A DNA stretch of 46,415 nucleotides from Acidobacteriota bacterium (GCA_029862975.1 JAOTWP010000017.1:1-46415); one strand, 5' to 3'. Shown: positions 1 to 46,415, counted from the first letter of the stretch. Numbers and translations are program-made. The notes: a model not told the origin generated them from the sequence alone.

Positions 1-1
1 G

Positions 2-91
2 GCCCGGCAGGCCCTCGAGAATGCCCTCGCCCTGGAGCCCGACAACGAGGAGTTCGTCCGGGCCCTCGAGTCCCTGACGGCGGACGGCTAG
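2..91 (+). CDS. C-terminal end of a TPR-like protein (partial)
   Basis: Reading frame 2 is open from the window edge to a TAG at 89-91 and encodes the last 29 residues of a protein that begins outside the window. The visible part contains A-L-x-L-x-P-D-N, the usual end of a tetratricopeptide repeat helix pair, followed by a short helix. This suggests a TPR protein used for protein-protein contacts, but 29 residues cannot fix a family. The gene is convergent with the Qng1-like gene, with an 84-base gap that includes a short tandem repeat. Confidence 0.6.
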   Translation, partial: ARQALENALALEPDNEEFVRALESLTADG

Positions 92-140
92 CCGGGCAGG
101 CGCGGGGCCGCCCGGCTCGGCACCTGGCGCCCGGCACCTG

Positions 141-185
141 CCGGCCCAGCACCTGCCGGCTCAGTACATGCCGGCTCAGTACATG
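141..185. repeat. Three tandem 15-bp units at the 3' end of the Qng1-like gene
   Basis: Three adjacent 15-base units lie at 141-155, 156-170 and 171-185. The second and third are identical (CCGGCTCAGTACATG) and the first differs at three positions. A looser version precedes them at about 126-140. The last unit contains the stop codon and the final Met-Tyr codons of the minus-strand Qng1-like gene, so the array looks like slippage duplication of the gene's own 3' end. Confidence 0.75.
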
Positions 186-1303
186 ATCGTGCGGGTCAGA
201 TGGTGCGGCCAGTGCGTGGCGTGATAGCTGCCCCACAAGCGCGCGTCCACCTGCGGGATGATCACCTGGAGCTCCGGCGGCCGCAGGGCGTTGATGTCCT
301 CGGTGAGGAGCGCCGTCGCGTACAGCATGTGCGCCCGGATCTCGATCTCCTCGTCGCTGTCGCGGGGGATGAGCTCGTGCCTCTCGATCCTGGCGTCGAG
401 CTCCGGCGTGTACACCATGATGTCCATGACCCTCATGGCCACGGGCACGATGTAGTCCGCGAACGCCGTCATCGAGCCGATGTCGTCGATGCGGAAGCCG
501 CCGTGCCCCTGGAAGCCGGAGTAGAGCCCCCAGTACGCCAGCTGGGCCAGCTTGTAGAACCGGATCGTCCGGCCGCGGTAGGGGCTCGTGTCGTCGAAGC
601 GCGGGAACTCGTGGACGAGCCGGTCCACGAGACCCTTCCCGCCGTCGAAGAGCCGCGGCGAGCAGGTCGCGAGGAAGTTGTGGAAGAAGCCGTCGTAGCG
701 CTCCGCCAGGACCCTGCCGACCTCGTTGAGGACCGCCAGCTTCTCGTCGAGCATCGGCATCTCGATGTTGCCCGAGAAGATCGCGTCGAGCTCGGAGCGG
801 GTGACCGCGGCCAGGTAGCGGCCGTCGAGGACGGGGATCCCCTCCGCCATGGCCCGTTTCAGGCAGGACGTCATCGCCTGGGAGTCGGACCAGGTCCGGC
901 CCTCGAGCTCGGTCTCGAACTTGACGCCGGTCTCGAAATCGCTGAACGCGCTGTTGATCGTGTTCGAGACCATCGTGAAGTCGATGGCCCGCTCGCGGTC
1001 CGTCGCGGGGTCGAAGTCGAGGCCGAAGCGTGGGAACGGCAGCTCCTCGTAGGCCATCCACCGCGCCACCTCGGCGATCCTGGCGACGTCCGTGCGGACG
1101 TGCCGGGACCCCTCGATGACCGGCCGCAGGCTGTCGAGGACGGGGCTGCCGATGGGGCGCGGCCAGCGGAGGGTCGCCGGGGAGTCGGATTCCCGCATGT
1201 CGCCGGTCCTCTCGCCGGTTCTTTCGTCGATGCCGCGGCCACGAGCGACGATGGGGAGCGCCAGCGCGCTCCCCATCGCCGACAGGAAGGAACGTCGATG
1301 CAC
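176..1303 (-). CDS. Qng1/DUF2419-family queuosine nucleoside glycosylase homologue with a Tat-type signal
   Basis: The 375-residue product resembles the queuosine salvage (Q_salvage, DUF2419, human QNG1) family along most of its length. Landmarks are E-G-I-P-V near 154-158, M-P-M-L-D-E-K with N-E-V-G near 182-196, F-P-R-F and F-Y-K-L-A-Q near 233-254, D-I-G-S-M-T-A-F-A-D-Y at 274-284 (its Asp283 matches the family's catalytic Asp), E-I-E-I-R, and a C-terminal L-W...I-M-Y. Known members cleave queuosine or its 5'-monophosphate to release queuine. The N-terminus V-H-R-R-S-F-L followed by a hydrophobic stretch to about residue 21 looks like a twin-arginine signal, unexpected for a cytosolic family. 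The GTG start shares its G with the TAG stop of the upstream receptor gene (TAGTG), implying translational coupling. An alternative ATG at 1198 would drop the signal. The usual N-F-x-F-W segment is changed here to N-S-A-F-S (117-121), so the substrate may differ. Confidence 0.82.
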   Translation of the reverse strand: MHRRSFLSAMGSALALPIVARGRGIDERTGERTGDMRESDSPATLRWPRPIGSPVLDSLRPVIEGSRHVRTDVARIAEVARWMAYEELPFPRFGLDFDPATDRERAIDFTMVSNTINSAFSDFETGVKFETELEGRTWSDSQAMTSCLKRAMAEGIPVLDGRYLAAVTRSELDAIFSGNIEMPMLDEKLAVLNEVGRVLAERYDGFFHNFLATCSPRLFDGGKGLVDRLVHEFPRFDDTSPYRGRTIRFYKLAQLAYWGLYSGFQGHGGFRIDDIGSMTAFADYIVPVAMRVMDIMVYTPELDARIERHELIPRDSDEEIEIRAHMLYATALLTEDINALRPPELQVIIPQVDARLWGSYHATHWPHHLTRTIMY

Positions 1304-4272
1304 TAGTACGTGAAACGCACGCCCAGCTGGATCGCCCGCGGAGTGCTCCCCGGGGAGACCTGGTCGAGAGTGCGGTAGGGCACCCCCGTGGGACCGATGT
1401 CGCCGGGCTGCGGGTTCCCGTCGAGCTCGGAAGCCACCAGCGACGAGATCGCCGGGTTGGAGTACTTGTTGGCGACGTCGAGGATGTTGAAGATGTCCGC
1501 GATCACCTCGATGTGCCGCCGGTCGCCCAGGCTGAAGTTCTTGCTCACCCGGACGTCCAGCTGGTAGAAGTCCGGCTGCCGCGCCGGGTAGCGCTGGAGC
1601 AGGTACTGGCCGTTGACGACGGGACGGTCGTTGTTGCAGCCGTTGTTGTTGACGCCGTCGCCGTTGGTGTCGTCGATGCTGCACGCCGGGTAGGGCACGC
1701 CGCTGCGGGCGATGAAGAGGCCGCTGACGAGGAACCCTCTCCCCAGCTCCTTGGTCCCGGAGATCTTGAGCTGGTGCGGGATGTCGAGCGCGCTGCGGCC
1801 GTAGTCGATGTCGATGTTGTACGGGTCCTGCGGCCCGAAGTAGGTGTCGGTGTCGCGCTCGCTCGACGCGTTGTCCTTGTTCGACGACCAGGAGTAGTTG
1901 ACGAACCACTGGAAGCCGTCGGCGAAGCGGCGGGTGAGGTTGACCACGGCCTGCTGGTAGAGGCCCCTGCTGAAGCTGCCGTTGGCGAGCGCGCCGGCGA
2001 CGGTGTCGTCGACCGGCCCTCCCAGGATCGTGCGTCCGAACTCGTCCGTTCCGAGGCTCTCGAAGTTGCGATTCCACTGCGTGCTGCTGAAGCCGCCGGT
2101 GCGCAGGTAGTCGGATTCGGCGCGGGCCACGGTCGTCGTGACGGTGTACTTGTCGTTGAGCGCCACCTCGAGCGCGACCGTGGTGTTCATCACGCGGGGA
2201 TTGCGCAGGGACGGGTCGTCGTAGGTCGTGTCGAAGGGGCCCTGGGGCACCAGCGGGTCGTCCGGGTCGATGGCGTCGGGCCACAGGTTGGGATACCCGC
2301 CCGGCGGGATGCACGCGGGGTTGAAGAAGCAGAAGGTCACCGCGGTGTTGCCCGATCCCGTGCCGAGGAAGATCGTGGGCGTCTGGGCGTAGTAGAGGCC
2401 CCAGGAGCCGCGAAGGACCGCCGGCCTGCCGCCCATGTCGAAGGAGTAGGCGGCTCCCAGCCGCGGGCCGAACTGGTCGAAATCGTCCGGCGGATCCTGC
2501 GGCGGCGTGCCGAACCGGGTGCCGGAGCCCACGCCGAGGGGGACCGACTCACCGGCGATGGGCGAGCGGGCGGTCGGGTTGTCGGTGCCGTCCCAGCGCA
2601 GCCCGTAGTTGACGGTCAGGTTCGGCTTGACCTGCCACTTGTCCTGCACGTAGAGGCCGTAGCCCGTCTGGTAGACGCGCTCCGTGCGGATCGCGGCCTC
2701 GGCGTAGGGCTCGCCGAGACCGAAGCCCTGGATGAATCCGAAGGGCGTGCCGGCCTGGAAGTCCTCGAGCGTGAAGAACGAGTAGGAGCCCGCCGACCAG
2801 CCGAAGAAGCGGTTGTTGCGGATCGAGTACTGGTTGATGTCGGCGCCGAACTTGACGTCGTGATCGCCGAACGCGACCTGGTAGTTCTCCTGGAACGTGA
2901 TCTTCTCGTTGTCGCCCTGGATGGGCAGGAAGAAGCGCTGGCCGAAGGTGCCGGTGTCGAGGATGTTGATCTCGGGCAGGTTGCTGTTGGGCTCGCGCGG
3001 GCGGATCTGATCCGAGTACATGACCTTGAGCTCGTTGGCGCCGCGGCCGCTCTTCGACACCTTGTTCCAGGTGAAGATCGTGTTGGTGCCCGAGTTCTCG
3101 AACCTCTCGGTGTTGCCGAACGACGCCTGGATCTGGTTCTGGCCGCGGCCGCCGGTGAAGCCGTTCGTCTTGTTCTCGGTGTAGAAGCTGCGGACGCTGA
3201 ACCGGTTCGACGGGTTGGGCAGCGAGTCCCACTTGGCGAGGATCGAGAGCAGGTCCTGGGACTGCTCGTTGGCCCCCTCGAGGGAGGCGAGGTCGCTGAT
3301 GCCAAGCTCCGGAGCCGATACGCCGCTGACGTCGCGGGAGAACTTGGTGACCAGCGGCCCCGTGCGCTCCGACACGTCGAAGGCCACGAAGTAATAGTGC
3401 TTGTCGCGCTTGATCGGCCCGCCCAGGGCGGCGCCGATCTGGTTCTGGCTGTCGATGTTCGGGGGCGTGCCCAGCCAGTCGTCCTCCGTGAGGCTGTCGT
3501 TGCGGTGGTACCAGTGGGCGCTGCCCTGGAGCTGGTTGGTGCCCGACTTGGTCACGACGTTGAGCAGGCCGCCGGTCGAGCGCCCGAACTCGGGGGCGAA
3601 GCCGTTGGTGACGACCTGGAACTCCTGGACCGCTTCGATCGGGATGACGGAGTTCTTGGTCTCGAGGGAGCCGAAGAACTCGCCGAAGAAGTTGTCGCGG
3701 CCGTCGGCGCCGTCGATGGAGAGCCCCGAGTAGTCGCTCTGCTGGCCGCCGAGGCGCAGGCCGCCGCGCAGGCCGGGCGTGACCTGGGCGGCCGGGCTCA
3801 GCAGGGCGAGGTCGCGAAAGTCGCGACCCAGGAGCGGCAGGTTCTCGATCGCCTGCTCGCTGATCAGCTGGCTGACGCCGGCCGAAGCCACGTCGATCGG
3901 GGCCGCCGAGGCCTGGACGGTGATCGTCTCGGTCGCCATCTCGAGCGTCAGGGTGAAGTCGAACGTCAACGAGGCGCCGACGTTGACCTCGATGTCCGCC
4001 ACCTCGCTGGAGAATCCGCTGAGCTCGACCTGCATGCTGTAGCGGCCGGCGGGAATCTGGATCAGCCGGTAGGTGCCGCTTTCGTTGGTCTCCGCCGAGC
4101 GCGAGAAGCCCGTCTCGGGATTCTGCAGCGTGACGGTGGCGCCCGGAATCGAGCCTCCCGTCTCGTCGGTGACGACGCCGCGGACCTGGCCGGCGTCGAG
4201 GGTCTGTCCGCTGGCGATCTGCGCGCAGAGTAGGGCGCCGCCAAGAACCGCAACCAGTCGCGTGTTTCTCAT
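1303..4272 (-). CDS. Oar-type TonB-dependent outer-membrane receptor
   Basis: The product (989 residues) starts with a Sec signal peptide (about 1-22, cleavage after A-S-G), then a carboxypeptidase-regulatory-like beta-sandwich (about 28-110, G-V-V-T-D-E-T-G-G and S-G-T-Y-R). A plug domain follows (about 135-245, with S-I-D-G-A-D-G and V-T-N-G-F-A-P-E-F-G-R-S-T-G-G), then a long barrel region ending in Phe-Thr-Tyr, the aromatic C-terminus expected of outer-membrane barrels. Acidobacterial genomes carry many such receptors, and the substrate cannot be read from sequence. A purine-rich Shine-Dalgarno (GGGGGAGGAAG) precedes the ATG. It lies between an exported nucleoside hydrolase (82 bases upstream) and the Qng1-like gene (overlapping by one base), so a nucleoside-type ligand is a reasonable inference, though Oar-type receptors are also reported to take up proteins or oligosaccharides. 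Confidence 0.92.
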   Translation of the reverse strand: MRNTRLVAVLGGALLCAQIASGQTLDAGQVRGVVTDETGGSIPGATVTLQNPETGFSRSAETNESGTYRLIQIPAGRYSMQVELSGFSSEVADIEVNVGASLTFDFTLTLEMATETITVQASAAPIDVASAGVSQLISEQAIENLPLLGRDFRDLALLSPAAQVTPGLRGGLRLGGQQSDYSGLSIDGADGRDNFFGEFFGSLETKNSVIPIEAVQEFQVVTNGFAPEFGRSTGGLLNVVTKSGTNQLQGSAHWYHRNDSLTEDDWLGTPPNIDSQNQIGAALGGPIKRDKHYYFVAFDVSERTGPLVTKFSRDVSGVSAPELGISDLASLEGANEQSQDLLSILAKWDSLPNPSNRFSVRSFYTENKTNGFTGGRGQNQIQASFGNTERFENSGTNTIFTWNKVSKSGRGANELKVMYSDQIRPREPNSNLPEINILDTGTFGQRFFLPIQGDNEKITFQENYQVAFGDHDVKFGADINQYSIRNNRFFGWSAGSYSFFTLEDFQAGTPFGFIQGFGLGEPYAEAAIRTERVYQTGYGLYVQDKWQVKPNLTVNYGLRWDGTDNPTARSPIAGESVPLGVGSGTRFGTPPQDPPDDFDQFGPRLGAAYSFDMGGRPAVLRGSWGLYYAQTPTIFLGTGSGNTAVTFCFFNPACIPPGGYPNLWPDAIDPDDPLVPQGPFDTTYDDPSLRNPRVMNTTVALEVALNDKYTVTTTVARAESDYLRTGGFSSTQWNRNFESLGTDEFGRTILGGPVDDTVAGALANGSFSRGLYQQAVVNLTRRFADGFQWFVNYSWSSNKDNASSERDTDTYFGPQDPYNIDIDYGRSALDIPHQLKISGTKELGRGFLVSGLFIARSGVPYPACSIDDTNGDGVNNNGCNNDRPVVNGQYLLQRYPARQPDFYQLDVRVSKNFSLGDRRHIEVIADIFNILDVANKYSNPAISSLVASELDGNPQPGDIGPTGVPYRTLDQVSPGSTPRAIQLGVRFTY

Positions 4273-4316
4273 CCGTCTTCCTCCCCCGGTTGAAGGGCTG
4301 TCCGTTCTGTGCGCAG

Positions 4317-4346
4317 AGTCTAGCGCAGCGCCGGACGCGCCGGCAA
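4317..4346 (-). promoter_or_regulatory. Candidate sigma70 promoter for the TonB receptor/Qng1-like pair
   Basis: On the minus strand, TTGCCG (4346-4341) and TAGACT (4322-4317) are separated by 18 bases and lie about 45 bases before the receptor ATG, between the nucleoside hydrolase and receptor genes. The same -10 hexamer occurs in the metK and rpsT promoter candidates of this window. It would allow receptor and glycosylase to be transcribed apart from the hydrolase. Confidence 0.5.
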
Positions 4347-4354
4347 ATCCGCCG

Positions 4355-5527
4355 CTATCGATTCCTCAAACGCTCTATGAAGAGCGCCAGAAAGCGCTCG
4401 GCGTCCACCTCGACGGCCACGTGAGCGTTCGGCTCGACCCGATCGATCCCGGTCATCTTGAGCCGGTCCCCCTCGGGCTCGTTGCGCTCGACGGCGTTGT
4501 GCCGGTTGCCCACCGTCGCCCCGCGGGTGTGCTCACCGCGCGTCTCGACGTCGATTCGCATGTGCCTCGTGCGGACGAACGAAGGGTCCAAGACCACTCC
4601 CACGGCCAGGGGGTCGTGCATCGGCGTGCCGTCGGCGCCGAAGTCGGCGGCCAGCTCGACGAGGAAGGCCATGACCTCGGTCGCGAAATCGTTGAGCGTG
4701 CCGTGGGTTCGGGCGAGCCGCTCGAGGTGCTGGCGCCCGAAGTTGGTCTTGTGGGTCACGTCGAGACCCACCATCGTCACCTTCCAGCCGGCCTGGAAAA
4801 CGAGCTCGGCCGCCTCGGGATCGTTGAAGATGTTGGCCTCAGCCACGGCCGTCACGTTGCCCTCGGTGATCGAGCCGCCCATGATCACGACCTCCTTGAC
4901 GAGGGGCACGATGGTGGGGTCCTTGAGCAGGGCGAGGGCGATGTTGGTGAGCGGACCGACGGGAACCAGGGTGATCTCTCCCGGCATCGCGTGCACCAGG
5001 TCGATGATGAGGTCGGGCGCGAAGCGCGCGTCGGCCGCGCAGCCCGGCGCGGGAAGCTCGATGCCGGCCAGGCCGTTCTCGCCGTGGACGAACTCGGCCG
5101 TGATCAGCTTCTGGGCCAGAGGGCGCCGGGCGCCGCCGGCGACCGGGACGTCGCAGCGCCCGGCGAGAGAGACGAGCCGCAGGGCGTTGTCCAGGGCCTG
5201 ATCGGCCGTCACGTTGCCGGGAACGACCGTGAAGGCGCGCACGTCCAGCTCGGGCGAGCTCAGCGCCAGCAGGATCGCCATCGCGTCGTCCGTGCCCGGG
5301 TCGGTGTCGATGATGACGGCCCGGCGCTCGTTCGGCGCCGCCGGCCGAGGCTCCGTCTGGGCGGCGAGCGGCGAGGCGGCGAGGAGGAGCACCAAGAGGA
5401 GGCGCTGCCACGAGAGGCCGGCGCGGGATTCGCCGGCCCGGGCGCAAGGCGGCGGGGCCGGCTTCGGCGACCGGGCCGCACGCAGCTCGAGCGAATCGAG
5501 GGTCCCCTGGCGGGTGAGTGGAGGCAT
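4355..5527 (-). CDS. Exported inosine-uridine-type nucleoside hydrolase (1)
   Basis: A member of the calcium-dependent IUNH fold, which hydrolyses the N-glycosidic bond of ribonucleosides. The metal motif D-T-D-P-G-T-D-D lies at 74-81, with V-G-P-L-T-N-I-A, M-G-G-S, E-A-N-x-F-N-D-P-E-A-A and the M-H-D-P segment (His304, Asp305) that supplies the leaving-group acid and a calcium ligand. All core residues are present. Residues 39-57 form a hydrophobic segment ending A-A-Q, read as a signal peptide or anchor. It is preceded by an unusual 38-residue basic and proline-rich stretch with no better start codon nearby. The ATG at 5527 has no clear Shine-Dalgarno, so the start is uncertain. It is first in the minus-strand unit with the TonB receptor and Qng1-like gene, and divergent (88-base gap) from the FG-GAP protein. 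Confidence 0.9.
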   Translation of the reverse strand: MPPLTRQGTLDSLELRAARSPKPAPPPCARAGESRAGLSWQRLLLVLLLAASPLAAQTEPRPAAPNERRAVIIDTDPGTDDAMAILLALSSPELDVRAFTVVPGNVTADQALDNALRLVSLAGRCDVPVAGGARRPLAQKLITAEFVHGENGLAGIELPAPGCAADARFAPDLIIDLVHAMPGEITLVPVGPLTNIALALLKDPTIVPLVKEVVIMGGSITEGNVTAVAEANIFNDPEAAELVFQAGWKVTMVGLDVTHKTNFGRQHLERLARTHGTLNDFATEVMAFLVELAADFGADGTPMHDPLAVGVVLDPSFVRTRHMRIDVETRGEHTRGATVGNRHNAVERNEPEGDRLKMTGIDRVEPNAHVAVEVDAERFLALFIERLRNR

Positions 5528-5615
5528 TCGACGGTTTCTGGGGCGCCGGAGCGAAAACGACTCTACGACCGGCCGGAGGTCGAGTCAAGAAGCGGGCTGG
5601 GCTACGCTACGGGCC

Positions 5616-7352
5616 ATGCGCTTCAGGCCCGGTCCGCGGCGTCGCGTCGCCCGTCGCCTTCCCTTGGCGCCCCTGCTGCTGGCGCTGGGCGTGGGACCGC
5701 CCGTCCCGGCGCCGACCACGGGCCGCGGCGCTTCGGGCGCGGACCTCGGGGGGCAGGACTTCGCCGTCCGCTTCGAGGACCGCTCGCGGCAGGTCGGCAT
5801 CGACTTCCGGCACGAGCGCGCCGCGTCGTGGGAGAAGCTCTACGTCGAGACCATGGGCGCGGGTGTCGGCTGGCTCGACTACGACCAGGACGGCTGGCTC
5901 GACGCCTTCTTCGTCAACAGCGGGGCGACGCCGAACTTTGCACCGCCCGAGCCACCGCAGCCGGCCCTCTACCGCAATCTCGGGGACGGCACCTTCGTCG
6001 ACGTGACTCGCGAGAGCGGCTTGTCCGTGGGGCCGGGGTTCTTCTTCTTCGGGGTCGCCGTGGGCGACTACGACGATGACGGCTATCCCGATCTCTACGT
6101 GTCCGGCTACCGCCGCTCGCTGCTCTATCGCAACACCGGAGAGGGCGCCTTCGAGGAGGTGACCGCCCGGGCCGGCGTCGGCAACGACGGGGCCTGGGCG
6201 ACGGCGGCCGGCTGGTTCGACTACGACCGCGACGGCGCTCTCGACCTGCTCGTCACGGGCTACGTGCAGTACGACATCGACCGCAACGTCGTCTGTGGCG
6301 ATCCGACACCCGAGCGCCGCGCCTACTGCCACCCGGACAGTTTCCCGGGGACGTCGCCCAGGCTCTATCGCAACGACGGCGACGGCTCGTTCACCGACGT
6401 CACCGTGGCCGCGGGGCTGCTCAACCCCGACGGCAAGAGTCTCGCCGTGGCGCTCGCCGATCTCGACGGCGACGGCTGGCCCGACGTCTTCATCGCCAAC
6501 GACACCCAGCGCAACTTCGTCTACTTCAACAACGGCGACGGGACCTTCGAGGACGCGAGCTATTTCTCGGGGGCGGGCTTCAGCGAGGACGGCAAGACCG
6601 AGGCGGGCATGAGCGCCGGCGCCGCGGACATCGACGACGACGGCGACATCGACCTCTACGTGAGCCACCTGGACGCCGAGCTCAATCGCCTGTACACGAA
6701 CGAGGGGGACCGGATCTTCGTCGATTCCACGATCACCTCCGGCCTCGGCGCGACGAACATCATGAACAGCAGCTTCGGTGCCCAGTTCCTCGACGCCGAC
6801 AACGACGGCCGTCGCGACCTGCTCGTGGCGAACGGCCACATCATGGACAACATCGCGATCTACCACGCCGGCGTGACCTACGCGGAGGTCAAGAAGCTCT
6901 ACCGCAACGTCGGCGCGGGGCGGTTCGTCGACGTAAGCGGGAGCCAGCCGGCCGCTTTCCTCGAGCCACGAGTCGGCCGCGGCCTGGCGGTGGGCGACTA
7001 CGACAATGACGGGTTCCCGGACTTCGTGGTCAACAACAACGGCGAGCCGGGACAGCTCTTCAGGAACTCGGGGGTCGCCGGCAACCGCTGGCTCGGCGTG
7101 CAGCTGCGCGGCGTCGAGAGCTCGCGCGACGGCACGGGGGCCGCGCTGGCGCTCAGGGCGGGGACCCTCGCCAGCTACGACCAGGCGATCGGCGGCCGCA
7201 GCTACTGCTCGGCGAAGGACCCCCGCATCCTCTTCGGCCTCGCGGAGAGGCAGGCGGCCGACGCCCTCGACGTCCGCTGGCCGAGCGGCCGGCGCCAGCG
7301 CTTCGGCCCCCTGCCCGCCGGCCGCTACGTAACCCTAGTCGAGGTCCCCTAG
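5616..7352 (+). CDS. Secreted FG-GAP repeat protein with ASPIC/UnbV domain (CRTAC1-like)
   Basis: A 578-residue protein with a basic N-terminus and hydrophobic signal (about 10-40). Multiple FG-GAP/VCBS-type repeats follow, each with a calcium-binding loop of the D-x-D-x-D-G type (for example W-L-D-Y-D-Q-D-G, L-A-D-L-D-G-D-G-W-P-D, I-D-D-D-G-D-I-D), together suggesting a beta-propeller. The last ~90 residues (N-R-W-L-G-V-Q-L-R-G onwards, ending V-R-W-P-S-G) match the ASPIC/UnbV domain found at the end of CRTAC1-like proteins. The family is extracellular or cell-surface, and no enzymatic role is established. The start at ATG 5616 puts the signal at the N-terminus; the frame is open further upstream. 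It is divergent from the nucleoside hydrolase at 5527, and its place in the locus is unexplained. Confidence 0.88.
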   Translation: MRFRPGPRRRVARRLPLAPLLLALGVGPPVPAPTTGRGASGADLGGQDFAVRFEDRSRQVGIDFRHERAASWEKLYVETMGAGVGWLDYDQDGWLDAFFVNSGATPNFAPPEPPQPALYRNLGDGTFVDVTRESGLSVGPGFFFFGVAVGDYDDDGYPDLYVSGYRRSLLYRNTGEGAFEEVTARAGVGNDGAWATAAGWFDYDRDGALDLLVTGYVQYDIDRNVVCGDPTPERRAYCHPDSFPGTSPRLYRNDGDGSFTDVTVAAGLLNPDGKSLAVALADLDGDGWPDVFIANDTQRNFVYFNNGDGTFEDASYFSGAGFSEDGKTEAGMSAGAADIDDDGDIDLYVSHLDAELNRLYTNEGDRIFVDSTITSGLGATNIMNSSFGAQFLDADNDGRRDLLVANGHIMDNIAIYHAGVTYAEVKKLYRNVGAGRFVDVSGSQPAAFLEPRVGRGLAVGDYDNDGFPDFVVNNNGEPGQLFRNSGVAGNRWLGVQLRGVESSRDGTGAALALRAGTLASYDQAIGGRSYCSAKDPRILFGLAERQAADALDVRWPSGRRQRFGPLPAGRYVTLVEVP

Positions 7353-7462
7353 AGCGCGGATCCGGTTCAGCAGCGTCTTGCCTCGGGGTGAAGACCGACG
7401 AGCTTCGGAGGTTGGCGCGGGACCCCGGCGGGCTGGTTGCGACTCGGTGGGTTGGAGGTCGT

Positions 7463-7546
7463 GAAAAGAAGCCGGGTAGGGAAGAGAACGGGGGCCTCGC
7501 TGCGAGCTCCCCTGTTCTCTTCCTTACCCGGATCTTTCTTCTTTTC
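7463..7546. repeat. Long imperfect hairpin in the 329-base gap before the amidohydrolase gene
   Basis: The arm at 7463-7494 (GAAAAGAA then GCCGGGTAGGGAAGAGAACG) is the inverse of 7508-7546 (CCCCTGTTCTCTTCC, TTACCCGG, then a pyrimidine run ending CTTCTTTTC), with a 13-base loop and a small bulge. The arm core GGGTAGGG-AAGAGAAC resembles the arms of the repeats at 42.7, 43.9, 44.2 and 46.3 kb, so it is probably a divergent member of the same family. It could act as a terminator for the upstream FG-GAP gene. The rest of 7353-7681 shows no gene. A TACAGT at 7615-7620 could be a -10 box but lacks a convincing -35. Confidence 0.75.
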
Positions 7547-7681
7547 CTTAGCCGGATTCCACTCCTGGTCCGCGCGCGCCAGGCCGATCGAGCCGGAGCC
7601 CGAGGGTGGGGTGGTACAGTCTCGGCGCGAGCGAGCTCGAGCTGAACGGGATGGAGTGCCCCGTGGAGGAGAGGATCCGGG

Positions 7682-9073
7682 ATGCAGGCTAGGAGGATGG
7701 TCGGTGCGCTCTTCCTGGTCGCCCTGGCTGCCGCCGGCCCGGCGGTGGGGGAGCCCCGCCACGCGGATCTGCTGATCGTCAACGGGCACCTGGTCACGAT
7801 GGACGGCGAGTTCCGCGTCATCGAGGACGGGACCGTCGCCGTCGAGGGCTCGCGGATCGTCGGAGTCGGCGGCCCCGAGCTCGCCGGGCTCTTCGCCGCC
7901 GAGGAGACGATCGACGCCGGCGGCGACCTCGTGATGCCGGGCATGGTGAACACCCACACCCATGCGTCGATGACCATCTTCCGCGGCCTGGGAGACGACG
8001 TTCCCGACCGGCTCCGGCGCTTCATCTTCCCGCTGGAGGCGGCGGTCGTGGACGCCGACCACGTGTTCAAGGGGGCGCTGCTGGGCGCCGTCGAGATGGT
8101 GCTCGGCGGCGCGACGACGTTCGTCGACATGTACTACTTCGAGGACGCCGTCGCCCGCGCGGCCCGGGCGGTGGGGGTGCGCGCCGTCCTGGGGGAGACG
8201 ATCATCGGGTTCCCGGCCCCGGACGCCGAGATTCCCTACGGCGGGCTGGACTACGCCCGGCGGTTCATCGCCGAGTTCGCGGGCGACGAGCTGGTGACCC
8301 CCGCGCTGGCCCCGCACGCGCCGTACACGATGGACCGCGAGCACCTCGAGCTCGTCGCCGCGGCAGCCCGCGAGCTCGACGTCCCGGTGCTCGTGCACCT
8401 CGCCGAGACGCGGGCGGAGATCGAGCAGATCGAGCGCGAGCACGGACTGAGCCCGGTGGAGTACCTGGACGCCGTCGGGCTGCTGAGCGACCGGCTCGTC
8501 GCCGCGCACTGCATCTTCGTGGACGCGGCGGACATCGAGCTGCTGCGGGAGCGCGGCGTGGGCGTGAGCCACAACATCGTCTCCAACGTCAAGGCCGGCA
8601 AGGGGGTGGCGCCGGTGCTCGCCATGCGCGCCGCCGGGCTGGACGTGGGGCTCGGAACCGACGGCCCGATGAGCGGCAACACGCTGGACATGATGGGGCT
8701 GCTCGGCTACACGGCGAAGCTCCACAAGCTGGCGCAGCTGGATCGCAGCGTGATGCCGGCGCGAGACGTCGTGGAGATGGCCACGATCGGCGGGGCGCGG
8801 GCCATCGACATGGAGGATCGCATCGGCTCCCTGGAGGTGGGGAAGCTGGCCGATCTGCTGATCGTCGACGTGGACTCCGTCCACATGATCCCCATGTACG
8901 ACGTCTACTCGGCGCTCGTCTACGCGGCGGGCGCCCAGGACGTCCGAACGGTGATCGTCCACGGCCGGCAGGTGGTGCGCGACCGCGAGCTCCTGACTGT
9001 GGACGTGGAGCGTCTCAAGGCCGACGTGCGGGAGCTGACGGACGAGATCGCCCGCCAGGCGGCCAGGCTCTAG
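7682..9073 (+). CDS. Exported amidohydrolase of the MTA/SAH (adenosine-type) deaminase family
   Basis: The 463-residue metal-dependent hydrolase carries the subtype III amidohydrolase ligands: T-H-T-H (His92, His94), H-L-A-E-T (His239), A-A-H-C (His276) and L-G-T-D-G-P (Asp327), with S-N-V-K-A-G-K-G-V-A-P between. This pattern is typical of 5-methylthioadenosine/S-adenosylhomocysteine deaminase (MtaD), 5'-deoxyadenosine deaminase, guanine deaminase and chlorohydrolases, so the exact base cannot be assigned. Unlike the usual cytosolic enzymes it begins with a signal peptide (about 1-23, V-A-L-A-A-A-G-P-A-V-G). A Shine-Dalgarno (GGAGGAGAGG) precedes the ATG. It is followed after 36 bases by two exported nucleoside hydrolases, consistent with periplasmic deamination of adenine-type nucleosides feeding glycosidic cleavage. 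Confidence 0.88.
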   Translation: MQARRMVGALFLVALAAAGPAVGEPRHADLLIVNGHLVTMDGEFRVIEDGTVAVEGSRIVGVGGPELAGLFAAEETIDAGGDLVMPGMVNTHTHASMTIFRGLGDDVPDRLRRFIFPLEAAVVDADHVFKGALLGAVEMVLGGATTFVDMYYFEDAVARAARAVGVRAVLGETIIGFPAPDAEIPYGGLDYARRFIAEFAGDELVTPALAPHAPYTMDREHLELVAAAARELDVPVLVHLAETRAEIEQIEREHGLSPVEYLDAVGLLSDRLVAAHCIFVDAADIELLRERGVGVSHNIVSNVKAGKGVAPVLAMRAAGLDVGLGTDGPMSGNTLDMMGLLGYTAKLHKLAQLDRSVMPARDVVEMATIGGARAIDMEDRIGSLEVGKLADLLIVDVDSVHMIPMYDVYSALVYAAGAQDVRTVIVHGRQVVRDRELLTVDVERLKADVRELTDEIARQAARL

Positions 9074-9109
9074 GGGACGCGAGGGCAACGACGTGAAGGA
9101 GAGGAGCCC

Positions 9110-10198
9110 ATGCTCGACCACCGACTCATCGCCGGCTGGATGGCCGCGTTGACGATCGCGGGCGGATCCGCGGCCGGCGCCCAGCCGCCGCCCGAGAAGA
9201 TCAAGGTCATCGTCGACCAGGACGCCCGCGGACCGTGCAGCACGGACATGCAGTCGGTGCTGATGTTCGTACAGTCGCCCCGGGTGGAGGTTCTCGGAAT
9301 CACCATCGTCAGCGGCGACCTGTGGATGGACCAGGAGACCCTGCATACCCTGCGCGCCCTCGAGATCGCCGGCCGCACCGACATCCCGGTCTACCGCGGC
9401 GCCGTCTTCCCGATCCTCAACAGCAAGGAGGAGACCGAGCGCTGGGAGATGCAGTACGGCCGTCACCTCTACAAGGGCGCCTGGAACGACGGCATGCCGG
9501 GTCCGTACGAGCGGGTGCCGCTGCCCGAGGGCGAGCCCACGACCAAGCCGACGGCCGGGCACGCCGCGAACTTCATCGTGGACGCCGTCAACGCGCACCC
9601 CGGCGAGGTCGTGCTGTGGGGAGCCGGGCCGCTCACCAACATCGCCCTGGCCCTGATGCTCGATCCGGAGCTGCCCGCGAAGGCCAAGGAGCTGGTGCTG
9701 ATGGGCGGCGGCATCGACCGCGCCGAGTACCGCAAGGAGTTCAACTGGCTGTGGGATCCCGAGGCCGCCCGCAAGGTGCTGCGCGCGCCCTGGAAGAAGG
9801 TGACGATCACGCCGGTCGACATCTCCGTCAAGACGCGGCACGGCCCCGAGCTCGTCGCGAGAATCGGCAGCTCCCCCAACCCCGTAGCGCAGTACATCAA
9901 GGAGTTCCACCGCACCTCGCCGCCCGACGCCGACCCCGACTGGCAGCCCTGGATCTTCATGTGGGACGAGATCAGCGCCGCGGCGGTGCTCGATCCGACG
10001 ATCATCACCGAGCAGCGCGAGATGTACGTCGACGTCGACATCGACCACGGCATCAACTACGGCTACACCCTCGCCTGGGAGCTCGATCAGCAGCACCCGC
10101 CCGACGCGCGCAAGGCCTGGGTCCAGTTCGACCTCGACCTCGACCGCTTCTACGACCTCTACGCCGATCTCATGATGCGCCGGGCGTCGCCCGACTGA
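9110..10198 (+). CDS. Exported nucleoside-hydrolase-like protein (2) with divergent active site
   Basis: A 362-residue IUNH-fold protein with a signal peptide (1-24, ending A-A-G-A-Q). The fold markers G-A-G-P-L-T-N-I-A-L (171-180), M-G-G-G (198-201), F-N-W-L-W-D-P-E-A-A (211-220) and P-V-D-I-S are present, but two catalytic elements are changed. The N-terminal D-x-D-P-G-x-D-D motif reads D-Q-D-A-R-G-P-C-S-T-D (36-46), and the C-terminal H-D pair is W-D (Trp285, Asp286). Asp36, Asp38 and Asp286 could still bind calcium, but the usual acid His is missing, so it may use another substrate or mechanism. The Shine-Dalgarno is GAAGGAGAGGAG. The gene lies 36 bases after the amidohydrolase and 11 bases before a third nucleoside hydrolase, in one apparent operon. 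Confidence 0.85.
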   Translation: MLDHRLIAGWMAALTIAGGSAAGAQPPPEKIKVIVDQDARGPCSTDMQSVLMFVQSPRVEVLGITIVSGDLWMDQETLHTLRALEIAGRTDIPVYRGAVFPILNSKEETERWEMQYGRHLYKGAWNDGMPGPYERVPLPEGEPTTKPTAGHAANFIVDAVNAHPGEVVLWGAGPLTNIALALMLDPELPAKAKELVLMGGGIDRAEYRKEFNWLWDPEAARKVLRAPWKKVTITPVDISVKTRHGPELVARIGSSPNPVAQYIKEFHRTSPPDADPDWQPWIFMWDEISAAAVLDPTIITEQREMYVDVDIDHGINYGYTLAWELDQQHPPDARKAWVQFDLDLDRFYDLYADLMMRRASPD

Positions 10199-10209
10199 GC
10201 ACGTTCGCC

Positions 10210-11349
10210 ATGCTGCGCCGATCGACACGGGTTCCGGGCGTGGAGAGCCTCGCGACGCCCATCGTGCGGCGGGCGTTTCTCAGGCGCGCGGGCCTGCTGC
10301 TGGCGGCGGCCGGCGCTCCGCCGGCCCTGTTCGGACAGGCGGGCGGCGCGCGGCGCGGCAGGGTGATTCTCGACGTCGACATCGGCATCGACGACGCCTT
10401 CGCCGTGCTGTTGGCGCACTTCTCGCCGACGATCGATCTCCTCGGCATCACGACCGCCTTCGGCAACACGACCCTCGAGAACTCGACCCGCAACGCCCTC
10501 TACATCAAGGAGCGCTTCGGCGTCGAGGCGCAGGTCTACCGCGGCGCGGCCGAGCCGCTGCATCACCCCAGGTCGGAGCCGCCGGTCTTCGTGCACGGCG
10601 AGGACGGGCTGGGCGACGTCGAGGGGCGCATCGCGCCCTCGATCCGCGAAGCCGATCTGTCCGCCCCCGAGTTCATCGCGCGGGCGATCCTGGGAGACCC
10701 CGGGGAGGTCACGGTCGTCACCCTGGGTCCGGCCACCAACCTGATGCTGGCCCGCCTGCTCGAGCCCGCGATCGTCGACCATGTCCGCGACGTCATCGTC
10801 ATGGGCGGCGCCGTCGGGTTCGCCGGCGAGCGCGGCAACATCACGACCGTCGCCGAGGCCAACGCCTGGCAGGACCCGCACGCGATGGCCGATCTCTTCC
10901 GGTTTCCGTGGCCCGTGACGATGGTCGGGCTCGACGTGACGTACGCCGCGGACGCGAGCATGGACGCGGCCTTCATCGAGGAGCTCCGGACTCGAGCCGG
11001 CGAGGCCGGAGCGTTCCTGGAGCGCATCAACCGCCAGTACCGCAGGTTCTACCGGAGCAGTCGCGGAGTCGACGTCACCTTCCAGCACGACTCGATCGCC
11101 GTCGCCTACGCGATCGCGCCGTCGCTGTTCGAGGTCGAGCGTGGCAAGGTCAAGGTGCTGACCGACGGCGTGGCGCGGGGGCAGACGGTGTTCTGTCCGG
11201 AAGGCCACCACACGTTCGGCGATCCGGAATGGGCCGGGCTGCCGACGCATCGGGTCTGCCGCGGCATCGACGGGCCCGGCTTTCTCGACCTCTACGCCCG
11301 AGCCCTGATCGGGGGCGGCGCGCGAGGCGGCGGCCGGCGCGCCGAATGA
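10210..11349 (+). CDS. Tat-exported nucleoside hydrolase (3)
   Basis: A 379-residue IUNH-family hydrolase. The calcium motif is D-V-D-I-G-I-D-D (55-62, with Ile replacing the usual Pro), followed by T-A-F-G-N-T-T, L-G-P-A-T-N-L, M-G-G-A-V, E-A-N-A-W-Q-D-P and an intact H-D (His293, Asp294). The catalytic set therefore looks complete, in contrast to its neighbour. The N-terminus has R-R-A-F-L-R-R-A-G (20-28) followed by a hydrophobic Leu/Ala run and A-L-F-G-Q, a probable twin-arginine signal. The ATG at 10210 is used here; a GTG at 10240 would also keep the signal. Its stop overlaps the next gene's start (ATGA at 11346-11349), so the CAT-like gene is probably translationally coupled. Confidence 0.88.
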   Translation: MLRRSTRVPGVESLATPIVRRAFLRRAGLLLAAAGAPPALFGQAGGARRGRVILDVDIGIDDAFAVLLAHFSPTIDLLGITTAFGNTTLENSTRNALYIKERFGVEAQVYRGAAEPLHHPRSEPPVFVHGEDGLGDVEGRIAPSIREADLSAPEFIARAILGDPGEVTVVTLGPATNLMLARLLEPAIVDHVRDVIVMGGAVGFAGERGNITTVAEANAWQDPHAMADLFRFPWPVTMVGLDVTYAADASMDAAFIEELRTRAGEAGAFLERINRQYRRFYRSSRGVDVTFQHDSIAVAYAIAPSLFEVERGKVKVLTDGVARGQTVFCPEGHHTFGDPEWAGLPTHRVCRGIDGPGFLDLYARALIGGGARGGGRRAE

Positions 11350-12014
11350 GCTCCGCCGAGCCCCGTCGCCTCGAGATCTCGCGCTGGGCGCGGCGTCGCC
11401 ACTTCGAGTTCTTCAAGGGCTTCGAGCAGCCCTTCTTCAACGTCTGCACGGACCTCGACGTCGGCGCCCTCGTCGCGCGCACGAGAGGGGAGGGACGCTC
11501 CTTCTTCCTGGCGGTGCTCTACCTGAGCCTGCGGGCCGCCAACGAGGTGCCGGAGCTCAAGGTCCGGATCCGCGGCGACGAGGTCGTCGAGCACCCGGTC
11601 GTCCACGGTGGCTCGACCGTGATGCGGGAGGACGAGACGTTCGGCTTCGGCTACTTCGACTACGACCCGCGCTTCGACGCGTTCGAGCGTACCGGTCGCG
11701 CCGTGCTCGAAGCGGCCCGGCGCTCCCGGACGCTCGACGACCAGCCCGAGAGAGACGACCTGATCTACTACTCCGTGCTGCCTTGGATCGCCTTCACCAG
11801 CTTCGCCCACGCCCGCCGCTGCCCGGCGAAAGGCTCCATCCCCCGGATCGTCCTCGGCAAGCGCCACGAGAGGAGAGCAGGGGAGTGGCGGCTGGCGATC
11901 TCGGTCGAAGTCCACCACGCCCTCGTCGACGGCCTGCACGTCGCTCGCTTTCTGGACGGCTTTCAGGGGCTGTTGCACGAGCCCGAGCTCCTCTGGGCGG
12001 CGCCACCTGTTTGA
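11346..12014 (+). CDS. Chloramphenicol-acetyltransferase-fold acyltransferase
   Basis: The 222-residue product matches the size and landmarks of CatA-family trimers: R-R-x-H-F-E-F-F near the N-terminus, the central Y-L-S-L-R-A-A-N-E-V-P-E-L-K-V-R, and the catalytic H-H-A-L-V-D-G (His191, Asp195) near the C-terminus. CatA enzymes transfer an acetyl group from acetyl-CoA, and many genomic homologues do not act on chloramphenicol. No signal peptide is seen, so it is probably cytosolic. Its ATG overlaps the stop of the preceding nucleoside hydrolase, tying it to the nucleoside locus, perhaps to acylate a product or a nucleoside-type antibiotic (speculative). Its last two codons and stop lie inside the large palindrome. 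Confidence 0.85.
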   Translation: MSSAEPRRLEISRWARRRHFEFFKGFEQPFFNVCTDLDVGALVARTRGEGRSFFLAVLYLSLRAANEVPELKVRIRGDEVVEHPVVHGGSTVMREDETFGFGYFDYDPRFDAFERTGRAVLEAARRSRTLDDQPERDDLIYYSVLPWIAFTSFAHARRCPAKGSIPRIVLGKRHERRAGEWRLAISVEVHHALVDGLHVARFLDGFQGLLHEPELLWAAPPV

Positions 12015-12297
12015 CGGATTTTGGCCCGGTCGCGGGTCCCCCTCAGCTCCCACGCCCGGTGCACCTCTTGAGCCGGGCGAAGGGCGCTTTCCAAGTAGGG
12101 CGGTGAACGGCGTCCCCGCGCTGACCGTCTCCGGCCGGTGGGCCGTGGTGAGACTCTGAGCAGGGAAATACCCGGTCGGTCGAGCACAGGACCTTCACCG
12201 CCCTACCTGGAAAGCGCCCTCTGCATGGCTGGAGCCGTTCACCGGTCGTGGGAGCTGAGGGGACCCGCGACCGGGGCAGAATCCGTCAAACAGGTGT
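12003..12297. repeat. About 295-bp imperfect palindrome between convergent genes
   Basis: The outer arms 12005-12064 and 12236-12296 are inverted copies of about 60 bases (shared core CACCTGTTTGACGGATT and CGCGGGTCCCC-CTCAGCTCCCACG) with a few mismatches. The inner arms 12079-12110 and 12191-12222 are also inverted (GGGCGCTTTCCAAGTAGGGC against GCCCTACCTGGAAAGCGCCC), leaving a spacer of about 80 bases with no gene. The inner arm resembles the hairpin repeats near parAB. The stops of the plus-strand CAT-like gene (12012-12014) and the minus-strand dehydrogenase (12288-12286) both lie in the outer arms, so both proteins end Pro-Val-stop from the same sequence. It may act as a bidirectional terminator. 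Confidence 0.9.
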
Positions 12298-13272
12298 CCC
12301 GATCTCCAGGTCGGTTTCGCCATCTCCAGGATGGAGAAGCACCTTGAGCGTTCCCGGCCGCGCCGCGTGCTGGATCGCCTGGAGGGCGTCGGCGAGCGGA
12401 TAGCGGGCCGCGACGAGGTCTTCGACCTCGACCTTCTTTTCGGCGAGCAGCTTCAGGGCCGGCGGGAAGGGACCGCAGCGGGAGCCGACGAGCTGGAGCT
12501 CGTCGACGACGAGAGGTGCGGCGTCGAGGGTCAGGCGGTCGGCGTAGGTGCTCTTCATGACGAGCGTGCCTTGCGGGCGCAGGGCTCGGCGGGCCAGCTC
12601 GAAGCCTTCCGGGTTGCCGGTGCACTCGACGGCGACGTCGTAGGCGCGCGGCTCCAGGGCCTCGGCCGTCAGGCAGGTGACCCCTTCGGGAGCCAGCTCG
12701 GCCGCCGCCTCCGGGCGGCGGCTCAGAAGGGTGAGCTCGCAGCCGGTCAGCGCCAGGGTGCGGGCGATCAGCAGACCGAGCTTGCCGGCGCCGGCGACGA
12801 GGACGCGCCGGCCGGGCGCGACGGCGATCTGCTCCTGGATGCGCAGGGCCGCGGCGAGCGGCTCGGTGAACGTCGCGGCGTCGTCCGTGACGCCGTCCGG
12901 CACGGCGTGGAGGTTGGCGGCGGGCAGGGCGAGGTAGTCCGCGAGCGCGCCGTCGCGGCCGGCGATGCCCAGCACGGTCCGGTTCTCGCAGTGGGTCGGC
13001 GCTCTGTCGCGGCAGAAGCGGCAGGCGCCGCAGACGGCGTTGATCTCGCCCACGACCCGGCGTCCGGTGAGCGCCTCGGGGCCGCGCTCCACGACGCCCA
13101 CGAACTCGTGTCCGAGGATGCCGCGGTAGGGGTAGTAGCCGCGCACCAGCTCCAGGTCGGTGTTGCAGATGCCCGCCCGCAGCACCCTGACGAGGGCCTC
13201 GGCGGCCGGTGGCTCGGGGCGGGGACGGTCGCGCAGGGAAAGCTCGCCGTCCTCGAGCCAGAGCGCGCGCAT
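12286..13272 (-). CDS. Zinc-type MDR alcohol dehydrogenase
   Basis: A 328-residue medium-chain dehydrogenase/reductase. It shows the catalytic zinc region (C-N-T-D followed by G-H-E-F-V-G near residues 34-55), a four-cysteine structural zinc lobe (C-G-A-C-x-x-C-x-x-x-x-x-x-x-C near 80-95), and a Rossmann NAD(P) site (V-L-V-A-G-A-G-K-L-G). The family oxidises alcohols or sugars such as threonine or sorbitol, and the substrate is not recognisable. The ATG at 13272 starts the conserved M-R-A-L segment; earlier in-frame codons encode non-conserved sequence. It is convergent with the CAT-like gene, its 3' end lies in the large palindrome, and it is divergent from the CPXCG gene. Confidence 0.88.
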   Translation of the reverse strand: MRALWLEDGELSLRDRPRPEPPAAEALVRVLRAGICNTDLELVRGYYPYRGILGHEFVGVVERGPEALTGRRVVGEINAVCGACRFCRDRAPTHCENRTVLGIAGRDGALADYLALPAANLHAVPDGVTDDAATFTEPLAAALRIQEQIAVAPGRRVLVAGAGKLGLLIARTLALTGCELTLLSRRPEAAAELAPEGVTCLTAEALEPRAYDVAVECTGNPEGFELARRALRPQGTLVMKSTYADRLTLDAAPLVVDELQLVGSRCGPFPPALKLLAEKKVEVEDLVAARYPLADALQAIQHAARPGTLKVLLHPGDGETDLEIGTPV

Positions 13273-13362
13273 GCGGCATTCTATGCCGCCGTGCTTCCGG
13301 GTCGGTGCGGCGCCGACGGCGGGGGACCGGGCAGGAGGCCGGAGGGCGGAGACCCGGATAGC

Positions 13363-13572
13363 ATGGCCTCGAGAACGGCGATGACAGGCGGCGACTCCAC
13401 CTTGCACTCCATCGTCTGTCCCTACTGCGGGGAGCAGGTCGAGATCGTCCTCGAAGAGGACCTCGACGGGGAGATGATCTGGGACTGCGAGGTCTGCTGC
13501 CGCCCGTGGGAGCTGACCGTTCGCGGCCGCGGCGCGGAGCGCGAGGTGGCCGTTCGGACCCTGGAAGAGTAG
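13363..13572 (+). CDS. CPXCG-motif cysteine-rich mini-protein
   Basis: A 69-residue protein with C-P-Y-C-G near residue 19 and C-E-V-C-C near 41-45, a four-cysteine arrangement suggesting a zinc ribbon. This matches the small 'CPXCG motif-containing cysteine-rich protein' family, whose function is unknown. Acidic segments (V-L-E-E-D-L-D-G-E) lie between the pairs. The first ATG (13363) is used; an ATG at 13381 is equally compatible with the family's short N-terminus. It is divergent from the dehydrogenase and ends 9 bases from the convergent decarboxylase stop. Confidence 0.8.
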   Translation: MASRTAMTGGDSTLHSIVCPYCGEQVEIVLEEDLDGEMIWDCEVCCRPWELTVRGRGAEREVAVRTLEE

Positions 13573-13581
13573 CGCCGCGGC

Positions 13582-15096
13582 TCAGGACGCGAGCGTCTCG
13601 GCGAGGGCGGCCTCGATGTCCTCGAGGCAGGCCTCCATCCGGTCCAGGTGGGTGCGGAACGACAGCACGCAGATCCGGATGGCGAAGCGGCCGCGCAGGC
13701 TCGTCGCGGTCAAGTGGACCCGCCCCCGCCGCAGGATGGCGGCGAGGAGCTCCTCGGTGCGCCGGTTGGCCTCGGCGGCCGCCCCGGCACCCGTTCCGGG
13801 GCCGGCCTCGACCGCGAAGGCGAGGGTCGAGAGCTGCGGCTCGGCGAGGATCTCGATGCCGTCGAGGGCGCGGAGACGCTCGGCGATCCAGCGGGTGAGG
13901 TCGAGCTTCTCGTCGAGGTTGCGCCGGAACGGCCCGGCGCCGTGCATCTTGAAGGGCAGCCACACCCGCAGGCCGCGGAAGGGCTTCGAGAGCTCGGGCG
14001 AGATCTCGCAGGGGTCGACAAGCTCGGGGTCGTCCTGGAGGGTGGGCATGTAGTCGGCGTGCTCGCTGTGCGCCGCCTCGAGGGTCGCGACGTCGCGGAC
14101 GAGCAGGGCGCCCGTGCCGTAGGGCAGGAAGAGGCCCTTGTGGGGGTCGAGCACGATCGAGTCGGCGCGCTCGATGCCGGCGAGGATCGCGCGCCCGCGC
14201 TCGGTGAGGGCGAAGAAGCCGCCGTAGGCCGCGTCGACGTGGTACCAGAGCCCGTGGCGCGCCGCCAGGTCGGCGAGGGCGGGGAGGGGATCGACGGCGC
14301 CGCTGTTCGTGGTGCCGGCGCTGGCGACGAGGAGGAAGGGGCGCCGGCCGCGCTCGCGGTCTTCGAGGATCGCCCGCTCCACGGCGGCGACCGGCATCCG
14401 GAAGCGCTCGTCCGCCGGGATGACGCGGAGGTTGGCGCGCGGGAATCCGGCGATGCGGGCGGCCTTGCTGACGCAATGGTGGACCTGGTCCGAGACGTAG
14501 ATCGTGCCGTCGAGGAACCGTTCCCCCAGCCGGTCGACGCGGGCGGCGACGATGGCGCCCAGGTTGGCGAGCGAGCCGCCGCTGGTGAGGAAGCCGCCCG
14601 TCTCCGCGGGGTAGCCGACGATCTCGGCGAACCAGCGCACGACGTTGCGCTCGATCTGCGCGAACCCAGGGGCGGCGGCGAGCACGCCCGTGTAGCGGTT
14701 GACCGCGTCGGCGACGAGGTCGGCGATCGCGGCGTGGAAGAGGCCGCCGCCGGGAATGTAGGCGAGGTATCCGGGGCCGGCGGTCGTGAAGCTGGCCGCC
14801 GCGTGGCGGTCGAAGAGCTCGGCCAGCAGGTCGTCGAGCGGGGTGGGGGAGGTCGGCATGGGCTCGACCAGCGACTTCGAGGCGGCGACCGCCGCCGCCG
14901 TGTCGACGTAGGCGGGCTGCTCGGGGAGGGTTGCGATGTGCGCGACCGCGCGATCGAGCGCCGCTGCGACGGCGCTGCGCATCGCCGCTTCGTCGAGCTC
15001 GAGCGAGCGATCTTCGGCGATCGGCGCGGGGCGCGGTCGGCCGCTCCCCGGGGCTTGCGGTGGGGCTTGCGGTGGGGCCTGCCGTCCGTCACTCAT
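13582..15096 (-). CDS. Group II PLP-dependent (aromatic-L-amino-acid type) decarboxylase
   Basis: The 504-residue protein has the fold-type I decarboxylase landmarks: T-S-G-G-S-L-A-N (171-178, phosphate binding), a His at about 206-207 that stacks on PLP, H-V-D-A-A-Y-G-G (286-293), and D-P-H-K-G (Lys320, Schiff-base lysine). Family members decarboxylate tryptophan, tyrosine, DOPA, glutamate or diaminobutyrate; the substrate cannot be picked by eye. The first 28 residues are a low-complexity Pro/Gln-rich extension. Its ATG overlaps by 8 bases the end of the class-IV aminotransferase-like gene upstream, implying coupled translation in a three-gene operon with the sulfotransferase-like gene. Confidence 0.9.
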   Translation of the reverse strand: MSDGRQAPPQAPPQAPGSGRPRPAPIAEDRSLELDEAAMRSAVAAALDRAVAHIATLPEQPAYVDTAAAVAASKSLVEPMPTSPTPLDDLLAELFDRHAAASFTTAGPGYLAYIPGGGLFHAAIADLVADAVNRYTGVLAAAPGFAQIERNVVRWFAEIVGYPAETGGFLTSGGSLANLGAIVAARVDRLGERFLDGTIYVSDQVHHCVSKAARIAGFPRANLRVIPADERFRMPVAAVERAILEDRERGRRPFLLVASAGTTNSGAVDPLPALADLAARHGLWYHVDAAYGGFFALTERGRAILAGIERADSIVLDPHKGLFLPYGTGALLVRDVATLEAAHSEHADYMPTLQDDPELVDPCEISPELSKPFRGLRVWLPFKMHGAGPFRRNLDEKLDLTRWIAERLRALDGIEILAEPQLSTLAFAVEAGPGTGAGAAAEANRRTEELLAAILRRGRVHLTATSLRGRFAIRICVLSFRTHLDRMEACLEDIEAALAETLAS

Positions 15097-15997
15097 CGCC
15101 GAAGATCTCGTCGCCCGTCGTGGCCGTCAGCTCCTCGTAGAGAGCGCTCAGGCGCTCGGTGACCGGGCCTCGCGCGCCATCGCCGATCGTCCTGCCGTCC
15201 ACCTCGACCACGGCGGCGAGCTCGCCCATCGTACCGGTGCAGAACATCTCGTCGGCGCCGTAGACGGCGGCGAGGGACAGGTCGGTCTCGCGCGCCGGGA
15301 TCCCGTGCCCGGCGCAGAGCTCGAGGACCGTCGCCCGGGTGACGCCCTCCGGGCACGCCACGAGGCGGCTGGTCTCGACGGTGCCGCGGTGCACGACGAA
15401 GACGTGGGTGGCGTTGGTCTCGGCCACGAAGCCGCGGCCGTCGAGCATCAGCGCGTCGTCGGCGCCCGCGTGGTTCGCTTCGATCTTGGCCAGGATCGAC
15501 TGGATCAGGTTGGCGTGGTGGATCCGGGGGTCGAGCACGTCGGGTGCCGGGCGCCGCAGGCTGCTCGTGATCAGCCGTACCCCCCGCTTGTCGTAGACCG
15601 GCGGCTTGAACTCGGCGAGGATGATGAGCGTCGGACCGGCCGTGTTGAGGCGGGGATCCATCCCCGAGGTGTACTTGACGCCGCGCGACAAGGTCAACCG
15701 GACGTGGACGCCGTCGCGCATGCCGTTGGCCTCGAGCGTGCGCCGCAGCTCGCGGCGGATGTGCTGGCGGCTCGGGATCTCCGCGAAGGCCAGCGCCCTG
15801 GCGGACGCCTCGAGCCGCGCGAGATGGGCGTCGAGCGCGAAGATCCGGCCGCCGTAGAGCCGCAGCCCCTCCCAGACGGCGTCGCCCCCCTGGACGGCCG
15901 AGTCGAAGGGGCTCACGCCGGCGTCGTCGCGGTGGACGAGGCGACCGTTGATGTTGACGATCAGGTCCCGGTTCTCCGGGCGGTACTCCTGGCGCAT
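15089..15997 (-). CDS. Class-IV aminotransferase (BCAT)-like protein, PLP lysine apparently replaced
   Basis: The 302-residue product aligns by eye with branched-chain and D-amino-acid aminotransferases: V-Q-G-G-D-A-V-W-E-G-L-R near 35-46, N-L-I-Q-S-I-L-A-K-I-E-A (163-174), L-M-L-D-G-R-G-F-V-A-E-T-N-A-T near 183-197, and P-E-G-V-T-R. In true aminotransferases a lysine forming the PLP Schiff base lies three or four residues before the N-x-L segment. Here that stretch is R-I-H-H-A-N, placing His160 where Lys is expected, so ordinary transaminase activity is doubtful. The ATG at 15997 gives a normal family length. It lies 34 bases after the sulfotransferase-like gene and overlaps the decarboxylase. 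As recalled, Arabidopsis BCAT-like proteins (At3g05190 type) carry both homologous domains in one chain. Confidence 0.82.
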   Translation of the reverse strand: MRQEYRPENRDLIVNINGRLVHRDDAGVSPFDSAVQGGDAVWEGLRLYGGRIFALDAHLARLEASARALAFAEIPSRQHIRRELRRTLEANGMRDGVHVRLTLSRGVKYTSGMDPRLNTAGPTLIILAEFKPPVYDKRGVRLITSSLRRPAPDVLDPRIHHANLIQSILAKIEANHAGADDALMLDGRGFVAETNATHVFVVHRGTVETSRLVACPEGVTRATVLELCAGHGIPARETDLSLAAVYGADEMFCTGTMGELAAVVEVDGRTIGDGARGPVTERLSALYEELTATTGDEIFGDE

Positions 15998-16031
15998 GGC
16001 GGATCCTTTCGCTGGCACGGGCGCACTGCCC

Positions 16032-16766
16032 CTACCGCAGGCGATGCTCGTAGAGCAGCTCGTAGAGCTCCTGACATTCCCGCAGCACGGGGAGAAGGGC
16101 CTGCGGCACCTCTTCGCCCTTGCTGCGATAGGGACCGAAGGAGGTCGTTCTCGCGACCGAGTCGTACCAATAGGGAGCCCAGACCCCATCCGTGGGGCGC
16201 AAGCCGGGCCGCCACCGCAGCATGGCCGGCGAGAACTCGAGCCCGAGCGCCACGCACAGGCGGGCGATGACTCTCTCGGGATTCTCGAGCACGTCTCGGG
16301 AGTCGACGACCGGCGGCACCCGGCCGGTCGCGTCGCGAATGGCCTCGAAGAGCTCGACCTGCTGCGGCAGCGCGAGGTCGTAGGGCGTCGGCTCGGGGAC
16401 GATCTTGACGTACGAGGTGATCATCTCGCGCGGCTCGCGGATGAGGAAGCAGTTGGCGAGCTCGTAGATCCAGTCGCGCTCGACGTCCGGAGTCAGATGA
16501 TGGCCCATGTGCTTCTGATACCAGACCGCGCGACCTTCGGGGATCGGTCCGGTAAGCCAGGCGACGACCTTTCGCCAATCGCGCTCCTGGCGCTCCAGGA
16601 TCAGCTCGCGCGCCGGGTGGGGCGCGTCGGTGACGGACAGGTAGTGCGAGTAGAGCGGCTCGTCGGTCACGAAGGTATCCGCCCGGCTCTCCCAGGAGCG
16701 CATGAGCGCCGTGGAGATGTTGCGGGGCCCGGACCACATGCCGATTCGCAGCGCGCCGTCCGCCAT
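16032..16766 (-). CDS. Sulfotransferase-like P-loop protein
   Basis: A 244-residue protein with an N-terminal W-S-G-P-R-N-I-S-T (11-19) that resembles the PAPS 5'-phosphosulfate-binding loop of sulfotransferases. It continues with D-E-P-L-Y, an I-R-E-P-R segment (3'-phosphate-binding type) and W-A-P-Y-W-Y near the C-terminus. Sulfotransferases move sulfate from PAPS to a hydroxyl or amine; this subfamily has no assigned substrate known to me. No signal peptide is seen. The gene is first in a likely operon with the class-IV aminotransferase-like gene and the decarboxylase, and divergent from nusB (150-base gap). Confidence 0.82.
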   Translation of the reverse strand: MADGALRIGMWSGPRNISTALMRSWESRADTFVTDEPLYSHYLSVTDAPHPARELILERQERDWRKVVAWLTGPIPEGRAVWYQKHMGHHLTPDVERDWIYELANCFLIREPREMITSYVKIVPEPTPYDLALPQQVELFEAIRDATGRVPPVVDSRDVLENPERVIARLCVALGLEFSPAMLRWRPGLRPTDGVWAPYWYDSVARTTSFGPYRSKGEEVPQALLPVLRECQELYELLYEHRLR

Positions 16767-16916
16767 GCGCGGCAGTCTAGTGCCCCGCGCGCCCGGGGCG
16801 CCAGCCGCCGTGTCAGGCGCGTTTGGCGATCGCGGCTGTATACTCGTTCCTCAGCGCGCCGGCCGGCCGCGAGGCGGTCCGGCGACCTTCGGCTTCGTTC
16901 TTTGAGCGCAGGAGAG

Positions 16917-17384
16917 ATGCCCGCCAGCAAGAGGAGATGGGGACGCGAGATGGCACTCCAGATGCTCTATCAGAAAGAGCTTGGAGCGTCCGACGCCGGG
17001 GAGGTGAAGGCGTCCTTCGACCCCTTCGAGTACCTCGCCGCGCGCGACGACGGCGAGGCGGTGGCCGTCGCTCCCGATCTCGTACGTCAGGCGCTGGCCT
17101 TTGCCGGCGAGCTCTTCGACGGCACGCTGGCGCGACGGGACGAGATCGACGAGCTGGTGAAGAGCCAGGCCGAGAACTGGCGCCTGGAGCGCATGCCGGC
17201 CGTGGACCGCAACATCCTGCGGCTGGCCGTCTACGAGCTGCTGGCGGAGCCCGACGTCCCGCCGCTCGTGGTGCTCGACGAAGCGATCGAGCTCGCCAAG
17301 CGGTACGGCTCGGAGCAGTCGGGCGCCTTCGTCAACGGGCTGCTCGACGGCCTTCTCAGGCGCCCCGAGATCGCCCGCGGTTAG
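16917..17384 (+). CDS. nusB: Transcription antitermination factor NusB
   Basis: The 155-residue protein is all-helical and matches NusB: R-R-W-G-R-E-M-A-L-Q-M-L-Y at 6-18, W-R-L-E-R-M-P-A-V-D-R-N-I-L-R-L-A near 85-100, and a C-terminal V-V-L-D-E-A-I-E-L-A-K-R-Y-G...F-V-N-G-L-L-D. NusB with NusE (S10) binds boxA RNA in the rRNA antitermination complex. The ATG follows a GGAG Shine-Dalgarno. A TATACT (16839-16844) upstream is a plausible -10 but has no good -35. The gene is followed after 54 bases by lptE. Confidence 0.95.
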   Translation: MPASKRRWGREMALQMLYQKELGASDAGEVKASFDPFEYLAARDDGEAVAVAPDLVRQALAFAGELFDGTLARRDEIDELVKSQAENWRLERMPAVDRNILRLAVYELLAEPDVPPLVVLDEAIELAKRYGSEQSGAFVNGLLDGLLRRPEIARG

Positions 17385-17438
17385 GCGACGGCGCCGCATC
17401 ACGATTCGATCGAGAGAAAGCGAGAGACCACGAGAGCC

Positions 17439-17987
17439 ATGAGGGGTGACACCAGAGGAGTACAACGGATCTCACGGATCGCCCGGAGCCTGGCGGTCCT
17501 CGCGCTGGCCGCCGCCGCCGGCGGCTGCGGCTACGGCCTCGTCGGGCGCACGAGCAGCCTGCCGCCGGACATCATCAACATCTACGTCAGTCCGCTCGAG
17601 AACAAGACCCTGCGCCAGCAGGTCGATCTCATCCTCACCCAGGCCATCGGCGAGGAGTTCCTCCGCCGGCCGCGCTTCAAGCTGGTCAACAACGCCCTCG
17701 AGGCCGACGCCGTGCTGCGCGGCTCGATCAACGGATTCCACGTCCGCCCGGTCCTCTTCGGAGCTGCCGAAGGCCGGGCCAGCGAGTACGAGATCGTCGT
17801 CACGGCGAGCATGGACTTCCGCCGCACCGACAACGACGAAGTGCTCTGGGAGCAGCCCTACTACTCGTTCAGCGAGCAGTACGAGTTCGACGAGACAGAG
17901 CTCATCGACCTCGAAGACATCGCGATCGAATCCGTCTCCCAGGACTTCGCCCAGACCATCGTCATCGACCTCCTCGAGGGCTTCTAG
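17439..17987 (+). CDS. lptE: LPS-assembly lipoprotein LptE
   Basis: A 182-residue lipoprotein with a signal peptide ending in the lipobox A-A-G-G-C, then G-Y-G-L-V-G. This is followed by the LptE pattern I-Y-V-S-P-L-E-N-K-T, a Q-x-x-D-L-I-L-T-Q-A helix, A-D-A-V-L-R-G-S-I and a V-L-W-E-Q-P-Y strand. LptE plugs the LptD barrel and helps deliver LPS to the outer leaflet. The ATG at 17439 gives an n-region of about 20 residues. The gene follows nusB and is convergent with rpsT across a 96-base gap with no gene. Confidence 0.88.
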   Translation: MRGDTRGVQRISRIARSLAVLALAAAAGGCGYGLVGRTSSLPPDIINIYVSPLENKTLRQQVDLILTQAIGEEFLRRPRFKLVNNALEADAVLRGSINGFHVRPVLFGAAEGRASEYEIVVTASMDFRRTDNDEVLWEQPYYSFSEQYEFDETELIDLEDIAIESVSQDFAQTIVIDLLEGF

Positions 17988-18083
17988 CCAGGCAGGCGCA
18001 AGACGGCCGGGCCGGTACGCAAGGCGGAGCCCGGGCGCCGTGCGGCCCGCGGATCGGGAGGGGTGGCCGCGGGCGAGGCGCGG

Positions 18084-18347
18084 TCAGCCGAGCTTGTTGA
18101 CGGCGCGCGTGAGGCGGGACTGGGTACGGGCCGCGGCGTTGCGGTGGATGACGCCCTTGCGGGCCGTGGCGGCGACCAGGCCCAGCGTGCTGGACAGCGC
18201 GGCGCGGGCCTCTTCGCCCTGGCCGGCGTCGATGAGCTGGCGCAGCTGCCGGACCGCCGTCCGCATGCGGGAGCGGTGGAAGCGGTTGCTGGCACGCCGT
18301 TTCTCGGCTTGACGGATTCGCTTTTCGGCGGATTTGCTGTTGGCCAT
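18084..18347 (-). CDS. rpsT: 30S ribosomal protein S20
   Basis: The 87-residue basic helical protein has the typical S20 start (M-A-N-S-K-S-A-E-K-R-I-R-Q-A-E-K-R-R), S-R-M-R-T-A-V-R, and the C-terminal K-G-V-I-H-R-N-A-A-A-R-T-Q-S-R-L. S20 is a primary 16S rRNA binder in the small subunit. It has its own strong promoter candidate in the gap after cpoB (18391-18419). Confidence 0.98.
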   Translation of the reverse strand: MANSKSAEKRIRQAEKRRASNRFHRSRMRTAVRQLRQLIDAGQGEEARAALSSTLGLVAATARKGVIHRNAAARTQSRLTRAVNKLG

Positions 18348-18390
18348 CGAGTGTCAGTTCCTCGGCCGCGGGCGGCGCGGCGAATGCGGG

Positions 18391-18419
18391 AGTCTAGACG
18401 GGGGGCCGGCGGGGGTCAA
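18391..18419 (-). promoter_or_regulatory. Candidate sigma70 promoter of rpsT
   Basis: On the minus strand TTGACC (18419-18414) and TAGACT (18396-18391) are separated by 17 bases, about 45 bases before the rpsT ATG. Near-consensus boxes at ideal spacing directly before a ribosomal protein gene make this one of the best promoter calls in the window. Confidence 0.7.
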
Positions 18420-18430
18420 GAGGCGCCGGC

Positions 18431-19228
18431 TCAGGACTCCCGATCGAGGGCATCCAGCCGCTGCTGGGCCAGCGCGGCCTCGTCGGAGCCCGGGTAGGTG
18501 TTGATGACGCTGCGCAGCTGGATCCTGCCTTCCTGGTCGCGGCCCATCTGGAGATAGGCGTAGCCCTTCTTCAAGAGCGCGCTCGCCAGCTTGTCGCTGC
18601 GCGGATACTGGGTGAGGATGCGATCGAACTCGCGGATCGCCTGCATGTAGTTGCCCTGGCTGAAGTTGCATTCGCCGATCCAGTAACGGGCGTTGTCGGC
18701 CAGCTCCGAGTCCGGGAAATGCTCGAGATACTGGTTGAACCCGAGGATCGCCAGCTCGTAGTTGCCGCGCACGTAGTCGGCGCGGGCAGCCTCGTACAGG
18801 GCTCCCGGATCGTCCGGGACGGACGCGGCCGAGCTCGGATCGGCGGCCGCCCCGGCCGCGGCGCCGGCGCCGAGGGAGTTGCGCACCGCGCGGAGCTCCT
18901 GGTTGGTCGCCGCGATCTGCTGGGACAGGTCGTTGAGGCGGAACGTCGTGTCGGCGAGGTTGGCCTCCAGCTGCTCGATCTGCTCGGAGAGCCGCTGGAG
19001 GCCGACCTGGACGTCTGCCTCCGACTTCAACAGGGCCGACGTGTGCTCGTCGATCCTCGACTCCAGCCGCGCGACCTCCTCCTTGGTCGAGGCCATCTCC
19101 TGGGCGTTGGCCAGCTCGCGCTGGATGTCCCGGTTCTGCGACTGGATGGCCTCGATGTCCTTGGTGCCCACGCAGCCGGCCACCGTCGTCGCCGCCAGGG
19201 CGGTGCCGAGGAGGAATCGCCAGCGCAT
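18431..19228 (-). CDS. cpoB: Tol-Pal system protein CpoB (YbgF), lipoprotein-type
   Basis: A 265-residue protein with a signal peptide ending V-A-G-C (Cys19 as lipidation site), a long Glu/Gln-rich coiled coil (about 24-115), a low-complexity Ala/Ser linker, and a C-terminal TPR domain of about 125 residues (A-R-A-D-Y-V-R-G-N-Y-E-L-A, Y-W-I-G-E-C, L-L-K-K-G-Y-A-Y). This is the CpoB/YbgF architecture, which links peptidoglycan synthesis to Tol-Pal at division. A lipobox is not typical of the E. coli protein but is common in other phyla. It starts 8 bases after pal. Confidence 0.93.
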   Translation of the reverse strand: MRWRFLLGTALAATTVAGCVGTKDIEAIQSQNRDIQRELANAQEMASTKEEVARLESRIDEHTSALLKSEADVQVGLQRLSEQIEQLEANLADTTFRLNDLSQQIAATNQELRAVRNSLGAGAAAGAAADPSSAASVPDDPGALYEAARADYVRGNYELAILGFNQYLEHFPDSELADNARYWIGECNFSQGNYMQAIREFDRILTQYPRSDKLASALLKKGYAYLQMGRDQEGRIQLRSVINTYPGSDEAALAQQRLDALDRES

Positions 19229-19236
19229 CGCGGCCG

Positions 19237-19803
19237 TCAGTTGCCGGTGATGACGAAGTGGGCGCGGCGATTCTTCGCCCAGCAGCTCTCGTACGACTCG
19301 GTGCACTGCGGGCGCTCCTCGCCGTAGCTGACGCTCGTCAGCCGGCCGCCGGCGATCCCGAGCGAGCCCAGGTAGCCGGACGCGGCGTTGGCCCGGCGGT
19401 CGCCGAGGGCCAGGTTGTAGGCGTTGGTGCCGCGCTCGTCGCAATGCCCCTCGACGGTGAAGACGAGGTTCGGATGCTCGCGCATGAACGCCGCGTTGGC
19501 GGCCAGCCGATCGGTCGCGTCCGACCTCAGGTCCGACTTGTCGAAGTCGAAATAGACGTCGCCGAGCAGGCCGTTGGCGCGGGCGTACTCGTTGAGCGCG
19601 CCGAGCTCGCCGGTCTCCCAGTTCGGGGTGTCGTCCATCACGGTGGGCGGCGCAGGTGCCGGCTCGACGACCGTCGGCATGGTGGGCGCCGGCGGCGGCG
19701 GGGGCGCGGGCTCCGGGATTACGGGCGGCTTCTTGGCGCAACCGGAGACGAGTACCACGGCAATCAGGGCCGCCCCAGCGGCCGGGATCCACTTCGAGCT
19801 CAT
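19237..19803 (-). CDS. pal: Peptidoglycan-associated lipoprotein Pal
   Basis: The 188-residue protein has a lipobox (L-V-S-G-C near residue 22), a Pro-rich linker (about 25-60) and an OmpA-like peptidoglycan-binding domain with V-Y-F-D-F-D-K-S-D-L and V-E-G-H-C-D-E-R-G-T-N-A-Y-N-L-A-L-G-D-R-R-A. Pal anchors the outer membrane to peptidoglycan and works with TolB. The ATG at 19803 follows a GAAGGAGAAG Shine-Dalgarno; the frame is open for 32 codons upstream but that part is not signal-like. Confidence 0.96.
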   Translation of the reverse strand: MSSKWIPAAGAALIAVVLVSGCAKKPPVIPEPAPPPPPAPTMPTVVEPAPAPPTVMDDTPNWETGELGALNEYARANGLLGDVYFDFDKSDLRSDATDRLAANAAFMREHPNLVFTVEGHCDERGTNAYNLALGDRRANAASGYLGSLGIAGGRLTSVSYGEERPQCTESYESCWAKNRRAHFVITGN

Positions 19804-19869
19804 TCGCTTCTCCTTCTTCGACGGCGAGTGCCTGTCGATCGACGTTCGGACATCCAGCTGACCGCGCGT

Positions 19870-19899
19870 ACTGTAACAGAACGTCGAGGCGGCGAGCAA
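19870..19899 (-). promoter_or_regulatory. Candidate internal promoter for pal-cpoB
   Basis: On the minus strand TTGCTC (19899-19894) and TACAGT (19875-19870) have an 18-base spacer inside the 160-base tolB-pal gap, the only large gap in the tol cluster. It would let pal and cpoB be expressed separately from tolQRAB. Confidence 0.5.
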
Positions 19900-19963
19900 G
19901 CTGTAAGTGACGGCGATCGTTGGGTTTTCGAGCCCGCCGCCGATTTGACGCCAGGCGTCCTGT

Positions 19964-21337
19964 TCAGGGGACGTATCCGGACCACGACGGACTGAAATTG
20001 CTCCCGTCGCCGGTCAACCGGCGGACGTTGCTCCCGTCGTCGTCCATGACGTAGATCTGCGTCGCGCCGACGCCGGAGCCGTACTTGGCGGCGAAGGCGA
20101 TCTTGAGCCCGTCGGGCGAGAACGTCGGGGTCTCGTGGCTGCCCGGACCCGCCGTGAGCTGGCGGCTCTCGCCGGTCACGACGTCCACGACGACGATGTC
20201 GAAGCGCTCGATGCCGGCGCGCTGCGCGTAGGCGATGCGGTCGCCGTCGGGGGACCAGGCGGCGCCGTCGTTGTAGCGCCCCGTCCGCGACACGCGCTGG
20301 ATCTCGGTGCCCTCCGGGTCCATCACGTAGATCTGGGGGCTGCCGCCGCGGTCGGAGGTGAACGCGATCTGCCGTCCCGTCGGGCTCCAGGTCGGATTGG
20401 TGTCGATTCCTCCGGCGTTGGTCAGCCGCCGCAGGCCGCCGCCCGCGCGGTCGGCCACGAAGATCTCGATGTTGCCGCCCGGCAGCGAGCGGGCGAACGC
20501 GATCTGCCGGCCGTCCGGGGAGAACGAGGGCGAGGCGTTGAAGGTGCCCTCGGTGACGAGCGGATTCTTGCGGCCGCTCACGAGGTCGACGAGGTAGACG
20601 CCGGGCCGGCCGGAGAAGAAGGAGGTGTAGGCGATGGCGTCGCCGGTAGGGCTCCAGGCGGGGGAGAGGGAGACCGTCTTGTGGGCGGTGATGGCGCGCT
20701 GGTTCTGGCCGTCGGCGTCCATCAAGTAGATCTCCTTGATCACGTTGGGCGCCTGCCGGTCGGAGTAGAACGCGATGGTCGTCAGACCCAGGCCGCGCCG
20801 CCCGGTGAAGAGCAGCACGATCTCGTCGGCCAGGGAGTGGGCCATCCGCCGGGCCACCGCCGCCTCCCCGCGGTAGCGCTTGCCGAGGAGCGAGTCGCCG
20901 CTGGCGAGGTCGAAGACCCGGCCTTCGAGGACGACCTGGCCCTCCTCCGAGACCACGTCGATCTCGAGCAGGATCTCGTTGGCGAGCGAGCGGTAGAGCT
21001 CGAAGTCGCGCCCCCTGTCCCCCGTGAGCTCGACGGCCGCGAGGGCCTGCGGACCCTGGATCGCGAAGGCGCGGCTCGCCAGAAGGTCCTGCCGCAGCGT
21101 GCTGTCGATCGCCTCGGCGGCGCCGCTCATCGCGGCCGGCAGGGCGGAGCGGGTGGCGGGGAAGGCGAGCCGGTATTGCGACCGGAGCTCGCCGCCGACG
21201 GTGATCCTGACCTCGTCTCCCTGCGCGGGGTCCTCGCCGGCGGGAGCGGCCGGCGGCGTCTGGCCGCTCGCCGAGCCGTGGACGAGGGAGGCCGCGGCGA
21301 GGAGGATCAGGGTGAGCAGGGACTGGCTGCGACGCAT
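19964..21337 (-). CDS. tolB: Tol-Pal periplasmic propeller protein TolB
   Basis: A 457-residue protein with a signal peptide (about 1-25), an N-terminal domain (D-E-V-R-I-T-V-G-G onwards) and repeated WD40-like/PD40 blades, visible as five S-P-x-W-S-P-T-G or S-P-D-G repeats with I-A-F/I-A-Y strands. It ends G-D-G-S-N-F-S-P-S-W-S. TolB links Pal to TolA in the periplasm. Length and order are normal. It starts 19 bases after the tolA-like gene. Confidence 0.96.
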   Translation of the reverse strand: MRRSQSLLTLILLAAASLVHGSASGQTPPAAPAGEDPAQGDEVRITVGGELRSQYRLAFPATRSALPAAMSGAAEAIDSTLRQDLLASRAFAIQGPQALAAVELTGDRGRDFELYRSLANEILLEIDVVSEEGQVVLEGRVFDLASGDSLLGKRYRGEAAVARRMAHSLADEIVLLFTGRRGLGLTTIAFYSDRQAPNVIKEIYLMDADGQNQRAITAHKTVSLSPAWSPTGDAIAYTSFFSGRPGVYLVDLVSGRKNPLVTEGTFNASPSFSPDGRQIAFARSLPGGNIEIFVADRAGGGLRRLTNAGGIDTNPTWSPTGRQIAFTSDRGGSPQIYVMDPEGTEIQRVSRTGRYNDGAAWSPDGDRIAYAQRAGIERFDIVVVDVVTGESRQLTAGPGSHETPTFSPDGLKIAFAAKYGSGVGATQIYVMDDDGSNVRRLTGDGSNFSPSWSGYVP

Positions 21338-21356
21338 CGGGGTCTCCTCGACGGCT

Positions 21357-22061
21357 TCAGATGAACTCCACCGTGACGCCGAGGGACGCGCCCTCGAAGG
21401 ACTGCGGCAGCGGCGGGAATGGGGCCGCCTGCTGCACGGCCCGCAGCGCGGCGAGATCGTACGAGCTGTAGCCCGAGGACTGCACGACCCGCGCGTCGGA
21501 CATCGAGCCGTCGCGGTGGATCGTGAAGTGCACGAGAGCGACGAGCTCCCCGCCGAGCGCCGGCCGCCGCCACTGCGCCGCCAGCATCGCGGTCAGCCGG
21601 TCGACGAAGTAGCTGTGGCGGAAGCTCGGGTTGTCGAAGCCCACCCGCGCCCCCAGCGCGGCGGTCCCCGTGCTGCTGCCGGTGGGGGAGCCCTGCCGGC
21701 GTTGCAGGGTGTCGGGCGCCGCCGCCCGCGGCGGAGCGGAATCCTGCGGCGAGCGCGGCGTCGGCTTCACGGCCGGGGCCGGCTCCGGACGGGGCGGCGC
21801 GGGGCGGGCGGGCGCGGGGGCCGGCGGCCGGGCAGGCGCGGGGGCCGGCTCCGGATCCTGGACGCCCAGCGCCTGGGCCGAGACCAGGGCCACCCGCACG
21901 AATCGGGGCGGCTTGCGGTCGGTGGCGGTGAGCAGGGGAGTCACGAGCACCGCCGCCACGAGGCCGCCGTGCAGCAGCAGCGAGTAGAGGACGCCGGCCC
22001 GCCGCGGCCTGGCGGCCAGGGCCTGGCGCCCGGCGAGGATCCGATCGACGGTCGGGGCCAC
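21357..22061 (-). CDS. tolA: TolA/TonB-family energy transducer
   Basis: A 234-residue protein with one N-terminal membrane segment (L-L-L-H-G-G-L-V-A-A-V-L-V near 28-42), a long Pro/Ala/Arg-rich periplasmic linker (about 70-115) and a C-terminal TonB/TolA domain (I-H-R-D-G-S-M-S-D-A-R-V-V-Q-S-S-G-Y...A-L-R-A-V), ending V-T-V-E-F-I. Position between tolR and tolB supports TolA function, but the C-terminal domain is TonB-like, so it could also energise TonB receptors such as the one at 1.3-4.3 kb. It is packed 6 bases after tolR. Confidence 0.85.
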   Translation of the reverse strand: MAPTVDRILAGRQALAARPRRAGVLYSLLLHGGLVAAVLVTPLLTATDRKPPRFVRVALVSAQALGVQDPEPAPAPARPPAPAPARPAPPRPEPAPAVKPTPRSPQDSAPPRAAAPDTLQRRQGSPTGSSTGTAALGARVGFDNPSFRHSYFVDRLTAMLAAQWRRPALGGELVALVHFTIHRDGSMSDARVVQSSGYSSYDLAALRAVQQAAPFPPLPQSFEGASLGVTVEFI

Positions 22062-22067
22062 CGCGGC

Positions 22068-22493
22068 TCAGCCCCCTGGCCGCTCCGTGACCATGCCGAT
22101 CTGCTCGATGCCGCCGCGCTGGAGGATGTCGAGCACCTCGACGACCCGGCCGTAGGCCAGCTCCCGGTCGCCCTTGAGGAAGACGGGCTCGCCGCTTCGC
22201 GCCTCGACGAGCGGCTGCAGGCGCTCCACCAACAGCGTCGGATGGACGGGCTCGTCCTGCACGTAGACGATGCCGTCGCGATTGATCGACAGCACGATGG
22301 GATCGTCGACCTCGAGCTGCATCGCGTCGGCGTCGGCCCGCGGCAGGGCGACCTCGATGCCCTGGTGCAGCATCGGCGCCGTGATCATGAAGATGATGAG
22401 CAGCACGAGCATCACGTCGACGAGCGGCGTGACGTTGATGTCGGCGAGGACCGATTCGTCCTGCTCGGCTCCGAATCCGACTCCGAATGCCAT
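22068..22493 (-). CDS. tolR: TolR/ExbD-family proton-channel subunit
   Basis: A 141-residue protein with one membrane helix (D-I-N-V-T-P-L-V-D-V-M-L-V-L-L-I-I-F near 18-35) containing the essential protonatable Asp, and a periplasmic C-terminal domain with F-L-K-G-D-R-E-L-A-Y-G. This is the TolR/ExbD pattern. It starts 43 bases after tolQ. Confidence 0.95.
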   Translation of the reverse strand: MAFGVGFGAEQDESVLADINVTPLVDVMLVLLIIFMITAPMLHQGIEVALPRADADAMQLEVDDPIVLSINRDGIVYVQDEPVHPTLLVERLQPLVEARSGEPVFLKGDRELAYGRVVEVLDILQRGGIEQIGMVTERPGG

Positions 22494-22536
22494 GCTCCCG
22501 CTCCTCCCGTCCCCTGTTCCCGATTCCCGGCGATGC

Positions 22537-23259
22537 TCAGGTGAAGTTGCGCTCGGCGAGGTTCATGAACTCGAGAACGAAGTCGTCGAGCTCGGCGCGG
22601 ATCTGGCGCAGCCGGGACGCGAAGTAGTTGTAGGCCAGCAGCGCCGGGATCGCCGCCACCAGCCCCAGGGCCGTGTTGACGAGCGCCTCGGCGATGCCGG
22701 GCGCGACGGCGACGAGCGACGTCGAGCCCGTCACCCCGATGTCCTGGAAGGCGACCATGATGCCCCAGACGGTGCCGAAGAGGCCGATGAAAGGGCTGGC
22801 CGCCGCGACGGTGGCCAGGAACGTCGTGCCCTTGGCCAGGAGCCGTAGCTCGCTGCCCGCGGCGCGGCGCAAGGTGCGCTGCAGCGATTCGAGCGAGCGC
22901 AGCCGGTACTCGTCGCTCGCCCGCTCGCCGCGCTGCGCCTTGATCTGGGCGTCGATCTCGGCGTACCCGGCCTGGAAGAGCCCCACCAGCGGCGAAGCCG
23001 CGAGGTTGCGGGCGGCGGCCCCCACCTCGCTGAAGCGCTGGCTGTTGCGGAAGGCTGCCAGGAAGCGGCCCGAGGCGCGCCGCGCGCGGTTCATCTGCGT
23101 CCACTTGCCGAAGGCCAGCGCCCACGAGGCGATCGACATCACGACGAGGATCGCGGCCACGATCCACGCCATCGGCCCCGCGTGGAGGAAGACCGCGAGG
23201 AGGCTCGGCCGTTGCGGAGAGCCGATCTGGGCGATGAGTAGAGCGGACACGAAGGGCAT
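22537..23259 (-). CDS. tolQ: TolQ/ExbB-family proton-channel subunit
   Basis: A 240-residue three-helix membrane protein. The first helix is near 28-50, followed by a cytoplasmic loop (R-R-A-S-G-R-F...E-S-L-Q-R-T-L). The conserved block G-T-T-F-L-A-T-V-A-A-A-S-P-F-I-G-L-F-G-T-V-W-G-I-M with F-Q-D-I-G and A-P-G-I-A-E-A-L-V-N-T-A-L-G-L is diagnostic for TolQ/ExbB/MotA-type channels. It is the first gene of the minus-strand tol cluster, with a promoter candidate upstream. Confidence 0.96.
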   Translation of the reverse strand: MPFVSALLIAQIGSPQRPSLLAVFLHAGPMAWIVAAILVVMSIASWALAFGKWTQMNRARRASGRFLAAFRNSQRFSEVGAAARNLAASPLVGLFQAGYAEIDAQIKAQRGERASDEYRLRSLESLQRTLRRAAGSELRLLAKGTTFLATVAAASPFIGLFGTVWGIMVAFQDIGVTGSTSLVAVAPGIAEALVNTALGLVAAIPALLAYNYFASRLRQIRAELDDFVLEFMNLAERNFT

Positions 23260-23282
23260 GAGCGGTCTCCTGCGCGGCGCTC

Positions 23283-23311
23283 AAGGTAGCACGCGCCCCG
23301 GGAGGTGTCCA
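23283..23311 (-). promoter_or_regulatory. Candidate promoter of the tol cluster
   Basis: On the minus strand TGGACA (23311-23306) and TACCTT (23288-23283) are 17 bases apart, about 25 bases before the tolQ ATG. The boxes are moderate, but this is the only reasonable pair in the divergent tolQ-etfB gap on this strand. Confidence 0.45.
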
Positions 23312-23330
23312 TGCGCGATCCGGCGCCGCC

Positions 23331-23359
23331 TTGACGCTCTCCGGAGGGGCCTTTATGTT
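23331..23359 (+). promoter_or_regulatory. Candidate sigma70 promoter of etfBA
   Basis: TTGACG (23331-23336) and TATGTT (23354-23359) are 17 bases apart and lie 43 bases before the etfB ATG. The near-consensus -35 and ideal spacing support the call. Confidence 0.65.
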
Positions 23360-23402
23360 AGCGGTCCGGGGCGAGCCGCCCGGAGATCAGGAGAGCGCCG
23401 CC

Positions 23403-24194
23403 ATGAGAATCGCCGTTTGCGTCAAGCAGGTGCCCGACACGGAGGGGAGGCTGCGCCTCGCCGCGGACGGGCGGTGGATCGACGACGAGGAGCTGCAGAT
23501 GGTCGTCAACGAGAGCGACGAGTACGCGCTCGAGGAGGCGCTGCAGATCGCCGAGCGCACCGGCGGCGAAGTCGTGGTCTTCGGCCTCGGCCCGGCCCGG
23601 GTGGCGGAGGCCCTGCGCAAGTGCCTGGCCCTGGGGGCGGCGCGGGCCGTCCACCTGCTCGACGACGCCTTCGCCGGCGGCGACGCGATGTCGACCGGCC
23701 GCGCGCTGGCGGCGGCCGTGGCGCGCGAGGAGTTCGATCTCGTGCTCACCGGCTCCCAGTCCGACGACGACGGCTTCGGGGCCACGGGCTCCGTCGTCGC
23801 GGCCTGCCTGGGCTGGCCCCACGCCTGGCTGGTGATGGGGGTGGAGATCGAGGACGGCGGCACCGCCAAGGTGACGCGCGAGATGGAGAGCGGGATGAAC
23901 GAGGTGCTTCGGCTGCGGCTGCCGGCCGTGCTCGAGATCCAGGCCGGCATCAACAACCCGCGCTACGCCTCCTTGAAGGGCATCATGCAGGCCAAGCGCA
24001 AGGAGATCGCCGCCGTCGCGGCGGCCGACCTCGGCCTCGATCCGGGCGCGGTGGGCGCCGCCGGCGCGACCCTCGAGGTCCTGTCGGTGGCGTTCCCCGC
24101 CGCCGTCGGCGGCGCCCAGATGCTCGAGGGCGACGCCGCGACGGCGGCGAAGGCGCTCGCCGAGGCGCTTCAGAAGGAAGTGGGGGTGATCTGA
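23403..24194 (+). CDS. etfB: Electron transfer flavoprotein beta subunit
   Basis: The 263-residue protein has the EtfB pattern M-R-I-A-V-C-V-K-Q-V-P-D-T, N-E-S-D-E-Y-A-L-E-E-A-L, V-L-T-G-S-Q-S-D-D-D-G-F-G and a conserved I-N-N-P-R-Y-A-S-L-K-G-I-M-Q-A-K. EtfB with EtfA carries electrons from acyl-CoA and other dehydrogenases to the quinone pool, or takes part in bifurcation. An AGGAGAG Shine-Dalgarno fixes the ATG at 23403. Its TGA overlaps the etfA start by one base (TGATG). Confidence 0.97.
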   Translation: MRIAVCVKQVPDTEGRLRLAADGRWIDDEELQMVVNESDEYALEEALQIAERTGGEVVVFGLGPARVAEALRKCLALGAARAVHLLDDAFAGGDAMSTGRALAAAVAREEFDLVLTGSQSDDDGFGATGSVVAACLGWPHAWLVMGVEIEDGGTAKVTREMESGMNEVLRLRLPAVLEIQAGINNPRYASLKGIMQAKRKEIAAVAAADLGLDPGAVGAAGATLEVLSVAFPAAVGGAQMLEGDAATAAKALAEALQKEVGVI

Positions 24195-25180
24195 TGGCCA
24201 AGGTCTGGATCGTCGTACAGCACCGGGACGGCAAGCTGCACCGGATGTCGCGCGAGGCCGTGGCGGCCGGCCAGGCGCTCGCGGCGGCGCTCGGCGGCCG
24301 CGGCGAGGCCGTGCTTCTGGGGTCCGGCGTCGACGCCGTCGCCGCGGCCCTGGCGGGCTACGATCTCGACGCCGTCCACGTCGCGGACGCCCCGGCGCTG
24401 GCCGACTACACGCCGGGCGGCTACGCCGGGGTGCTGGCGGCCGCGGTCGCGGCGCACGGGCCGAGCCACCTGGTCTTCGCCCACACCTACCAGAGCGTCG
24501 AGTACATGGCGCGGCTGGCCCACGACGTCGGCGGCTCCCTGGTGCCCGAGATCGTCTCCTTCGAGGGGGACTCCGAGGGGATCGTGTGGACCCGTCCGGT
24601 CCTCGGCGGCAAGCTCACGGCGCGGGTGCGGGCGACGGGGCCGTCGCCGGTCCTCGTCAGCGTACAGTCGGGCTCCTTCGCGGCCGACGACGCCGTAGCG
24701 GGGAGCGCCGAGCCGTGCCCCCTCGACGCGTCGGCGGCGGCCGTCGATCGCGAGATCCTGGGGGTCGAGGCGGCGGCGGAGGGCGAGCAGATCGACCTGA
24801 CGGCGGCGGAGATCATCGTCGCCGTGGGCCGCGGGGTGGGCGGCGCGGACAAGATGGGAGCGGTCGAGGAGCTGGCGAAGGCGCTGGGTGCCGAGATCGG
24901 CGCCAGCCGGCCGGTCATCGACGGCGGCTGGCTCGAGCGCGACCGGCAGATCGGCTCGAGCGGGCAGACCGTGGCGCCCAAGCTCTACGTCGCCCTCGGG
25001 ATCTCCGGGGCGATCCAGCATCTCGTCGGGATGAAGGGCTCGGGCACCATCGTGGCGATCAACAAGGACGCCGGAGCCCCGATCTTCGGCGTCGCGCGCT
25101 ACGGCATCGCGGGCGACCTGCACGAGGTCGTGCCCGAGCTGACGGCGGCGATCCTCGCGGCGAAGGAAGCAGCCGGCTAG
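24194..25180 (+). CDS. etfA: Electron transfer flavoprotein alpha subunit
   Basis: The 328-residue protein ends in the FAD-binding domain typical of EtfA: G-R-G-V-G-G near 215, [34 protein letters not shown] and [10 protein letters not shown]. It is translationally coupled to etfB. Its TAG lies in the palindromic CTAG at 25177-25180, which also provides the stop of the convergent methyltransferase gene. Confidence 0.97.
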
Positions 25181-25950
25181 CTGCGGCGGCGGGAGATCTC
25201 GTAGAGCGCGAGAGCGGCGGCCACCGTCGCGTTGAGCGACTCCACCGGCGGCCGCATGGGCAGCGACAGCAAGCGGTCGGCCCGGCGCAGGCACTCGGTG
25301 CCGAGCCCGGGGCCCTCGGCGCCGACCATGAGGACCACGGCGCCGGCCGGCAGCCGGGTGGCGTAGAGGTCCTCGCCGCCGCGGGGGACGAGAGCCAGCC
25401 AGGCCGGGGCGGACGGACGCAGGTGCTCTGCCAGCTCCGCGAGCGGCGCTTCGCGGGCGAGGGGTAGCCGCAGCAGGCTCCCGGCCGAGGCCCGCAGAGC
25501 GCGCGGGTGGTTGGGATGCGCGGCGCCCGGCCCGAGGACCAGCGCGGCGGCGCCGGCGGCTTCCGCGATCCTGGCCAGCGCCCCCAGGTTGCCGGGCTCC
25601 TGGAGCCCGTCGGCGTAGACGTAGACGCCGTCCGCGGTCGCGGGCAGCGCCGCGACCCCGCGGCGCGGCAGCCCGATCACCGCGACGAGGCCGCGGGGCT
25701 GGTCGGCGTCGGCGAGCGAGTCGAGGACGTCGGCGCGCACGAGCTCCACGACGTCGGCGAGCGCCGCGAGCAGCGGCCCGGCTTCGCGCCGGGCGGCGAA
25801 CTCGGGGGTCGCCAGGACGTATTCCGGTGCGAGGCCGGCGGCGAGCGCCGCCCGCAGCAGGTGCGGTCCCTCGATGAGCGCCCGGTCGCCTTTACTCCGC
25901 CTCAGACGCCGAATATCCTTGACCCGTCGGTTCTGCCGGCTTTCGATCAT
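25177..25950 (-). CDS. TrmH/SpoU-family RNA 2'-O-methyltransferase
   Basis: A 257-residue protein with an N-terminal substrate-binding domain (S-R-Q-N-R-R-V-K-D-I-R-R-L, L-I-E-G-P-H-L-L) and a C-terminal SPOUT knot domain with the three motifs: Q-E-P-G-N-L-G-A-L-A-R, M-V-G-A-E-G-P-G-L, and S-L-P-M-R-P-P-V-E-S-L-N-A-T-V-A. The family methylates ribose in 23S rRNA or tRNA using SAM; the target nucleotide is not evident. The ATG at 25950 places the conserved domain at the N-terminus. It is convergent and overlapping by 4 bases with etfA. Confidence 0.92.
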   Translation of the reverse strand: MIESRQNRRVKDIRRLRRSKGDRALIEGPHLLRAALAAGLAPEYVLATPEFAARREAGPLLAALADVVELVRADVLDSLADADQPRGLVAVIGLPRRGVAALPATADGVYVYADGLQEPGNLGALARIAEAAGAAALVLGPGAAHPNHPRALRASAGSLLRLPLAREAPLAELAEHLRPSAPAWLALVPRGGEDLYATRLPAGAVVLMVGAEGPGLGTECLRRADRLLSLPMRPPVESLNATVAAALALYEISRRRS

Positions 25951-26052
25951 CCCGTCCCGAAGATACCAGCCCGCTCGATGCACGACGCCGCCGCGAAGCT
26001 CGGGAACCGTGCCGGCCAGGGCTCGGCCGCAACGGCCGCTGCGAGAGGCTAA

Positions 26053-26649
26053 TTGAAGACGAGGTCGGTTCCCCCGGAGGTCTTGCGCGGCGTCGAGGTG
26101 GCGGTGGCCTCGACCCGTTCGGAGATCCTCCTCGGCGTCCGCGAGGGGGTCGTGCGCTACTTCCATCGCGCCCTCGGGCGGCCGGTTCCCGTGGCCGTCG
26201 TGCCCCAGGAGGTCGCCGACCGGCCCCGCGGCCTGGCGGCGAGCGACGCCGAGATGATCGCGGGCTGCCGGTCGCGGGTCCGCGAGCTCGAGGCGAGGCT
26301 GGGCGCCTCCTACCATTTCTACGTCGCCGTGGAAGAGGGGATCGAGACCCTGGACCTCGGCGAGGGCGTCCGCCATTTCGTCCGCAGCTGGGCCGTGATC
26401 CAGGGGCTGGGGGGCTACGCCTGCGGCGGCAGCGGGTCGCTGGAGGTCCCCGGCCGGCTGTTCGAGGAACGGACCGGAGAAGGCGAGCCGCGGCGCGAGC
26501 TCGCCGGGCTGCGCCGCCAGGCCGGGCTCGTGGCCACCTTGAGCGGCGGCCTCGAGTCGCGGCGCAGCGCCGCCGCGGCGGCCGCCTTCAACGCCGTGGC
26601 GGGGCTCTTCTTCGAGCTGTACTCGGGGCATCCGAGGAGCGGCAACTGA
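26053..26649 (+). CDS. YjjX/DUF84-like non-canonical purine NTP phosphatase
   Basis: The 198-residue product resembles the inosine/xanthosine triphosphatase family (YjjX, DUF84). It has an N-terminal V-E-V-A-V-A-S-T-R-S-E-I-L strand-turn-helix like the usual V-x-S-x-N-P-x-K, then A-A-S-D-A-E-M-I-A-G-C-R-S-R-V, Y-V-A-V-E-E-G-I-E (equivalent to V-G-I-E-x-G) and G-S-G-S-L-E-V-P. The family hydrolyses ITP/XTP to prevent their incorporation. The K usually found in the first motif is absent, so activity is uncertain. The start is a TTG at 26053 directly after an in-frame TAA, with a weak GAGAGG upstream. It is divergent from the methyltransferase gene. Confidence 0.65.
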   Translation: MKTRSVPPEVLRGVEVAVASTRSEILLGVREGVVRYFHRALGRPVPVAVVPQEVADRPRGLAASDAEMIAGCRSRVRELEARLGASYHFYVAVEEGIETLDLGEGVRHFVRSWAVIQGLGGYACGGSGSLEVPGRLFEERTGEGEPRRELAGLRRQAGLVATLSGGLESRRSAAAAAAFNAVAGLFFELYSGHPRSGN

Positions 26650-26679
26650 TTGACCGCCCGCGCGGCGCTTGGGTAGACT
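26650..26679 (+). promoter_or_regulatory. Candidate sigma70 promoter of metK-ahcY
   Basis: TTGACC (26650-26655) and TAGACT (26674-26679) are 18 bases apart, right after the YjjX-like stop and about 67 bases before the metK ATG. The same hexamers precede rpsT. I looked for SAM or SAH riboswitch cores in the leader and saw none. Confidence 0.65.
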
Positions 26680-26746
26680 GCCGGGACTCGCCGCCCGGCG
26701 ATCCGACTCGCCGCAGACCAGCCTGGACCCAAGGACGGAGCCCCCG

Positions 26747-27928
<1,182 letters not shown>

Positions 27929-27940
27929 GCGGCACGTGGG

Positions 27941-29233
27941 GTGGTCCGCAGGGTGAGCGAAGTACCCGGTCTCGCGCTTCCGGCCGACGTGGCCGACCTC
28001 CGCCTGACTCCGGACGGCGTGCTGCGCATCGACTGGGCCGACCTGCACATGCCGGTCCTGCGCGATCTGCGGCGTCGATTCCGCGAGGACAAGCCGCTCG
28101 CCGGACTGCGGGTCGCGGCCTGCCTGCACGTCACCAGCGAGACCGCGAATCTCATGCGGACGCTGCGCGAGGGCGGCGCCGACGTGGCGCTGTGCGCCAG
28201 CAACAGCCACTCCACGCGCGACGACGTCGCCGCCGCGCTGGTGGCGGAGCACGGCGTTTCCGTCTTCGCCCGCCACGGCGAGGACAAGGAGTCGTTCTAC
28301 CGCGCCATCGCCGCCGTGCTCGAGCGGCCGCCGGCCCTCATCCTCGACGACGGCGCGGATCTGATCTCGTGGATCCACACCGAGCGGCCCGAGCAGCTCG
28401 AGGGGGTGCGCGGCGCCACCGAGCAGACGACGACCGGGGTCTCGAGGCTGCGCGCCATGGCCAAGGAAGGGGCGCTGGCCTTCCCGGTGATCGCCGTCAA
28501 CGACTCCGACACCAAGCACCTGTTCAACAACCGCTACGGCACGGGGCAGAGCACGATCGACGGGATCCTGCGCGCCACGAACGTCCTGCTGGCCGGCCTG
28601 ACGGTCGTCGTCGTGGGCTACGGCTGGGCCGGCCGCGGCGTGGCCAGCCGGGCCGCGGGCCTGGGCGCCATCGTCGTGGTCGTCGAGGTCGAGCCCGTCC
28701 GCGCGCTGGAGGCGCTGCTCGACGGCCACCGGGTGCTGCCGATGAGCAAGGCGGCGCCCCTGGGAGACCTCTTCGTCACAGCCAGCGGCAACAAGCACGT
28801 GATCCGCAAGAAGCACTTCAACTCGATGAAGGACGGGGCGATCGTCTGCAACTGCGGCCACTTCGAGGTCGAGCTCGACCTGCCCGGGCTGGCCGAGCTG
28901 GCGCGCGAGCGGCGGGCGGTGCGGCCCTTCGTGGAGGAGTACCGGCTCCTCGACGGCCGCCGGGTCTACCTTCTCGGCGAGGGCCGGCTGATCAACTTCA
29001 CCGCCGGCGAGGGCCACCCGGCGGCGGTCATGGACATGAGCTTCGCCAACCAGGCCCTGGCCGTGGAGCTGCTGGCCAAGGGCGCGGCGCCGCTCCCACC
29101 CGGCGTCCACCAGCTGCCGCGCGACCTCGACCACGCCGTCGCCCGGCTCAAGCTCCAGTCGCTGGGAGTCGAGATCGAGGAGCTCACGGGCGAGCAGGAG
29201 GAGTACCTCGCCTCCTGGGAAGAGGGAACTTGA
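27941..29233 (+). CDS. ahcY: Adenosylhomocysteinase
   Basis: The protein (430 residues from GTG 27941, or 426 from the GTG at 27953) hydrolyses S-adenosylhomocysteine to homocysteine and adenosine. It shows E-T-A-N-L at the substrate site, the block D-S-D-T-K-H-L-F-N-N-R-Y-G-T-G-Q-S-T (residues contacting NAD and substrate), the Rossmann V-V-V-G-Y-G-W-A-G-R-G-V-A and C-N-C-G-H-F-E-V-E. The Arg/Trp variations and short length place it in the archaeal/thermophile-type branch rather than the animal type. The second GTG is better spaced from GGTGG, so the start is uncertain. It forms an operon with metK. Confidence 0.95.
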   Translation: MVRRVSEVPGLALPADVADLRLTPDGVLRIDWADLHMPVLRDLRRRFREDKPLAGLRVAACLHVTSETANLMRTLREGGADVALCASNSHSTRDDVAAALVAEHGVSVFARHGEDKESFYRAIAAVLERPPALILDDGADLISWIHTERPEQLEGVRGATEQTTTGVSRLRAMAKEGALAFPVIAVNDSDTKHLFNNRYGTGQSTIDGILRATNVLLAGLTVVVVGYGWAGRGVASRAAGLGAIVVVVEVEPVRALEALLDGHRVLPMSKAAPLGDLFVTASGNKHVIRKKHFNSMKDGAIVCNCGHFEVELDLPGLAELARERRAVRPFVEEYRLLDGRRVYLLGEGRLINFTAGEGHPAAVMDMSFANQALAVELLAKGAAPLPPGVHQLPRDLDHAVARLKLQSLGVEIEELTGEQEEYLASWEEGT

Positions 29234-29252
29234 GGGCCCCGGCCGGCCGCGG

Positions 29253-29462
29253 CTAGCGCCGCGCTTCCACGTCCACCCACTCCCGGCAGACCCGCTCGGG
29301 CTCGACTCCGCCGGCGCTCTCGAAGACCTCGTCCGAGAACTCCCGGATCCGCGCCCGGTCGACGCGCGCCTGGCGCAGGGCCTGCCGGACGGCCGCGACC
29401 AGCGTGATGGGGTTCCGGCTGCGGGTACGGACCCTGATGGCCGGGTAACGGGGTGAGCTCAT
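29253..29462 (-). CDS. Small conserved-looking protein of unknown function (69 aa)
   Basis: A 69-residue basic protein: N-terminal R-V-R-T-R-S-R-N-P-I-T-L-V-A-A-V-R-Q-A-L-R, then a helix (A-R-V-D-R-A-R-I-R-E-F-S-D-E-V-F-E), then W-V-D-V-E at the end. It reads as two or three helices with no cysteine cluster and no membrane segment. The ATG at 29462 has GGTGGAG upstream at a workable distance, and codon use fits the GC-rich pattern, so it is probably real. It is convergent with ahcY (19 bases apart) and divergent from the riboswitch-controlled gene. I do not recognise a family with confidence. Confidence 0.6.
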   Translation of the reverse strand: MSSPRYPAIRVRTRSRNPITLVAAVRQALRQARVDRARIREFSDEVFESAGGVEPERVCREWVDVEARR

Positions 29463-29761
29463 GGGCTGACGAGGCTCCACCTGCCCTCTGTATATAGACG
29501 CGCCAGAACCCCGTTTTGTTCCGCACCGGCCAGCGGCCGGGTGCTGATCGGGAGGCCGGTCGGGCCGCGGAGCGAGCCGCTGGCTGCCGTTCCGAAGCTC
29601 TTGCGGTCGCGACCGGAGCGCCGCCCAGGTCCCCGGAGCGTCGAGGCCTGGAGCGGCGGCCGCATCGCGCCCTCCTGGGTCCACCGCTTCGATGGCTCGA
29701 CGCCGAACCCACCTCTTCGGGTGTCGCTCCAGCCCAGTGCAGGGTGTAAGGATGGACTGCC
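29463..29761. other. Non-coding stretch upstream of the riboswitch
   Basis: No gene is supported in these 299 bases. A short A/T patch (TGTATATAGACG, about 29486-29497) is the most promoter-like part of the segment but has no matching -35. The stretch 29646-29672 (CCTGGAGCGGCGGCCGC, ATCGCGCC) resembles the distal half of the 270-bp repeats at 43.9-44.4 kb and may be a decayed fragment. A small hairpin (ACCC...GGGT) lies near 29707-29722. Confidence 0.4.
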
Positions 29762-29850
29762 TCGACAAAGGCTCACCTGGGGAAACCCAGGGCCGCAAAG
29801 CTCCAGGTCTTCGCCTGATCTCAGCAGACAAGACAGCCGGGCTGCCGAAA
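29762..29850 (+). promoter_or_regulatory. Candidate cyclic di-GMP-I (GEMM) riboswitch
   Basis: The segment contains the conserved blocks of the GEMM aptamer in order. ACAAAGGCTCACC at 29765-29777 comes first, followed by a GAAA-capped hairpin (CCTGGG-GAAA-CCCAGG, 29776-29791). Next are GGGCCGCAAAGCT (compare GGGACGCAAAGCC), a GGTCTTC receptor-like segment, and AGCCGGGCTGCCG near 29834-29846 (compare AGCCGGGUUGCCG). By hand alignment to the Vc2 aptamer, the ligand-contacting positions (G20, A47 in CAAAG, C92 before the final CG) are kept; a G at position 20 favours c-di-GMP over cGAMP. A TTGGGA...TCCCAA hairpin (29880-29899) just before the Shine-Dalgarno GGGAGGAG could be the expression platform. 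The regulated ATG is at 29912. Confidence 0.8.
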
Positions 29851-29911
29851 GGCGCGAATCTTCAAGGCCCATCAGCCGATTGGGAGAACGAAGATCCCAA
29901 GGGAGGAGATC

Positions 29912-32368
29912 ATGGAGCATTCGGCGTCCCGGATCCCGGGCAGAGAGCCGGCATTCCTTCTTGTCGCGAGCCTGATGACGTTGCTGGTGAGCGCCAGTCC
30001 AGCAAGTGCTCAGCCAGGAGCGGTCAGGAGCGACTGGAAGATCTCGAGCACGGAAGGCGGGTTCGCGGGACCTCTTCAGGACGGTGATCTCTTCAGCCAG
30101 GTGGCGAGGATCGGTGATCTCGACGGCGACGGGGTCACGGATCTCGCCGTAGGCGCCCCGAGAGATAGTGACGGCGGCTATCGCCGCGGAGCGGTGTGGA
30201 TTCTCTTCTTGAACACCGACGGCACGGTCAAGAGCCACCGGAAGATCTCATCGGTGGTAGGGGGCTTTACTGGCGCCCTCGACAACAACGATGCGTTCGC
30301 CACATCCGTCGAGGGCCTGGATGACCTGGACGGCGACGGCAACGAGGACATTGCGGTCGGCGCGTACCAGGACGACGACGGGGGCGCCGACCGCGGGGCG
30401 GTGTGGATTCTCTTCCTGAACGCCGATGGCACGGTCAAGAGCCACGAGAAGATCTCATCGACGTCAGGCGGTTTCACGGGAGGCTTGGACAACGGCGACA
30501 TCTTCGGACACGACGTCTCGAACCTGGGCGACCTCGACGGAGACGAGGTAGTCGATCTGGCGGTCTCGGGTCGCCACGACGACGACGGCGGGACGAACCG
30601 TGGGGCGGTCTGGATCCTGTTCCTCAATGCCGACGGCACCGTGAGAGACCATCAGAAGATCTCGGATACCGAGGGAGGCTTCACGGGGTCACTCGAGAAC
30701 GAGGACTACTTCGGCATCTCGGTCGCGGGCATCGGAGACCTGGATGGCGACGGGATCCGCGATCTCGCGGCTGGCGCGAACGGTGACGACGACGGTGGGG
30801 GAGACCGCGGAGCGGTCTGGATCCTGTTTCTCGACGCCAACGGCACCGTGAAGAGCCATCAGAAGATCTCGCAGTCCACAGGGGGCTTCAGCGGCACTCT
30901 CGACGACGATGATTTCTTCGGGTGGGATCTTTGTGGTCCTGGAGACCTGGACGACGATGGACTGGTCGACGTGGTCGCTGGAGCCACGGGCGACGACGAC
31001 GGCGGTGTCGATCGCCGGGGGGCCGTGTGGATTCTCTTTCTGAGCGCCGATGGCACGGTCAAGTCGCACCAGAAGATCAGTCAGACGGAGGGGAACTTCT
31101 CTGGACCCCTCGACACGTACGACCAGTTCGGATCCTCGGTCGCGTCCCTGGGTGACATCGACGGCGACGGCATGTCCGACCTGGCCGTCGGAGCCCCGGC
31201 AGACGATGATGGGGGGGTCAATCGCGGCGCCGTCTGGCTGCTCCTCCTCCAAGGGGGCATCTCGGACCTGGATGGAGACGGCGTGGAAGACGATGTCGAC
31301 AACTGCCCCAATGACTCGAACCCGGGCCAATCCGACACCGACCTCGACGGCGTCGGCGACGCCTGCGACGACGACGATGACGACGATGGCGTGGCCGACA
31401 GCGACGACAACTGCCAGTTCACGGCCAACGCCGACCAGATCGACCTCGACATGGACGGCATGGGCGATCCGTGCGACGCAGACGTGGACGGCGACGGCGT
31501 GTGTGACGATCCGGCGATCCAGTCAGGTTGCACCGGCGGTCCGGACAACTGCCCGACCGAACCGAACGGGTTCCAGACCGACACGGACTTGGACGGAGCT
31601 GGGGACGAATGTGACGTCGACGACGACGACGACGGCGTCTGCGATACGGATCAGGCGGTCACCGACGTTTGCGCGGCCGGTCCGGACAACTGCCCGACGC
31701 TGGACAACCCCGACCAGGCCGATTCGCCCGACGGCGACGGCATCGGTGACCTCTGTGACGCCGACGACGACAACGACGGCGCTCATGACGACGTCGACAA
31801 CTGCCCGGTCACGGCCAACGCCGACCAGAACGACACCGACGACGACGGCGAAGGCGACGCCTGCGACAGCGACGATGACGACGATGGCGTAGCCGACGTC
31901 GACGACAACTGCCAGTTCGTCTCGAACGGCGACCAGGCCGACGCGGACGGTGACGGCATCGGTGACGCCTGTAACGACGCCTCGGACGTCGACGGCGATG
32001 AATGGTCCGACGCGCTGGACAACTGCCCGATGTGGCCGAACTCCGACCAGACGGATTGGGACGGCGACGACGTGGGCGACGCCTGCGATCCGGACATCGA
32101 CGGCGACGGAGTGGCCAACGGCTCCGATCTGTGTCCCGCGACGCCCTTGGGCGGGTTGACGGACCCGGGCAACGGCTGCACCATCGCGCAGCTGTGCTCG
32201 TGCGACGGTCCGCGGGGCACGAACGTGCCGTGGAAGAACCACGGCAAGTACGTCTCGTGCGTGGCCCACGCGGCGACCGACTTCCGTGACGCAGGGCTGA
32301 TCAGCAGCGCCGAGCACGGTGAGATCGTCTCTACGGCGGCTCAGTCGACCTGTGGAACGAAGACGTAG
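29912..32368 (+). CDS. Secreted FG-GAP and thrombospondin type-3 repeat protein under the GEMM riboswitch
   Basis: An 818-residue protein with a signal peptide (about 1-34, S-A-S-P-A-S-A). Six or seven FG-GAP repeats follow (about 40-445), each with L-x-G-D-L-D-G-D-G or similar, D-D-D-G-G and R-G-A-V-W-I-L-F-L, predicting an integrin-like propeller. From about 450 to 755 come thrombospondin type-3 repeats (D-x-D-x-D-G-V-x-D...D-N-C-P) with many calcium-binding Asp. The C-terminal ~65 residues form a Cys-rich domain with C-S-C-D-G-P and W-K-N-H-G-K-Y-V-S-C-V-A-H. The role is probably a calcium-stabilised surface or matrix protein; no enzyme motif is seen. The Shine-Dalgarno GGGAGGAG fixes the ATG. 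Codon choice in the propeller part looks less GC-biased than its neighbours, possibly reflecting transfer. Confidence 0.9.
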   Translation: MEHSASRIPGREPAFLLVASLMTLLVSASPASAQPGAVRSDWKISSTEGGFAGPLQDGDLFSQVARIGDLDGDGVTDLAVGAPRDSDGGYRRGAVWILFLNTDGTVKSHRKISSVVGGFTGALDNNDAFATSVEGLDDLDGDGNEDIAVGAYQDDDGGADRGAVWILFLNADGTVKSHEKISSTSGGFTGGLDNGDIFGHDVSNLGDLDGDEVVDLAVSGRHDDDGGTNRGAVWILFLNADGTVRDHQKISDTEGGFTGSLENEDYFGISVAGIGDLDGDGIRDLAAGANGDDDGGGDRGAVWILFLDANGTVKSHQKISQSTGGFSGTLDDDDFFGWDLCGPGDLDDDGLVDVVAGATGDDDGGVDRRGAVWILFLSADGTVKSHQKISQTEGNFSGPLDTYDQFGSSVASLGDIDGDGMSDLAVGAPADDDGGVNRGAVWLLLLQGGISDLDGDGVEDDVDNCPNDSNPGQSDTDLDGVGDACDDDDDDDGVADSDDNCQFTANADQIDLDMDGMGDPCDADVDGDGVCDDPAIQSGCTGGPDNCPTEPNGFQTDTDLDGAGDECDVDDDDDGVCDTDQAVTDVCAAGPDNCPTLDNPDQADSPDGDGIGDLCDADDDNDGAHDDVDNCPVTANADQNDTDDDGEGDACDSDDDDDGVADVDDNCQFVSNGDQADADGDGIGDACNDASDVDGDEWSDALDNCPMWPNSDQTDWDGDDVGDACDPDIDGDGVANGSDLCPATPLGGLTDPGNGCTIAQLCSCDGPRGTNVPWKNHGKYVSCVAHAATDFRDAGLISSAEHGEIVSTAAQSTCGTKT

Positions 32369-32390
32369 CGCTGTCGGTCGGCAGGACCCC

Positions 32391-32415
32391 ATCCGCCAGC
32401 TGGCGTAGGCGGGAT
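32391..32415 (+). terminator. Possible terminator hairpin after the FG-GAP/TSP3 gene
   Basis: ATCCGCC (32391-32397) and GGCGGGAT (32408-32415) can pair around a 10-base loop that itself overlaps the palindrome CGCCAGCTGGCG. There is no T-run, so intrinsic termination is uncertain. The 222 bases to the zinc-ribbon gene end hold no other gene. Confidence 0.35.
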
Positions 32416-32590
32416 TCGCGGCCGGGTACGAGTCCAGAAACCAGGTCGGGGGAGATCTCTCGCGCGGCGCTACGCGCGATCGCTACCGAGTCCCCGGCCG
32501 GAGGAAGGCCGTCGGTTCACCGGCGATGGAATGGTCGCGCGGCGGCATCTCCCGCATGCGAGCACCCTCGATCTTCGTGACTCGCCCGAG

Positions 32591-33070
32591 TCACGGCTCG
32601 TCTGCCGCGGCTTCCGGCCGGTCTCCGAGGTCGACCTCCTGCCAGGTCTTGCCGTACTTGAGGACGTCGTGCTTGAGGAGATCGAACTCGCCCTGCCGGG
32701 GGCCGGGGCGGGCGTCGCGGTAGACGGTGTCGCAGCGGTAGCAGACGACGGACTCGGTGAGCCGCAGGTAGAGCCAGAGATCCACGCCGGCGAGCAGGAT
32801 GAGCGAGAGCCCGAAGGTCCAGGGGACGAGGACGGCGCCCACGGCGACCAGCAGGCAGCCCAGGGCGCGGTTGACGTCGCGCTGCTTGTAGAGATGCTTG
32901 CAGCCGCAGACCGGGCAGCGGGTCACCGTGTCCGGCGCGTCCGCCGGCCACGCCTCGAGGTCCACGGGGCGCGAGTCGCCGCAGCCGGGGCAGGGGAGGT
33001 CGCGCGCCTCTCGCGTCAGCCGGGAGCGGAAGGGGAGCCCGCACTCCTTGCATTGAGTGCGGATCCGCAC
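32591..33070 (-). CDS. Zinc-ribbon membrane protein of unknown function
   Basis: A 159-residue protein with several CxxC pairs: C-K-E-C-G and C-P-G-C-G in the first 35 residues, C-P-V-C-G-C-K around 52-58, and C-Y-R-C around 110-113. Two adjacent hydrophobic segments (about 70-103) lie between the third and fourth pairs. This suggests a membrane protein with cytoplasmic zinc ribbons, but no known function is recognised. The GTG start immediately follows the stop of the upstream polytopic membrane gene (TGA|GTG), so the two are co-translated. Confidence 0.75.
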   Translation of the reverse strand: MRIRTQCKECGLPFRSRLTREARDLPCPGCGDSRPVDLEAWPADAPDTVTRCPVCGCKHLYKQRDVNRALGCLLVAVGAVLVPWTFGLSLILLAGVDLWLYLRLTESVVCYRCDTVYRDARPGPRQGEFDLLKHDVLKYGKTWQEVDLGDRPEAAADEP

Positions 33071-33886
33071 TCAGACGGGCACTCCGGTGGTGGCGCTCAG
33101 GTAGTAGGCCGTGATCTCCCCCACGAGGACGCCGACGACCAGCACGTAGAGGATCCCCGTGGCCGACTGGTTCGAGCGCCGGCGGGCGCAGTGCAGCGAC
33201 ATCAGGCCCAGGGCCAGCGGGATCCCGAGGCCCCAGAGGATGCGGAACCAGAAGAACATCCCCTGGCCCGCGAAGCCGGTGAGCGACCGCCACGGGTTGG
33301 GCTCGACGAGGTGGTCGACGGCGCCCGCCGTCACGAGGGCGAGGCCGACCGTGACGCAGCGCGAGACGACGATGGCCAGGAGCGCCCAGCAGAAGATCGT
33401 CAGGTGCCGGAAGCTGAGCTTCGGCGCGATCAGATACCAGTGGCCGAGCAGCATCGTGACCAGGGACCAGCCGAGCAGCAGGGCCGAGGTGGCGAGGCTG
33501 GCGGCCAGCAGGCTCGCGTGGAACGGCAGCGCGACGAGCGGCCGGACGAGGGCGTGGCCGGCCAGCCACAGCGCCAGGCCGCCGGCCGCCAGCGTGGCCG
33601 CCGCCGCGAAGCGCGCCGCCCGCCAGCGCTCGCGCCAGATGGCGGCGTAGTAGCCGAAGGCTCCCGCCAGCGCCGCGAACAGGGCTCCGCGCCCGAGCTC
33701 CGGCGCGCCGCCGAAGGGCGCGGAGCCGCCGAGGGCGACCACCGCCGCGGCCAGCCCGAGCAGGCCGAGGACCACGAGCGCGTTGGTCTGGAAGTAGCCC
33801 CGGCCCAGGTCGTCTTCCGGGATCCAGAACAGCGCGGAGAGGATGCCGGCGGCAAGGGCCACGAGGAAGAGGAAGAAGATGGCCAC
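33071..33886 (-). CDS. Polytopic membrane protein of unknown function
   Basis: A 271-residue, strongly hydrophobic protein with about seven to eight membrane segments. Polar loops include I-P-E-D-D-L-G-R-G-Y-F near the N-terminus and H-W-Y-L-I-A-P-K-L-S-F-R in the middle. I do not recognise the family. The GTG at 33886 starts just before the first hydrophobic segment; a TTG at 33904 with AAGGG upstream is an alternative. It is coupled to the zinc-ribbon gene downstream and divergent from the NDH-2 gene with only 43-60 bases between starts, so a shared control region and a respiratory link are possible but unproven. Confidence 0.7.
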   Translation of the reverse strand: MAIFFLFLVALAAGILSALFWIPEDDLGRGYFQTNALVVLGLLGLAAAVVALGGSAPFGGAPELGRGALFAALAGAFGYYAAIWRERWRAARFAAAATLAAGGLALWLAGHALVRPLVALPFHASLLAASLATSALLLGWSLVTMLLGHWYLIAPKLSFRHLTIFCWALLAIVVSRCVTVGLALVTAGAVDHLVEPNPWRSLTGFAGQGMFFWFRILWGLGIPLALGLMSLHCARRRSNQSATGILYVLVVGVLVGEITAYYLSATTGVPV

Positions 33887-33946
33887 CGCGGGGGATGTTA
33901 TCAAGGCCCTTGCGCCAGGTGGGCGCTGGGATACCGTGGGCCGACC

Positions 33947-35182
33947 GTGTCCGATCCCAGCCCCCAGCGGCGCAGGCTCGTGGTCCTGGGCAGCGGGTTC
34001 GGCGGCTATTCGCTGATCCGCCACCTGCGGCGCGCAGCGCTCGAGATCACCCTGGTCAGCCCGCGCAACTACTTCCTCTTCACGCCGCTCCTGCCCTCGG
34101 CGGTCAGCGGCAGCGTGGAGTTCCGGAGCATCCTGGAGCCCGTGCGGCGCCGCCAGCGGCACGTCAGGCTGCTCGAGGCCGCGGCCCTGGGCGTCGACTT
34201 CGAGCGCCGCAGCGTGCGGTGCCGCTCCGCCGTGGGGGCCGAGGAGTTCGACCTCGCGTACGACACCCTGGTCGTCGCCATCGGCGCGGCGGTGGCCGAC
34301 TACGGAGTCTCCGGCGCCGCGAGGTTCGCGCTGCCCCTGGCCAGCGTCGAGGACGGCCGTGCCCTGCGCCGGGCCGTGCTCGAGCGCTTCGCGGGGGCCG
34401 ACCTGCCGGGCCTGCCGCTGGCCGAGGTCGAGCGCCGTCTGCGCTTCGTCGTCGTGGGCGGCGGCCCGACCGGCGTCGAGGTGGCGGCCGAGATCCAGGA
34501 CCTGCTGCGCGGAGAGCTCGCCAGGTCGTTCCCGGCGCTGGCGCCGGTGGCCCGGGTGCTGCTCGTCGAGGCGGGGGAGCGCCTCTTGAGCGGCTTCGGC
34601 GAGGCGCTCTCGGACTACACCCGGCGGGTCTTCCAGCGCTCCGGCATCGAGGTCCGCACCGGCTCGGCGGTGTCCCGCGTCGAGGCGGCGGAGATCTTCT
34701 TTGCCGACGGCCGCACCCTGCGCTACGGCCTGGCGATCTGGGCCGGGGGCAACGCCCCCCTCCCCCTGGTGGAGAACCTGGGCCTCGAGACGAAGCCCGA
34801 CGGCCGCATCGTGGTAGACCGCTATCTCCGCGTTCCGGCCCGCGCCGGGGTGTACGCGCTGGGCGACTGCGCCGCCTGCGGCGAGCCGCCGCTGCCGGCC
34901 ACGGCGCAGGTGGCGCAGCAGCAGGGGCGCTACCTGGCGGACGTGCTCGGCAGCAAGCGGGAGATGCGGCCCTTCGGCTACCGGCGGATGGGGATGCTGG
35001 CCTACATCGGCGCCGGCCGCGCCCTCGCCGACCTGCCCCACGTCCAGTGGAGCGGCCGCAGCGCCTGGCTGTTCTGGCGCTCGGTCTACCTGACCCGGCT
35101 GGTGAGCCCGGCCAACAAGGTCAAGGTGCTCTTCGACTGGGTCAAGGCCCGGCTCTTCGGCCGTGACCTGTCGCGGTTCTAG
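33947..35182 (+). CDS. ndh: Type II NADH dehydrogenase (NDH-2)
   Basis: The 411-residue flavoprotein has an FAD site near the N-terminus (V-V-L-G-S-G-F-G-G, about 12-20), P-L-L-P-S-A-V-S-G typical of NDH-2, a second nucleotide site V-V-V-G-G-G-P-T-G-V-E (about 168-178), and the C-terminal FAD loop A-L-G-D-C-A-A-C...P-A-T-A-Q-V-A-Q-Q-Q-G. NDH-2 passes electrons from NADH to quinone without pumping protons. A basic, hydrophobic C-terminus (V-K-V-L-F-D-W-V-K-A-R-L-F) fits peripheral membrane binding. The GTG start at 33947 sits about 10 bases after a possible TACCGT -10, so the leader would be very short. Confidence 0.93.
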   Translation: MSDPSPQRRRLVVLGSGFGGYSLIRHLRRAALEITLVSPRNYFLFTPLLPSAVSGSVEFRSILEPVRRRQRHVRLLEAAALGVDFERRSVRCRSAVGAEEFDLAYDTLVVAIGAAVADYGVSGAARFALPLASVEDGRALRRAVLERFAGADLPGLPLAEVERRLRFVVVGGGPTGVEVAAEIQDLLRGELARSFPALAPVARVLLVEAGERLLSGFGEALSDYTRRVFQRSGIEVRTGSAVSRVEAAEIFFADGRTLRYGLAIWAGGNAPLPLVENLGLETKPDGRIVVDRYLRVPARAGVYALGDCAACGEPPLPATAQVAQQQGRYLADVLGSKREMRPFGYRRMGMLAYIGAGRALADLPHVQWSGRSAWLFWRSVYLTRLVSPANKVKVLFDWVKARLFGRDLSRF

Positions 35183-35186
35183 GGGG

Positions 35187-37538
35187 CTACGTCTCGAGGC
35201 CCAGGAACAGGTAGACGGCGCAGAGCGCGAACGCCAGGTTGGGGCTCCAGACGGCGGCCAGGGGGGGCAGCGCTCCGGTCTCCCCAAGGGTGGTGCAGAA
35301 GGCGAAGACGGCGAAGAAGACCATCCCCAGCACCACCCCGAACCCCGCCCCGTAGAGCGCCCCCCGCCGCCCGAGGCGGAAGGAGAAGGGCAGCGCCACG
35401 AGGGCCATCACGAAACAGATCACCGGGAAGGAGATCTTCTTGTAGAGCTGGATCCTCATCTCCGGCACCCGGCGCCCGCTGCCCTCGAGCTCGGCGATGT
35501 ACTCCTCGAGCTCGCGGTAGGACATCGCGTCGGGGAGGCGGAGCTCGGACTCGAAGTACTCGGGGGTCTCCGGGTAGGCGTCGATGGAGGGGGCGTCGAA
35601 CTTCGTGAAGTCCAGCACCTCGCCGCGGGAGAACTGCGCCGTCCAGCCGGGCTCGAACAGCCAGGCGTCGCCGATGTACTGGGCGCGGGAGGAGTAGAGG
35701 CGGCGGGTGAGCTCGAAGGTGTCGGCGTCGAACTCGAACACCTGGAGGTTGTTCAGGGCGCGCGCCTCCGGATCGTACGAGCGGTAGTTGTAGATGTAGC
35801 GCCCCTGGCCGAACAGCCAGTTGCGGTCGGCCCGGCGGTAGGTGCGGATCTTCGCGCCCCAGATCTGGTCCTTGAGCCGGGCCACCTTCTGGTTGGACGC
35901 CGGCAGCACGGCGGCCTGCAGACCGAAGGAGACGAGCGTGACGCCAGCCGCGGCCACGGCCGCCGGAATCGAGAGCCGGTAGAGGCTGATGCCCAGCGCC
36001 TTGGCCGCGGTCACCTCGTTGCTGCGCGACAGGAGCCCGAACGTGACGAGCGTCGTCAGCAGCACGGCGATCGGCGCCACGTCGTAGAACACCTGCAGCG
36101 ACAGGTACTTGTAGTAGTCGACCACGACGCTCTTGCCGACCGAGCTCCTGAGGATCTCGTCCATCGTCTCGGTGAGATTGGCCACCATGAAGACGGCGAT
36201 GAGAGAGAGCTGGACGAGCGCGAAGACGCCGACGAAGGTCCGGAACACGTAGCGGTCGAGGAGGTTGGGCAGGCCCCAGCCGAGGCTGGGGAGCCGCAGC
36301 GTCACGGCGCTGGGGCGGCCGGACGCGGCGGACCTGGCCCCGCGGGGGCGCCGGGCGCGGGCGGCGAGGCTCCTGCCGCGCGGCCTGACCTTGCGGCTGA
36401 GCCAGCGCAGCGCCCCGAAGAGGCTGCGGTCGCTGTTGCGGCGCCAGAGCAGGAGCAGGCCGAGCGCCGTGAAGAGGATGTTGGCGAACCAGATCGAGAT
36501 GCCCACCGGCCAGCGCCCGGTGACCGCGCCCTCCTCGCCGTTGGCCAGCAGGACCCAGTACAGGACGATGATCCCGACCGAGAGCGCGAACCCGGACGAG
36601 CGGCCGGAGGTGCGCCTGACCGAGGCGGCCAGCGGCAGGGCGAGGAGCGCGAAGACGAGGCAGATCACCGGGATCGCGAACCGCTTGTGGAGCTCGGCGA
36701 GCGCCGTGCGCTGCAGCATCGGCGAGGCCTGGGAGCGGGATCGCTGGGCCAGGAGCTCGGCGATCGACATCGAGCGCGGGTCCTTCGAGAAGCCGAACTT
36801 CTCCCGCTGCTTGGAGGTGAACTGGTCTTCGAGCACCTGGGTGGAGCTCTGGAACGAGGTCGTGGGGTAGCGGCCCGGGTTCTCGAGGTCGACCTCGTGG
36901 ACGACGGCGTCCTCGAGCACCAGGAGCAGTCGATCGTTGTCGACGTCGAGCCGCAGCTCGCCTGCCCGCGCCGTCGTCACCTTGGTCACCCCGGTCGGCA
37001 GGTCTTCGGCCAGGAAGACGCCGTACCAGCGCTTCTCGTCGGCCGGGGCGTCGAAGACGTAGAGCACCTTGCCCACCCACTCCTCGAAGAACTGCCGCGC
37101 CTGGACCTGCTTCGTAGGGCTGCGGGCGGCGATCTCGAGCAGCTGCAGCTGCACGGCGGAGTTGGTCCACGGCAGGACGAAGAGGTAGATCGCGGCCGTG
37201 GCCACGGCCATCACGGACGACAGCCGCAGGATCGGCCGGTAGAGCTGCAGCAGGCTGATGCCTGCCGCGCGGATGGCGGTGAGCTCGCTGTCGGCGGCCA
37301 GCCGCCCCATGCCCACGAGGATGCCGAAGAGCAATCCCATGGGGATCGTCAGCACCACGATGTTGGGCAGCGAGCGGGCCAGCAGCAGGCCCACCTGGCC
37401 CACCGGCACCTCGTTGACGATGATCAACCGCGCCAGGTTGAACAGCAGCTGGAGCAGCAGCAGGAACGTGAACACCATCGCCCCCAGGGTGAAGGGCCCC
37501 AGGAGCTCGCGGAAGACGTAGCGGTAGAGGGTGCGCAC
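35187..37538 (-). CDS. Fused LptF-LptG LPS-export permease
   Basis: A 783-residue protein made of two YjgP/YjgQ-type halves. Residues 1-365 hold membrane segments, a periplasmic beta-jellyroll and the pattern Y-V-F-R-E-L-L-G-P-F / L-T-I-P-M-G-L-L-F-G-I (LptF-like). A basic linker (about 366-425) follows, then a second copy from D-R-Y-V-F-R-T-F to the end (LptG-like), with E-V-T-A-A-K-A-L-G-I-S and F-P-V-I-C-F-V-M-A-L-V-A-L-P. Most bacteria encode LptF and LptG as separate ~360-residue subunits of the LptB2FG transporter; here they form one chain, as I recall is common in Acidobacteriota. The ATG at 37538 starts the conserved first helix. It converges with ndh, with 4 bases between stops. Confidence 0.9.
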   Translation of the reverse strand: MRTLYRYVFRELLGPFTLGAMVFTFLLLLQLLFNLARLIIVNEVPVGQVGLLLARSLPNIVVLTIPMGLLFGILVGMGRLAADSELTAIRAAGISLLQLYRPILRLSSVMAVATAAIYLFVLPWTNSAVQLQLLEIAARSPTKQVQARQFFEEWVGKVLYVFDAPADEKRWYGVFLAEDLPTGVTKVTTARAGELRLDVDNDRLLLVLEDAVVHEVDLENPGRYPTTSFQSSTQVLEDQFTSKQREKFGFSKDPRSMSIAELLAQRSRSQASPMLQRTALAELHKRFAIPVICLVFALLALPLAASVRRTSGRSSGFALSVGIIVLYWVLLANGEEGAVTGRWPVGISIWFANILFTALGLLLLWRRNSDRSLFGALRWLSRKVRPRGRSLAARARRPRGARSAASGRPSAVTLRLPSLGWGLPNLLDRYVFRTFVGVFALVQLSLIAVFMVANLTETMDEILRSSVGKSVVVDYYKYLSLQVFYDVAPIAVLLTTLVTFGLLSRSNEVTAAKALGISLYRLSIPAAVAAAGVTLVSFGLQAAVLPASNQKVARLKDQIWGAKIRTYRRADRNWLFGQGRYIYNYRSYDPEARALNNLQVFEFDADTFELTRRLYSSRAQYIGDAWLFEPGWTAQFSRGEVLDFTKFDAPSIDAYPETPEYFESELRLPDAMSYRELEEYIAELEGSGRRVPEMRIQLYKKISFPVICFVMALVALPFSFRLGRRGALYGAGFGVVLGMVFFAVFAFCTTLGETGALPPLAAVWSPNLAFALCAVYLFLGLET

Positions 37539-37674
37539 GAGCCGGAGGATAGCGCGACTTCGCGCCCGGAGTCCGGCGCCGGGGGCGCCCGGTCACGGCG
37601 CTGCCCGGCCGCGGCCGGCGGGCGCCTCGGGCGCGCCGCCGGCCCACGGCCGTCAGGCGGATGGCCTTCGCAGC

Positions 37675-40600
37675 CTAGTTGCCCTGATCGTGCGGCACGA
37701 GCACTTCGACGGTAGAGCTCGCCTGGTTGCCGGCCTCGTCGGTGCACGTGACCTCGATCGTGTAGATCCGGCCGTCGCCGCTGCCCAGGCGCTCGGCGCG
37801 CAGGTCGACGCTCAGCGGACCGGTCACGATCCAGTCGGGCGACGTCGTGTCACCGGGTCCGGTGACCGGCTCGCTGCTCGTCACCAAGGTGATCTCGCAC
37901 GCCGGCTCCTCGCCGCTGTCGTCCGTCGCCTCGACGCTGATCGCCACCGGCCGCATCTTGTGGTTCGGCGGCCACAGGACGTTCGGGTCGGCGGTGAGGT
38001 TCTCGATCACCGGCGGCGTCGTGTCGAGCGGCACCTCCTCGACGGTCACCGAGATGCTGTCCTGCAGGCCGCTGTTGCGCGCGACCAGGGTGGCGATGCC
38101 TTCGGCCGTCCCGGTGACGATGCCGTCGGGGGACACGGTGAAGATGCTCGGGCCGGAGGTCAGGTACTGCGTCCCGGCCGAGGAACCGGTGATGTCGCGG
38201 GAGATGCCGTCCGCGTAGCTGCCGGAGACGAAGATGCGGCGGCTTTCGCCGAGGAAGAGGACCGGGTCGCGATTGACGATCGTGACACCGGTCAGGGCCG
38301 CGTTCGGATCCAGGTTGATGAAGATCGACGCCGAGGACGTGATGTCGCCGTTGGCGTCGAGGCCGATGGCCACCATCTCGAGCTCGCCCGCCCCTTCGAC
38401 CGGCAGCGGCAGCTCGACGTCGAACGGCGGCTCGTCGCTGATCTCGGCCACCGCCGGCGTGAGGATCATCACCTTGACCGGCACGAAGCCGTTCTGGGCC
38501 GCGACCGTCACCTGCAGCACGCTTCCGGACGCCACGATGGCGCCGTCCGCCGGCGAGGTGATCACCAGCCCGTCCGGAATGACCGCCCTGGCGCGTCCCG
38601 CCTCGGCGGCCCGCAGGCGGGAGAGATCCTCGAGGAAGGGCTCGACGAAGAGCGAGCTGGGGGCCGGGAACTCCGAGAACGACGAGTCGTCGACGGCGGT
38701 GTTGTAGAGCTCGATGGCCTTCTGCGAGTAGGCCGAGTTGCTCGTGACGGCGGTGTGGATGCTGCCGAGGCCGTCGAAAACGGTGTAGGCGGAGGAGGGC
38801 ATGCCCCCTTCCTGGCTTGGCCGGCCGACGATGAGGTCATGCTGGATGCCCGCGAAGATGTCGGTGTTGTCGTCGAAGAAGTTGAGGATCTTGAAGAGCA
38901 GGCCGAGGCCCCCGGGCAGCAGGGTCAGGGCGTCGCCGACGAGATCCGAGCCGCCGATGCCGACGAGAGCGTGGGATGGCACCGGCGTCTGCTGGATCGC
39001 GTTGATCGCGGCGCTGCCCTTGGACAGGTCGTCGATGGCCCCCTCGTCGATGGCCTTCCCGAAGTCCCGCAGCTTGTCGAGCAGGAACTGCGGCAGGATG
39101 TCCCGCACGACCGCCAGCACGTTGGCCAGCGGGGACCCGGTGTGCGGCGTGTTGAGGGTCACGAGCTTGTCGACGTCCCCTTCATCGTAGTTCGCGTTCT
39201 TCTTGTAGGTCGACCGGCCCACGTGGTTGCGGCTCAGGATGCCGCCCATGCTGTGCCCGCCGAGATCGGCCTGGGTCACGGCGATCTTGTCGTCGCGCAT
39301 CTTGTCGAGCGCCTCGTTGATGTAGCGCGCCGGCACCAGCAGGTTGGTGGAGAAGAAGCGGGCGTGGGTGCCCTTGTAGTCCGCGATCGTCGTCTCGAAC
39401 CTGGAGTCGGTCGCCAGGCCGAAGCCCCAGGTGCCGCCGTCGGACCACAGGCCGTGGATGAGCACGACGGGCGGCCGCACCAGCTTGAAGGGCAGCTCGT
39501 TCTCGAGCTCGTCGCCGTTGTCGGGGAGGAAGCGGGCCTTGAACTTGATGGGCCGCTCGCGCAGCCCGTCGTCGCCGCCACGGTTGAAGTCCTCGGGCAC
39601 GAGGTAGGTGGCGAAGGCCTGGAAGCCCTCGGCGGTCTCGTCCGTCGGCACCAGCACCGAGGAGAGTCGGTCGGTGCCGCCGACCTGGCTCAGCCCGCCG
39701 TCCTCGGGGGCGGTGGCGTCCTCGAGCGTGAACTCGACCATGCCGGAGCTCGGAACGGTCGTGCGCAGCAGCACCCGGGTCACGCCGTCCGCGGCCGCGC
39801 CCTCGACGGTCTCGCCGCCGGTGGCCAGCGTCTCGGGATCGGTGGACACCTCGGCGCCGTCGAGCAGCGCCGGATTCGGGTCGACGGCCTCGAGCGAGGT
39901 GATGACCACGCTGTCGAGGACGACCGCGGAATCGAGGATCCCGTCACCCCGGTCGCCGATCCTGAAGACCAGCGTCGCGGGGCCGCCGTCGGCGATCGCC
40001 ACGTCGACCTTCTGCCAATCGGTCACCCCGGCGTCCGGCAGGCCGCCGGAGAAGTCGGTGTCGACGCCCGAGGGATCCTCGGTGAAGATGTCGAAGCCGG
40101 TCCCCGCGGCCCGGGAGCCGGAGGCGGCGAAGAAGAAGGAGCTGTTCACCGAGGCCGAGGCGATGGTGCGCGTTCCGTTGGCGTCCGTGAGCTCGGCGGT
40201 GAAGGTGTCGTTGAAGACGCTGCCGACGAAGTCCGGGAACTCGGCGCTCAGGAAGTTGTAGTCGAAGGTCAGCCGGTTCGCGCCCATCGGCACGTCGACG
40301 TCGATCGTGAGGACCACGGTGTCGCCCGCGACGCCGAACGGCGGGAAGTCGACCCCGGGCTCGGGCGCCGAGGTCCCGGCCACCCCCGAGCTCAAGAGCG
40401 CCAGGGTGGTGCCCTGCTTCGGCTGCAGGACGCCCAGGCTCGGGAACACCGCGGTCGCGGCGGACGAGCCGGTGAGCGACGAGCCGGTGACGATGCCCGG
40501 AGGGATGTCGAGGGCCTCGACCAGCTGGGAAGCCGTCGCGGCCTCCGGCGGCACGCCGGCTCGATCGAAGAGCGGCTGGCGGGCGGCGAGGGCTTGGCGC

Positions 40601-40719
40601 TCGGCGAGCTCGTCGTCCGTGGGGACGGCGGCCCGGTCGAGGGCCGAGGCGGGCATCGCGATGGCGAGCAGGGCCAGAGCGAAGAGGGCGTGGGACAGGG
40701 CGCGTGCGGTTCGTTTCAT
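37675..40719 (-). CDS. Large secreted alpha/beta-hydrolase (lipase/PGAP1-like) with Ig-like domains
   Basis: A 1,014-residue secreted protein. It has a signal peptide (about 1-26, A-M-P-A-S-A), an N-terminal domain with I-V-T-G-S-S-L-T-G-S-S and N-R-L-T-F-D-Y-N-F-L-S-A-E-F-P (choice-of-anchor L-like, about 55-290), and then an alpha/beta hydrolase (about 415-650) with V-V-L-I-H-G-L-W and nucleophile elbow G-G-H-S-M-G-G (Ser near 489). Bacterial Ig-like domains follow, including a BIG2-type segment and a final domain with L-W-P-P-N-H-K-M. It is likely an extracellular lipase or esterase; the substrate is unknown. The ATG at 40719 follows GAGGT; an ATG at 40734 overlaps the upstream lipoprotein stop (ATGA). 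Confidence 0.85.
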   Translation of the reverse strand: MKRTARALSHALFALALLAIAMPASALDRAAVPTDDELAERQALAARQPLFDRAGVPPEAATASQLVEALDIPPGIVTGSSLTGSSAATAVFPSLGVLQPKQGTTLALLSSGVAGTSAPEPGVDFPPFGVAGDTVVLTIDVDVPMGANRLTFDYNFLSAEFPDFVGSVFNDTFTAELTDANGTRTIASASVNSSFFFAASGSRAAGTGFDIFTEDPSGVDTDFSGGLPDAGVTDWQKVDVAIADGGPATLVFRIGDRGDGILDSAVVLDSVVITSLEAVDPNPALLDGAEVSTDPETLATGGETVEGAAADGVTRVLLRTTVPSSGMVEFTLEDATAPEDGGLSQVGGTDRLSSVLVPTDETAEGFQAFATYLVPEDFNRGGDDGLRERPIKFKARFLPDNGDELENELPFKLVRPPVVLIHGLWSDGGTWGFGLATDSRFETTIADYKGTHARFFSTNLLVPARYINEALDKMRDDKIAVTQADLGGHSMGGILSRNHVGRSTYKKNANYDEGDVDKLVTLNTPHTGSPLANVLAVVRDILPQFLLDKLRDFGKAIDEGAIDDLSKGSAAINAIQQTPVPSHALVGIGGSDLVGDALTLLPGGLGLLFKILNFFDDNTDIFAGIQHDLIVGRPSQEGGMPSSAYTVFDGLGSIHTAVTSNSAYSQKAIELYNTAVDDSSFSEFPAPSSLFVEPFLEDLSRLRAAEAGRARAVIPDGLVITSPADGAIVASGSVLQVTVAAQNGFVPVKVMILTPAVAEISDEPPFDVELPLPVEGAGELEMVAIGLDANGDITSSASIFINLDPNAALTGVTIVNRDPVLFLGESRRIFVSGSYADGISRDITGSSAGTQYLTSGPSIFTVSPDGIVTGTAEGIATLVARNSGLQDSISVTVEEVPLDTTPPVIENLTADPNVLWPPNHKMRPVAISVEATDDSGEEPACEITLVTSSEPVTGPGDTTSPDWIVTGPLSVDLRAERLGSGDGRIYTIEVTCTDEAGNQASSTVEVLVPHDQGN

Positions 40720-40730
40720 TGGTCGGGACC

Positions 40731-41606
40731 TCATGATGGTTGTCGGTCGAAGGCTTCCGGGCTCCAGCGGACGATGCGCGGCGTCGAGTCGCCGCGGCCG
40801 CCGGTACAGGCGTAGAGGACGCTCTGCGGACTCCAGAGCGGGGATCCCAGGACGGGAGCCGCCAGCAGGCGCGGGCGGTCGGGACGGGGAGCGGCAAGGT
40901 CGAGGACGAAGGCGCGGGAGGGGGAGGCGAAGGAGCCCTGGCGCTCGGTCACCACGTAGCTTGCGTAGCGCCCGTCCGGAGACAGGCGCAGCCGGCCGAC
41001 GTCGATCCGCGTCGAGCCCGCGCCCTCCGCCTCGTGCGCCGCCAGCACCTCGCCGCCGGCGCGCGACGTGATCTCGACCCGGCGCGGCGAACGGCGCTCG
41101 ATCCGGATCACGCCGGCCGCGGGATCGTCGCCCTCCCCCTCGGCCGCGCAAGCCGGAGACTGGGCCGCGGCCAGGCCGGGCGCCGGGGAGCCGGCGTCGA
41201 TGGCGAACCACGAGCCCCTTCCCGGGCCGGGCATCACGAGGCGGCGGCCGTCCGCGTCCCAGCAGGCGCGGGCCGCGAGCGGGCCTTCTTGCTCCCCGGC
41301 GAGCGCGAGAACGTCCTCGGCCACGACCACCTCGCGAACCTCGGCCTTCACGACGTCGAGCACCGCGAAGCGCGGGCTCGCGAAGGCGACGTAGCCGGGA
41401 TCGGAGGTGTCTCCGATCTCGAACACCAGCCACCGGCCGTCCGGTGAGAGGAAGAAGCCGGTGTCGTTCGGACAGATGGCGAGCTCGGTCCCCGGTACCC
41501 GCTGGCCGCCGGAGAGCGCCGGGTCCGTCGCCCCCAGGCAGCCGCCCAGGAGCAGGGCGGCCCCCGGCAGAAGGGCAGTCGCGGCGGTGGGGAAGTGGTT
41601 GCTCAT
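40731..41606 (-). CDS. Lipoprotein with PD40/WD40-like repeats
   Basis: A 291-residue protein with a lipobox (L-L-L-G-G-C near residue 23) and at least three propeller-like repeats marked F-L-S-P-D-G-R-W, L-R-L-S-P-D-G-R-Y-A-S-Y and L-W-S-P-Q-S. It looks like a short beta-propeller anchored in a membrane. The function is not recognised. Its stop overlaps an ATG of the downstream hydrolase gene (ATGA at 40734-40731), so the lipoprotein may help secrete, hold or regulate the hydrolase. Confidence 0.72.
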   Translation of the reverse strand: MSNHFPTAATALLPGAALLLGGCLGATDPALSGGQRVPGTELAICPNDTGFFLSPDGRWLVFEIGDTSDPGYVAFASPRFAVLDVVKAEVREVVVAEDVLALAGEQEGPLAARACWDADGRRLVMPGPGRGSWFAIDAGSPAPGLAAAQSPACAAEGEGDDPAAGVIRIERRSPRRVEITSRAGGEVLAAHEAEGAGSTRIDVGRLRLSPDGRYASYVVTERQGSFASPSRAFVLDLAAPRPDRPRLLAAPVLGSPLWSPQSVLYACTGGRGDSTPRIVRWSPEAFDRQPS

Positions 41607-41679
41607 CGGCTACCGGCGGCGACTGCTCTCGCGCCTCCGGAGTCGGAGAGCTCGGATCGCGCAGTCGTGCGGAGGCCGG

Positions 41680-41708
41680 ACTCTAGCAGCAGGGAGACCT
41701 CACCGCAA
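41680..41708 (-). promoter_or_regulatory. Candidate promoter of the lipoprotein-hydrolase operon
   Basis: On the minus strand TTGCGG (41708-41703) and TAGAGT (41685-41680) are 17 bases apart, about 75 bases before the lipoprotein ATG. Confidence 0.5.
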
Positions 41709-41763
41709 AGGAGCCTTTGGCAATACGACGAGGTCGCCTCGCGCTGGCCAGGACGCCGCGGGA

Positions 41764-42411
41764 TCAGGGAATCCCGACCCAGACGACGTCGATCTCCGTG
41801 AACCCCGCTCCCGGCCAGGTGACGAGGCCGACCTCCCAGAACTCGCCGGGAAAGAGGAGCTTGCCGGGGTACTGGTAGACGGGCACGCCTCCGCTGTAGA
41901 TCGTCAGAGTGACGAAGGACTCGCCGAACCCGGCGTCGTCCACGTAGTAGGCCCCCACGGCGTAGTCGAGGTTCTCGGGAGCCGTGAGCTGGACCGCCTC
42001 GGGGCCGAGGCCGTCGTGGTCCTCGAAGATGAGCGCGGCGTCGTGGAACTGGCCCGGGAGGCCCCAGTCGGGGGTCGGGTTGCCCGAATAGCAGTCGAAC
42101 GCGCTCTCCCAGTCGCCGGCGGCGAGCGGATGGAGAACGTGGAGGTCCAGGTCCGAGCCCACCTCGTCGTCGGGGTCCGGATCGCCCGGCGTGTCCCAGG
42201 TGATCTCGACCCGCAGGCCGACGGTCGGAGTGATGCAGAAAGGCACCGCGAGGTGCCAGCCCAGGCAGGTGCCGGACTCGAAGCCGTCCTGGAAGATGTT
42301 GTCCTGGGCGCCCCCCGGCGTGCCGCCGCCGAGGGCGAGGACTCCGGCGATGAGCGCCGCGAGCCACGGGACACGGAGGAGGGGCAAGGGTCGAGGAGTC
42401 GTTGCACTCAC
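41764..42411 (-). CDS. Secreted protein of unknown function
   Basis: A 215-residue protein with a signal peptide (about 1-35, G-G-A-Q) followed by D-N-I-F-Q-D-G-F-E-S-G, a segment common just after the signal in secreted proteins of Deltaproteobacteria and Acidobacteriota. It continues with V-E-I-T-W-D-T-P-G-D and G-S-D-L-D-L-H-V, a pattern I associate with DUF2135/YfaP-type beta-sandwich domains. The acidic loop may bind calcium. No enzyme motif is seen. The GTG start follows AAGGAAGGAG. Confidence 0.72.
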   Translation of the reverse strand: MSATTPRPLPLLRVPWLAALIAGVLALGGGTPGGAQDNIFQDGFESGTCLGWHLAVPFCITPTVGLRVEITWDTPGDPDPDDEVGSDLDLHVLHPLAAGDWESAFDCYSGNPTPDWGLPGQFHDAALIFEDHDGLGPEAVQLTAPENLDYAVGAYYVDDAGFGESFVTLTIYSGGVPVYQYPGKLLFPGEFWEVGLVTWPGAGFTEIDVVWVGIP

Positions 42412-42660
42412 GATGCGCTCCTTCCTTGAAGGGGTCGGCGAAGCCGATCGTCTGAAGGCATCATTCTAACTGAAATCACGTGCGGGAAGAGCCATATCCC
42501 GGCAGGGCAAGAAAAGAGCGCGAGTGCGCGGGCGAGGAGTGCCGACAGGAGCCTGCCCAGGAGACGTTGGATGAGTCCGATAAGATATATTATGTCAACT
42601 TAAAACCGCCATGGGCAGGAGTCTGCGGCCGTCGGCGTGTGCTTTGCGCGTTCGCCAGCT
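42412..42660. other. Non-coding stretch with an AT-rich patch
   Basis: No gene is supported. At 42573-42606 an AT-rich run (GATAAGATATATTATGTC then AACTTAAAA) interrupts otherwise GC-rich DNA and contains the imperfect palindrome ATAAGATATATTAT. On the minus strand it reads TTGACATAATATATC, which has a consensus -35 but no matching -10 at 17 bases. Confidence 0.5.
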
Positions 42661-42845
42661 GCTGGACGTCGCCAAGAGATTCCAGGTAGGCCAAAGAACC
42701 TGGGGCTTCCTCCCCTTCGGCCTCGGCCTTCGATCCGCGCCGCGGCGTCACCGTTCTCTCGTCCCTACCCAACCTGGCCTGACCGCCGACCGCATCCCGA
42801 TGACCCGGGCTCCCCGGAGGCGCCTTCGAAGGCGGACCCGACGAT
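42661..42845 (+). repeat. Interspersed hairpin repeat, copy A
   Basis: The copy begins GACGTCGCCAAGAGATTCC and carries the left arm CCAGGTAGGCCAAAGAAC (42682-42699) and right arm GTTCTCTCGTCCCTACCC (42753-42770). Between the arms is the shared middle (CTGGGGCTTCCT...CTTCGGCCTCGGC...GATCCGCGCCGCGGCGTCACC). The proximal half matches copies B and C closely; the distal half is diverged or cut. It lies between the secreted-protein gene and a small unknown gene. Confidence 0.85.
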
Positions 42846-42862
42846 GAATGAACACGGAGCCG

Positions 42863-43225
42863 CTACTTCCTCCCAAGAAGTCGCGCTTTCCACCGCTCAA
42901 TGATCCCCGGAGGACGAGGGAGGGCCTTCTCCCATTCCCTGTCCTCGAGATAGCCTCTGAGCCGTGCAACGAAGCTCTCGATGAGCCTGTCGTGTGACAC
43001 GCGCTCCCACCTGTAGATCGGCTCGTAGAGCGCATCGCCGGCATACATCTGAGCAAACTCTGGGCCGACGATCACCACATGCTCCAGGTCATGGAGCAGG
43101 AAATTGAGGCGAACGACGCCCGGTGCGCGCATCTCTTCGCGCTCGCAGTGGACGCCGTGCGCAGCGAGCTCGCTAATCACGGCGCCCGTCATACGCTCGA
43201 TGAAATTGCTAGCGACTAGTGGCAT
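42863..43225 (-). CDS. Hypothetical protein (120 aa)
   Basis: A 120-residue soluble protein with an N-terminal helix (N-F-I-E-R-M-T-G-A-V-I-S-E-L), strands (V-R-L-N-F-L-L-H-D-L-E-H-V-V-I-V-G-P-E-F) and a basic C-terminal tail (I-I-E-R-W-K-A-R-L-L-G-R-K). The alternation looks like a genuine alpha/beta fold, and the downstream side is repeat DNA. Codon use is less GC-biased than in neighbours, suggesting recent acquisition. No family is recognised. Confidence 0.55.
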   Translation of the reverse strand: MPLVASNFIERMTGAVISELAAHGVHCEREEMRAPGVVRLNFLLHDLEHVVIVGPEFAQMYAGDALYEPIYRWERVSHDRLIESFVARLRGYLEDREWEKALPRPPGIIERWKARLLGRK

Positions 43226-43343
43226 CCTGGGAATGGGAATCCAAAGCGCTGCCCGTGATCACATCGATTTCACCCCCCGTCGCTCGGTTGCCCAAGGAGT
43301 CTCCCCGGCAGGCTGGCGCCGAGCCCATGCTCGATCATCTCGA

Positions 43344-43823
43344 TCACCCGCCGTCATTGCGGTCAGGTAGCTGACCCGGCGGCTGAGACAGGATTCCAAA
43401 GATCAGAAGGCCGTCTAGAGCGCCGAGCGCCAGAAAGACGGCGCTCCAGCGATCGAACAGCGCGGAGCGCGGATCAGCCGCTCCTCCCAGAGCCCGGATG
43501 ATGCTCGCGGCTATCACCAGAACGAAACAGCCCAGGAGAACGAGGAGCGCGCGCCGAACGATCGCTGCCGAGCGCTGGTCTCCGCGGGTCGCAGCGATCA
43601 ACCGGCGGCCCAGCCAAGCAATTGCCGCGCCGATGGCCACCATCACGCCGAAGGGAACCAGTACCTCCGAAGGCCCGCGACGGTCAAGAAGCCGCCATCC
43701 GAAGTAGAGCGATAGCCAGATTATGAAGAAACCAACCGCAACCCAAGCGACGCCGTGAAGGTAGCACCACCCTCGACGAAAGCCGCTACTACCGATCACC
43801 GCTATCCGCGTGAGCCTGAGCAT
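43344..43823 (-). CDS. Hypothetical four-helix membrane protein
   Basis: A 159-residue membrane protein with hydrophobic segments near 20-45, 57-75, 90-110 and 130-148, separated by Arg-rich loops (W-L-G-R-R-L-I-A-A-T-R-G-D-Q-R). The positive-inside pattern looks natural. The ATG at 43823 is preferred; a TTG at 43853 would add 10 polar residues. There is no recognised family. Together with the 120-residue gene it forms a small island between copies of the intergenic repeat. Confidence 0.55.
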   Translation of the reverse strand: MLRLTRIAVIGSSGFRRGWCYLHGVAWVAVGFFIIWLSLYFGWRLLDRRGPSEVLVPFGVMVAIGAAIAWLGRRLIAATRGDQRSAAIVRRALLVLLGCFVLVIAASIIRALGGAADPRSALFDRWSAVFLALGALDGLLIFGILSQPPGQLPDRNDGG

Positions 43824-43890
43824 GGCGTCTTCTTGCCGCGTTGGTGTATCCAACCCAGTGTAACCCGATCCCTTCCATCAGCGATTCATA

Positions 43891-44160
43891 GCTGGCGAAC
43901 GTCGCCGAAAGACTCCAGGTAGCCCAAGAGAACCTGGGGCTTCCTATCCTTCGGCCCCGGCTGGCGATCCGCGCCGCGCCGTCACCGTTCTCTTGCCCTA
44001 CCCAGCCAGCCCTTGTGGCGTTCCCCAGAGCCGCCAAGGCGACCCGGGCGGGATTCCGCTCCTGATCTCGAAAGCGCTCGCGAGGCCGCCTGGAGCGGCG
44101 CTCGATCGCGCCTCGACGCCGGCGCGAGCCGGTTGCTTTCCCGACCTCGTAGCGATGGCA
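43891..44160 (+). repeat. Interspersed hairpin repeat, copy B (270-bp tandem unit 1)
   Basis: Left arm CCAGGTAGCCCAAGAGAAC (43915-43933) and right arm GTTCTCTTGCCCTACCC (43987-44003). The shorter inner pairing CCAGGT/ACCTGG is also possible. A distal half follows with GACCCGGGCGG, CTCGAAAGCGCTCGCGAGG and CCGCCTGGAGCGGCGCTCG. It is about 270 bases long and directly followed by copy C at the same register, so B and C are a tandem duplication with moderate divergence. No gene is seen in 43854-44421. Confidence 0.9.
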
Positions 44161-44421
44161 GCTGCCAAACGTCGCCAAAAGACTGCAGGTAGGCCAAAGA
44201 ACCTGGGGCTTCCTATCCTTCGGCCTCGGCTGCCGATCCGCGCCGCGGCGTCACCGTTCTTTCGCCCTACCCAGCCAGCCCCGTGGCGTTCGCCGAAGCC
44301 TCCGAGGAGACCCGGGCGGCATTCCGCCCGTGATCTCGAAAGCGCCCGCGAGGCCGCCTGGAGCGGCGCTCGCTCGCGCCTCGGCGCCCGCGCGGGCCGA
44401 GCGCCTTCTCGCTCCTTGCCG
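44161..44421 (+). repeat. Interspersed hairpin repeat, copy C (tandem unit 2, abuts parB)
   Basis: Left arm GGTAGGCCAAAGAAC (44188-44202) and right arm GTTCTTTCGCCCTACC (44256-44271), with a 53-base loop. It shares nearly the whole length with copy B, including the distal CTCGAAAGCGCCCGCGAGG and CCGCCTGGAGCGGCGCTCG. The repeat ends directly at the parB stop codon (44422-44424), so it forms the 3' flank of the parAB operon and could serve as its transcript end. Confidence 0.9.
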
Positions 44422-45381
44422 CTATTCTTCTTCGACGTCGGGCTCGGTGCGGACGGACTCCGAGCCCGCCGCCGGCAGCGGCCTGGGTGCCTGAGGAATC
44501 GGCCCGAGCTCGGCCTGCTCGGCGGTTCGGAGCTCTTCGAGGATGGTCTCGAGGGCGCCGATCAGGTCGCCGCGGTCGACTTCGCTGCGGCGGAAGCTCA
44601 GAGAGAGCTTGAAGGTCTTGTCGGGGGCGCGGAACTTGAACACGTAGGGCTTGCGGCGGGCGGCGGCGCGCTCGCGGGTCGCGGACCGGGCCTCGCGGCG
44701 GACGTCGTCGCGGTTGAGCTGCCCTTCGGCCGCCTGCTCGAGCATCGCGAGCATCCCCGCCTCGTCGCCGCCGGCCGCCCGCACGATGCCCAGCAGGAGG
44801 GACCGGGAGGCGACGCCGAGCTCTTCGGCCGCCTCGCGCACGGCCGGCGGCATCTCGAGCAGCTTGAGGGTCTCGGTGACGAGGCTGCGCGAGCGCCCGA
44901 CGGCGGAGGCGACCTCCTGGTGGGTGTAGCCGTGACGCTCGGCGAGGGCACGGAAGCCGGCGGCCTCTTCGAACGGCGTCAGGTCCTTGCGCTGCAGGTT
45001 CTCGATCAGGGCGATCTCGAGCGCCTCGTCCGGGTCGACCTCGAAGACGATCACCGGCACCTCGTCGAGCCCGGCCTGCTGGGCCGCCCGGAAGCGCCGC
45101 TCGCCGGAGATGATCCGGTACTCGGGGCCGTCGAGCGACGGCGCCGGGATCGGCCGCACGAGAATCGGCTCGAGGATCCCGCGCTCCGAGATCGAGCCGA
45201 CGAGGTCGTCGAGGTCGCCCATCACGGTTCGCGGCTGCGCGCCGTCGGGCTCGAGAGCCGAGAGGGCCACCATGAGGCCGACCGGCTCCTGATGGCGCTG
45301 GGTCAGCTCGTCGATGAAATGAGTGTCGTGGCGCATCTTGACCCGCGCCGGCAGGCCGCGTCGCTTGTCTGGCTGGTCCAA
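44422..45381 (-). CDS. parB: Chromosome-partitioning protein ParB
   Basis: The 319-residue protein has the ParB N-terminal domain (L-V-G-S-I-S-E-R-G-I-L-E-P-I-L-V-R, I-S-G-E-R-R-F-R-A-A, E-I-A-L-I-E-N-L-Q-R-K-D-L-T-P-F-E-E-A) followed by a helix-turn-helix (V-A-S-A-V-G-R-S-R-S-L-V-T-E-T-L-K-L-L). The G-E-R-R-F-R and E-N-x-Q-R boxes are the CTP-binding motifs of the ParB/Srx fold. The start is a TTG at 45381, supported by GGGAGGAG 8 bases upstream; the ATG at 45336 lacks such a site. It follows parA after 29 bases. The C-terminus is acidic (P-D-V-E-E-E). Confidence 0.93.
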   Translation of the reverse strand: MDQPDKRRGLPARVKMRHDTHFIDELTQRHQEPVGLMVALSALEPDGAQPRTVMGDLDDLVGSISERGILEPILVRPIPAPSLDGPEYRIISGERRFRAAQQAGLDEVPVIVFEVDPDEALEIALIENLQRKDLTPFEEAAGFRALAERHGYTHQEVASAVGRSRSLVTETLKLLEMPPAVREAAEELGVASRSLLLGIVRAAGGDEAGMLAMLEQAAEGQLNRDDVRREARSATRERAAARRKPYVFKFRAPDKTFKLSLSFRRSEVDRGDLIGALETILEELRTAEQAELGPIPQAPRPLPAAGSESVRTEPDVEEE

Positions 45382-45410
45382 CCTCTGGCTCCTCCCGCTC
45401 CCGACGACCC

Positions 45411-46169
45411 TCACACCCGGCTGAGGATCTCCTCCGAGAGCTTGTAGTACTCGAAGGCGCCGCTTGATTTCGGCGCGTACGTGAAGATGGACTCGCGGTA
45501 GGCCGGACTCTCCTCCAGCCGGACGCTCTTCGAGATCGTGGTGGCAAACAACTTGTCGCCGAACACCGCCCGCACCTGCTTGCGGATGTCGCGCGACAGC
45601 AGGGTCCTCTTGTCGAAGAGCGTCAGCACGGCACCGAGGATCTGCAGCTCGGGGTTGGCCCGGGCCTTGATCTTGTCCACGGTCTCGAGCAGGTCGTCGG
45701 TGCCTTCGAGCGCGAAGTAGCTGGACTGGATCGGAATCAGCAGATGGCTGGCCGCCACCAGGGCGTTGACCGTGATGATGCCGAGCGCCGGCGGGGTGTC
45801 GATGACGATGTACTCGTAGTCGCCGCGCAACGGCGCCAGCCGATCCTGCAGCCGGTAGTAGCTGTCGATCTCGCCGATCAGCTTGGCCTCGATCTTGGCG
45901 AGCGAGATCGACGACGGCGCGACCCACAAGCAATCGATCCCCGGGACCTTGTAGGTGACCTCTTCGAGGCTGACCTCGTCGTCCGCCAGGGCGTCGTAGA
46001 CGTTGCGCCCGACGCTGCCCGGCTCGAGAAAGGTCAGCGAGCTGTTGGCCTGCGGGTCGAGATCGACGAGCAGGGTCTTGAGGCCCTTCGAGGCCATCGC
46101 GGCCGCCAGGTTGATGGCGGTGGTGGTCTTGCCCACCCCGCCCTTTTGATTGGCGATCGCTAGAATCAT
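45411..46169 (-). CDS. parA: Chromosome-partitioning ATPase ParA
   Basis: The 252-residue ATPase starts M-I-L-A-I-A-N-Q-K-G-G-V-G-K-T-T-T (deviant Walker A, 8-17), has L-L-V-D-L-D-P-Q-A-N (Walker A'), V-I-D-T-P-P-A-L (Walker B) and a normal short chromosomal ParA length. ParA binds DNA nonspecifically and moves ParB-parS complexes. The ATG at 46169 gives the usual N-terminus with no extension. It is first gene of the parAB operon, with a near-consensus promoter and palindromes upstream. Chromosomal parAB usually lies near the replication origin, so the next region may approach oriC. Confidence 0.96.
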   Translation of the reverse strand: MILAIANQKGGVGKTTTAINLAAAMASKGLKTLLVDLDPQANSSLTFLEPGSVGRNVYDALADDEVSLEEVTYKVPGIDCLWVAPSSISLAKIEAKLIGEIDSYYRLQDRLAPLRGDYEYIVIDTPPALGIITVNALVAASHLLIPIQSSYFALEGTDDLLETVDKIKARANPELQILGAVLTLFDKRTLLSRDIRKQVRAVFGDKLFATTISKSVRLEESPAYRESIFTYAPKSSGAFEYYKLSEEILSRV

Positions 46170-46189
46170 CGGCAGCCGGCTCGGGCCGC

Positions 46190-46219
46190 AGTGTAGGACA
46201 TGCCCCGCCGGGGGGTCAA
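46190..46219 (-). promoter_or_regulatory. Candidate sigma70 promoter of parAB
   Basis: On the minus strand TTGACC (46219-46214) and TACACT (46195-46190) are 18 bases apart and 21 bases before the parA ATG. Confidence 0.65.
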
Positions 46220-46245
46220 GCCGTCCGGGCGCCGCCGCCGAGCCC

Positions 46246-46277
46246 ATGTCGGCGCGCCGACATTTCACGCAAATGTC
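46246..46277. promoter_or_regulatory. Two overlapping palindromes upstream of parA (possible operator or parS-like site)
   Basis: ATGTCGGCGCGCCGACAT (46246-46263) is a perfect 18-bp palindrome. It overlaps by five bases a second inverted repeat, GACATTT-CACGC-AAATGTC (46259-46277), which contains TTTCACG, the left half of the canonical parS TGTTTCACGTGAAACA. The right half does not match, so it is not a standard parS. They lie 27-58 bases upstream of the -35 box of the parA promoter, a suitable place for a regulator or ParB-related binding. Confidence 0.6.
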
Positions 46278-46300
46278 TGGAAAATCGTGGCTTGTGGTCG

Positions 46301-46415
46301 CAAAAAAAGACTCCAGGTAGGGCACGAGACCCGGGGCTTCCTCCGCTTCGGCCGCGGCTGGCGATCCGCGCCGCGGCGTTGCCGTCGCTTTCGCCCACAG
46401 TCATCCAGGCCCACG
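46301..46415 (+). repeat. Interspersed hairpin repeat, copy D (cut by window edge)
   Basis: Starting AAAAAAAGACTCCAGGTAGGG (left arm from 46313) with GAGACCCGGGGCTTCCTCCG and CTTCGGCCGCGGCTGGC, GATCCGCGCCGCGGCG, it follows the proximal half of copies A-C in the same orientation. The right arm is degenerate (GTCGCTTTCGCCCACAG). The rest continues beyond the window. No gene is supported in 46170-46415. Confidence 0.8.

Follow-up and report, generated by a model that had tools for sequence, protein, structure and literature searches.

Among described systems, the Rus locus of Bacteroides thetaiotaomicron (BT2803-2809) is a PUL-type system for ribose scavenging with the carrier RusT, in which nucleosides are drawn as a source (Glowacki 2020, as cited in PMC12596196). 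The Rus locus holds a nucleoside hydrolase and ribokinases, and it uses a SusC/SusD pair and a regulator of its own. In Clostridioides difficile, the QueK-QueL-QueT system couples an ECF importer to the queuine lyase QueL and to the hydrolase QueK, which releases queuine from queuosine (Q) after import; it includes neither a receptor nor a ribose pathway (PMC11570991). For Acidobacteriota, a UPS carrier gene (PF07168) has been reported to adjoin qng1 in the neighbourhood of A0A2V9U0M9, and UPS genes cluster with queK-like genes (PMC11130926). That study frames the UPS-qng1 pair as a question of Q-precursor transport, and its main text mentions neither Tat, the periplasm and TonB nor ribokinase. 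Two Actinomycetota loci found in this analysis (L048 and L055) combine Qng1 with a nucleoside hydrolase and a ribokinase, plus what we take, from the translations, to be uridine phosphorylase and DERA; these operons have a BMP-type ABC importer and signal-less enzymes, and represent a cytoplasmic version of the chemistry discussed here.

Here we describe a locus from an Acidobacteriota bacterium (GCA_029862975.1), located on a stretch of 46,415 nucleotides (JAOTWP010000017.1) that was analysed whole and is referred to as the window. The locus is probably one conserved gene island for nucleoside degradation outside the cytoplasm, a reading for which there are no biochemical, transcript or localisation data. 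It shares with Rus a ribokinase and a nucleoside hydrolase that appears to be exported, and differs from it in that no SusC/SusD pair was found; none of the locus proteins scanned matched the SusD family. In place of that pair the island has an Oar-type receptor without SusD, as well as six or more putatively exported hydrolases, deaminases, a Qng1 protein with a Tat-like signal and a ureide-permease-like carrier. By analogy, and without a homology test, it likely works like Rus without being a member of that group. An earlier note, made from the sequence alone, had stated that no described system combines these parts; this was too strong, as Rus is similar and the UPS-qng1 pair is published (PMC11130926). 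The novel element is likely a receptor-coupled Qng1 that is Tat-exported, export being inferred; Qng1 frees queuine, a rare modified base of RNA, and is in other settings an enzyme of cytosolic type.

Gene content of the locus

The window is the entire contig C175, whose left end falls just past the Qng1 gene (Table 1). Its minus strand (5527-176) encodes the nucleoside hydrolase NH1 (PF01156), the Oar-type receptor and Qng1 (PF10343), and the divergent side (5616-11349) encodes a secreted FG-GAP/ASPIC-UnbV protein, an MtaD-like amidohydrolase and the hydrolases NH2 and NH3. This gene content is shown directly. Pfam confirms the families, and the gene list and coordinates of the earlier note held; it had missed the FG-GAP/ASPIC-UnbV gene on the plus strand inside its span, whose position is kept in relatives. 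The reading frame at the window start matches TPR families and ends in RQALENALALEPDNEEFVRALESLTADG and a stop codon. NH3 starts at either ATG 10210 or GTG 10264, and the true start of NH1 likely falls within the listed ORF. To the right of 11349 are genes for a CAT-like acetyltransferase, a zinc dehydrogenase and a decarboxylase, none of which was found in the conserved block, and no Rfam RNA, riboswitches included, reached the gathering score in window positions 1-13500.

Table 1. Features of the locus in the window and their continuation on contig C106 (L025)
Feature	Position	Strand	Support or remark
TPRsec, C-terminal end of secreted TPR-repeat protein	1..92	+	cut by contig end
Qng1 / Q_salvage (DUF2419), Tat-like signal, GTG start	176..1303	-	PF10343 193.3 bits
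Oar-type TonB-dependent-receptor-like outer-membrane protein, Sec-like signal	1303..4272	-	PF13620 + PF25183
NH1, canonical nucleoside hydrolase, Sec-like signal	4355..5527	-	PF01156 326 bits
Secreted FG-GAP/ASPIC-UnbV protein, first gene of divergent operon	5616..7352	+	PF13517, PF07593
MtaD-like amidohydrolase (adenosine/MTA/SAH-deaminase type), Sec-like signal	7682..9073	+	PF01979 (Amidohydro_1) 227 bits
NH2, divergent nucleoside hydrolase, Sec-like signal	9110..10198	+	PF01156 194 bits
NH3, canonical nucleoside hydrolase, Tat-like signal RRAFLRRAGLLLAAAG	about 10210..11349	+	PF01156 264 bits
TPRsec continuation	L025 1079-2788	-	TPR families + overlap with window

The Qng1 match spans positions 3-285 of the 285 in PF10343 (cut-off 25 bits), and its solved homologues are 7u07/7uk3 (E 4e-50). 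Residues K251, D283, Y284, D353, W357 and T372 are invariant in nine proteins and identical in 7u07/7uk3; which of them are catalytic is not shown by this comparison, and action of the island enzyme on queuosine compounds is inferred without enzyme data. Qng1 begins with the Tat-like stretch VHRRSFLSAMGSALALPIVARG, whose Tat motif is kept in orthologues, and its GTG start overlaps the stop codon of the receptor gene (TAGTG). The pair is equally close in L079, where the receptor match ends at 5327 and the Qng1 match begins at 5330, and is separated by 3 bases in the relative G006. Both proteins are apparently made from the same mRNA, a likely inference for which there are no transcript data.

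The receptor scores above cut-off with PF13620 (74.7 bits) and PF25183 (229 bits), consistent with a CarboxypepD_reg domain and a beta barrel, and below it with the generic TonB barrel PF00593 (24.1 bits versus a cut-off of 27). A TonB-box-like stretch (ETITV) is present ahead of the plug. The own genome contains only about four Oar-type PF25183 receptors, and orthologues of this one, 72-74% identical, lie directly before Qng1 in G006, G015, G057 and G065. Because the receptor sequence matched no solved structure, its substrate is a guess, and TonB dependence, while possible, is likewise inferred.

NH1 (IIDTDPGTDD) and NH3 (LDVDIGIDD) contain the IUNH motif DxDxGxDD, the canonical calcium/ribose motif, and NH1 has RihA-like solved homologues (E 3e-65). 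NH2 lacks the canonical IUNH active site, with both DxDxGxDD and HD absent; all 12 members of its subfamily in a 12-sequence alignment instead have DQDxxGPxxTD, with WDE replacing HD. Despite these divergent motifs, the predicted model of NH2 (AF2 pLDDT 84) has a nucleoside-hydrolase fold: the top 50 Foldseek hits are without exception nucleoside hydrolases, and 6ba0 is matched at E 1e-22. The hydrolases NHb and NHc, encoded further along the locus, are related to this subfamily (DQDxxGPxxTD-like). Because the motifs of NH2, NHb and NHc diverge from the canonical ones, it is conceivable that their sugar or base preference differs, an inference only. As a side observation, the divergent subfamily (DQDxxGPxxTD-like, WDE) is plentiful in such islands (window 9110-10198; L025 2604-3662 and 4743-5792; L032-L046). 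The best solved homologue of the window amidohydrolase is the MTA/SAH deaminase 4f0r (E 1.8e-88). We call it MtaD-like only, because the MtaD NCBIfam equivalog was not reached (best 399.5 bits versus a cut-off of 540); deaminase models were also below cut-off. The activities of all island enzymes are predictions inferred from sequence.

The island likely continues from C175 onto contig C106, as inferred from gene order in relatives and from an overlap in which window bases 92-1 are 98.9% identical to C106 bases 1078-1169. The order on C106, which matches that in relatives, is TPR protein, NHb, cytidine-deaminase (CDA)-like lipoprotein, NHc, ribokinase, NHd, UPS carrier and a second MtaD-like amidohydrolase, MtaD2. 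Three more hydrolases, predicted from their signal-like N-termini to be exported, are thereby added, which brings the island of the own genome to six; a seventh is encoded outside it. The ribokinase exceeds its equivalog cut-off (TIGR02152, 333 versus 299.65 bits), and the inner-membrane carrier matches Ureide_permease PF07168 and Sugar_transport PF06800 (ureide-permease/RhaT-type). The CDA-like lipoprotein has a cytidine-deaminase match in four of four orthologues (best E 2e-8) and HGE and CGDC motifs, with scores below the curated cut-off for the members printed (TIGR01354, 24.9-27.8 versus 113.65 bits). An AlphaFold model of it, built on two sequences only, was discarded (pLDDT 45). The locus yielded no identifiable nuclease or nucleotidase. 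Coordinates outside the window are mainly those of tblastn matches, and the simple gene caller chose wrong-strand ORFs in places.

Two further features of C106 were observed. The lipoprotein of ~340 aa at L025 3670-4761 has orthologues in L020, L029 and L030, and its own-genome copy has no Pfam match; it could represent an undescribed family of exported deaminases. At L025 1-1077, directly after the TPR stop and where C106 and the window diverge, there is a transposase gene, which we take from its translation to be IS481-like; the element probably varies between strains, its insertion having interrupted the assembly.

Conservation and distribution of the island

The arrangement of NH3-NH2-MtaD-ASPIC diverging from NH1-receptor-Qng1 is kept in G006 (a Thermoanaerobaculia MAG, CALZIK010000178.1), G057 (7 contigs) and G065 (WTGL01000057.1), and partly in G015, whose copy is at a contig edge. 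The same genomes share, again only partly in G015, the downstream series of TPR, NHb, CDA-like lipoprotein, NHc, ribokinase, NHd, UPS and MtaD2. This order and its conservation are shown directly. Across two families of the class, island proteins are 66-88% identical in most genes, as compared to about 58-64% for TGT between families; the high island identity might reflect horizontal transfer or strong constraint, and GC content did not decide between them. Of the 139 class genomes, only 10 contain Q_salvage. The island is all-or-none among relatives: IUNH genes number 7-8 in holders and 0-3 in relatives without Qng1, with no nucleoside hydrolase in the same-genus genome G001 (97% complete, without Qng1). 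In G057, six of eight nucleoside hydrolases are encoded within 18 kb of 4.4 Mb.

Related loci occur in other Acidobacteriota. L032, L033 and L096 have ASPIC and NH1-receptor-Qng1, followed by NH2-type hydrolases, TPR, kinase and UPS, at about 45-65% identity (receptors only about 43%). Shorter arrangements are kinase-UPS-NH1-Qng1-NH2 (L034 and L038), NH1-UPS-Qng1 (L043) and kinase-UPS-Qng1 (L044), and the published A0A2V9U0M9 neighbourhood is likely the same kind of locus as L043, L034 and L038. The arrangements listed here define a core of Qng1, nucleoside hydrolase, UPS carrier and ribokinase, joined in many cases by the receptor. A neighbouring nucleoside hydrolase was not found at three loci with Tat-type Qng1 (L035, on a short contig, L041 and L097). 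The earlier note had held that its reading would be refuted by a lack of conserved clustering in relatives; this did not materialise, as the order is conserved across two families, and the recurrence of the core in further Acidobacteriota supports the clustering it expected.

Putative export signals

Signal-like N-termini are shown by the orthologues: essentially every enzyme, receptor and lipoprotein with a complete start has a hydrophobic signal-like stretch, and the ribokinase orthologues, which serve as an internal control, do not. The Tat motif of NH3 is kept in its G006 and L029 orthologues. Actual export of the island enzymes is likely, being inferred from these N-termini, and the other outcome that the earlier note said would refute its reading, negative signals for most of the enzymes, was not met as far as can be read from sequence.

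Genome contigs yielded 21 Qng1 loci on the Acidobacteriota branch, 17 of them with a Tat-type N-terminus (RRxFL + hydrophobic), and the pattern recurs although Qng1 sequence and length otherwise diverge. None of the 52 Actinomycetota/Chloroflexota Qng1 loci has a credible one. A regular expression also called Tat at L044 and L062, and both calls were rejected as false. In the Qng1 tree the Acidobacteriota sequences form a single group with support of 100/100, most members having Tat, the loci without clear Tat being L031 (start unclear), L040, L042 and L044. Three of these four have a CNT nucleoside importer and a pyrimidine-nucleoside phosphorylase (PYNP). A BMP-type ABC nucleoside importer is present at 26 of the 52 Actinomycetota/Chloroflexota loci and at none of the 17 Tat-Qng1 loci. 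Signal-less Qng1 (Actinomycetota, some Acidobacteriaceae) often adjoins inner-membrane nucleoside importers. L034 and L038 have Tat-Qng1 together with CNT and PYNP; one locus can therefore combine a periplasmic with a cytosolic route, and the contrast is a trend rather than a rule. As a trend, it supports the extracytoplasmic reading, for which there are no localisation data.

Queuosine, queuine and TGT

The TGT of the own genome and of four checked relatives (G001, G006, G015 and G057) contains the motif GGVSVGE, in which the valine is reported to block queuine (PMC11570991). This pocket valine of GGxxVGE, whose loss would mark a queuine-inserting TGT, was not lost in the own genome or the relatives. 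Because the TGTs look preQ1-type, direct reuse of freed queuine is doubtful. QueA is present in the holders G006, G015, G057 and G065. In the own genome TGT is present, QueA and QPTR were not found, and QueC-like hits were weak and partial; the draft is 93% complete, so missing genes are weak evidence. We considered direct queuine auxotrophy to explain the presence of Qng1; the preQ1-type motifs of the TGTs weaken this idea, as does the finding that most holders have QueA.

As an observation on the whole order, TGT occurs in all genomes (G000, G001, G006, G015, G057 and others) and QueA in nearly all. In most of them no QueC match was convincing, and QueA without QueC suggests dependence on outside preQ0/preQ1, whose salvage in this order is possible. 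The QPTR transporter was not found in G000 or G015, was weakly detected in G006, and was found in G001, G057 and G065. A tested UPS relative transported preQ0/preQ1 and not Q, and its transport of queuine required a very high concentration (PMC11130926). This fits a carrier whose cargo is the free base left by extracytoplasmic cleavage; with Qng1 on the outside, there would be no need for Q to pass the inner membrane, which would account for a UPS gene beside qng1 whose product does not transport Q.

Proposed pathway

In the reading we prefer, the Oar-type receptor would admit nucleosides, or else nucleotides and small RNA fragments, across the outer membrane. The putative exported deaminases (two MtaD-like enzymes and one cytidine-deaminase-like lipoprotein) would deaminate nucleosides in the periplasm, where the six IUNH hydrolases would split them to give ribose and the free base. 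Qng1, predicted to be exported folded by Tat, would cleave queuosine or queuosine 5'-phosphate, compounds that ordinary hydrolases may not accept. Queuine must be freed from the tRNA hydrolysis products Q, Q-3'MP and Q-5'MP (PMC11130926), and a periplasmic Qng1 could act directly on 5'-monophosphates formed when RNA is degraded, with no kinase needed. The ureide-permease/RhaT-type carrier, whose cargo is inferred, would take up ribose and/or bases, and the ribokinase would phosphorylate ribose for entry into the pentose phosphate pathway. Nucleoside capture followed by periplasmic cleavage, as the earlier note had proposed, is supported, with capture by the receptor remaining an inference; the C106 half (ribokinase, carrier, CDA-like protein and three hydrolases) is what one would expect if ribose and bases are set free outside the cytoplasm.

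On a bolder reading, which could equally well prove right or wrong, many Acidobacteriota have moved Qng1 chemistry to the periplasm in a receptor-coupled, Tat-exported form that uses nucleotides without a kinase, and the UPS-type carrier moves only the freed base. The substrate in that reading would be queuosine or queuosine 5'-phosphate from environmental RNA, a part for which the balance is no firmer. If the pathway is correct, extracytoplasmic nucleoside scavenging evolved in Acidobacteriota as a full pathway island to which a modified-nucleoside glycosylase was recruited by export, and the published UPS-qng1 carrier without Q transport has a reason. Release of free queuine and ribose would be testable, and the released queuine could be shared with neighbours.

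Alternative explanations

The island could instead be devoted chiefly to the Q base, with queuine released in the periplasm, imported by the carrier and inserted into tRNA by TGT. This is favoured by the overlap of the Qng1 and receptor genes, by a TGT-positive own genome in which QueA and QPTR are absent and QueC-like hits poor, by the publication of a UPS gene beside qng1 as a Q-precursor carrier and by the queuosine hydrolase QueK (both PMC11130926). QueK is itself of the IUNH type. Against it stand the valine-containing TGT motif, the presence of QueA in four holders, and the six nucleoside hydrolases, ribokinase and deaminases, which would be superfluous for a micronutrient; genes missing from an incomplete draft weigh little. 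We therefore regard dedicated queuine salvage as unlikely.

Still less plausible are two readings that deny a periplasmic pathway altogether. The genes could be chance neighbours, independent secreted enzymes in a genome rich in exported hydrolases, and no role in nucleoside metabolism is obvious for the FG-GAP/ASPIC and TPR neighbours; secreted amidohydrolases and Oar-type proteins are numerous in Acidobacteriota. Very unlikely in our view, this is countered by the order kept between two families at identities above that of TGT, by the concentration of G057 hydrolases in 18 kb, and by the core's recurrence in loci of much lower identity. Equally improbable is that the enzymes are cytoplasmic and their N-terminal stretches mis-called starts. 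The starts of Qng1, NH1 and NH3 are GTG or ambiguous, and the Qng1 signal is short and without a clear AxA site. However, RRxFL + hydrophobic is present in 17 Acidobacteriota loci and absent in 52 Actinomycetota/Chloroflexota relatives, the TAGTG overlap puts the Qng1 start before the Tat motif, and the receptor, lipoprotein and TPR starts are signal-like where that of the kinase is not.

Other genes in the window

Outside the island, window positions 19237-23259 hold a Tol-type group in which ExbD/TolR, TolQ/ExbB and a PD40 beta-propeller protein are confirmed by Pfam; TolA and Pal are assigned to neighbouring genes by reading the sequence alone. At 26669-29233, genes for S-adenosylmethionine synthetase and then S-adenosylhomocysteine hydrolase are too distant to be linked with the island. 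The exported protein encoded at 29912-32368 is large and contains both FG-GAP and thrombospondin type 3 repeats.
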